From contig WTHD01000502.1 in assembly GCA_011523265.1 (NCBI GenBank), positions 1-33,817 of the forward strand: 33,817 nt of DNA. Direction: 5' to 3'. This stretch comes from Candidatus Binatota bacterium (GTDB lineage: Bacteria; Desulfobacterota; Binatia; Bin18). Shown here in pieces: positions 1 to 33,817 of the stretch. The notes beneath the pieces are model-generated. The model worked only from the letters and a program-made list of their open reading frames with translations, was not told the DNA's origin and did not search any database. How positions within the stretch are numbered: the stretch's first letter is position 1; each line of letters starts with the position of its first letter. The position numbers were made by a program, and so were the translations under genes.

Positions 1-380
1 AACCCTGATACCCGGACAACGATCAGGCGAGGGTTGATCGCGTGCAAGGTCTCCCAACCGAGACCCCATTTTTCCAGGGTTCCCGGTCGGAAATTTTCTG
101 TCAGGACATCAGCATCGGCGATCAGTTGCTTGAGCAACTCCTGACCTTCTGGAGCGCTCAGGTTGAGCGTAATACATTTTTTATTCCGGTTGGTGATCTT
201 CCACCACAGGGGGATTCCATCCTTGGTTGCCCCGAGTGAGCGCAGGCTATCCCCCATTTTCGGATGCTCGACCTTAATCACCTCCGCTCCAAAATCGCCC
301 ATATTCTGAGAAATCGTCGGAGCGGCAAACAAGACGGCAATGTCAACGACTTTGAGACCTTCGAGCGGCAGGCTGGCCAT
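1..380 (-). CDS. CaiB/BaiF family CoA-transferase (class III), N-terminal part
   Basis: The first ~126 residues are in the window; the 3' end runs off the left edge. The N-terminus has the family pattern: LEGLKVVDIA at about residue 6, then GDFGAEVIKVEHPKMGD, then NRNKKCITLNLSAPEGQELL, then a DVLTENFRPGTLEKWGL segment. These match the Rossmann-like half of class III CoA-transferases, which move CoA between acyl-CoA and carboxylate through an active-site Asp anhydride. That Asp would lie beyond the visible part. The start is the ATG at 378-380, with a GGGAG-type SD about 10 nt upstream. It lies 127 bp downstream of the DnaJ-type gene on the same strand, so cotranscription is possible. The substrate cannot be predicted. 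Confidence 0.9.
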   Translation of the reverse strand, partial: MASLPLEGLKVVDIAVLFAAPTISQNMGDFGAEVIKVEHPKMGDSLRSLGATKDGIPLWWKITNRNKKCITLNLSAPEGQELLKQLIADADVLTENFRPGTLEKWGLGWETLHAINPRLIVVRVSG

Positions 381-507
381 GAATCCGTTTCTCCCTCATT
401 CAGGTTTGCCTGCGGTTGTAGCGCGTTTCACAAATCAGCGCAAAGCAGACTTTCCCAAAAGAAAGAGCTTGGAAAAGAGTCGTGGGAGCGTACCGATGGG
501 GGACTGC

Positions 508-1563
508 TTAACCTTCCTCCCGCGGATGAAAGGACGAGACGTGTTGGAGTTCTTCAAACAGGGCCTTCTCCCTGGGCGTCAAGGTTTTCGGAATAGTAAT
601 ACGAACGATGATATACAGGTCGCCGGGCTCCCTCCCCCTTCGGGGTAGCCCCTTGCCTCGACTCCGAAATTTTTGCCCTCCCTGGGTCCCTGGAGGGATG
701 GTCAGCTTAATGCGCCCGTCTAATGTGGGTATCTCGACCTTTGTTCCCAGTGCGGCTTCCCACGGAGAGACTGGCACCTCAACCGATAAGTCGTGGCCCT
801 GGGGAATAAAGCGGTCATGCGGCGCAATGTGCACGCGGAGGAAGACATCGCCATTGTCTCCCAGACCTTTACCCACTCCGCCCTGGCCTGCCAAACGAAT
901 GCGCGCACCTTCAATGACACCAGGTGGGATTTTAACGTCGTAGCGCTTGGCTTTTCCAGCCCCGTTCCCTCCTCCCTGTTGTAAAGTCAGGGTCTTTGAT
1001 GTACCTCGATAGGCCTCTTCAAGGGAAATAGTAATATCAACCTCGTGATCTTTGTCACGCATCGACGGCCCGCCAGACCTGCCAGCCTTTTGCGCATTCC
1101 TCCGAGTCTGACGATTATTCCTCTGAGGCCCGCGACTCGTGCCAGTATCGAAACTCTGCCCGAAGAGCGCGTCAAAAAAGTCACTGAAGCCACTGCCGCC
1201 AAGGCCGCTGAAGTCAAACGAGCCCGGTCCACTGGGGCCACCCGGTCCACTGCGAAAGTGAAATGTCGTCCGGCCGCCATCTGGCCAGCCGGCTCGACTG
1301 GTAAAATTCTCCCAACCGGGCGGCGGCCGAAAGTCCTGTCCAGCCTGCCAATTGGGGCCGAGTGTGTCGTATTTGCTTCGCTTTTCTGGATCCTTCAGGA
1401 CTTCGTGGGCTTCGTTAATGGCTTTGAATTTTTCTTCCGCTTCCTGACTCTTATTCACATCAGGGTGATATTTCCGGGCCAGCTTGCGATATGCCTTCTG
1501 AATTTCTTCCTGCGAGGCAGTTCGTGAAAGCCCGAGTGTTTTGTAGTAATCCTGAAATTTCAT
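508..1563 (-). CDS. DnaJ/CbpA-type Hsp40 co-chaperone (no zinc-finger)
   Basis: 351 residues. An N-terminal J domain (about residues 4-70) carries the HPD triad at 33-35 that stimulates the DnaK ATPase. A Gly/Phe/Ser-rich linker follows (about 85-165), then two beta-sandwich substrate-binding domains (about 170-330) with [17 protein letters not shown] and [19 protein letters not shown]. The four CxxCxGxG zinc repeats of type I DnaJ are absent, which makes it a type II protein like CbpA. It should act in the cytosol in protein folding or nucleoid binding. The linker is unusually long and rich in Arg, Gly and Asn. The ATG at 1561-1563 begins exactly at the J domain. It lies 106 bp after the VOC gene on the same strand. 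Confidence 0.92.
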
Positions 1564-1602
1564 CGTGGATACTTCTCTGTATAAGAATGTAAGACCCGTA
1601 GA

Positions 1603-1621
1603 GCAGAAGGCAAGGTTCTGC
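1603..1621 (-). other. small inverted repeat between VOC and DnaJ genes
   Basis: A perfect 6-bp stem (GCAGAA / TTCTGC) with a 7-nt loop lies in the 106-bp spacer between the VOC gene and the DnaJ-type gene. Read on the minus strand it is followed by TCTACGGGTC with no T-run, so it is at best a weak terminator or an mRNA processing/stability hairpin. The role is unproven. Confidence 0.25.
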
Positions 1622-1669
1622 CTGAGGCAAAGCAGACAGAACGCGTCTCACCGCCGCGACAGGACTGCG

Positions 1670-2059
1670 CTATCCGCCCTCCCCCACCATCCATTCTCCA
1701 CCCGGCTTCACCTCATAGAGCTCCAATAGAACACCGTCCGGCGCTTCGCACATGGCATAGCGAAAAGGCGTATCCTCAACAATGCCTTTCCGAAAGACGA
1801 CTCCGTTTTCCTGCATATGGGCGATCAACCCCTCAAGGTCGTCAGTCCGAATACCGAGATGATGCACCAAACCACGGTCCGCACTCCGCGGTTTTTGCGC
1901 GTAAACGTGCAGTGCCTGCCCACCAATATCAAGGCGGATATTCCGCTGGCCCACAAGTATGGCATCGTACACTATCCGCGCCCCAAACATGGTCTGATAG
2001 AAGCACAGTGCCTTCTCTATGTCAGAGGAAAAGATGTGAACGTGGTCTAAACATATCAT
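1670..2059 (-). CDS. VOC/glyoxalase-superfamily protein
   Basis: 129 residues from the ATG at 2057-2059. A GTG at 2072-2074 would add five residues and overlap the upstream stop by 8 nt. The ATG is preferred because MICLDHVHIF starts right at the first beta-alpha-beta module, though the SD is weak either way. Two VOC modules are visible: LDHVHIFSSDIEKALCFYQT at the start and GLVHHLGIRTDDLEGLIAHM in the second half. The metal-ligand pattern is the first His of DHVH, the His pair in VHH and the Glu in LLELYE. Members include glyoxalase I, methylmalonyl-CoA epimerase and ring-cleaving dioxygenases. The specific reaction cannot be assigned. The short distance to the methyltransferase-like gene suggests a shared mRNA. 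Confidence 0.8.
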   Translation of the reverse strand: MICLDHVHIFSSDIEKALCFYQTMFGARIVYDAILVGQRNIRLDIGGQALHVYAQKPRSADRGLVHHLGIRTDDLEGLIAHMQENGVVFRKGIVEDTPFRYAMCEAPDGVLLELYEVKPGGEWMVGEGG

Positions 2060-2066
2060 GGCGGAC

Positions 2067-2774
2067 TCACTCACTCCCTGCCAGTACAGGCTCTTTTTGC
2101 AGAACAGAAACTAGCGGATTCTCTAACAGGACATGAAGATAGCGAGCAAGAGACTGCTCCAGCACGCCGGCCGAACCACGACTGATCAGACACCCTCTTG
2201 GAGTAAGGACACGCACAATCTCTTGCATGGACCGCTCAAACGTATCTTCGCTCATAGGAATCTCACGGTTGAACGTATTGGCCGTGTAGATGAGAGGGAT
2301 GGAAGCGGTGTTCAGCGCACTCAGGTCACTCACCGTTCCGTGATGCAGACGAATGTGCGTTGTGAGCCGATGCTCATCCGCGCGGAGCGTCTCAAATGCC
2401 TTGGCTGCTTCAATGATGTGTTCGCCGATCCATTCGTAGGCGTGAACACAGTCCAGTTCAAAGGTCTTGAGCAGGTCGTAGGGTTCTTGCGCATTGCTGC
2501 CAAAGCCCAGGCTGAGGCCGACTGCCGGACGGTGACTGCGGACGACATCCAAGAGATTCACCTGGGTCATTGCCTGGACCAGTCCAATGGCCTGCTGCAA
2601 GGCAGGAGCAACATGACTCCCGATACTGTCGCGCAGTCCGGGGTATTCAAGAATGGTCGCGTAGGCAGGGTCATGCCGCCAGGGGACCGCGTTATCAGGG
2701 TAGACCGAGCCTTCAATGAAATCGGACCAGGGCTCAGAAACAAATGAGTCAACCATATCCTCCGATACTCTCAT
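2067..2774 (-). CDS. putative class I SAM-dependent methyltransferase-fold protein
   Basis: 235 residues, cytosolic, no signal peptide. The central part resembles a Rossmann-like methyltransferase: a strand-glycine loop (AVGLSLGFGSNAQEPYDLL, about residues 84-102), an acidic strand end (VHAYEW), and a late strand-turn IVRVLTPRGCLISRGS typical of the region after motif III. Motif I is degenerate compared with the usual DxGxGxG (SLGFGSN), so cofactor binding is uncertain. Neighbours are a VOC protein directly downstream and, divergently, two SDRs, which fits small-molecule metabolism. Alternatives are a non-catalytic methyltransferase homologue or a family I do not recognise. The coding region is secure; the function is tentative. 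Confidence 0.6.
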   Translation of the reverse strand: MRVSEDMVDSFVSEPWSDFIEGSVYPDNAVPWRHDPAYATILEYPGLRDSIGSHVAPALQQAIGLVQAMTQVNLLDVVRSHRPAVGLSLGFGSNAQEPYDLLKTFELDCVHAYEWIGEHIIEAAKAFETLRADEHRLTTHIRLHHGTVSDLSALNTASIPLIYTANTFNREIPMSEDTFERSMQEIVRVLTPRGCLISRGSAGVLEQSLARYLHVLLENPLVSVLQKEPVLAGSE

Positions 2775-2846
2775 TCATCTCTCGGCCCTTGCAATAGCAT
2801 AGGAATTCGTCCATTTCCTGGGGTACGCAGACACGGAGGAGGTTAC

Positions 2847-3662
2847 GTGAACGTACTCGATAAATTACGGCTGGACGGGAAAATCGCCCTGGTGACCGGG
2901 GCGGGGCGTGGTTTGGGTCGGGCAATGGCACTCGATCTTGCGGAGGCTGGGGCCGATGTTGTTGTCGCTTCACGAACGCAGAATCAAATAGACGAAACTG
3001 CCGATCTCGTCCGGGCTCAAGACCGTCGCAGTCTAGCGGTACGCGTTGATATTACAGATTCACATTCGGTCAACGCCATGATCGAAGCCGGGCGTATCGC
3101 CTTCGGGCAGATTGATATCCTGGTCAACAACGCCGGCGGCGCGACGAAAGGCATGTTCCGTCCGCTCGATACCATTCCCGATACACATTGGCATGTGGGC
3201 GTGGATACCAATCTCTCGGGTGCGGTGTACTGTTGCCGGGCGATTCTGCCCTTCATGGTCGAGCAAGGCGGTGGGAAGATCATTAATATCACCTCCGGTT
3301 TTGGGGTCCGGGCAGCAAAGAATAATTATATGTATACGGTGGCCAAGGCTGGCTTAATCAATTTCACCCGCGCCCTGGCAATGAATTACGCCGAGCACAA
3401 CATTCAGGCCAATCTGATCCTGCCCGGCATCTTTCCGCACGATGATCCCGAGCTGATCAAATTTTGGCGTGGCGGGAAGTTCATACCGGTTGGGCGGGTC
3501 GGCCATGATGCTGAGCTGGGACCGGCTTGTGTCTTCCTGGCGTCGGACATGTCCAACTACATGAATGGCCAAATGCTTGCGCTAGAGGGTGGCGGTCTGG
3601 CAGGGGGGCAAGCACCGTGCGGATTCGCTCCAGTTGTCCCACTGGAAGAGGATAGCGTATGA
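2847..3662 (+). CDS. SDR family NAD(P)-dependent oxidoreductase
   Basis: 271 residues, classical short-chain dehydrogenase/reductase. The cofactor loop TGAGRGLG is at 17-24, DILVNNAGG is in the middle, and the catalytic set is Ser150, Tyr163 and Lys167 (YTVAK), with an ASDMSNYMNGQMLALEGG C-terminal block. The start is GTG at 2847 with a very strong SD (GGAGGAGG at 2835-2842). It is the first gene of a two-gene operon: its TGA overlaps the next ATG by 4 nt. It is divergent from the methyltransferase-like gene across a 72-bp spacer. The proline-rich C-terminal tail (about 25 residues after the LEGGG block) is longer than usual. The likely reaction is hydroxyl/ketone interconversion on an unknown substrate. 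Confidence 0.93.
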   Translation: MNVLDKLRLDGKIALVTGAGRGLGRAMALDLAEAGADVVVASRTQNQIDETADLVRAQDRRSLAVRVDITDSHSVNAMIEAGRIAFGQIDILVNNAGGATKGMFRPLDTIPDTHWHVGVDTNLSGAVYCCRAILPFMVEQGGGKIINITSGFGVRAAKNNYMYTVAKAGLINFTRALAMNYAEHNIQANLILPGIFPHDDPELIKFWRGGKFIPVGRVGHDAELGPACVFLASDMSNYMNGQMLALEGGGLAGGQAPCGFAPVVPLEEDSV

Positions 3663-4432
3663 GCCTAGCCGCCTTTTCTTTAGTGGGGAAAAACGCGTTG
3701 GTACTCGGAGCCAGCTCGGCTATTGGCAGGGCTGCTGCATGTGCGCTAGCCGAGGCGGGCGCGGATGTCGCAGTGAGCTCGACACTCGCTACACCACGAG
3801 AACAGGAGGCTGTCCTCACGTGCCGAGATGCGATTCAATCTCAGGGCAGAAAGAGCCTGGCTCAGATGATAGACGCCGCGAGCGAAGCTGACGTGCAGAC
3901 GTTGGTGGATCAGACTGTCTCAGAATTTGGTACGCTCGATATTCTCGTCAGTGCTCACGACCTGCCGTTTGCCAAGCCGCTTCGTGACATTTCCTCCAAG
4001 GAATGGCAACGGGTGCTGGAGGTCAATTTGACCGGCGTGTATTTTGCCTGCCGGGCAGCAGCCGATCCCATGCTGGCTCAACACAGCGGACGGATTATTA
4101 ATATTGTCTCATTGCTCGGCGAGCGGGGTATGATCAATGGCAGCGCGTATTGTGCGGCGCAAGGCGGGGTTCTTAATTTGACTCGCGCCTTGGCCCTTGA
4201 ATGGGCTCGAAGCGGCATCACCGTGAACGCCATTGGAGCGGGTTGGACTGAGGGTATGGGCTTGCTCAAAGACACCGCGGTACAGGAACAGTTGCGTCGC
4301 TATTTGCCACATAAACGCCCGGCACAGCCGTCTGAAGTCGGCGAAGCCGCAGTGTATCTGGCCTCAGACATGGCGGGCTTTATTACCGGTCAAACCGTGT
4401 GGATTGAAGGGGGAGCGTTGAGTCATTTGTAG
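3659..4432 (+). CDS. SDR family protein with degenerate active site (YxxxQ)
   Basis: 257 residues, SDR fold throughout: glycine loop LGASSAIGRA near residue 17, LDILVSAHD where NNAG is usual, NVIVS-type strand with Ser151, and Tyr164. The family YxxxK motif reads YCAAQ here, so the catalytic lysine is Gln168 (codon CAA). The C-terminal block ASDMAGFITGQTVWIEGG is normal. The ATG at 3659 overlaps the previous stop (ATGA) and has GGAAGAGG upstream, so the two SDRs are translationally coupled. Known SDR chemistry needs the Lys to lower the Tyr pKa and bind the ribose. This protein may be inactive, a binding partner of the upstream SDR, or catalytically altered. It ends convergently with the TetR array. 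Confidence 0.92.
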   Translation: MSLAAFSLVGKNALVLGASSAIGRAAACALAEAGADVAVSSTLATPREQEAVLTCRDAIQSQGRKSLAQMIDAASEADVQTLVDQTVSEFGTLDILVSAHDLPFAKPLRDISSKEWQRVLEVNLTGVYFACRAAADPMLAQHSGRIINIVSLLGERGMINGSAYCAAQGGVLNLTRALALEWARSGITVNAIGAGWTEGMGLLKDTAVQEQLRRYLPHKRPAQPSEVGEAAVYLASDMAGFITGQTVWIEGGALSHL

Positions 4433-4436
4433 ACTA

Positions 4437-4458
4437 GTGGAGTTGGGGCACGCTCCAC
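4437..4458. other. weak inverted repeat between convergent genes
   Basis: GTGGAG (4437-4442) and CTCCAC (4453-4458) flank a 10-nt loop in the 49-bp gap between the SDR stop and the TetR stop. There is no T-run on either side. It may act as a modest bidirectional transcription barrier. Confidence 0.25.
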
Positions 4459-4481
4459 CACCCTCCTCTCCGAGGGCAGCT

Positions 4482-5087
4482 TCAGTTCTTCACTCGGAGA
4501 CCGTCAAAGAAGCTATAGATGAAGGCACTTATTTCTTTGCGTGCAACGACTTGATCATCGGCCTGGGCAATATACAGAGATGCTTGAGCCAGCATGTTTA
4601 AGACAAAATGCGACAGCGCACCAAGCGGTTGCGGAGCAAGCAGCCCGGCGTCCATGAGTTCTTGAAGGACGCCGCGGATGGGATCGAGCCCATATTTTTT
4701 ATCTAACTGATAGTTTTCTTCTCGACTCAAGACGGCGGAGGCTTCAATCAACGTGATACGTTGGACAGCTAGGCCCATGGTTGCATCCAGATAGGCTTCT
4801 ACGCCAGCACGGATGGTCTGATCCCAGAGGTCCCCTTCCTGCTCCCCCTGGGCAAACTGTATGGCGCTCACAGCTGTTTGCGCAACAGACTGATTGAGGT
4901 CTTCCACAACCGCATAAAAGAGGCCGGCCTTGTCACGGAACTGGTAGTAGATCGCTCCACGGGTCACCCCGGCCCGCTGGGCGATATCTTCGGTCCCCGT
5001 GTCAGCATACCCGTGCTCGGTAAAAAGTTCACGGGCTGCCTGGAGTAACGCCGTACGGGTGGCTTCGGATTGCTCGGCCTTCTTCAT
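4482..5087 (-). CDS. TetR/AcrR family transcriptional regulator (copy 1, last in array)
   Basis: 201 residues. The N-terminal TetR helix-turn-helix (about residues 8-55) contains TRTALLQAARELFTEHGYAD, DIAQRAGVTRGAIYYQFRDK and GLFYAVVEDL. The remaining ~145 residues form the all-helical ligand-binding and dimer domain. It is the third gene transcribed in a tandem array of three paralogues spaced by 8 nt. Its first ~65 residues are almost identical to the other two. Its C-terminal half is the most diverged, with a unique ending (FDGLRVKN versus LDGMRVKG). No close SD is visible, so translation is probably coupled to the preceding gene. It likely represses the divergent P450 or its own operon. 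Confidence 0.95.
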   Translation of the reverse strand: MKKAEQSEATRTALLQAARELFTEHGYADTGTEDIAQRAGVTRGAIYYQFRDKAGLFYAVVEDLNQSVAQTAVSAIQFAQGEQEGDLWDQTIRAGVEAYLDATMGLAVQRITLIEASAVLSREENYQLDKKYGLDPIRGVLQELMDAGLLAPQPLGALSHFVLNMLAQASLYIAQADDQVVARKEISAFIYSFFDGLRVKN

Positions 5088-5158
5088 ATGTAGACTCAGC
5101 CCTTCACCCGCATCCCATCAAGAAGACGCTCCAAACTTGCCCCCATTTCTTTGCGCGC
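5032..5158. repeat. 127-bp exact direct repeat, copy A
   Basis: This stretch is base-for-base identical to 5643-5769, an offset of 611 bp. It covers the start of TetR copy 1, the whole 8-bp spacer and the 3' end of TetR copy 2. It shows that the array arose by unit duplication including the intergenic spacer. Confidence 0.93.
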
Positions 5159-5698
5159 AGTGGGGATATCATCGGCGCGGGCAACATATCGAGCCGCTTC
5201 ATGCTCTATGCTTAAGGCAAGGTGAGCCAGCGGCTCAATTGGCTGTGGAGCAATCAGCCCAGCCTCCATGAGTTCTTGGAGGGCGCCACGGGTAAGACCA
5301 AGCACATATTTCTCATCCAACTCCCGTCCTTCCTCCCAGCCCAGTACGGCGACGGACTCAATCAACACGATACGTTGGAAAGCTGAGTCCAGGCAGGCAT
5401 TCAGATAGGCTTTCGTGCCAGCGCGAACCGTCCGATCCCAGAGGTCTCCCTGCTCTTCCCGACCAGCCTGTAGGGCCCTCGCGACTTTTTGAACAATATG
5501 CAGATTAAGGTCCTCTACAACCGCACGAAAGAGACCAAGCTTGTCACGGAACTGATAGTAGAGCGCGCCGCGGGTCACCCCGGCCCGCTGGGCAATATCT
5601 TCGGTCCCCGTGTCAGCATACCCCCGCTCGGTAAAAAGTTCGCGGGCTGCCTGGAGTAACGCCGTACGGGTGGCTTCGGATTGCTCGGCCTTCTTCAT
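5096..5698 (-). CDS. TetR/AcrR family transcriptional regulator (copy 2, middle of array)
   Basis: 200 residues with the same HTH as its neighbours: TRTALLQAARELFTERGYAD, then DIAQRAGVTRGALYYQFRDK. It differs from copy 1 at only a handful of the first 64 positions. The central ligand-domain segment (about 70-165) has diverged, for example LNLHIVQKVARALQAGREEQ. The last ~28 residues match copy 3 at all but one position. It sits 8 nt downstream of copy 3 and 8 nt upstream of copy 1, so all three are probably on one mRNA. The pattern of constant ends and a variable middle suggests a shared operator with different effectors. Confidence 0.95.
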   Translation of the reverse strand: MKKAEQSEATRTALLQAARELFTERGYADTGTEDIAQRAGVTRGALYYQFRDKLGLFRAVVEDLNLHIVQKVARALQAGREEQGDLWDRTVRAGTKAYLNACLDSAFQRIVLIESVAVLGWEEGRELDEKYVLGLTRGALQELMEAGLIAPQPIEPLAHLALSIEHEAARYVARADDIPTARKEMGASLERLLDGMRVKG

Positions 5699-5769
5699 AT
5701 GTAGACTCAGCCCTTCACCCGCATCCCATCAAGAAGACGCTCCAAACTTGCCCCCATTTCTTTGCGCGC
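5643..5769. repeat. 127-bp exact direct repeat, copy B
   Basis: Identical to 5032-5158. It covers the start of TetR copy 2, the 8-bp spacer and the 3' end of TetR copy 3. Exact identity alongside diverged flanks implies recent duplication or gene conversion. It also creates a substrate for deletion or expansion of the array. Confidence 0.93.
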
Positions 5770-6309
5770 CGCAGGGATATCATCGGCGCGGGCAATATAC
5801 ATCGCCGCTTCAAGTACGGCATTTAAAACAAGATGCGCCAAGGGTTCAACTGGCTGTGGAGCAATCAGCCCAGCGTCCATGAGTTCTTGGAGGACGCTGG
5901 ATATGAGGCTAATCCCATATTTTCTGTCCAACTCACGCTTTTCCTCCCAGCCCAGCACGGCCGGGGCCTCAATCAACCCGATACGTTGGACAGCCGGGTC
6001 CATGCAGGCATCTAGATACGCTTCCACACCAGCGCGGACTATCTGATCCCAGAGGTCCCCCTGCTCCCCCTGGTCAGACTGTATGGCACTCGCGACTTTT
6101 TCATTAGTACCCAGGCTAATACCTTCCAAGACTGCATAAAAGAGGCCAGCCTTGTCACGGAACTGGTAGTAGAGCGCGCCGCGGGTCACCCCGGCCCGCT
6201 GGGCAATGTCTTCAGTAGCCGTGTCGGCATATCCACGCTCGGTAAAGAGTTCGCAGGCCGCCTGGAGTAGCGCGGTGCGGGTAGCTTCGGATTGCTCGGC
6301 CTTCTTCAT
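5707..6309 (-). CDS. TetR/AcrR family transcriptional regulator (copy 3, promoter-proximal)
   Basis: 200 residues. It is the first transcribed gene of the three-gene TetR array and is divergent from the P450 across 71 bp. The HTH region is nearly identical to copies 1 and 2, with Cys in LLQAACELFTERGYAD and TATEDIAQ instead of TGTEDIAQ. The ligand domain (about 70-165) is distinct, and the ending LERLLDGMRVKG is shared with copy 2. TetR genes divergent from an enzyme or pump gene commonly bind the shared intergenic region and are released by a small molecule. That makes control of the P450 the simplest inference, but I could not identify the operator. Confidence 0.95.
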   Translation of the reverse strand: MKKAEQSEATRTALLQAACELFTERGYADTATEDIAQRAGVTRGALYYQFRDKAGLFYAVLEGISLGTNEKVASAIQSDQGEQGDLWDQIVRAGVEAYLDACMDPAVQRIGLIEAPAVLGWEEKRELDRKYGISLISSVLQELMDAGLIAPQPVEPLAHLVLNAVLEAAMYIARADDIPAARKEMGASLERLLDGMRVKG

Positions 6310-6310
6310 C

Positions 6311-6337
6311 TTGACTTTTCTACAACCCCTCTATATC
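6311..6337 (+). promoter_or_regulatory. possible promoter in the TetR/P450 divergent region
   Basis: TTGACT (6311-6316) and TATATC (6332-6337) resemble -35 and -10 boxes reading toward the P450, but the 15-bp spacer is shorter than optimal. The 71-bp region must also hold the TetR-array promoter and any operator. Low confidence. Confidence 0.3.
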
Positions 6338-6380
6338 GCTGCTCTAAGGGCCGCAGTAGCATGTTGAAGGGAACACCCCC

Positions 6381-7640
6381 ATGCCCGAAGAATCCCAATC
6401 GTTCGTCCCAGATACTGAAACACCGGCTCATCCCGAAATACCGCTAGAATTCAACCCCCTTCAGCAGGATTTCCGTCAGAACCCCTACCCAACCTATCGC
6501 CGGTTCCGCGAAGCTGATCCCGTTCACTGGAGTGCCATGTTCGGGTTCTGGGTGTGCACACGTTATGACGATATTATCTCCATACTACGTCATTCCAAAG
6601 CTAGCGCCAACCCACGCGATTGGGAGCGGTTTGATGATTATGTCGAAGCCCTAGGTGGGACTGGTCCTGCTTACGAGATGCAAAACCGGTGGATGCTCTT
6701 GGAGAATCCACCCGACCATACCCGGCTGCGCAAATTAGTCACAAAGGCGTTTACGCCGCGTGTGGTTGAAAATATGCGAGCCCATATTCAGGACATCGTG
6801 CATGACTTACTTGACACTGTCCACGCAAAGAGGCGCTTTAACATTATCCAGGACTTGGCCTTTCCGTTGCCGGTCATTGTGATTGCTGAGTTGATTGGCG
6901 TTCCCACACAAGACCGGGAATATTTCAAAGACTGGACCGCAGCCCTGGCCCGGTCGCTTGATCCTATTGTCACACCAGAAATTATTCAGGCCGCTGACAA
7001 AGCCACCGAGGACCTCATCGCCTACTTCGCCACACTCGTGGCCGAACGACGGGACTCTCCCCAGAATGACCTCCTGAGTGGCCTCATCGCAGCGGAAGAA
7101 GAAGGCGATAAACTGGACGAAGCTGAACTCTTGGCCACTGCCATTCTGTTGTTTGCCGCAGGCCACGAAACCACAATGAATCTGATTGGCAACGGCATGC
7201 TGGCGCTGTTTCGCAACCCGGATCAAATGGCCAAGCTGAAAGCAGACCCGTCGTTGATCAAAACGGCAGTTGAAGAATTTCTCCGCTATGACGGCTCGGT
7301 GCAAATCACCGCTCGGGTGGCACTTGAAGATATTGAGGTGGGTGGCAAAACCATACGCAAGAATCAGCAAGCCCTGCTCCTGCTCGGAGCGGCCAATCAC
7401 GACCCGGCCCATTTCTCCGACCCCGACCGACTTGATATTACCCGCCAGGAGAATCCGCACCTCACCTTTGGACACGGCATTCACCATTGCTTAGGAGCAC
7501 CACTCGCCCGGGTCGAAGCACAGATTGCTATTAATTCGATGCTGCGCCGGATGCCAGATATACAACTGACAACGGATCAGCTTGAATGGCGCAATATGTT
7601 GACTCTGCGGGGCTTAAAGGCGCTGCCGGTGGGGTTTTAG
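6381..7640 (+). CDS. cytochrome P450
   Basis: 419 residues, soluble bacterial type with no membrane anchor. The I-helix oxygen-activation motif AGHETT is at 260-265. The K-helix ExxR is in EEFLRYDGSVQITAR, and the heme-binding loop FGHGIHHCLG is at 363-372 with Cys370 as the axial thiolate. The C-helix WMLLENPPDHTRLRKLV is also typical. Length and motifs match the CYP107-like and related bacterial families that hydroxylate or epoxidise macrolides, terpenoids, steroids or xenobiotics. The ATG has AAGGGA 8 nt upstream. No ferredoxin or ferredoxin reductase gene is in the window, so redox partners must come from elsewhere. It is followed by a SnoaL-like gene, 73 bp downstream. Confidence 0.96.
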   Translation: MPEESQSFVPDTETPAHPEIPLEFNPLQQDFRQNPYPTYRRFREADPVHWSAMFGFWVCTRYDDIISILRHSKASANPRDWERFDDYVEALGGTGPAYEMQNRWMLLENPPDHTRLRKLVTKAFTPRVVENMRAHIQDIVHDLLDTVHAKRRFNIIQDLAFPLPVIVIAELIGVPTQDREYFKDWTAALARSLDPIVTPEIIQAADKATEDLIAYFATLVAERRDSPQNDLLSGLIAAEEEGDKLDEAELLATAILLFAAGHETTMNLIGNGMLALFRNPDQMAKLKADPSLIKTAVEEFLRYDGSVQITARVALEDIEVGGKTIRKNQQALLLLGAANHDPAHFSDPDRLDITRQENPHLTFGHGIHHCLGAPLARVEAQIAINSMLRRMPDIQLTTDQLEWRNMLTLRGLKALPVGF

Positions 7641-7713
7641 TCGTCCGGGCGATGGTAATCCGTCCGTAAACGTGCGATATGTCCCTTACTCTACAATTAT
7701 AGGAGGGACTATT

Positions 7714-8109
7714 ATGGGCGCTGCTGAGAATAAACAATTGGTTCACGACACGTTCGCCGCGTTGAATGCCGGTGATTCGGAGAAGTTTTTCAGCCATTTG
7801 TCAGATGATATCCGCTGGACCATTATCGGCACCACAAAATACTCCCACACCTATACCGGTAAAGCGGATATCGTTGAGCGACTCTTTACCCCTCTGACTG
7901 CGCAACTCGACGGCTTCATCACCAATACCGTTCTGAATACGATCGCCGAAGGGGACTATGTCGTCTTGCAAACCCAGGGCAAGTCACAAACAAAGACGGG
8001 CAAGTCGTATAATAATACCTACTGTTTAGTCATCCAGCTTCAGAACAGCAAAATCCAGCAGATTACGGAATATCTGGATACGGAGTTGGTGACGACCGCG
8101 TTTGAATAG
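7714..8109 (+). CDS. nuclear transport factor 2 / SnoaL-like protein
   Basis: 131 residues from the ATG at 7714, chosen because AGGAGGG lies at 7701-7707. An upstream ATG at 7672 in the same frame would place that SD inside the coding region. The cone-shaped alpha+beta fold is recognisable from the N-terminal helix ENKQLVHDTFAALNAGD, then LSDDIRWTIIGTT, and the later strand pair GDYVVLQTQGK and NNTYCLVIQLQNSKIQQITEY. Such proteins include ketosteroid isomerases, polyketide cyclases, limonene-epoxide hydrolases and plain binding proteins. It probably shares an mRNA with the P450 and could act on its product. The catalytic residues are not certain. Confidence 0.85.
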   Translation: MGAAENKQLVHDTFAALNAGDSEKFFSHLSDDIRWTIIGTTKYSHTYTGKADIVERLFTPLTAQLDGFITNTVLNTIAEGDYVVLQTQGKSQTKTGKSYNNTYCLVIQLQNSKIQQITEYLDTELVTTAFE

Positions 8110-8112
8110 CCG

Positions 8113-8128
8113 AGGAGCGACCGCTCCT
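8113..8128. terminator. hairpin downstream of SnoaL-like gene
   Basis: AGGAGC (8113-8118) and GCTCCT (8123-8128) form a perfect 6-bp stem with a GACC loop, 3 nt after the stop codon region. A second perfect stem follows at 8163-8177. Neither has a proper T-run, so termination would be inefficient or factor-dependent. Confidence 0.4.
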
Positions 8129-8162
8129 ACCGCCCTTTCTCGCGCTCGGTCACTACGCTCAC

Positions 8163-8177
8163 GCTGGGTTGCCCAGC
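8163..8177. terminator. second hairpin between convergent genes
   Basis: GCTGGG (8163-8168), loop TTG, CCCAGC (8172-8177): a perfect 6-bp stem between the SnoaL-like stop and the convergent oxidoreductase stop. A short TTTT lies 10-13 nt further along the plus strand. It is a plausible weak bidirectional terminator. Confidence 0.4.
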
Positions 8178-8200
8178 CCTGCACCTCTTTTAAGCCTGTC

Positions 8201-9265
8201 CTACAACCTCTCCATGACTTTCCGGGTGAAATCTTCAATCACCCGGTACTGCGTCGCGAGAGAGGGGAGCAGCATGATTTGATTTAGGCCAGTTGCCTGA
8301 AGGCGTTTGACTTGTTCGATGACTTCCTCTGGTGTACCAGCTAGACAGGTCGATTTGATGAGCTCGGGCGTAATGAATTTTTCCTCTTCAGGCAGATGGT
8401 AGACGCAGTGGCCGGCGTGAATGCGCAGATGACGGTGCGAGGGCGGCGTCCGCTCGACCAGCACGCTGTATTCGTCCCAAATATTGGCGAGATGCCGGGG
8501 CGGCTGTCCACCAAACTGACGAACCTTATCGTACAGATAGTGAAGCGACGCAATGGCAAATGGGCCGCATTCACACAGAATACGCTCCGAACTGAGCGAT
8601 TCGCCCGGTTCTAACAGAGCAATCGCGCTGAGGGCGCACGTGTAATAATGGTCTCCATCCCGTCCACCCCGTTCGGCGCCAGCCTTGGCGTTGAGCAGCG
8701 CCCGACGCATGAATTCCGGGTCCGGTGGGATGGAGACAACCAACCCATCGCCATACTCACCCGCCAATGCCTGGGCCTTTGGACCAAAGCCGGAGACATA
8801 CAGGGGAATGTGGTGCTCGACATCAATGAACTTATACTCCTGCATCTGGAATTGGACCGGCGCGGTTTGACCTTGCCAGGTCATGGTCACTTCTTCACCG
8901 TGCAGGAGCGCCCGGAGCACCCGTAAATACTCACCGAACTCTCGCAGCTTCATGGGCTTGTGACCCATAATCCGCATGGCGGTGTTACCGGTGCCTATCC
9001 CAAGAAAAGTGCGCCCCGGGGCTAAGCGGTTAATCGTGGCGATGCTATGCGCCGTCACCGGAGCAATGCGCGTCCCGGCAACAGACACACCCGTACCAAT
9101 GTTCATCGTACGGGTGTGTTGGGCGGCCAGGGCAAGCACGGCGTAGCAGTCTGACCAGATCATTTGACTATCAGCGACCCAGGCGTGGGAGTACCCAAGA
9201 TTTTCCGCATGGGCGATGTAACCAACATCATCAATTTTTGCAGCAACACAAATTCCAAAATCCAT
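8201..9265 (-). CDS. LLM-class (luciferase-like) flavin-dependent oxidoreductase A
   Basis: 354 residues with a TIM-barrel luciferase-like fold. It begins MDFGICVAAKIDDVGYIAHA, then ENLGYSHAWVADSQMIWSD, then GRTFLGIGTGNTAMRIMGH, then GDGLVVSIPPDPEF. The C-terminal CLAGTPEEVIEQVKRLQATG is the standard family ending. Members use FMN or F420; the GIGTGN loop is compatible with the F420-dependent, methylene-H4MPT reductase-like branch, but that is not decisive. The ATG at 9263-9265 with GGGAGAGGA upstream is preferred over the in-frame TTG just before it. It shares the DSQM(I/L)W(S/N)D signature with the oxidoreductase at 15570-16616, so the two are close paralogues. It lies 70 bp downstream of the VTT gene. 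Confidence 0.93.
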   Translation of the reverse strand: MDFGICVAAKIDDVGYIAHAENLGYSHAWVADSQMIWSDCYAVLALAAQHTRTMNIGTGVSVAGTRIAPVTAHSIATINRLAPGRTFLGIGTGNTAMRIMGHKPMKLREFGEYLRVLRALLHGEEVTMTWQGQTAPVQFQMQEYKFIDVEHHIPLYVSGFGPKAQALAGEYGDGLVVSIPPDPEFMRRALLNAKAGAERGGRDGDHYYTCALSAIALLEPGESLSSERILCECGPFAIASLHYLYDKVRQFGGQPPRHLANIWDEYSVLVERTPPSHRHLRIHAGHCVYHLPEEEKFITPELIKSTCLAGTPEEVIEQVKRLQATGLNQIMLLPSLATQYRVIEDFTRKVMERL

Positions 9266-9335
9266 CAAATCCTCTCCCTGTCTTTGTGCATGTAGCCTTC
9301 ACCCACCTCCATCTGAGCAGACTCGTCCTAGCACG

Positions 9336-10076
9336 TCAGTCTTCCCCAGTCGCTTCCCTGAGCGCCTTCTGGGCCGTGCGTGTAACAATGGTGGTTACCA
9401 CGATGGTAGCGACCAGACCCAGGAGGAGCATTCCGTAGTCAGCAATCCCCCGTTCCGGCGCAGCCCCTCCAGCCAGAGCTGCCACATCTCCAACCAGTTT
9501 TCCGTAATAAACGTACAGAATCGTCCCCGGCAGCATACCAAATGCAGCGATAGCATAGTCCACAAAGCGCACATTGGTCAGGCCCAGAGCGTAGTTCAGA
9601 AGATTAAACGGGAAGACCGGAGACAGGCGTAACAAAAAAACGATTTTGCGTCCCTGCGCACTCACCGCCCGGTCAATAGCGGCAAATCGGGGCGTATCGG
9701 CCAACTTCCGCTCGATAGCCTCCCGAGCAAAATAACGCGCAACCAGAAACGCGAGACACGAACCCAGGGTGGCGGCAATAAAGACATACACAATACCGCT
9801 CACCAACCCGAAGATTGCACCCGCAGCCAAGGTGAGGACAGAGCCGGGAATAAAAGCCACAGCCGCAATGGCATAGCCGGCAATGAAAACAAGCGGTCCC
9901 CACACCCCAAGCGTCTCCACCCAGGCGGCAAACAGCGGCACATATGCCCCAACCTGACGGCCTAAAAAGATGAGCAGAGCGATCCCAACAACGATAAGCG
10001 TGATTTTGCCGAAAAGGCGTCCTTTACTCGCCGCTTGAGCAGGGACGTCTTCTCCTTGTGTGTACCCTTCTTCCAT
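9336..10076 (-). CDS. TVP38/TMEM64 family (VTT/DedA-like) membrane protein
   Basis: 246 residues from the ATG at 10074-10076, which has a GGAAGGGAG SD 7 nt upstream. An in-frame start at 10190 would overlap the reductase gene and is unlikely. About five to six hydrophobic segments are visible, beginning with ITLIVVGIALLIFLG. The VTT core is clear: FIPGSVLTLAAGAIFGLVSG, then a long amphipathic stretch with LVARYFAREAIERKL, then LRLSPVFPFNLLNYALGL and GMLPGTILYVYYGKLVGDVA. The VTT family includes DedA and TMEM41B, linked to lipid scrambling, membrane homeostasis or metal transport. The substrate is unknown. It follows the RmlD-type gene by 79 bp on the same strand. Confidence 0.92.
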   Translation of the reverse strand: MEEGYTQGEDVPAQAASKGRLFGKITLIVVGIALLIFLGRQVGAYVPLFAAWVETLGVWGPLVFIAGYAIAAVAFIPGSVLTLAAGAIFGLVSGIVYVFIAATLGSCLAFLVARYFAREAIERKLADTPRFAAIDRAVSAQGRKIVFLLRLSPVFPFNLLNYALGLTNVRFVDYAIAAFGMLPGTILYVYYGKLVGDVAALAGGAAPERGIADYGMLLLGLVATIVVTTIVTRTAQKALREATGED

Positions 10077-10155
10077 GTGCACGCTCCCTTCCGAGAGTAT
10101 CAGATGCCTGGCTTCACCCTGGCGTTTCAGGCCTTTGTCCGAGAGAATGATCCGG

Positions 10156-10980
10156 CTATAACGCAGACTGCACAAACTGGGCAAGGCCATCTTGCCAGGG
10201 CGGGAGATATATAGAGGGCTCTTGGAGTGTTGTCAGTACCGCATAGGAGGGGCATTGTGCCAGGCGGGGCATCTCTGTGCTCGGAACGGGTTTCACCTGA
10301 GAACGAACGCCAAGGAGTGCATAGAAGGTCCGAATAAGCTCAAAGCGGCTCGTGCCACCCCGACCGGCCATATGGTAGGTCCCAAAGGCTTCAGTGGTCA
10401 CGAGCCGGGCCAAGGCCGTTGCTAAATGCGGGGCATAGGTCGGGGAACCAAATTGATCGTTCACCACCTGGACTTCGGGCTGCCGGGAGAGGGCACGCAT
10501 GGTTTGTATAAAGTTCTTTCCGTGCGTGTGGTACACCCAGGAGGTGCGAACAATATAATGCCTTGGATTTAAGGCCCGCACCGCCTCTTCTCCAGCGAGC
10601 TTGCTCTGCCCATAAACCGACTGGGGATGAGGCCTATCAAATTCATGATACGGCCTGTGGCTCAGTCCATCGAAAACATAATTTGTGGACATGTGCAGGA
10701 ATGGAATCCCACGGGCTGCGGTCACGAGGGCAAGGTTACGAGGGCCGAGGGCGTTTGCCCGATACGCGGCCTCAGGATCTCGCTCCGCTTGGTCCACAGC
10801 ATTATACGCAGCCGCGTTGAGTACCAAGTCGGGAGCATGCGTTGCGACCGCCGCGCGGACCGCATCAAGGTCGGTAATATCGAGCTGCTGTCGGTCGCAA
10901 GTGACAATCTTGTGACTACTGAAGATACCTTGAATGGCATGGCCTAGCTGACCGCCGGCGCCAGGGAGAAGAATGTGCAT
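10156..10980 (-). CDS. rfbD: dTDP-4-dehydrorhamnose reductase (RmlD/RfbD) family
   Basis: 274 residues, extended SDR fold. The NAD(P)-binding loop PGAGGQLG is at 6-13, VLNAAAYNAVDQAE is typical of RmlD, and STNYVFDG is at 98-105. Catalytic Tyr123 and Lys127 lie in YGQSK. RTSWVYHTHGKNF and FGSPTYAPHLA are diagnostic of this family, which reduces dTDP-4-keto-L-rhamnose to dTDP-L-rhamnose. The usual C-terminal RP-x-N/S-x-x-L-D block is altered (MPRLAQCPSYAVLT), so a different 4-keto-sugar substrate is possible. No rmlA, B or C gene is in the window. The weak AAAGAGAAC SD and the 153-bp upstream spacer, which contains the terminator of the next operon, suggest its own promoter. Confidence 0.88.
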   Translation of the reverse strand: MHILLPGAGGQLGHAIQGIFSSHKIVTCDRQQLDITDLDAVRAAVATHAPDLVLNAAAYNAVDQAERDPEAAYRANALGPRNLALVTAARGIPFLHMSTNYVFDGLSHRPYHEFDRPHPQSVYGQSKLAGEEAVRALNPRHYIVRTSWVYHTHGKNFIQTMRALSRQPEVQVVNDQFGSPTYAPHLATALARLVTTEAFGTYHMAGRGGTSRFELIRTFYALLGVRSQVKPVPSTEMPRLAQCPSYAVLTTLQEPSIYLPPWQDGLAQFVQSAL

Positions 10981-11073
10981 GCTTGTTCTCTTTGACCTTG
11001 CTCACGCGTTGGACATACGCGCGAGACGAGCACCCAGAGGAAAGTCAGAGATCGCTACTACCATCATACCAAT

Positions 11074-11101
11074 AAAAAAGGGCGTGTCCCAAGACACGCC
11101 C
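11074..11101 (-). terminator. intrinsic terminator of the ten-gene minus-strand run
   Basis: GGGCGTGTC (11080-11088) and GACACGCCC (11093-11101) form a perfect 9-bp GC-rich stem with a CCAA loop. On the minus strand it is followed directly by six T residues (plus-strand A-run 11074-11079). It starts 33 nt past the stop of the oxidoreductase at 11134-12348. This is the strongest Rho-independent terminator in the window. Confidence 0.92.
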
Positions 11102-11133
11102 GATACAGAGAAAAGGAATCCCCAGAGGTACGC

Positions 11134-12348
11134 TTAGTCTTTGAACTCCGGCAGGATTTTGGTCCCAAAGATTTCGAGTTGACGCTTGGTCTCTTCCCAG
11201 GGCATCATTCCTTGATCAAAGAACCAGCCAAACCATTCAATGTTGGCATTCTTTTGGAGGGCTTCCAGTTCACGTTTGACATCATCGATAGTCCCAACCA
11301 GCGAATACTTCGCCTCGACCATACGCTCGAACTTCCAAGGAACTGGGGTTGTCTCGCCAGGATAGCGGTAGGCCTCAAAGAAGCCGAACCCGGCGAAATA
11401 TTGGATGAATCCGGCTCCCTGCGTTTCCGCTCCGAGGGAATAGCCTTCGGTATACGTATTCCCGATATGCACCGACCGAAAGGCGCCGATACTCTCTCCG
11501 AGTTCGAGATTCCGGCCATGTCTGGCCGCTTCGTCACGATAAGCTTCGCACAGCTCCCGGAACGCAGGAGGATGCGAAATCAGAATCCACGGTACAATCC
11601 CTTCGGTGGCACACCAGCGGATCGTTTTCTCACTGACCGAAAACGGCTGCCAGATCGGCGGGTGGGGTTGGGTATAGGGTTTAGGGACGACACAAATTCG
11701 CTGCACCGCTCCGTTTTCATCTACCTCTCCCTCAGCCCCGTATTTCGAGGTCCAGTTTTTGGCGACTGGCCAGCGCTGAATGCCGTGTTCATAGGGGGTC
11801 GGGACTTCGTAGTACTTGGTCTTGAGCCGAATGGACTCTTCGGTCCAGGCGGTCTTCATAATCTTGAAGACTTCTTCAAAGACCGCCCGATTATGCGCAT
11901 CCACCTCAGAGCCATCCATGGGTGCGCCAGTCACATGGTAGTGCTGGCCAAGCACATTGGTCCAACGATCCTGATAGCCTCGGGCAAAGCCGGCAATAAA
12001 GCGCCCTTTGGTCAGATGATCAATGACGGCGATCTCTTCTGCTACCCGGAGCGGGTCCCAGGTGGGTAAGACCAATCCGAGCGAGGCAAACTTGATGCGC
12101 TCGGTCCGTGCCGCAAGGTCGGTATACAGCATCAGCGGCGCAATAGACGCCTCATAGCCCTCGGAATGAAAATGGTGCTCGGTGGTTGACATGGCGTCAA
12201 AGCCGAACTCTTCGGCCAGTTGCGCAATCTCGCGCAACTCCGTGAGCATTTCTTGATATTTGTCGTTATTGCGGCCGATAGGTCGCAGCCGTTCGCGCTC
12301 CTCGAACGTCGCCGGAATGGTCGGCAGGACAAAAAGGTTAAATTTCAT
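11134..12348 (-). CDS. LLM-class (luciferase-like) flavin-dependent oxidoreductase B
   Basis: 404 residues, longer than its relatives in the window and closer to bacterial luciferase-type monooxygenases. It starts MKFNLFVLPTIPATFEERER, followed by FGFDAMSTTEHHFHSEG (the EHHF signature), LPTWDPLRVAEEIAVIDHLT and GRFIAGFARGYQDRW. A long central insertion (about 165-220) precedes VCVVPKPYTQPHPPIW-like sequence, where luciferase relatives have the PHPP loop. The ATG at 12346-12348 has GGAGGA 6 nt upstream. It is the last gene before the strong terminator and lies 64 bp after the alpha/beta hydrolase. It likely performs FMNH2-dependent oxygenation (Baeyer-Villiger or hydroxylation); the substrate and reductase partner are unknown. 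Confidence 0.93.
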   Translation of the reverse strand: MKFNLFVLPTIPATFEERERLRPIGRNNDKYQEMLTELREIAQLAEEFGFDAMSTTEHHFHSEGYEASIAPLMLYTDLAARTERIKFASLGLVLPTWDPLRVAEEIAVIDHLTKGRFIAGFARGYQDRWTNVLGQHYHVTGAPMDGSEVDAHNRAVFEEVFKIMKTAWTEESIRLKTKYYEVPTPYEHGIQRWPVAKNWTSKYGAEGEVDENGAVQRICVVPKPYTQPHPPIWQPFSVSEKTIRWCATEGIVPWILISHPPAFRELCEAYRDEAARHGRNLELGESIGAFRSVHIGNTYTEGYSLGAETQGAGFIQYFAGFGFFEAYRYPGETTPVPWKFERMVEAKYSLVGTIDDVKRELEALQKNANIEWFGWFFDQGMMPWEETKRQLEIFGTKILPEFKD

Positions 12349-12412
12349 AGGATTTCCTCCTGACCTCGAGCGGCTTTCCGTTGCAGTCCCGCTCCAGCAT
12401 ACTCTCCCAGCC

Positions 12413-13255
12413 TTAGCCCGTTTGGAGAATCTTGGCTAGGACTGGCATCAGATATTTTTTGAACGTCACGGGATTCTCACACATGGGGAAATGGCCGATT
12501 TCTTCCATGATGATACACTCGGAGTTCTTGACTTTTTTGGCCGTTTTTTCCGTCATCTCCGGCGTACAGGCAAAATCGTATACGCCCGTCATGAAGTAGA
12601 TGGGAATGTCGCCCGACAGTTGTTCTGCCATTTCACGGAAGTCGTGATCCACGCTGTAGAAATACAAGTCACCCTTGAAGATGCCCGGACCGCTTTGGGA
12701 ATAATACCACCAAGTCTCTCGGCGATATTCTTCCGGGCTCTGCGGTGCCATCAGTCCATATACCGAGGTGGCACACGCTTCGCCGCCGTGCACATGGGGA
12801 TTCCAGAGCCAGTCCAGCCACCAGCCGGGTGAGTAGTCGCAGGCTTCAATCGCAATCAGGGCGCGCAGGTCCGACGAGAAGTTGCGGGCCAAGTGCAGAC
12901 AGATATTCCCGCCCATTGAGCTGCCCATGATAACCGGATTGTCGAGTTCGAGCTCCTGACAGAAAGCCATCAGGAATTCCGAGTAAAACTGAGCTGTCAA
13001 TTTATACTCTTCCTTCCACCAGCCCGTGGGCGGAATGGATTTTCCATGTCGAGGCAGATCGAGCGCGATCACCCGAAAGTCGCCGTTGATATCGATATCG
13101 CACAATTGGTGGCGCCACTCGCGCGTATCCGTGCCCGCCGTGTGGAGACACACGAGGGGGACGCCCTGCCCGGCTTCCTCATAAAACACCCGATAGTCTT
13201 CTCCCTCGTACGGGACACGCACATAACGACCAGTAATGGGTTCAATATTCGCCAT
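12413..13255 (-). CDS. alpha/beta hydrolase
   Basis: 280 residues, cytosolic. The oxyanion-hole strand is VPLVCLHTAGTDTREW. The nucleophile elbow GSSMGG places Ser113, the acid is probably the Asp of TGVYDFACTPEMT, and His255 lies in EIGHFPMCENP. This is a complete Ser-Asp-His triad. VIALDLPRHGKS is the standard second signature. The cap region (about 140-205) is rich in Trp and Tyr (SPGWWLDWLWNP, ETWWYYSQSGPG), which suggests a large aromatic or hydrophobic pocket. The start has GGAG 8 nt upstream. The gene lies 11 bp after the SCP2-like gene, so they are almost certainly cotranscribed. It may hydrolyse a lactone, ester or C-C bond formed by the neighbouring oxygenases. Confidence 0.93.
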   Translation of the reverse strand: MANIEPITGRYVRVPYEGEDYRVFYEEAGQGVPLVCLHTAGTDTREWRHQLCDIDINGDFRVIALDLPRHGKSIPPTGWWKEEYKLTAQFYSEFLMAFCQELELDNPVIMGSSMGGNICLHLARNFSSDLRALIAIEACDYSPGWWLDWLWNPHVHGGEACATSVYGLMAPQSPEEYRRETWWYYSQSGPGIFKGDLYFYSVDHDFREMAEQLSGDIPIYFMTGVYDFACTPEMTEKTAKKVKNSECIIMEEIGHFPMCENPVTFKKYLMPVLAKILQTG

Positions 13256-13266
13256 GGCTCTTACTC

Positions 13267-13656
13267 CTATTCTTGTACATTACGCATTAAATCAAGTGTC
13301 CAGGTAAAGGCCCGCAGGTTCTGCCACATGACTTTGACATCGCCTTCAATCTGCAGGCGTCCGTGAAGTGGATGGGCCATTGCCCAGATATCATTATACA
13401 TGGGCGGAGGGATAGGCTGGATAAACTTTGCCCAGGTTTCCGCGGGACCACGCAGAGCAAACGCGTAGGTCGATTCGGGTCCGATATTGGCCGAGACTTT
13501 CGGTATCGTTCCGCCTACGAATGACACGACGTAGGTGGTATCACCGAAAGCCAATAGGACATCCGTGGTCAAATGTCTGCCAATGATCTTGGTCACGCTG
13601 TCCTGATTAACCAGGGCTTGCCAGTGCTCCATCCAGCCTGTATCGAACGCAGCCAT
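13267..13656 (-). CDS. SCP2-like (sterol carrier protein 2) domain protein
   Basis: 129 residues from the ATG at 13654-13656, chosen for the GGAGGA SD 6-7 nt upstream; an earlier in-frame start would add 16 charged residues. The fold is suggested by the strand series TKIIGRHLTTDVLLAFGD, TTYVVSFVGGTIPKV and YAFALRGPAETWAKFIQ. It ends with the helix-turn MAHPLHGRLQIEGDVKVMWQ, which resembles the end of SCP2 domains. SCP2 proteins bind sterols, fatty acyl-CoAs and other lipids in a hydrophobic tunnel. The gene is 11 bp upstream of the alpha/beta hydrolase, in the same run as a thiolase of SCP-x type. The homology is judged by eye, so the call is moderate. Confidence 0.6.
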   Translation of the reverse strand: MAAFDTGWMEHWQALVNQDSVTKIIGRHLTTDVLLAFGDTTYVVSFVGGTIPKVSANIGPESTYAFALRGPAETWAKFIQPIPPPMYNDIWAMAHPLHGRLQIEGDVKVMWQNLRAFTWTLDLMRNVQE

Positions 13657-13768
13657 ATATTTCCTCCTGTGCTGATTTCTCTCCGATTCTTCCTCCCGGC
13701 TCAACCCGAAGGCCGAACCGACGGCTTCTTATCAAGCGGCCTACCGGACGTAAAGAGCCGAACATCCT

Positions 13769-15031
13769 CTACCGCTGCGGCCTCCCTCTTTGCTGTAACA
13801 GACGATCACTGATGAAGACCAGGGCCTCCGCAGAGGCGTGCCGCATCGTTTCTTCTTCTGCGGCGAGCATGTCCAGGAGTTGAGGAACACTCTCGGCCCC
13901 ACCGATCCGCCCGATCGTCCATAACCCCTGCGCCTTGGCATACAGGTCCTGCTCTCGCCCCACCGCTGCAATCACCTCAGACGCGACGCTGGCATCCTGA
14001 TTTTGGCCAATAACCTGATACGCGTTGGAACGCGTCAACGGGTCCCGGGACTGCAAGGCTTTCACAATCAGCGGCTTCGCCGTCCCATAGTCCATGCGGG
14101 TGAAGGAAACGGAGGCGGCCAGACGAATACGAAAATCAACATGCTCCAACGCTTGCTGGACAAGGGGGAGGCCACTCGCGTCCTTGAAATGTGTGAGGGA
14201 GGCGGCGGCTGTGGTGCGGACCATTTCAGACGGGTCGGATTGAAGGACGGTCCGCAGCAATACGACGATGCTCGGGTCATCGAGCGATCCGAGCAATCCA
14301 ACTGCGGCATCGCGGATTTGCTCACTTGCATCGCTCAGTTTCGCAGTGAGGTAGGCGAGTCCGGTTGCATCGCCCGTCGCAGCCAGTGACCACGCCAGCG
14401 TGATGGCAACGATGGGGTCTTTTTCTGTTTTGAGGAGCGTGTGTAACACCGGAGACGCCACGGCAGAGCGGAGTTCGCCCAGACCACCCGCCCCTTGGGT
14501 GCGCAGTCGGATATCCGAGCTGTTTACGGCATCAAGATAGAGCAGGAGCGCGGTTCGGTCCCGCGTCCGTCGTAAGCCCGACAACGCCAGGCGCTTCCCT
14601 ACTGAGTCTGTGTAATAGAGCCGACGCAGCAGCCCAACGGCATCGGGCGTCGCCATATCGCCCAGGGCGTCGGCTGCGGTCCGGCGAAGCATGGGCCGGT
14701 CTGACTGTAGAGCCTCATCAAGAACGACTAACCCTGCAGAATCACCCCGTCGCCCAAGGATGCCGGCAACCACGTTCCGCTCATGCGGGTCGCTCAATCG
14801 CAGTCCCAGTCGTAAGACCTCAAGCGCGAGTTGTTGGAGTGCGACAAGCCCGCGCTTTGCGGTCGGGTCATGCTTGGCCTTATAGGTGATAACCGCCCCG
14901 AGTAAATCACCCTGCCTGGCCTGATCCACTGCGGATTCTTCCTCACCAGCTGCGGTAAAGGGTATCTCGCTGACGAGCAGCAGCAAGGGCAAGAGAATGA
15001 GAAGACTGTAGGCCTGACGGTATTTCTTCAT
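13769..15031 (-). CDS. exported HEAT-repeat protein
   Basis: 420 residues. An N-terminal signal peptide (basic MKKYRQ, then a Leu-rich core to about residue 28) predicts export to the periplasm. The rest is a continuous array of ~31-residue helical HEAT / PBS-lyase-type repeats: PMLRRTAADALGDMATPDAV, IRLRTQGAGGLGELRSAVAS, IRDAAVGLLGSLDDPSIV, MVRTTAAASLTHFKDASG, IRLAASVSFTRMDYGTAK. The final repeat is ETMRHASAEALVFISDRLL. Such solenoids are usually protein-interaction scaffolds with no enzymatic activity. The AAAGGAG SD lies directly upstream. It is unusual inside a run of cytosolic enzyme genes; it may be a separate transcription unit (gaps 70 bp upstream, 112 bp downstream). Confidence 0.9.
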   Translation of the reverse strand: MKKYRQAYSLLILLPLLLLVSEIPFTAAGEEESAVDQARQGDLLGAVITYKAKHDPTAKRGLVALQQLALEVLRLGLRLSDPHERNVVAGILGRRGDSAGLVVLDEALQSDRPMLRRTAADALGDMATPDAVGLLRRLYYTDSVGKRLALSGLRRTRDRTALLLYLDAVNSSDIRLRTQGAGGLGELRSAVASPVLHTLLKTEKDPIVAITLAWSLAATGDATGLAYLTAKLSDASEQIRDAAVGLLGSLDDPSIVVLLRTVLQSDPSEMVRTTAAASLTHFKDASGLPLVQQALEHVDFRIRLAASVSFTRMDYGTAKPLIVKALQSRDPLTRSNAYQVIGQNQDASVASEVIAAVGREQDLYAKAQGLWTIGRIGGAESVPQLLDMLAAEEETMRHASAEALVFISDRLLQQRGRPQR

Positions 15032-15101
15032 CCTTACTCCTTTCGTCTGGCCCGAGGTATGCGCTTGCCAGCTCTCCCTCAGAGGGCGACCTGCGGCCCA
15101 A

Positions 15102-15536
15102 CTATGCGAGTTGGCCTATCTGCCGCAGTACCGCCGCGTGGTCCCAGTAAATGCGTTCCGCGGACATCTTCCCCTCACGGAACTCAATGATAATGACTAA
15201 TTCCGCCGTGACGGTCTTGCCGGTCGGAGGAATCCCAGGCAGAAACCAATCCATCTGCTTCGAATGGACCATATGGACTGTGGCTTCCTCGACAATACAG
15301 TCTTCGGTTACCACGCGGTTCGTCATGACATGTTCCCACTCATCGGGAATCGAGGGAATGAACATGTCCCGATAATAGGTGCGAAGTTCGGCCTTGCCCT
15401 TTCCGCCAGAGCGCGTCGGCATGTGCATGACCGATGCATCCTCCACCATGGTCGAAAGCGAAAGCTCTTCGTCTTTTTCGACAAACTCGCCTATAACATG
15501 CTCTTCCCAGAGTTTGACCAGGTCTTCGGCAGCCAT
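15102..15536 (-). CDS. SnoaL-like / NTF2-fold protein
   Basis: 144 residues from the ATG at 15534-15536, with AAGGGAG 8 nt upstream. A GTG at 15564-15566 in the same frame would add ten Lys/Arg-rich residues and bury that SD. The fold is visible from the first helix EDLVKLWEEHVIGEFVEKD, then SVMHMPTRSGGKGKAELRTY, ATVHMVHSKQMDWFLPGIPP, TVTAELVIIIEFREGKMSAE and the closing RIYWDHAAVLRQIGQL. This C-terminal pattern matches SnoaL-like ester-cyclase and hydroxylase-type proteins rather than ketosteroid isomerase. It is only 33 bp after the preceding oxidoreductase and is the second NTF2-fold protein in the window. A role in processing the oxidoreductase product is inference. Confidence 0.82.
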   Translation of the reverse strand: MAAEDLVKLWEEHVIGEFVEKDEELSLSTMVEDASVMHMPTRSGGKGKAELRTYYRDMFIPSIPDEWEHVMTNRVVTEDCIVEEATVHMVHSKQMDWFLPGIPPTGKTVTAELVIIIEFREGKMSAERIYWDHAAVLRQIGQLA

Positions 15537-15569
15537 CTCGGCGTCTCCCTTTTTCCGGCTCTCCACACG

Positions 15570-16616
15570 TCATCTCACTGAGGGGATGACTTCTTTGGCA
15601 AATCGTTCCAGCGTCATACGCGCCGCAGCTTCATTCTGGGTGGTCACAAAAATAGCAATATCGGTCAGGCCGGCGGCTTTGAGCTCACATGCTTTGTCAA
15701 TGCAGTCCTGAGGCGTGCCCGCAATGGTACATTTCTGGGCAACGACATCAGGAATAAGTTCACGATGTTTGGCGGTCAAGTCAAGATGTTCATAGAAGCG
15801 GTAGCTTTCGGTCACCGCTTTCACGACATCGGCATGCTCAAGGCCGAGTGTGTCCGGGAGCCAGAGTTTATTGGCAATATTCCGCGCAGCAGTCGGGCGT
15901 ACTTGATCGAGCGCCGCATTCCGATCATCGTCAATAGCTGCATCAATCGCGGCGATAAAGCGGAGTCGGGCCGGGTCCCTACCCACTTTTCGCGCGCCTT
16001 CACTCGCCGCCTCGACCGCAACCCGCGCGCCCTCTCCGTTTCCACCCATATGGCCGTCAACAATAACGCCGTCGCCTATTTCACCGACCAACGTGGCGGC
16101 CCGTGGACTCATGACCGCAATCTCAATGGGCACTTTCCCCCACTCTTCGGCTCCGGCCACCCTCAGCCGGACTTCCTGTCCCCATGTTTTCTTGTCCCCA
16201 GGGGTGGACACAGCCGGAGCTTCCACCTCTTGTCCTGAAAATAAGTGGCGAATGAAAACAACATCCCGACGCAGTTGATCTCGCTTAGCCGGAGAGAGAC
16301 CCGCGGTTCTCACGGCCGAGTCTCCCGCGCCGATGCCGAGCACGGCCCGCCCCTGACTGAGCATATTGAGTGAGACCATTGCATTGGCCGTCACGGTTGT
16401 ATGACGGGTGACCAGATTCGTCACACCGGGCCCGAGTTTCACCCGTTGCGTGGCTTGGGCGCAGCAGGCCAGACAGACGTAGACGTCGTTCCACAGCATC
16501 TGCGAATCACCGACATACACCGTCTCAAAGCCACAGGCTTCGGCGCACTGGGCGAGGCGAACAACCGGTTCTATCGTTTGGCCCGAGTAGGGCCAAATCA
16601 TGACACTGAATCGCAT
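15570..16616 (-). CDS. LLM-class (luciferase-like) flavin-dependent oxidoreductase C
   Basis: 348 residues from the ATG at 16614-16616, with GGAGGAATGAGGAG directly upstream; longer in-frame starts reach into the preceding gene. Luciferase-like TIM barrel: MRFSVMIWPYSGQTIEPVVR, ACGFETVYVGDSQMLWNDVY, GRAVLGIGAGDSAVRTAGL, GEIGDGVIVDGHMGGNGEG, and the ending CTIAGTPQDCIDKACELKAAG. The GIGAGDSA loop and DSQMLWND signature make it a close relative of the oxidoreductase at 8201-9265. These features resemble F420-dependent methylene-H4MPT reductase-like enzymes, but the cofactor is unproven. It follows hydantoinase B by 40 bp and precedes the SnoaL-like gene by 33 bp. Confidence 0.93.
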   Translation of the reverse strand: MRFSVMIWPYSGQTIEPVVRLAQCAEACGFETVYVGDSQMLWNDVYVCLACCAQATQRVKLGPGVTNLVTRHTTVTANAMVSLNMLSQGRAVLGIGAGDSAVRTAGLSPAKRDQLRRDVVFIRHLFSGQEVEAPAVSTPGDKKTWGQEVRLRVAGAEEWGKVPIEIAVMSPRAATLVGEIGDGVIVDGHMGGNGEGARVAVEAASEGARKVGRDPARLRFIAAIDAAIDDDRNAALDQVRPTAARNIANKLWLPDTLGLEHADVVKAVTESYRFYEHLDLTAKHRELIPDVVAQKCTIAGTPQDCIDKACELKAAGLTDIAIFVTTQNEAAARMTLERFAKEVIPSVR

Positions 16617-16656
16617 CTCCTCATTCCTCCAGCTTGAAGCGGGTCGTACTCTCCCC

Positions 16657-18402
16657 TCATCTCCCATTGCGTAGCCGTGCGGTTGCCGCTTCGTCAACAA
16701 CAAACGTTGTTGGATTCATCACCACTCCGTAGTCTCGCCGTGCGCTTGCCATCGAGACCAATCCATCCCTTACGTCTTGTACGACTTTTTCGATCGCTCG
16801 CTGCTTCGGGTCGCCAAATCCGCCGCCGCCACTTGAGAATAGCTCCACTTCGTCTCCTCTGGACAGAATACTCGTGGAATTGGCCATACTCTCTTCCGTG
16901 CGGCCATCGGCATAGTGAAAAACCTGCCGGTTGGGCGGTGCGCCCTGTCCGCCCCGCAGGCCGAACGGTGCCGTGGCGGGTTGGGTACCGCTCCCGAAGT
17001 TTGCACACGCAATATTGTCGGCTTCGACCCGCCAGCGATAGGCCACACCCATGCCACCCCGCCATTGCCCGGCTCCGGCACTATCCTGACAATACTCAAA
17101 CTGCTCGATAAAATACGGGTTGACCAATTCGTGCAGTTCAGGGTCCGGCGAACGCAGTCCCCCCAAGCATATGGCAGTCCCGATATGGTCCCACCCGTCA
17201 AAGCCGGCCGTGGCTCCACCGCCACCTTTACTTAAAAAATGAATCTCTCCAAACGGCCGGCCGGTACGTGGGTTCATCCCCGTGGTGGCCGGTGCACACC
17301 AGCGGCCCCAGGCGGCCTGAACGCGCTCGGGGATAACCTCCGACAGGGCCAGCCAGACCGCTTCGGTTATGGTTTCGCCCGTTAGGACCGTGCAGGCCGT
17401 GCTTGGCGCTGGTTCGACCGGGTTCACCACACTCCCGCTCGGCGCCACAATGGAAACCGGACGCATGGCCCCTTCGTTATGCGGTACATCGGGGTTGACC
17501 AGAGTAAACAGCGCCAGGTAGGTCGCAGAAGCAGTATTGGCAAACGGACTGTTGACATAACCGAGGACTTGGTTATCCGAGCCTGAGTAATCGAACATCA
17601 CAGACTCGTCCTGCACCTCGACTTTCACTCGGATGGTCACCGGCCGACCGTGGACAATCCCGTCGTTATCGATCTGTCGCTCGGCCAGATACGTGCCGTT
17701 CGGGATCGCGTGAACTTCCTCGCGCATATGCTTTTCCGAGGCAGCCAGGAGGTGCTCAACGACCTGTTCGACAGTAGAGATGCCATGTTTTTTTACCAGC
17801 GCGATAATATTGCGTTCGCCCAGGCCGGCGGCACCAACCAGACAATGCAGGTCGCCCTCGACCAAAAACCGCAGGCGCACATTGGACACAATCATTTCCC
17901 ACAGGCCGCGATTCACCTTGCCCCGTTCATAGAGTTTAGCCGGTGGAATCCGCAGCCCCTCATCCCACACATCGCGTGCTTCCGGGTGATAGCCCGCCGC
18001 GCCGCCGCCACCGGTGTCGGCTTGATGGCCTTTTGTGACCGACCAGAAGCGCAATTCGCCATCAATATGAACCGGCTTGGCAATCGTAAAATCGGGCGGA
18101 TGGTTATTGCCCCGATACGGGTCGTTGAGAATGAAGACGTCGCCTTCGTGCGTGTCGTCGGCATAGGTCTCAGCAATCGAGCGGACCGCCCAGGGCGTTG
18201 CGGCCAGCAGGATGGGGATATAGGCCGTCTGGGCGACCAAACGGAGTTGGCGGTCATAAATTGCGGTCACAAAATCGCGCGCCTCACTAAAAATGGGCGA
18301 GCGCGAGGTCCGCAGCATGGTCTGGCCCATTTCTTTGGTGATCGAGTCCAGACGATTCGCGATGACCGATATGAGGATCGGATCAATCCTGTCCATTTGC
18401 AT
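16657..18402 (-). CDS. hyuB: hydantoinase B / oxoprolinase family protein
   Basis: 581 residues from the ATG at 18400-18402, with AAGGGG 6 nt upstream. An alternative GTG at 18433-18435 overlaps the hyuA stop (GTGA) and adds 11 residues encoded by the palindromic repeat. Family blocks: DPILISVIANRLDSITKEMG, TMLRTSRSPIFSEARDFVTA, EGDVFILNDPYRGNNHPPDF, then VFDYSGSDNQVLGYVNSP-like sequence and the C-terminal SSGGGGFGDPKQRA. Hydantoinase B pairs with hydantoinase A in ATP-dependent opening of cyclic amides (5-oxoproline, N-methylhydantoin). Related pairs carboxylate acetone or acetophenone. The catalytic subunit partner is directly upstream. The actual substrate is not predictable from the sequence. 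Confidence 0.95.
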   Translation of the reverse strand: MQMDRIDPILISVIANRLDSITKEMGQTMLRTSRSPIFSEARDFVTAIYDRQLRLVAQTAYIPILLAATPWAVRSIAETYADDTHEGDVFILNDPYRGNNHPPDFTIAKPVHIDGELRFWSVTKGHQADTGGGGAAGYHPEARDVWDEGLRIPPAKLYERGKVNRGLWEMIVSNVRLRFLVEGDLHCLVGAAGLGERNIIALVKKHGISTVEQVVEHLLAASEKHMREEVHAIPNGTYLAERQIDNDGIVHGRPVTIRVKVEVQDESVMFDYSGSDNQVLGYVNSPFANTASATYLALFTLVNPDVPHNEGAMRPVSIVAPSGSVVNPVEPAPSTACTVLTGETITEAVWLALSEVIPERVQAAWGRWCAPATTGMNPRTGRPFGEIHFLSKGGGGATAGFDGWDHIGTAICLGGLRSPDPELHELVNPYFIEQFEYCQDSAGAGQWRGGMGVAYRWRVEADNIACANFGSGTQPATAPFGLRGGQGAPPNRQVFHYADGRTEESMANSTSILSRGDEVELFSSGGGGFGDPKQRAIEKVVQDVRDGLVSMASARRDYGVVMNPTTFVVDEAATARLRNGR

Positions 18403-18420
18403 TCCATGCCCCTTCCGCAC

Positions 18421-18464
18421 TGTGCCAATTTTCACGGGGGAAGTTTCCCCCGAGCCCCCTCGGA
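18421..18464. repeat. 44-bp palindrome-containing repeat, copy 1 (hyuA/hyuB junction)
   Basis: Matches 20564-20607 at 40 of 44 positions. It contains the perfect inverted repeat CGGGGGAA (18435-18442) / TTCCCCCG (18445-18452) and a CCCCCTCGGA tail. It encodes the last residues and stop of hyuA and lies just upstream of the hyuB start. It resembles a REP-type element. Confidence 0.85.
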
Positions 18465-20561
18465 TGTCCGCCCGCCCAAGCCTGCGAGGATTTCATCAAG
18501 CGGTCGCTCAGCCGGGTGCATGACATAATTACGGTAGGCGTCACAGACCAAACGATAGCTGGGCGGAACAAGGACTGTGGTGTTGGCCTGTTCGATCAAC
18601 GCCGGTCCGCTCAGAGCCATGCCACAGTCGAACTGGTCCCCATTATAGACAGCAACCTGATATGGCGTCCCGGAGAAGTACGCCCGCCGCTTGCCTTTGA
18701 GCGCGACGGCCGGGTCTGCGGCCACAAACGGACTTGGCGTGAGTCGCGGTTTCTCCGTGAGCCCTAGCGCCTTGACCCGCAGATTGATCATTTCCAACGG
18801 AGCTTCCGGCATGGCATACCCATAGAGCGTCTCGTGGAGGCGATGAAAACGTGCGGCGACTGCCGCCAACTCAGATTCCGAAAGAGGAGGATGAACCGGG
18901 ACTTCGACTTCGTGAAATTGGCCAATATAACGCACATCGAACGTTGTGTGGATTTGTATTTTCTCGGCGGGGATGCCTTCTGATGACAACGTTACTCGCG
19001 CCTGCTCTTCAATCTCCCCCAGGGTACGGTTGATATCGTCGGGAACGATGGCGTCCCAGTCTCGGGTGAACGTCTGAACGTAGTCGTGCTGCAAATCAGA
19101 GATCAGCATGCCGGCCGCACAGAATACCGACGACTCCTGGGGAATCACGGTCAGCAGGATATCCAATTCTCGGGCTATCATTCCGGCGTGCAGCGGCCCT
19201 GCTCCACCGGCAACCACAAGCGCAAACTCGCGTGGATCATAGCCCCGTTCGATCGAAACACCCTGAAGCGCGGCCGCCATATTGGCATTCACAATGCGAT
19301 AGATACCCTCGGCAGCCTCAGTAGGAGAGAGGCCCAAGGGCTCAGCGATCTTGTTTGTCACCGCGCGCTGAGCCCCGTGATAATCAAGAGGCATCTCCCC
19401 GCCTAATAGACCGCCTGAGGAAAGATAGCCAAGAACCAAGTTGGCATCTGTCACCGTGGGTTCGACCCCGCCACGGCCGTAACATACCGGACCTGGCTCG
19501 GCTCCGGCACTCTTGGGCCCGACCTGGAGGATCCCCCCGGCATCAATCCAGGCAATACTGCCCCCGCCAGCGCCAACCGTGTGGATGTCCAGCAAGGGCA
19601 GAGCGAGCCGGTGGCCACCAATCTCGCCTTCTGTTGTTGTCACGGGCTGACGGTCGTGGATGAGACAGGCATCAAAACTGGTCCCGCCCATGTCAACCGT
19701 AATCACGTCACACAGGGCATAAGTGTCAGCATAGAACACTCCGGCCATGGGCCCGCCCGCCGGGCCGGATAAGAGGGTATTCGCGGCAAAGCGCCGAGTC
19801 AGGTGGGGCGACATCACCCCACCGTTCGACTGCATAATAAGCAAGACGCCAGCAAAGCCCGATGCGTCCAACTGGCTTTCAAGCTGAGTCAGATAGCGCG
19901 ACAGCGGAGGACCGACCGTGGCATTGAGGACGGTGGTGGAATGTCGCTCATAGGCCCGGATTTGCGGCAACACCTCGGAGGATAAGGACACATATACATC
20001 GGGTAAGGCATCCTGGATGAGTTGACCGGTTCGTCGTTCATGGGCCGGATTTAAGAAGGACCACAGATAGCTGATCGCCACCGCCTCAATGGCATGCGCC
20101 CGGATGTGTGCAATCGCGTCCATCACATCCGCTTCGTGCAGGGGAGTCACCACTGCGCCCTCAACATTGACCCGTTCACGAATAGGATAAATATGCGCCC
20201 GAGGAACCAAAGGCGGCGGCGGACCGTATTTGCTATCGTACTGACGGTCGCGTAGCCCACGCCGCATATTGAGCACATCACGAAAGCCACGGGTCGTCAG
20301 AAAGGCGGCTTTGGCTCCTTCCCCGGTCAAGACGGCATTGGTCGTAATGGTCGTCCCATGAACAATGACGCTGACTCGACCGAGGAAATCCGACAGCTCA
20401 CGATCAAAAGAAGCAGCGATCTTTCGCAGTCCCTGCAAGACACTGACCGCGGGCTGCGACGGCGTGGTCGGCGTCTTATAGACTTGAGCCGCGCCCTGCG
20501 AGTCAGTGACAAGAAAGTCGGTAAACGTGCCACCGACGTCAATACCGATTTTGTACTTCAT
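18432..20561 (-). CDS. hyuA: hydantoinase A / oxoprolinase family protein
   Basis: 709 residues, the usual length for the family. It begins with the ASKHA-type phosphate loop KIGIDVGGTFTDFLV (residues 4-18). RVSVIVHGTTITTNAVLTGE and the second ATP-binding motif VDMGGTSFDACLI follow, then HTVGAGGGSIAWID, and FALVVAGGAGPLHAGMIARE near residue 450. This subunit binds ATP and activates the cyclic amide or ketone for the partner subunit. The ATG at 20559-20561 overlaps the DUF35 stop by 4 nt (ATGA). No close SD is visible because the palindromic repeat occupies the upstream stretch, so translation by reinitiation is likely. Its own last codons are contributed by a second copy of the repeat, read in another frame. 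Confidence 0.95.
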   Translation of the reverse strand: MKYKIGIDVGGTFTDFLVTDSQGAAQVYKTPTTPSQPAVSVLQGLRKIAASFDRELSDFLGRVSVIVHGTTITTNAVLTGEGAKAAFLTTRGFRDVLNMRRGLRDRQYDSKYGPPPPLVPRAHIYPIRERVNVEGAVVTPLHEADVMDAIAHIRAHAIEAVAISYLWSFLNPAHERRTGQLIQDALPDVYVSLSSEVLPQIRAYERHSTTVLNATVGPPLSRYLTQLESQLDASGFAGVLLIMQSNGGVMSPHLTRRFAANTLLSGPAGGPMAGVFYADTYALCDVITVDMGGTSFDACLIHDRQPVTTTEGEIGGHRLALPLLDIHTVGAGGGSIAWIDAGGILQVGPKSAGAEPGPVCYGRGGVEPTVTDANLVLGYLSSGGLLGGEMPLDYHGAQRAVTNKIAEPLGLSPTEAAEGIYRIVNANMAAALQGVSIERGYDPREFALVVAGGAGPLHAGMIARELDILLTVIPQESSVFCAAGMLISDLQHDYVQTFTRDWDAIVPDDINRTLGEIEEQARVTLSSEGIPAEKIQIHTTFDVRYIGQFHEVEVPVHPPLSESELAAVAARFHRLHETLYGYAMPEAPLEMINLRVKALGLTEKPRLTPSPFVAADPAVALKGKRRAYFSGTPYQVAVYNGDQFDCGMALSGPALIEQANTTVLVPPSYRLVCDAYRNYVMHPAERPLDEILAGLGGRTSEGARGKLPP

Positions 20562-21034
20562 GCTGTGACAATTTTCACGGGGGAAGTCTCCCCCGCACCC
20601 CCTCGGACCAGGGTAAATGTCGGCACATAGCGCTCAATGCCCTCAGGGTCCTGTCCGACCGCGGACGGCAAGAGACGTACAGTACGCCCCCGCTCAACCT
20701 GGTTGGGCTCTGTTTCAACCAGTCGGGTGAAGATCCTCAGCCCTTCGACGCGGACCACAGCGAAAATCAATGGACGCGGAAAGCCCGGAGGGACGCCGGT
20801 ATCTTGAATGGTATAGGCGTGGATCGTCCCCCGGCTCGAGAGCTCAATCCAGTCGAGTTGGTCTGAGAGACACTCCGGACAGACTACACGCGGCGGCCAG
20901 TGGCACAGGGCGCACTGTGGACAGAATGTGGTGAGCAGCTTTTGCGACCGCAGGGCCTCATAAAACGGAGCCAGTCGAGTATTCTGACTGCCCTGAAGCG
21001 GAAAGGGGTCAATGGCGCGGAAATATTCGCTCAT
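20558..21034 (-). CDS. Zn-ribbon domain-containing OB-fold protein (DUF35)
   Basis: 158 residues. An N-terminal helix precedes a zinc ribbon with Cys38, Cys41, Cys52 and Cys55 (CPQC...CPEC). An OB-fold follows with the family pattern RGTIHAYTIQDTGVPPGF and PLIFAVVRVEGLRIFTRLVE. DUF35 proteins are obligate partners of thiolase-superfamily enzymes: ChsH2 with the aldolase Ltp2, and archaeal acetoacetyl-CoA thiolase with HMG-CoA synthase. The gene is 6 bp downstream of the thiolase here, which supports that pairing. The C-terminal tail (GGAGETSPVKIVTA) is encoded by the palindromic repeat and is probably not part of the domain. Confidence 0.93.
   Translation of the reverse strand: MSEYFRAIDPFPLQGSQNTRLAPFYEALRSQKLLTTFCPQCALCHWPPRVVCPECLSDQLDWIELSSRGTIHAYTIQDTGVPPGFPRPLIFAVVRVEGLRIFTRLVETEPNQVERGRTVRLLPSAVGQDPEGIERYVPTFTLVRGGAGETSPVKIVTA
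20564..20607. repeat. 44-bp palindrome-containing repeat, copy 2 (DUF35/hyuA junction)
   Basis: Second copy of the element at 18421-18464, with four mismatches. The inverted repeat is CGGGGGA (20578-20584), loop AGTC, TCCCCCG (20589-20595). It encodes the C-terminal tail of the DUF35 protein and ends 3 bp upstream of the hyuA start codon, placing a hairpin where an SD would be expected. Confidence 0.85.
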
Positions 21035-21040
21035 AGGCAG

Positions 21041-22204
21041 CTACTCCCGCCCATAAATCATGACCACATGCTCACCCATCCCACTATTATTATGCGTCAG
21101 TCCGATATGCGCCTCCGGAACCTGCCGTTCGCCTGCTTCCCCGCACAGTTGCCAAAAGGCTTCGACCGCCTGAGCCACACCTGTAGCCCCAAGCGGGTGG
21201 CCGCAGCCCATCAGCCCGCCGCGAGGATTGACAACCACGTCCCCACCGTAATCGGACCGCCCCTCCATAACAAACGGACCACCTTCACCCTTCGGACAGA
21301 ATCCAAGCTCTTCATAGGCAATAATCTCAGCGATGGCAAAACAGTCGTGGACCTCGGCAAAATCCACAGCGCTCGCCTGTATCCCGGCCATAGCGTAGGC
21401 GTCCCCGGCGGCCTGTTTCATGGCCGGCCAACTGGCATAATCGGGGTCGAGGCTGGAGACCGAAAACCCATGGACGGCCTGCCCGGTTCCATGAATAAAG
21501 ACCGGCTTGTCCGTTATCTCTTTGGCCCGCTCTTCGCTCGCCAGGATAACGGCAGCCGCACCATCCGTGATAGGAGAACACATAAACAGCCGCAGCGGGG
21601 AGGCGATCATGCGCGAGCACACGACCGCATCCAAGGTAACGCCATTCTGAAAATGGGCGTACGGATTTTTGCTTGAATGCGTATGATTTTTCACCGCCAC
21701 ATGGGCAAGCTGCTCCTCTGTGGTGCCGTATTCGGCCATATGCAGTTGGGCGGCCAGGGCAAAGGAAGGCGGAGCAGTGAGTCCAAAACAGGCCTCCCAG
21801 TCTCGGTCTACCCCGGTCCCCATATTCAGTACGGCCTCACCCATATTGGGGAGATTGAGCTTCTCGACCCCCAGCACCATGACGACATCGGCCAGACCGG
21901 CGGCAATAAATGCGTAGGCATAGCGTATCCCCGCAGTACCACTGGCACACATATGTTCGGTCCGGGCCGAGAGCTTGTTAGGCTGAATGCCCAGCGTTTC
22001 CGCGGCAAGCGGAGCAATATGACTTTGAAAGGCCGCCCGTTCGGGCAGGACGGCACCGACGACCAACCCTTCGATGTCCTTGGGAGTCAAGTGCGGAACA
22101 GAAGTAAAGCAGGCCCGGCCGGCCTCGGCAAGCAGTTCCCGAAAGCCGGCGGCGCGCACCCCAAAGCGTGACAGTCCCGCCCCAACCAGGGCAACCCGAC
22201 GCAT
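21041..22204 (-). CDS. thiolase-family protein (SCP-x / lipid-transfer-protein type)
   Basis: 387 residues from the ATG at 22202-22204, with AAAGGAG 6 nt upstream; an in-frame TTG lies two codons earlier. The nucleophile Cys86 is in EHMCASGTAGIRYA. The VHDCFAIAE motif and His336 in GLMGCGHPLGATG are both typical of SCP2-thiolases. The classical C-terminal CxGGG cysteine is replaced by NNSGMGEHVV, as expected in Ltp/SCP-x relatives. Reactions include thiolytic or retro-aldol cleavage of beta-keto- or beta-hydroxyacyl-CoA, often from sterol side chains. A DUF35 partner follows 6 bp downstream. It heads the ten-gene minus-strand run and has an 85-bp spacer upstream. Confidence 0.94.
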   Translation of the reverse strand: MRRVALVGAGLSRFGVRAAGFRELLAEAGRACFTSVPHLTPKDIEGLVVGAVLPERAAFQSHIAPLAAETLGIQPNKLSARTEHMCASGTAGIRYAYAFIAAGLADVVMVLGVEKLNLPNMGEAVLNMGTGVDRDWEACFGLTAPPSFALAAQLHMAEYGTTEEQLAHVAVKNHTHSSKNPYAHFQNGVTLDAVVCSRMIASPLRLFMCSPITDGAAAVILASEERAKEITDKPVFIHGTGQAVHGFSVSSLDPDYASWPAMKQAAGDAYAMAGIQASAVDFAEVHDCFAIAEIIAYEELGFCPKGEGGPFVMEGRSDYGGDVVVNPRGGLMGCGHPLGATGVAQAVEAFWQLCGEAGERQVPEAHIGLTHNNSGMGEHVVMIYGRE

Positions 22205-22289
22205 ACACAACTCCTTTGTGTCCGAGACAATCCTACCTAATCAAGAATCCTGTTTGCTGAAAAGGCGGTGCTTCTCTCCGGGGGAGGTC

Positions 22290-24182
22290 TTACTCTTGAG
22301 GAGGAGCCGCTTGCAGAGCTCTCAAACGGTCGCGTGTCTGTTGGGCCGCGTCCGTCTTCCCGGTCTTTTCATACAGCCGAACGAGTTGTTCAAGCGTCTC
22401 GCGGATCACTGGGCTGTCCGCGGGCAGGGCTTCCTCTTGGATGTGGACCGCTCGCTCCGTGAGCAACACCGCCTCTTCATTTTTTCCCTGCTCTGCATGG
22501 AACATCGCCTGGGTTCGGAGATTCAGCGCAACGTTCGGATGGTCTGCACCAAGCGACGCCTCCATAGCTGAAGCGGCCTGCTCGTATAGGGGTAAGAATG
22601 TCGTATAATCCTTGGTGTCCTGGAGGAGGTCAGCGATGCCGCTCAGGGTCGTGGCCAGATTATTCAGACTGACCGCAATATCACGCTGCCCAGGTTCCAA
22701 CGCTTTGGTCTCAACCGCCAGAGCTTCTTCATAATACTGCTGAGAGGCGGCAAGGTCCCCGGCATCTTTCAGGAACAGCGCAAACTGATTCAGGCTCGTA
22801 GCAATATTCGGGTGATCCTCACCCAGCGCGGTCTTCATCACCCGCACGGATCGTTCGAACAGCGGACGGGCGGTCTCAAAGTTACCATTCTGATGGTGCA
22901 GAGAAGCCAGGTTATTCAGACTGACCGCCACATTGGGATGGGCCTGGCCATAGGCCGTCTCGGTAATCTGAAGCGCGCGCTCGTACAAGGGCAACGGACG
23001 GACGCTATCCCCCCCCTCGCGCAGGGCTAAGGCCATATTGTTCAGATTCATCGCCACAACAGGGTGGTCCTTGCCCAGCGCTTGTTCGTTGATCGCAATG
23101 ACGCGCTCATAGACCTGTGCGGCCTCAGCATAGTTCCGGACCTGGTACAACAGAGACGCCAGGTTGTTCAGGCTGGTGCCTACGTCTGGATGCGTCGAAC
23201 CATAGGCAGCGGCATATATCTCGGCAGCCCGCTCAAACATGGGTCTTGCTTTGGCGAATTCTCCTATTTGATATAACGCCGATCCGAGATTGTTGAGGCT
23301 CGCAGCCACATCGGGATGTGACGGGCCTAGTGCCGTCTCTCGGATTTCGAGTGCGCGTTGCTGTATTTCTCCTGCCTCGGGGTAATTGCCCATTTCCTTC
23401 ATGAGCAGCCCCAACCGGGTCAGGTCGTCGGCAACAACAGGATGCTGAGCGCCGTGCGTGCGCTCATGAATGGAAAGCGCACTCTGGAGTAAGGTTCGGG
23501 CGCCGTTATACTGCTTGGTCGCAATCAACAGCTCGCCCAGATTAATCATACTCAGCGCAACAGCCGGATGTTCGTTCCCGAGCTGCTGTTGATGGATCGT
23601 CAACGCCCGTTCAAAAAGCGGACGGGCCTGCTCGTACTGTTTTTGCTCCTTGTACAGCATGGCCAGGTTGCCGACACTCACGGCAACCGCGGCATGCGAC
23701 TGCCCATAGGCGGCCTCTGTAATGCTCAGGGCCCGCTCGAACAGCGGACGAGCAGCATCGAACTGCTGCTGATCCTGGAGCACCAGGGCGAGATTGGTCA
23801 GACTGCGGATAATACCGGGATGGTTGTTCCCAAGCGCCTTCTCGTCAATGCCCAGCGCTCGTTCGAAGAGCTGACGAGCTTCCGTGTATTGACGGGTCTG
23901 CTGGAGAAGGAGGGCGAGGTTATTGAGGCTTTGAGAGACGAGCGGATGGTCGGGGCCGGCGATCTTTTCCGTTTGCCCAAGCAGTTCGCGCGCAACGGGA
24001 ATGGCAGCTTGAAATTTTCCAGCCGCGTGCAAGCGCCCGGCCTCTTCGGCTAATTGCTTGAGGCGGGTACCCGGCGCCTCGTCCGCCCCAGAAGCAAACG
24101 GCGCCAAACTGAAGACAGCAAAGGCAGCAACGACGCTGAGGATTCGTCTTGGACTATTCACTACAAGTGAGAGCCGAGACAT
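22290..24182 (-). CDS. exported tetratricopeptide (kinesin-light-chain-type TPR) protein
   Basis: 630 residues from the ATG at 24180-24182. An in-frame TTG eight codons earlier is possible, and no clear SD supports either. A signal peptide is visible (MSRLSLVVNSPRRILSVVAA, cleavage near ASGADE), so it should be periplasmic or surface-linked. About thirteen 42-residue TPR_10/12-type repeats follow. Each begins with a G-x-x-HP motif (DHPLVSQSLNNLALL, NNHPGIIRSLTNLALV, PSHPDVAASLNNLGSAL and so on) and ends in PLFERAL or a variant. Repeat 11 is degenerate (PGQRDI), with an insertion just after it. TPR solenoids scaffold protein complexes. It is the last gene of the envelope cluster, 30 bp after the small exported protein, and may organise that machinery. 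Confidence 0.94.
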   Translation of the reverse strand: MSRLSLVVNSPRRILSVVAAFAVFSLAPFASGADEAPGTRLKQLAEEAGRLHAAGKFQAAIPVARELLGQTEKIAGPDHPLVSQSLNNLALLLQQTRQYTEARQLFERALGIDEKALGNNHPGIIRSLTNLALVLQDQQQFDAARPLFERALSITEAAYGQSHAAVAVSVGNLAMLYKEQKQYEQARPLFERALTIHQQQLGNEHPAVALSMINLGELLIATKQYNGARTLLQSALSIHERTHGAQHPVVADDLTRLGLLMKEMGNYPEAGEIQQRALEIRETALGPSHPDVAASLNNLGSALYQIGEFAKARPMFERAAEIYAAAYGSTHPDVGTSLNNLASLLYQVRNYAEAAQVYERVIAINEQALGKDHPVVAMNLNNMALALREGGDSVRPLPLYERALQITETAYGQAHPNVAVSLNNLASLHHQNGNFETARPLFERSVRVMKTALGEDHPNIATSLNQFALFLKDAGDLAASQQYYEEALAVETKALEPGQRDIAVSLNNLATTLSGIADLLQDTKDYTTFLPLYEQAASAMEASLGADHPNVALNLRTQAMFHAEQGKNEEAVLLTERAVHIQEEALPADSPVIRETLEQLVRLYEKTGKTDAAQQTRDRLRALQAAPPQE

Positions 24183-24212
24183 GAGGAAGGGTTCATAACC
24201 CTGCAAGACAGA

Positions 24213-24704
24213 CTATTCCGTCTGCGTCGCCTGATCAGGAGGTACAGAAATGACGTCTTCGGATGGCTTATGAAAGGTTTCCGCCACGTCAAAAGAGCCG
24301 CGCAACGAATAGACGTCATCCTTAAACATGGGGAGGTGAGAATAGTAGGCACGGTGGTAATAGCAGCCCAGACCCTCACCCGGAGCAGCGGTCTCCTCCT
24401 CGATGCTAGCGTCGGGAACCGCAACGCTTCCACTCTCTGTCGAAGGAGGTGTCTCGACTGAAGCAATGTCGTGTTGCGTGGCCTGTTCAGCCTGACCTTT
24501 TTCAGTCAGCGTGCGAGCATCACTCTTCTGGGTTGGGGTCGACGGTTGGTGAGACGGGTTTTCAAATTTATCCAGCCAGCCGTAATACGCGGTGGCTTTG
24601 GGTGCAGTTGGCTGCGGCTCTCCTTCTGCCCGGAGGTCACCGGCGACACACAGAACGCCAAGGCTCACGACGATAGTCAGGATGCTTTTCATGCTGAAGC
24701 CCAT
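24213..24704 (-). CDS. small exported protein with a DUF1329-like motif
   Basis: 163 residues from the ATG at 24702-24704; ATG 24690-24692, four codons later, is equally possible. A signal peptide is visible (MKSILTIVVSLGVLCVAG, cleavage near LRAEGE). The middle (about 35-105) is low-complexity and rich in Gln, Glu, Thr, Ser and Pro, probably disordered. Near the C-terminus, residues 111-127 (GLGCYYHRAYYSHLPMF) match residues 216-232 of the adjacent DUF1329 protein (SLGTFYHKAYHSQMAMF) at 9 of 17 positions, with conservative changes elsewhere. I do not recognise a named family. It sits between the DUF1329 and TPR genes on the same strand and probably works with them. Confidence 0.75.
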   Translation of the reverse strand: MGFSMKSILTIVVSLGVLCVAGDLRAEGEPQPTAPKATAYYGWLDKFENPSHQPSTPTQKSDARTLTEKGQAEQATQHDIASVETPPSTESGSVAVPDASIEEETAAPGEGLGCYYHRAYYSHLPMFKDDVYSLRGSFDVAETFHKPSEDVISVPPDQATQTE

Positions 24705-24731
24705 GCTCTCACCGTTCGTAACCCGAAAGGA

Positions 24732-24761
24732 CAAGGGGGAGCAGATATCTGCTCCCCCTTG
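24732..24761. other. 30-bp perfect palindrome downstream of the DUF1329 gene
   Basis: Every base from C24732 to G24761 is matched by its complement around the central GATATC-containing axis; each arm carries a GGGGGAGC / GCTCCCCC block. It lies 20 nt past the DUF1329 stop and 27 nt before the next start. No T-run follows on either strand. Likely roles are an intercistronic mRNA-stabilising or attenuating hairpin, or a protein-binding site. Confidence 0.85.
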
Positions 24762-24781
24762 GAGATGTCTTCTGAGGCTGT

Positions 24782-26224
24782 TTAGCGGTGCAGCTCAGTC
24801 AGACGGTTAAGGTCGTACAGGCCATTAATGTAGTCCATCGAAAAGTCAGGCAGACCGCCGGCGTATTCGCGCCACAGATTGCCGCGACCGTTCTGGATGT
24901 CGACCGTGTCTACGTTCCGCCAGTGAATCGCGCCACGATTGGCGTTCATGTACGTGTACTTCTTGGAATCGTCAGACCACTGGTAGCCCCACTGCCACAA
25001 CTTCCACAGCTTCCCTTTACGGTCGAAAGCGATGTGGTTCCAGGTCTCCCAGGTTTGCGGGTCGATCGCCATGATCGCGCTCTTGTACGGATGGCGCGGG
25101 TCTTTCGGAATCCGCTCGACCACGAACAGCTCGCGGACCTGCCAGATGTCGTCGTTGAGCCAGCCGTCGGGCCCGCCGTAGCGCACGCCGTCGTCTTCCC
25201 ATTTGGTCAGGGCGTGCACGGTCAGGAACTTCTTGGGACCCCAGAACACCCAGTCCCACTCGAGCGGACGGCCTGAGAAGCCGTAGAAGTCTTCCAGGGT
25301 ATGCTCGGTGCCCATCAGCGAGTCAGACTTCACCTCGGCCGAAATACGCCGTACGCGCCGCAGGCTCGGAACGTAGGCCCAGCCGTCATCGGTCCGGCGC
25401 GGGTCAATATAGCGCTGGATGATGAACGCAGTACCCCGCACATCGTACGGCTCGAAGAAGCCGGTGAACTCCTTCCAGTGCACGGTCCCGGCGTCATCGT
25501 TTTCGGGCAGGTTGTAGTTGTTTTCCGGAAACATGGCCATCTGGGAGTGATAGGCCTTGTGATAGAAGGTTCCCAAGCTGCGCTCGTAGGTGCCGCCGCC
25601 GCCGTAGATCTTCTCGTAATCGTAGTCCCAGTCCGTGTCGATATCGATTTCACCACCAATCCAGGCATCGGGTGGTTTCGTCGGCTCTGGAGTCTCGTGC
25701 TCACCGCCGAACCTCAGCCACGTGCTCAGCGCGTTGGCGACGAAGTAGCCGCGCCAGTAAAAGCGCTTGTCGTAGTTCCAGGCCACCTTGAGGCCGGCGA
25801 CGCTCATGTCCGTCTCGGTCTTGATATCGTCGTTCGAAAACGGATAGCCGCAGATGTAGTTCTCGAGCGCGCCGTCCGCGGCCAGCGAGACCTGCTTCTG
25901 GAACTTCTCGTCGCAGTCCCGCACGACCTGGTGTACTGTCACGTTATAGGTTTCGGCTATCTCCATTTGCAGCGTACCGTCGTTCCACTTCTCGAACTGC
26001 TCGAAATAGCCGGGGAACATGAACGGTCTTACCTTAGGCAGGTCGGCGTGCGTCAGCACGTCGCCGGCCTTAAATTCCGGCTCGGCGTCTTTGGTCTCGT
26101 TGAACCATTGCTCGAATGTATCGCGCGTGTACGTGGTCGCGTCGCCGCCCTGCGCCAGTACGCTGGTCTGCGCCCACAACAGGCTGCAGGCCGCGAGAAA
26201 CGAAAACACTATAAGTCGTTTCAT
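24782..26224 (-). CDS. DUF1329 family protein (LolA-like, periplasmic)
   Basis: 480 residues. An N-terminal signal peptide (MKRLIVFSFLAACSLLWAQT, cleavage after SVLA) predicts export. A LAAC lipobox-like string occurs but lies too early in the hydrophobic core to be convincing. Family features: AGDVLTHADLPKVRPFMFPG near the N-terminus, GWAYVPSLRRVRRIS, DFYGFSGRPLEWDWVFWGPK, YKSAIMAIDPQTWETWNHIA and KLWKLWQWGYQW. DUF1329 proteins have a LolA/LppX-like fold and co-occur with DUF1302, an MMPL/RND transporter and a YCF48 protein, as here. Their substrate is unsettled; lipid or hydrophobic-compound carriage is the favoured guess. GAGGAGG lies 5 nt before the ATG, and a candidate promoter is at 26257-26285. 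Confidence 0.94.
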   Translation of the reverse strand: MKRLIVFSFLAACSLLWAQTSVLAQGGDATTYTRDTFEQWFNETKDAEPEFKAGDVLTHADLPKVRPFMFPGYFEQFEKWNDGTLQMEIAETYNVTVHQVVRDCDEKFQKQVSLAADGALENYICGYPFSNDDIKTETDMSVAGLKVAWNYDKRFYWRGYFVANALSTWLRFGGEHETPEPTKPPDAWIGGEIDIDTDWDYDYEKIYGGGGTYERSLGTFYHKAYHSQMAMFPENNYNLPENDDAGTVHWKEFTGFFEPYDVRGTAFIIQRYIDPRRTDDGWAYVPSLRRVRRISAEVKSDSLMGTEHTLEDFYGFSGRPLEWDWVFWGPKKFLTVHALTKWEDDGVRYGGPDGWLNDDIWQVRELFVVERIPKDPRHPYKSAIMAIDPQTWETWNHIAFDRKGKLWKLWQWGYQWSDDSKKYTYMNANRGAIHWRNVDTVDIQNGRGNLWREYAGGLPDFSMDYINGLYDLNRLTELHR

Positions 26225-26256
26225 AAATCCTCCTCATTAAGAAAATTTACCGCTTT

Positions 26257-26285
26257 ATTTTTAGTTGACTTTTTTAGGAAGTCAA
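26257..26285 (-). promoter_or_regulatory. candidate promoter/operator of the DUF1329 gene
   Basis: On the minus strand TTGACT (26285-26280) is followed by a 16-17-bp spacer and TAAAAA/AAAAAT (about 26263-26257). The -35 box is one arm of the inverted repeat TTGACTT / AAGTCAA (26265-26271 and 26279-26285, 7-nt loop), so a regulator could overlap it. This would give DUF1329 expression separate from DUF1302. Confidence 0.45.
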
Positions 26286-26356
26286 TAATTCTTCAGCAGG
26301 TATTTTTATACTGTTGGCATCAATGGGGGCGATGCGTACACCACCCCCTACACACC

Positions 26357-28549
26357 CTAGAACCGATAGCGCAGGCGACCCCAGAACTCGTTCATCTGGT
26401 TCCGCTCCGAGCCACCGGCCTGCATGTGGAACAGGCCGAAGCCAGCTTCCGAATATGGTCCCTGACAAGAGCCTGGACCACTAAGGCCACCGTAGCACGT
26501 GCCATCGTTGAACACCGCGAACGAGCCAAGGTCGTGACGATGCCGTGCGCCTAGGAATGCGGTGAAACCGAGCGTCACCGACCAGTTGTTGGTGATCAGA
26601 TACTCGATATTCCCGCCGGTCGTGCCGTCCTGGGCTGCGGTGCCGAACGCACCAAAGACCAGGTAGACCAACTGGTCGCGCATAAAGTGGTTCTGCGCGA
26701 ACACGGTGAAGATGAAGTTATTGTTCTCACTCACGATACCACGGCGGCCAGCCCGCGAGCCGGGATAGTGGGTGCCGTACGCCTGGGCGCTCAGGAAGAA
26801 GCTCCGTGTTGGATTGAGCCAGCGGATTAAGGTCGGTCGGTCGATCCCCAGGACCCACTTGAATGCGTTACCGTCCCCGACCAGATCAATCTTGGCGGTG
26901 TCGTTCAGCATCACGTTGGTGCTCCAGGACGATTCCCAGCGGACCACAAAGCCGGTGTATGGCTCGAACCAGTCGAGCGACAGGCCCAGCGTGTTCGTCT
27001 TGCGATATCTGGCAGACAGCGAGCCACCGAGGCCGCACAGGTTCGCATATTTGGCATGGCGGTTTTTCGCCTTGGTGCCGTATCCCGCCTGACCTTCTTT
27101 GAAGACGCCTGCTTCGCGTATCTGAATCTGCTTCGGCTTGACGCCGGTTACTACTGGACCAAAGGCTGAATTAACAAGCGTGCCACCGTCCTTGTGAAAT
27201 GACTTGGGGTCTGCGCCGGCCAATTGTTCCGCCGTGATCGGCGCGTCATTCCGGTCAGCAGGCAGAATACTGTTCCCATTTCCGTCCGTCGTACAGCCCG
27301 GAGTGTTAAGGATGTTAAGGCGGTCCCATCCGGTCACCGGCAAGTCGGGAAAGGCGAAATAGTCGGTGACCTGGATACGCAGGTTGCCGACAGTGGCTTC
27401 CCAGCGCATGCCGACACCACCGTTCTTCAGGTTCCAGTGCGGGGCGCGGTTCTTGTACAGCGCCATGTTCTTGAACGGCACATACGGCCGGTCCGCGGTT
27501 GCCCCGGAGTAGTGGTCGGCCATATTCGGGAAAACAACCGACGAAAACAGGTCGTTCCCGAACACGAACCCGTCGATCGTTCGGCCGAAGCCCGTGGCCC
27601 ACGGCTGGGCCGGGTGGCCGAGACCGGTCGGCGTGTGGCGGTCGAAAACGTAGACCACACTACCGGCCACGTCGCGCAGAAAGCCGATGTTGCCGAAGCG
27701 ATGCTCAAACAGAGCCGACCACAGCGGCACGCGCGTATCGTCGAACAGGTCAATGAAGAAGTGGTCGCCGAAGTTGACCGGATTGACGATGTCTTGCAGG
27801 CGGAAGAAGTCGGCCTTCCCCCACACATGCTGCTGCTTTCCGATACGCAGCCAGTTGCGACCGCCTAATCCCCTCCAGAAGAGGTCCAAATACGCCTCGC
27901 GGACGGGATAGTACAGGTCCATATTGGTCTCGCGCAGCATCCCGAAGCGCAGGTCATTCTGGCTGGCGTCCAAGCCGTAATACCCTCGGCTCCGCGAATC
28001 CACATCGCGACCGGGCACGCCGTACGTCGAGCCGGGTGTCAAGGTGTGCAAGAACTCAATATTTCCACCGCCGGTCGCGTTCGGTTCCTTCGGCCAGAAC
28101 CCACCATAGTTGCGGGGGGCGAGTCCGTGGCCTTCAAGAAGAGCCACATTGTTCGGACTGGGCTTACCAGAGCGCCCGGAGGGCTTACCATTTCGACCGT
28201 TTCCGAACCTGTGACTTATGTCGTAGATCGACTCGTACTCGGGCCGCAACTCGATGAAATACTCGAAGCGCTGGAAGTAGTCCTGCATGACGTACAGGGG
28301 GCCGGCCAACTGCACGCTGGCCCGGTAGCGGGACGACGCGACATGATAGTCGTCTTTAAAGTTATCGCTCCGTAGAATGGAGAAATTATCCACATAACCG
28401 TGGATCGCCATTCTCTCGAAACTATCCATAAATCCTCTATCTTTGCGCCCAGCCGCATCCGCCGATGGAATGGCGAGCGCCATACTCAGGCCAATGGCTG
28501 TTATACCCAGCCAGAGACCGGTCAGCTTCCCTCTCCCTGCTCGTTTCAT
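26357..28549 (-). CDS. DUF1302 family outer-membrane beta-barrel protein
   Basis: 730 residues from the ATG at 28547-28549, with GGAGG 7 nt upstream. A signal peptide is visible (MKRAGRGKLTGLWLGITAIG, cleavage near SADAAG). The family block LRIGKQQHVWGKADFFRLQD, followed by IVNPVNFGDHFF, matches the DUF1302 pattern Q-x-V-x-WG...D-x-x-NP. The sequence is rich in alternating polar/aromatic strands and ends FWGRLRYRF, with a C-terminal Phe like the BAM recognition signal. A porin-like barrel in the outer membrane is therefore likely. It is the third gene after the YCF48 and RND genes and precedes DUF1329, the conserved cassette order. Substrate unknown; a hydrophobic ligand is inferred from the RND partner. 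Confidence 0.92.
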   Translation of the reverse strand: MKRAGRGKLTGLWLGITAIGLSMALAIPSADAAGRKDRGFMDSFERMAIHGYVDNFSILRSDNFKDDYHVASSRYRASVQLAGPLYVMQDYFQRFEYFIELRPEYESIYDISHRFGNGRNGKPSGRSGKPSPNNVALLEGHGLAPRNYGGFWPKEPNATGGGNIEFLHTLTPGSTYGVPGRDVDSRSRGYYGLDASQNDLRFGMLRETNMDLYYPVREAYLDLFWRGLGGRNWLRIGKQQHVWGKADFFRLQDIVNPVNFGDHFFIDLFDDTRVPLWSALFEHRFGNIGFLRDVAGSVVYVFDRHTPTGLGHPAQPWATGFGRTIDGFVFGNDLFSSVVFPNMADHYSGATADRPYVPFKNMALYKNRAPHWNLKNGGVGMRWEATVGNLRIQVTDYFAFPDLPVTGWDRLNILNTPGCTTDGNGNSILPADRNDAPITAEQLAGADPKSFHKDGGTLVNSAFGPVVTGVKPKQIQIREAGVFKEGQAGYGTKAKNRHAKYANLCGLGGSLSARYRKTNTLGLSLDWFEPYTGFVVRWESSWSTNVMLNDTAKIDLVGDGNAFKWVLGIDRPTLIRWLNPTRSFFLSAQAYGTHYPGSRAGRRGIVSENNNFIFTVFAQNHFMRDQLVYLVFGAFGTAAQDGTTGGNIEYLITNNWSVTLGFTAFLGARHRHDLGSFAVFNDGTCYGGLSGPGSCQGPYSEAGFGLFHMQAGGSERNQMNEFWGRLRYRF

Positions 28550-28568
28550 AACGAGGCCTCCTTCCTTG

Positions 28569-28588
28569 CCCTTCGCCCTCACGAAGGG
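28569..28588 (-). other. intercistronic hairpin upstream of the DUF1302 SD
   Basis: CCCTTCG (28569-28575), 6-nt loop, CGAAGGG (28582-28588): a perfect 7-bp stem in the 98-bp spacer between the RND and DUF1302 genes. It ends about 8 nt before the SD of DUF1302 on the minus strand and lacks a T-run. It may stabilise or tune translation of the downstream cistron. Confidence 0.45.
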
Positions 28589-28647
28589 AAAATCTTTGAC
28601 TACCCCCCCAGGCGGGGCATTCGTTACAACAATCCCCCAAATTTTTA

Positions 28648-31071
28648 TCAGCTCGATGGTTGCGGACTCGGCTCCGCCATCATCGGCTGCTCTTCCTCAA
28701 CCTGCACCGGCTCCCCAACCACAAACCTTGGCTTCACAATCGCAATCATGGCCGGGATCATGGTCAGCGCCGACAACCAGTGTGTCACCAGCAGAATGGC
28801 CAAGAGTAAGGCCATCTCCGCGGAGAAACGCAAACTCGACATAAAATACCACGGAATCACACCGGCAATCATCGTCGTGGCGGTAAAGGTCACCGCCATA
28901 CCCGTTGTTGACACCGTTTTTTTGATTCCGGCAACCAAATCGCCTCCTGCCCGCGGGACTTCGAGTCGAATCCGGTCAACGACGTATAAGATGTAGTCCA
29001 CCCCAATGCCCATCCCCACCGCGGTCACTGGCAGCGAGTTGATATTAATCCCGATGCCCATAAAGGAGACGTACATATAGCTGGCCACCCCCGCGGCAAC
29101 CAGCGCGAGCATCACCAGGGTCGCCGCAATGATGGAACCGTAACTCAAAAGGACCAGGGTGTAAACCGTCGCAATGACGAGCATGGCGGCCTGCTTCTCG
29201 GAGCGATCAATCTCCTCATTCAGGGCCGCCGTCGTTCCGATAAATCCGCCGGCCAAGCGCAGACTCACCGCCTCAATCGGATGCTCAGCCATGAATTTCT
29301 TCGCCCGGGCGATCGCCTCACGGACGGTGTCGCCTTTCACATCCTTGTAAAACACGACAAACTGGCCGTTCTGGTAGACCATATCGGTGTACTCGAGAAT
29401 AACCCCCGATATGGGAGCCGAGGCTTCATACACAAAAATCAAATTCCCAGTGATGGATCTATCAGGCGGAATGACCTGCCAGCGTGGATCGCCATAATGA
29501 TAGCGGCGGTTCAAATTACGCGCCAAAGTGTACAGCTCGCGCGTGTCCCCTGCCTCAACCTGCTCCAACAAATAGCGGCGCATCTCCTCAAGCGTATCGA
29601 GCACGTGCGGCTCCTTGAGGATGTGCTCACGCTCGCCTTCCAGGTAGATCACCAGTTGGTTGGCCCCGGCGAATCGCTCGTTAATCGTCCGGGCGGACAC
29701 ATTATAGTGGGCATCCTGCCACAGCAGCGGAGAGCCGGCTTCCTGCTCGCCAATCGGTACGGTGATCGCGGTCCGCACGCCAAAGAAGATGGTTATCGCG
29801 GCGGCGACCATAATCACCCAGCGGCTGGTCCGCCCGGTGGCGATATTGCCGACTGTAATCAACGTGACCTCCATCCAACGCGGAATAAAATGTTCCGTTT
29901 GCTTTGGCCTCGGGAAATATGACAGCAGGATGGGCATGGTATGCGTAATGCAGAAGATATTGGCAAAGGCCCAGAAACTCCCGTAGTAGGCAAGCTTCTC
30001 GATCAGCGGGATGGTGGCCACGGACAGGACGAGAATCCCACCGGAATCGCTGATGACACCCGTCACGCCCGGCAGGAATAAATCGCTCAAGCAAGTAAAG
30101 GCCGCTTTCTCCTGGTCTTGCGAGACCTCGAGTTCTTCGAAATAGCGCTCAATCATCTGCACTGCGTGGCTGACCGAGCGCGCCGTGATCAGCAGCGGAA
30201 TCACCAGGATGAGCGGATCAAGGTTAAAACCCCACCAGCCGACCCAGCCCAGGCCCCATACGGTCTGGATCGCTGCGCCAATCAACGGGACGAGCACCCC
30301 GTAGGCTCGCCGAAAATAGATAATCAGCGCAAGAAAGACCATTATTCCGGTGAAGGTGAAGATCAAGAACAGCTCGCCGGTGAAAAACCAGACCCAGCCT
30401 TTGAGCGCCGGCTCGCCAGCGACGTACACTTTTGTGTTGTCGTCTTCTATTTCACTCCGGATGCGCGTGATCTCGCGTTGAATCTCCCGGTAATCCAGCC
30501 GGTCTTCGTTAAATCCGGCAAGAACGAGCGCGGCTTTACCATCCTCCGAGACGTATTTGTTCATAACGATATCGTTATTGAACATCTCGAATTTCAGCGC
30601 GCTGAGCTCATTGGGATCATCCGGTACATCAACGGGAAGCACCGGGTACGAACGCACCATACCGCCCGGCAAGGTCTTGATATTGCGGATTTTGACGTGG
30701 GAGAGCGAAGCCACCTGGTTATGGTCCACACCGGTAATCTGGTCGAGTTGGTCCGTGAGGTAACGAACCTTTTCCAGACTTTCTTTGGTGAAAATATCCC
30801 CTTCCTCTACCTGGAGGACCGCCGTCACAATATTGGCCCCACCAAAGGTCGTCCGATGCTGGTTATAGGCTTGGATGTAGTCGTGGCCTTGGGGCAGGAG
30901 GTCGGCGAACTGGCTGTACATTTCGACCTTACGGGCTTGATAGCCCCAGAGGACCGTCGCGATCGCCAAAGCGACCATATACGCAAGACGGTGGCGCCAG
31001 AGAACTGCCAGATAGGCTTCAATGATACGGTCGGCGGTGCCTTTTTTGTGACCTGGGGGGGTATGGGCCAT
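28648..31071 (-). CDS. MMPL/RND family transporter (HAE3-like)
   Basis: 807 residues, the size of HAE3/MMPL exporters, with the duplicated one-plus-five membrane-helix layout. TM1 is LAYMVALAIATVLWGYQA near residue 31, and a periplasmic domain follows (about 50-210). A helix bundle then starts at LFLIFTFTGIMVFLALIIYF, a second periplasmic domain follows (about 430-610), and a second bundle includes MLVIATVYTLVLLSYGSI and GMGIGVDYILYVVDRI. The Asp in GVDY is the usual proton-relay position. RSVSHAVQMIERYFEE is a typical HAE3 loop. Relatives export hopanoids (HpnN) or mycobacterial lipids (MmpL). AAGGAGG lies directly before the ATG. It is the energised inner-membrane part of the cassette. Confidence 0.95.
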   Translation of the reverse strand: MAHTPPGHKKGTADRIIEAYLAVLWRHRLAYMVALAIATVLWGYQARKVEMYSQFADLLPQGHDYIQAYNQHRTTFGGANIVTAVLQVEEGDIFTKESLEKVRYLTDQLDQITGVDHNQVASLSHVKIRNIKTLPGGMVRSYPVLPVDVPDDPNELSALKFEMFNNDIVMNKYVSEDGKAALVLAGFNEDRLDYREIQREITRIRSEIEDDNTKVYVAGEPALKGWVWFFTGELFLIFTFTGIMVFLALIIYFRRAYGVLVPLIGAAIQTVWGLGWVGWWGFNLDPLILVIPLLITARSVSHAVQMIERYFEELEVSQDQEKAAFTCLSDLFLPGVTGVISDSGGILVLSVATIPLIEKLAYYGSFWAFANIFCITHTMPILLSYFPRPKQTEHFIPRWMEVTLITVGNIATGRTSRWVIMVAAAITIFFGVRTAITVPIGEQEAGSPLLWQDAHYNVSARTINERFAGANQLVIYLEGEREHILKEPHVLDTLEEMRRYLLEQVEAGDTRELYTLARNLNRRYHYGDPRWQVIPPDRSITGNLIFVYEASAPISGVILEYTDMVYQNGQFVVFYKDVKGDTVREAIARAKKFMAEHPIEAVSLRLAGGFIGTTAALNEEIDRSEKQAAMLVIATVYTLVLLSYGSIIAATLVMLALVAAGVASYMYVSFMGIGININSLPVTAVGMGIGVDYILYVVDRIRLEVPRAGGDLVAGIKKTVSTTGMAVTFTATTMIAGVIPWYFMSSLRFSAEMALLLAILLVTHWLSALTMIPAMIAIVKPRFVVGEPVQVEEEQPMMAEPSPQPSS

Positions 31072-31135
31072 CTTATTCCTCCTTACGCGAGCAGGAGCGT
31101 AGTAGTGTGTGAGTAATATGTTCTGTTTAGAGATA

Positions 31136-31149
31136 TGTCAGTCATGACA
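31136..31149. promoter_or_regulatory. small palindromic site upstream of the RND gene
   Basis: TGTCA (31136-31140), GTCA, TGACA (31145-31149) form a short inverted repeat in the 97-bp spacer between the YCF48 and RND genes. Its TGTC/GACA half-sites resemble those in the operator-like repeat at 32488-32499. Possible binding site of the same regulator; weak evidence. Confidence 0.25.
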
Positions 31150-31168
31150 GCGCCGTTGAGCGAATGCG

Positions 31169-32404
31169 TTAGAGAGACGGGTTCGCGGCATACAGCTTTG
31201 CCTTGTCCGCGGTAGTCCAGCTCTTGCCACTATCGGTAGTGACCAGGACCGTGCCCTTCCCTCCGCACGCAACGCCAAACTGCCCATCAGGAGCAAAAGA
31301 CGCCGTGCGGATCCACGTCAGCACATCCTGGCGGATATTCTCGTCAAGTTGCCATGCGTCACCTGTGGCTGAAGCAAGCGTGCCGAGCACACCTGTGGCA
31401 AAGTCACTACGGTTGTTATCCGGAGCGGCGGTGACGGACAAGAGCGTATTAAAGCTCCCACTGGGAATGTTTGTCCACGTTTCCCCCGCATCTGTCGTTT
31501 GTAACAACGTGCCACTCTCCCCGGTGACATACCCCTCCTGGGCACTACGAAAATCCACATCAATCAGGAAAAGGTCTTCAATATAGAGAGGGGGAATACG
31601 CTGTCGGATCGCTTCCTCTTCAGGGAGTTCCGGGCGAGTATATTTCGGCAGGTTGTGCACATCGCGTTGCCGCTGCCAGGTGACGCCACCATCCTGGGTG
31701 CGCAAGATAATCCCAAATTCGCCCGCGACCCACCCGTCCGTATTCGTGGGGAAGGACACCCCGTTCAGCGTCACATCGCACGGATTCAGCCGCAGGGTTG
31801 ACTCAGGATCATCCGCGGGGTCCGACGTTGCAAAATTATCGAAGCTCATATCGCACCACAGCGAGAGATTCTCCCAAGTCTCTCCACCGTCTTGTGAACG
31901 GATAATGGCGCCCACCGGACCGACGGCCCATATATGTTGGGCGTCCGCACCACGGCTGACCGCAAAATAGTGGGGCTGGGCTACCTGCCAGTCCAGCAGC
32001 GGTAATTCGATAGGAATGCGAGTCCAGGTCTGTCCGCCGTCGCCGGTCTTGAGGACTATGCCATCCTGCCCAACGGCCACCCCGTCCTCGGCGGTCGCAA
32101 AATCAACCTCATAGATTGCCTTTTGGACCCCGGTCTCCAGCATGGCAAAATCCTGCCCGTTATTGGTCACGTGCAGGATAAGCCCCCGTCCGCCAGAGAC
32201 CCATGCATTGTTCGCGTCAAGAACAAAGGCATCATAGTAGTCTTCACGGTCGGGAAACACATTCCCCCTGGACGCTCCCATTTCGTTGAGTTCGCGCAGT
32301 ACCTCTTCGTCGGCTGCTTCAATACAAGCTGACAGCGTAAAGAGGGCGGCGACCAGAACGCTCCAAGCCGTGTGACGCCCCACCAAACGTATTTGTCTTT
32401 TCAA
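31169..32404 (-). CDS. YCF48-type beta-propeller lipoprotein (BNR/Asp-box repeats)
   Basis: 411 residues. The start is TTG at 32402-32404 (SD AAGGAG 8 nt upstream). The signal sequence that follows ends in a lipobox, LSAC, with Cys27, so the protein is probably a lipoprotein. At least five Asp-box repeats are seen: VLKTGDGGQTWTRI, IIRSQDGGETWENL, ILRTQDGGVTWQRQ, LLQTTDAGETWTNI and VLVTTDSGKSWTTA, each preceded by a G-x-x-G hairpin. This is the YCF48 / photosystem II assembly factor (HCF136) fold, a seven-bladed propeller. In non-photosynthetic bacteria it recurs with DUF1329, DUF1302 and MMPL genes. It heads the cassette behind a promoter with a perfect -35 box (32473-32501). Its role is probably binding or assembly. 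Confidence 0.93.
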   Translation of the reverse strand: MKRQIRLVGRHTAWSVLVAALFTLSACIEAADEEVLRELNEMGASRGNVFPDREDYYDAFVLDANNAWVSGGRGLILHVTNNGQDFAMLETGVQKAIYEVDFATAEDGVAVGQDGIVLKTGDGGQTWTRIPIELPLLDWQVAQPHYFAVSRGADAQHIWAVGPVGAIIRSQDGGETWENLSLWCDMSFDNFATSDPADDPESTLRLNPCDVTLNGVSFPTNTDGWVAGEFGIILRTQDGGVTWQRQRDVHNLPKYTRPELPEEEAIRQRIPPLYIEDLFLIDVDFRSAQEGYVTGESGTLLQTTDAGETWTNIPSGSFNTLLSVTAAPDNNRSDFATGVLGTLASATGDAWQLDENIRQDVLTWIRTASFAPDGQFGVACGGKGTVLVTTDSGKSWTTADKAKLYAANPSL

Positions 32405-32472
32405 GATACTCTCTCCTTAACTGATGCGGGGAACAGTGTTGTCGCTTGTAAGATTCCGAGGTTAGGTTCCCT

Positions 32473-32501
32473 TATCTATGAAGTACGGACAGAACTGTCA
32501 A
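32473..32501 (-). promoter_or_regulatory. candidate promoter with operator for the envelope cluster
   Basis: On the minus strand TTGACA (32501-32496) is a perfect -35 box, with a 17-bp spacer and TAGATA (32478-32473). It lies about 70 nt upstream of the YCF48 start. GACAG-AA-CTGTC (32488-32499) is an inverted repeat overlapping the -35 box, well placed for a repressor. Confidence 0.55.
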
Positions 32502-32549
32502 GTGACCCCCAAGAGCTACTTCACCAGCATAATTGAAGGCATTTCCGGT

Positions 32550-32966
32550 TCAATTTTGTTGTGTATACCGAATGGCCAAACCAACCAGTTGGAATTCGTA
32601 GTCTGACCGGCTGCGGTAGTCTCGGGCGGTACTCGCCCCGACGTGTGCCACCGTTATTTCGTCCTGGAATTCTCCGGCTTTCATCCGTTGCAGGACAATG
32701 GCCTCTGCCCCTATCGCACACGCCTCACGGTGCAGGGCAGTCTGCATGGCTTCCATGCCCGTACCTGGGTTACCGTAGGTTTTCACACGGGCGATCACCT
32801 CATGGGCTAGCGCGGGTGGAGAATCAAGAATAGGAATCTGACAATTTGTCGTCGTGAATTCGATAGGGAGCGCCCCCACCTGTTCGGTCAAAACCAGAGG
32901 TTTTGTCGGACGACTCACGCATCCGGTCAGAGCGCAGCCAACCAGAATCGTCAAAAAAATTCTCAA
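32550..32966 (-). CDS. small hypothetical lipoprotein
   Basis: 138 residues. The best start is TTG at 32964-32966, with a weak GGAAAAG upstream and no ATG nearby. The first residues, IFLTILVGCALTGC, form a short signal with lipobox LTGC and Cys16, so export and lipidation are well supported. The mature part has a compact alpha/beta look: ALAHEVIARVKTYGNPG, then REACAIGAEAIVLQRMKAGE, then a final strand FQLVGLAIRYT. The CxIGAEAIVL pattern is common in small envelope proteins of unknown function, and I cannot name the family. It is about 145 bp upstream of the YCF48 gene on the same strand. The promoter between them suggests separate expression. Confidence 0.75.
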   Translation of the reverse strand: MRIFLTILVGCALTGCVSRPTKPLVLTEQVGALPIEFTTTNCQIPILDSPPALAHEVIARVKTYGNPGTGMEAMQTALHREACAIGAEAIVLQRMKAGEFQDEITVAHVGASTARDYRSRSDYEFQLVGLAIRYTQQN

Positions 32967-33058
32967 GACTTTTCCGAACAGGGCCTCTCGGGTCCTTGCA
33001 TTCTCTACAAAAGTAACGGCCTCCTATAGCATACTCGAAAAAATTACTCCACATTTTT

Positions 33059-33088
33059 TTGGCCACAAATATCAAACTATGTTATATT
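33059..33088 (+). promoter_or_regulatory. possible promoter of the right-end oxidoreductase
   Basis: TTGGCC (33059-33064), 18-bp spacer, TATATT (33083-33088) within an A/T-rich patch that stands out from the surrounding sequence. The start codon is 77 nt further on. The 199-bp gap 32967-33165 holds no other feature I can support. Confidence 0.35.
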
Positions 33089-33165
33089 ATTATCCTTACC
33101 TCTCACGGATGGAGAAGGTACCGCGGGCGGAAGCCTAAAACCAAAAGGGCGAGGAGATCTTTTAT

Positions 33166-33817
33166 ATGGTGCAAGTCCAGTCGTTAAAGTGGGGCGTTCT
33201 CTTTAATGGAGATAAGCTGAGCCTCGATCATATCGTCCGCTTTGCCACACAAGCGGAAGACGCCGGAGCGGAGAGCATCTGGGCCGCCGAGCTGTGGCGG
33301 GATGCCTTTGTACCACTGACCGCCATAGCCAGTGCGGTTCGGACCGTCCGCCTCGGGACGGCGGTCGCCCATTTTGCTCGTCCGCCGATGTTGACCGAGT
33401 TAGGCGCAATGTCACTCGCCGAATACACCCGAGGGCGTTTCATTCTGGGACTTGGGACCGCACCGAAGGACTGGAACGAGCAGTGGCACGGCCTGGAATA
33501 CCGCAAACCCGTTACCCGCATGCGTGAGTATGTTGAGTGTATTCGCACCATGTGGCAAGGCTCACCAACGCAGGCAGTCGAATATAGCGGTGAATTTTAC
33601 CAGGTGCGCAACTATCAACGGCTCACCGAGCCGGTCTATCCCAGCGTCCCTATTTATCTGGCCGCGGTTCTGCCCAATATGATCCAGCTCGCCGGGGCAC
33701 TGGCCGACGGCATTATCCTCAACGTGCTCAATACGCCTCAATACTTTACGGATGTCGTCCATCCAAATCTAAAAAAAGGCTTCAGCCGCGGCGGGCGGGA
33801 CAGAGACGGCTTCGAGA
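33166..33817 (+). CDS. LLM-class (luciferase-like) flavin-dependent oxidoreductase D, N-terminal part
   Basis: 217 residues are visible, and the frame is open to the right edge. The start is ATG 33166-33168 with GAGGAG at 33151-33156. Luciferase-like features: LKWGVLFNGDKLSLDHIVRF, AEDAGAESIWAAELWRDAFV, VRLGTAVAHFARPPMLTELG, GRFILGLGTAPKDWNEQWHG, REYVECIRTMWQGSP and PVYPSVPIYLAAVLPNMIQL. This is the typical N-terminal two thirds of an F420- or FMN-dependent monooxygenase or reductase. It lacks the DSQM signature shared by the enzymes at 8201 and 15570 and belongs to another branch. It is divergent from the small lipoprotein gene across 199 bp. Confidence 0.93.
   Translation, partial: MVQVQSLKWGVLFNGDKLSLDHIVRFATQAEDAGAESIWAAELWRDAFVPLTAIASAVRTVRLGTAVAHFARPPMLTELGAMSLAEYTRGRFILGLGTAPKDWNEQWHGLEYRKPVTRMREYVECIRTMWQGSPTQAVEYSGEFYQVRNYQRLTEPVYPSVPIYLAAVLPNMIQLAGALADGIILNVLNTPQYFTDVVHPNLKKGFSRGGRDRDGFE

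Follow-up and report, generated by a model that had tools for sequence, protein, structure and literature searches.

Our analysis suggests that a run of genes in an uncultured, sponge-associated bacterium probably encodes a tetrapartite RND transport system of the AmeABCD type, one that handles a hydrophobic compound and is built into a catabolic operon. The host belongs to a genus of the class Binatia known from sponge-associated MAGs, and ‘the window’ is the whole stretch of DNA that was analysed (33,817 nucleotides); all features given below lie on its minus strand. An earlier, sequence-only reading had described seven consecutive genes at 22290-32966, and all seven open reading frames are indeed found there, with Pfam support in the form of TPR_12, DUF1329 plus LolA_like, DUF1302, MMPL and YCF48/PSII_BNR, and with over-extended starts in several of them (likely starts being MSRLSL for the TPR protein, MKRAG for DUF1302 and MKSIL for the small exported protein). 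The block is kept in 7/7 genomes of the genus, the six others, compared region by region, sharing an identical gene order as far as their contigs reach, at ~80-98% protein identity; with gene order conserved in this way, the grouping goes beyond chance.

The same reading called the cassette ‘complete’ and set its boundary at 22290, and here it has to be corrected. The next minus-strand gene begins just 79 bp downstream of 22290, and the co-directional run, which comprises 17 genes and is conserved, reaches 11134; when it was scanned for promoters and terminators, the number of sites was somewhat higher than in shuffled sequence, with none of them clearly splitting the run. A more widely shared unit includes an exported HEAT-repeat protein, a 145-amino-acid conserved protein (g16) and an alpha/beta hydrolase, in most cases together with a luciferase-like (LLM) oxidoreductase, and it is because these genes lie outside 22290-32966 that ‘complete’ does not hold.

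The four core genes are adjacent in one cassette, with their order kept across the genus. They encode a YCF48-type beta-propeller lipoprotein (AmeC-like; 31169..32404; PF14870, E 2.5e-29), whose LSAC lipobox recurs among relatives from the same pump clade; an MMPL/RND pump (AmeD-like; 28648..31071; MMPL, E 8e-31); a predicted outer-membrane beta-barrel of the DUF1302 family (AmeA-like; 26357..28582; PF06980, E 2.8e-9), which ends in Phe as previously noted (...LRYRF); and a LolA-like periplasmic carrier of the DUF1329 family (AmeB-like; 24782..26224; PF07044, E 8.5e-33; LolA_like, E 4.7e-18), whose profile matches PDB entries 3bk5, 9tp6 and 4z48. AlphaFold2 models, made from alignments of the window protein and fetched relatives, are rich in long strands for DUF1302 but with a mean pLDDT of only 39.5, and reach 38.5 for DUF1329; both models were set aside for fold search, and their quality was too low for testing interfaces. 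The pump matches the HAE3 model over its full length with a score below the model cut-off, and its clade was assigned by tree: in an analysis that did not include AmeD, it groups with other cassette-borne pumps (clade support 100/99), with Myxococcota as sister. It retains GVDY in TM10; in TM4 the usual Asp is replaced, the segment reading ARxxSHxxQ, and proton coupling is therefore only assumed.

By family content, the core can be assigned to the tetrapartite RND systems of AmeABCD type, and the statement that it is ‘without a settled function’ overlooks both AmeABCD itself (PMC6394551) and a set of Pseudomonas putida genes (PMC10866462). AmeABCD of Castellaniella defragrans, studied by deletion in the context of monoterpenes, consists of exactly these four families (DUF1302, DUF1329, COG4447/YCF48 and an HAE3 RND pump), encoded, as here, in a single cassette, which lies in an island of catabolic genes; its loss makes the cells less tolerant of monoterpenes and lets more Nile Red accumulate, and the published argument favours efflux (PMC6394551). 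Relative to Ame, the genes here stand in a circularly permuted order (YCF48-RND-DUF1302-DUF1329) and YCF48 is a predicted lipoprotein; descriptions of Ame, for their part, mention neither HEAT nor TPR, nor counterparts of the small protein, the lipoprotein or the hydrolase pair. In P. putida, fitness screens found DUF1302 and DUF1329 genes to be required for growth on Tween 20, their fitness correlating with that of a periplasmic protein and a pump (PP_0765/PP_0766/PP_2018/PP_2019), and the DUF1302 homologue was modelled as a barrel (PMC10866462); there, however, the genes sit at two separate loci, and HEAT, TPR and small protein are not reported. These published cases disagree on direction, efflux being argued for AmeABCD whilst the dependence on such genes during growth on Tween 20 is compatible with uptake as well.

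Catabolic surroundings recur elsewhere. Plasmid 2 of Aromatoleum aromaticum EbN1 (NC_006824.1) carries a catabolic cluster with the same core gene order (YCF48-MMPL-DUF1302-DUF1329-NTF2) and with thiolase and OB-fold genes nearby, although its pump is just 35% identical, it lies amid CoA-ester beta-oxidation genes, and no TPR, HEAT or small protein is annotated. In Methylibium, the core genes, in permuted order, adjoin an alkane monooxygenase and rubredoxins; a benzene-degrading culture expresses DUF1329, YCF48 and MMPL at high levels (PMC13101534), and C28 alkane brings about a 42-fold induction of a single MMPL-LolA-like protein (PMC6304351). The analogy with Lpt and Mce bridges drawn by the sequence-only reading stands as a logic of one part per layer, which the predicted products do supply, and goes no further: Pfam matches for the seven genes and for those neighbours that were scanned include neither an Lpt nor an Mce family, and we infer RND rather than ABC energy, and a carrier rather than a continuous bridge.

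Three exported products accompany the core, and the expectation that their genes co-occur with it is borne out. A 138-amino-acid lipoprotein (32550..32966; lipobox LTGC, making it, with YCF48, the second of the two lipoproteins proposed) gave no Pfam match and nothing meaningful in a PDB search; in four genera its orthologues are found linked to the core, the neighbours outside its own genus being YCF48-MMPL (G012), DUF1302 (G013) and DUF1329 (G009). Directly downstream of DUF1329 lies the gene for a small exported protein (24213..24734), present in 9/148 Binatia genomes, which is the new element here: it is a truncated DUF1329 relative that keeps one motif, LGCYYHRAYYSHLPMF, and has no LolA-like domain (none was found by Pfam search, which returned no match at all). 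Alignment to DUF1329 with hhalign gave a probability of 96.5 (E 7e-10, 37 columns), a score reached by 0/1000 shuffles, and the motif is near-invariant over the compared genomes whilst the linker varies; a search for the DUF1329 N-terminus was only suggestive, against G009 (score 40, 40-residue block). We would thus describe it as a fragment relative of DUF1329, not a member of the family. An exported TPR solenoid of kinesin-light-chain type (22290..24206; PF13424, E 6e-154) has orthologues only in the same nine genomes, from two sister genera, at the same place and 56-94% identical.

Beyond the original boundary, the run continues with a lineage-specific catabolic stretch (15570..22210: thiolase, DUF35 OB-fold, HyuA, HyuB and LLM), missing from the corresponding place in the sister genus, and with a SnoaL/NTF2-like protein (15102..15566), which the sister genus also has, adjoining TPR. 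There follow the exported HEAT-repeat protein (13769..15031; PF13646, E 1.3e-36), whose gene is part of the core operon itself in Myxococcota and in other families, then g16 (13267..13704), the adjoining alpha/beta hydrolase (12413..13255; PF00561) and the LLM oxidoreductase (11134..12348; PF00296, E 1.5e-34). Pfam and PDB searches with g16 gave nothing meaningful; a likeness to SCP2-type carriers was seen by eye only, and we make no claim of it. Strong g16 matches occur in the same 14/148 Binatia genomes as the pump clade, and the hydrolase in those 14 plus one; both recur beside the pump in Myxococcota, co-occurrence outside Binatia being based on two loci, and in the f9 genomes the pair and the pump are on different stretches. 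The hydrolase is better conserved than the pump, being identical at 74-85% of positions to relatives from Myxococcota and from elsewhere in Binatia, with invariant GSSMGG and GHFPM motifs. An LLM gene is linked to the pair at L064, L104, L106, L107 and L170, with just 25-36% identity outside the family. The solenoid varies by lineage: HEAT in most, TPR alone in the sister genus, and both here.

Taken together, the family identities of the four core parts, the clade of the pump, a gene order in common with a cultured degrader and the co-inheritance of g16 and hydrolase are what the sequence shows, and the most likely role of the system is to carry a hydrophobic compound, either a growth substrate or an intermediate, through the cell envelope; the earlier notion of such a conduit is upheld as a reading, its direction and cargo being, then as now, a matter of inference. 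We envisage that a proton-driven RND pump would take the compound from the inner membrane or periplasm, within a complex that may be organised by the YCF48 propeller, held by its lipid anchor, together with an exported solenoid of helical repeats (HEAT and/or TPR), and that the DUF1329 protein would then ferry it through the periplasm and hand it to the DUF1302 barrel. The same compound would be degraded in the cytoplasm by the hydrolase, g16 and the LLM oxidoreductase; the conserved hydrolase pair probably breaks down what is pumped. The small exported protein, in turn, would probably bind the partner of DUF1329's motif, as regulator or adaptor. We lean slightly towards outward pumping, which would shield the membrane during consumption of the compound.

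Import of a hydrophobic nutrient that feeds the hydrolase and oxidoreductases, with DUF1302 admitting it, DUF1329 carrying it inward, and pump, propeller and solenoid at the inner membrane delivering it or clearing side products, is a possibility that we take seriously, though we hold it to be less likely than not. The close linkage of catabolic enzymes (here, in Aromatoleum and in Methylibium) would suit it, as would a hydrolase that is more conserved than the pump, which is expected for a fixed substrate. Against this, characterised MMPL/RND pumps move cargo outward. Dye accumulation, moreover, rose on AmeABCD deletion (PMC6394551), whilst the need of P. putida for its DUF1302/DUF1329 genes on Tween 20 speaks for import (PMC10866462).

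It is quite unlikely that the system serves to export an endogenous lipid towards the outer membrane (e.g. carotenoid, hopanoid or wax), as HpnN does with hopanoids, with the neighbouring enzymes there by coincidence. HpnN and MmpL3, RND lipid exporters, are among the named models that match the pump, and MmpL3 is its nearest solved structure by sequence in the PDB search; LolA-like carriers, too, move lipids and lipoproteins. However, the profile and PDB matches are weak, with scores far below family cut-offs (32 bits against 751.85 for HpnN), and DUF1302, DUF1329 and YCF48 partners are not reported for either exporter. The strictness with which a cytosolic hydrolase and g16 are inherited alongside the cassette, a run in which no lipid biosynthesis gene was recognised, and the catabolic context in cultured relatives (Aromatoleum, Methylibium) all count against lipid export. 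Whether the three added genes are mere passengers, the TPR protein having no connection with the system and the small protein being a tandem copy of DUF1329 in decay, is a separate matter and seems to us doubtful: confinement of both to two sister genera, and a truncated relative sitting immediately after DUF1329, speak for it, but a near-invariant motif beside a variable linker, a TPR protein that keeps its position at 56-94% identity, and a lipoprotein linked to the core across four genera speak against it.

Returning to AmeABCD-type transport within a catabolic operon, cassettes of DUF1302, DUF1329 and YCF48-RND are common in degraders of oily compounds, with cargo and direction unsettled, and one pump clade is now tied to a specific, highly conserved hydrolase-g16 pair in two phyla. 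Rather tentatively, we suggest that this clade may mark a substrate-dedicated transport-plus-catabolism unit common to Binatota and Myxococcota, with an Ame-type RND conduit passed on together with one highly conserved hydrolase and g16 and, in two genera, tuned by a secreted ‘decoy’ that bears the DUF1329 docking motif without the cargo domain. Further envelope components (a HEAT or TPR solenoid and a lipoprotein) can now be named, and the truncated DUF1329 mimic marks a likely docking surface. The substrate of the hydrolase, once found, would point to the cargo, and so make the transport question directly testable.

The seven minus-strand genes that the sequence-only reading placed at 22290-32966 (lipoprotein, YCF48, MMPL/RND pump, DUF1302, DUF1329, small exported protein and TPR protein) were borne out in position, strand and family by ORF and family checks. 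The genome is a fragmented MAG (a 4.8 Mb assembly in 542 contigs). A matching record (L101) appears to fall within what Murphy et al. name order Bin18, where one genome stems from an Aplysina aerophoba sponge. The block's gene order repeats in all six other genomes of the genus, as far as contigs extend, with proteins ~80-98% identical; as two of the six are single-contig assemblies, the arrangement is no assembly artefact.

The finding is real, and it is also wider than first drawn, since 22290 is not an end: a minus-strand thiolase gene starts 79 bp on, followed by DUF35, HyuA, HyuB, a luciferase-like oxidoreductase (LLM), SnoaL, a HEAT-repeat protein (13769..15031), g16 (a 145-aa conserved protein, 13267..13704), an alpha/beta hydrolase (12413..13255) and another LLM, to 11134. 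This same-strand run of 17 genes (largest gap ~145 bp) is also present in G001, G004 and G006; G001 and G006 (loci L188 and L189) carry extra DNA, roughly 4.5-6.4 kb relative to the window, between HyuB and LLM. The sister-genus genome G007 reads YCF48-MMPL-DUF1302-DUF1329-small-TPR-SnoaL-g16-hydrolase-LLM, with thiolase, DUF35 and the Hyu genes missing from the corresponding run; the sister genus therefore either lost the thiolase-to-LLM stretch or never had this lineage-specific insert, and what lies beyond the stretch is part of the older unit. Elsewhere (L071, L072, L078, L092), HyuA/HyuB pairs repeatedly adjoin DUF1329 genes, with or without MMPL-YCF48, as they do in the window. At 4482-6309 the window also holds three tandem, closely similar TetR-type regulator genes (200 aa each), a local expansion that numbers 3 to 5 copies at this position elsewhere in the genus.

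Profile-based context tables for other Binatia families and Myxococcota recover this unit in several orders: DUF1302-YCF48-MMPL-HEAT-DUF1329-LLM-g16-hydrolase (G017), YCF48-MMPL-DUF1302-HEAT-DUF1329 (G073, G084, G086), g16-hydrolase-LLM-YCF48-MMPL-DUF1302-HEAT (Myxococcota locus L104) and g16-hydrolase-LLM-YCF48-MMPL, then the contig end (L107, UBA6930). In a maximum-likelihood tree the window pump (28648..31071) lies inside a 13-row clade (support 100/99) whose sister is the Myxococcota pump (100/99); branches are long, hence the placement of plasmid pumps is unsure. The window HEAT protein has a signal peptide and is exported, and its Myxococcota counterpart has a lipobox-like N-terminus. 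As the sister genus has the TPR protein and none of its sequences reached the threshold for a HEAT match, the two solenoids may replace one another.

Of the 148 Binatia genomes, 13 have pump-clade matches above 1000 bits, and G012 joins them via a contig-end fragment; g16 matches above 200 bits fall in exactly these 14 genomes, and hydrolase matches above 520 bits in the same 14 plus G008. The cut-offs were placed after viewing gaps in the score lists (pump 1010 to 787 bits; g16 206 to 133; hydrolase 524 to 355, with G008 above the gap), and the chance of identical sets under independence, ~7e-20 by genome or 7e-8 by genus, is in both cases far too small given relatedness. Of two genomes in a single genus, G073 carries all three genes and G049 none. 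Because weaker g16 relatives mostly adjoin a weaker hydrolase relative, g16 and the hydrolase look like a lasting pair. Such weaker relatives are adjacent in many Binatia (e.g. G080:C33, G058:C86, G009:C187), some near MMPL genes (L175), so the uncharacterised pair extends more broadly. Hydrolase identity of the window to Myxococcota or other Binatia is 74-85%, against 42-83% for the pump and 29-60% for DUF1302; LLM identity outside the family is only 25-36%. The simplest reading of these sequences is that the hydrolase chemistry would be fixed while the conduit drifts.

The genes added to the core accompany it elsewhere, so the refuting condition set by the sequence-only reading, that they never do so, does not hold: orthologues of the TPR and small proteins occur in an identical set of nine genomes (two genera), and strong orthologues of the 138-aa lipoprotein (32550..32966) in ten (four genera). 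The lipoprotein adjoins YCF48-MMPL in G012, DUF1302 in G013 and DUF1329 in G009; its pairing with outer-membrane-side parts in G013 and G009, where no pump of the window clade was found, hints that it belongs to the outer-membrane side. In G003 the lipoprotein gene (L060, 3086-3499) has one in-frame stop inside the matched range.

The C-terminal block of the small protein, LGCYYHRAYYSHLPMF, almost matches a segment of DUF1329 (LGCFYHRAYYSHLPMF in G009, LGTFYHKAYHSQMAMF in the window). Profile comparison gave a probability of 96.5 (E 7e-10) across 37 columns, and 0/1000 shuffles reached the small protein's score against the DUF1329 of the window, G007 or G009. This segment sits directly ahead of the DUF1329 region matching solved LolA-like proteins (3bk5, 9tp6, 4z48), a region that the small protein is without. 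It looks like a truncated tandem DUF1329 copy with one motif retained under selection, and we infer that this motif may touch another part of the system, such that the small protein would compete for, or bridge, that contact. Genome G000 has 18 DUF1329 and 9 DUF1302 matches, a large paralogue expansion of both families, and many of its DUF1329 genes stand alone with no pump nearby.

The core had been described as lacking a settled function; the literature explains it better than that. AmeABCD of Castellaniella defragrans comprises the same four families; when it is deleted, growth on non-functionalised monoterpenes suffers and more Nile Red accumulates, interpreted by the authors as export (PMC6394551). 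Growth of P. putida on Tween 20 requires the DUF1302 and DUF1329 genes, whose fitness is correlated with that of a periplasmic protein and of a pump, and modelling suggested that DUF1329 touches both barrel and pump (PMC10866462). In Delftia, DUF1302 and DUF1329 were found in phenanthrene-induced vesicle structures and are encoded inside the gene cluster for phenanthrene (PMC3110197); a benzene-degrading consortium shows high expression of a DUF1329-YCF48-MMPL cluster (PMC13101534); and a single MMPL-LolA-like protein of Thalassolituus, induced on C28 alkane, supports pump-carrier coupling (PMC6304351). On an Aromatoleum plasmid the cassette keeps the window's order amid beta-oxidation genes, accompanied by a thiolase and by OB-fold and NTF2 proteins; on a Methylibium plasmid it adjoins an alkane monooxygenase and rubredoxins.

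We propose an ‘Ame-type’ conduit, in which the RND pump would be the inner-membrane part, DUF1329 the periplasmic carrier and DUF1302 the outer-membrane barrel, with the YCF48 lipoprotein and a HEAT or TPR solenoid serving assembly. In the cytoplasm, the conduit's hydrophobic compound would be acted on by the hydrolase, g16 and the LLM oxidoreductase. Outward pumping is somewhat more probable than uptake, because characterised MMPL/RND pumps work outward and because of the AmeABCD phenotype. Throughout the pump clade the usual Asp of TM4 is replaced by an ARxxSHxxQ motif, of which the SH..Q part also occurs in plasmid homologues, and the Asp-Tyr pair of TM10 is kept; the motif marks the lineage and would confine putative proton coupling to a single half of the pump. 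What is new here is the co-inheritance of pump, hydrolase and g16 spanning two phyla, together with the truncated DUF1329 ‘mimic’.
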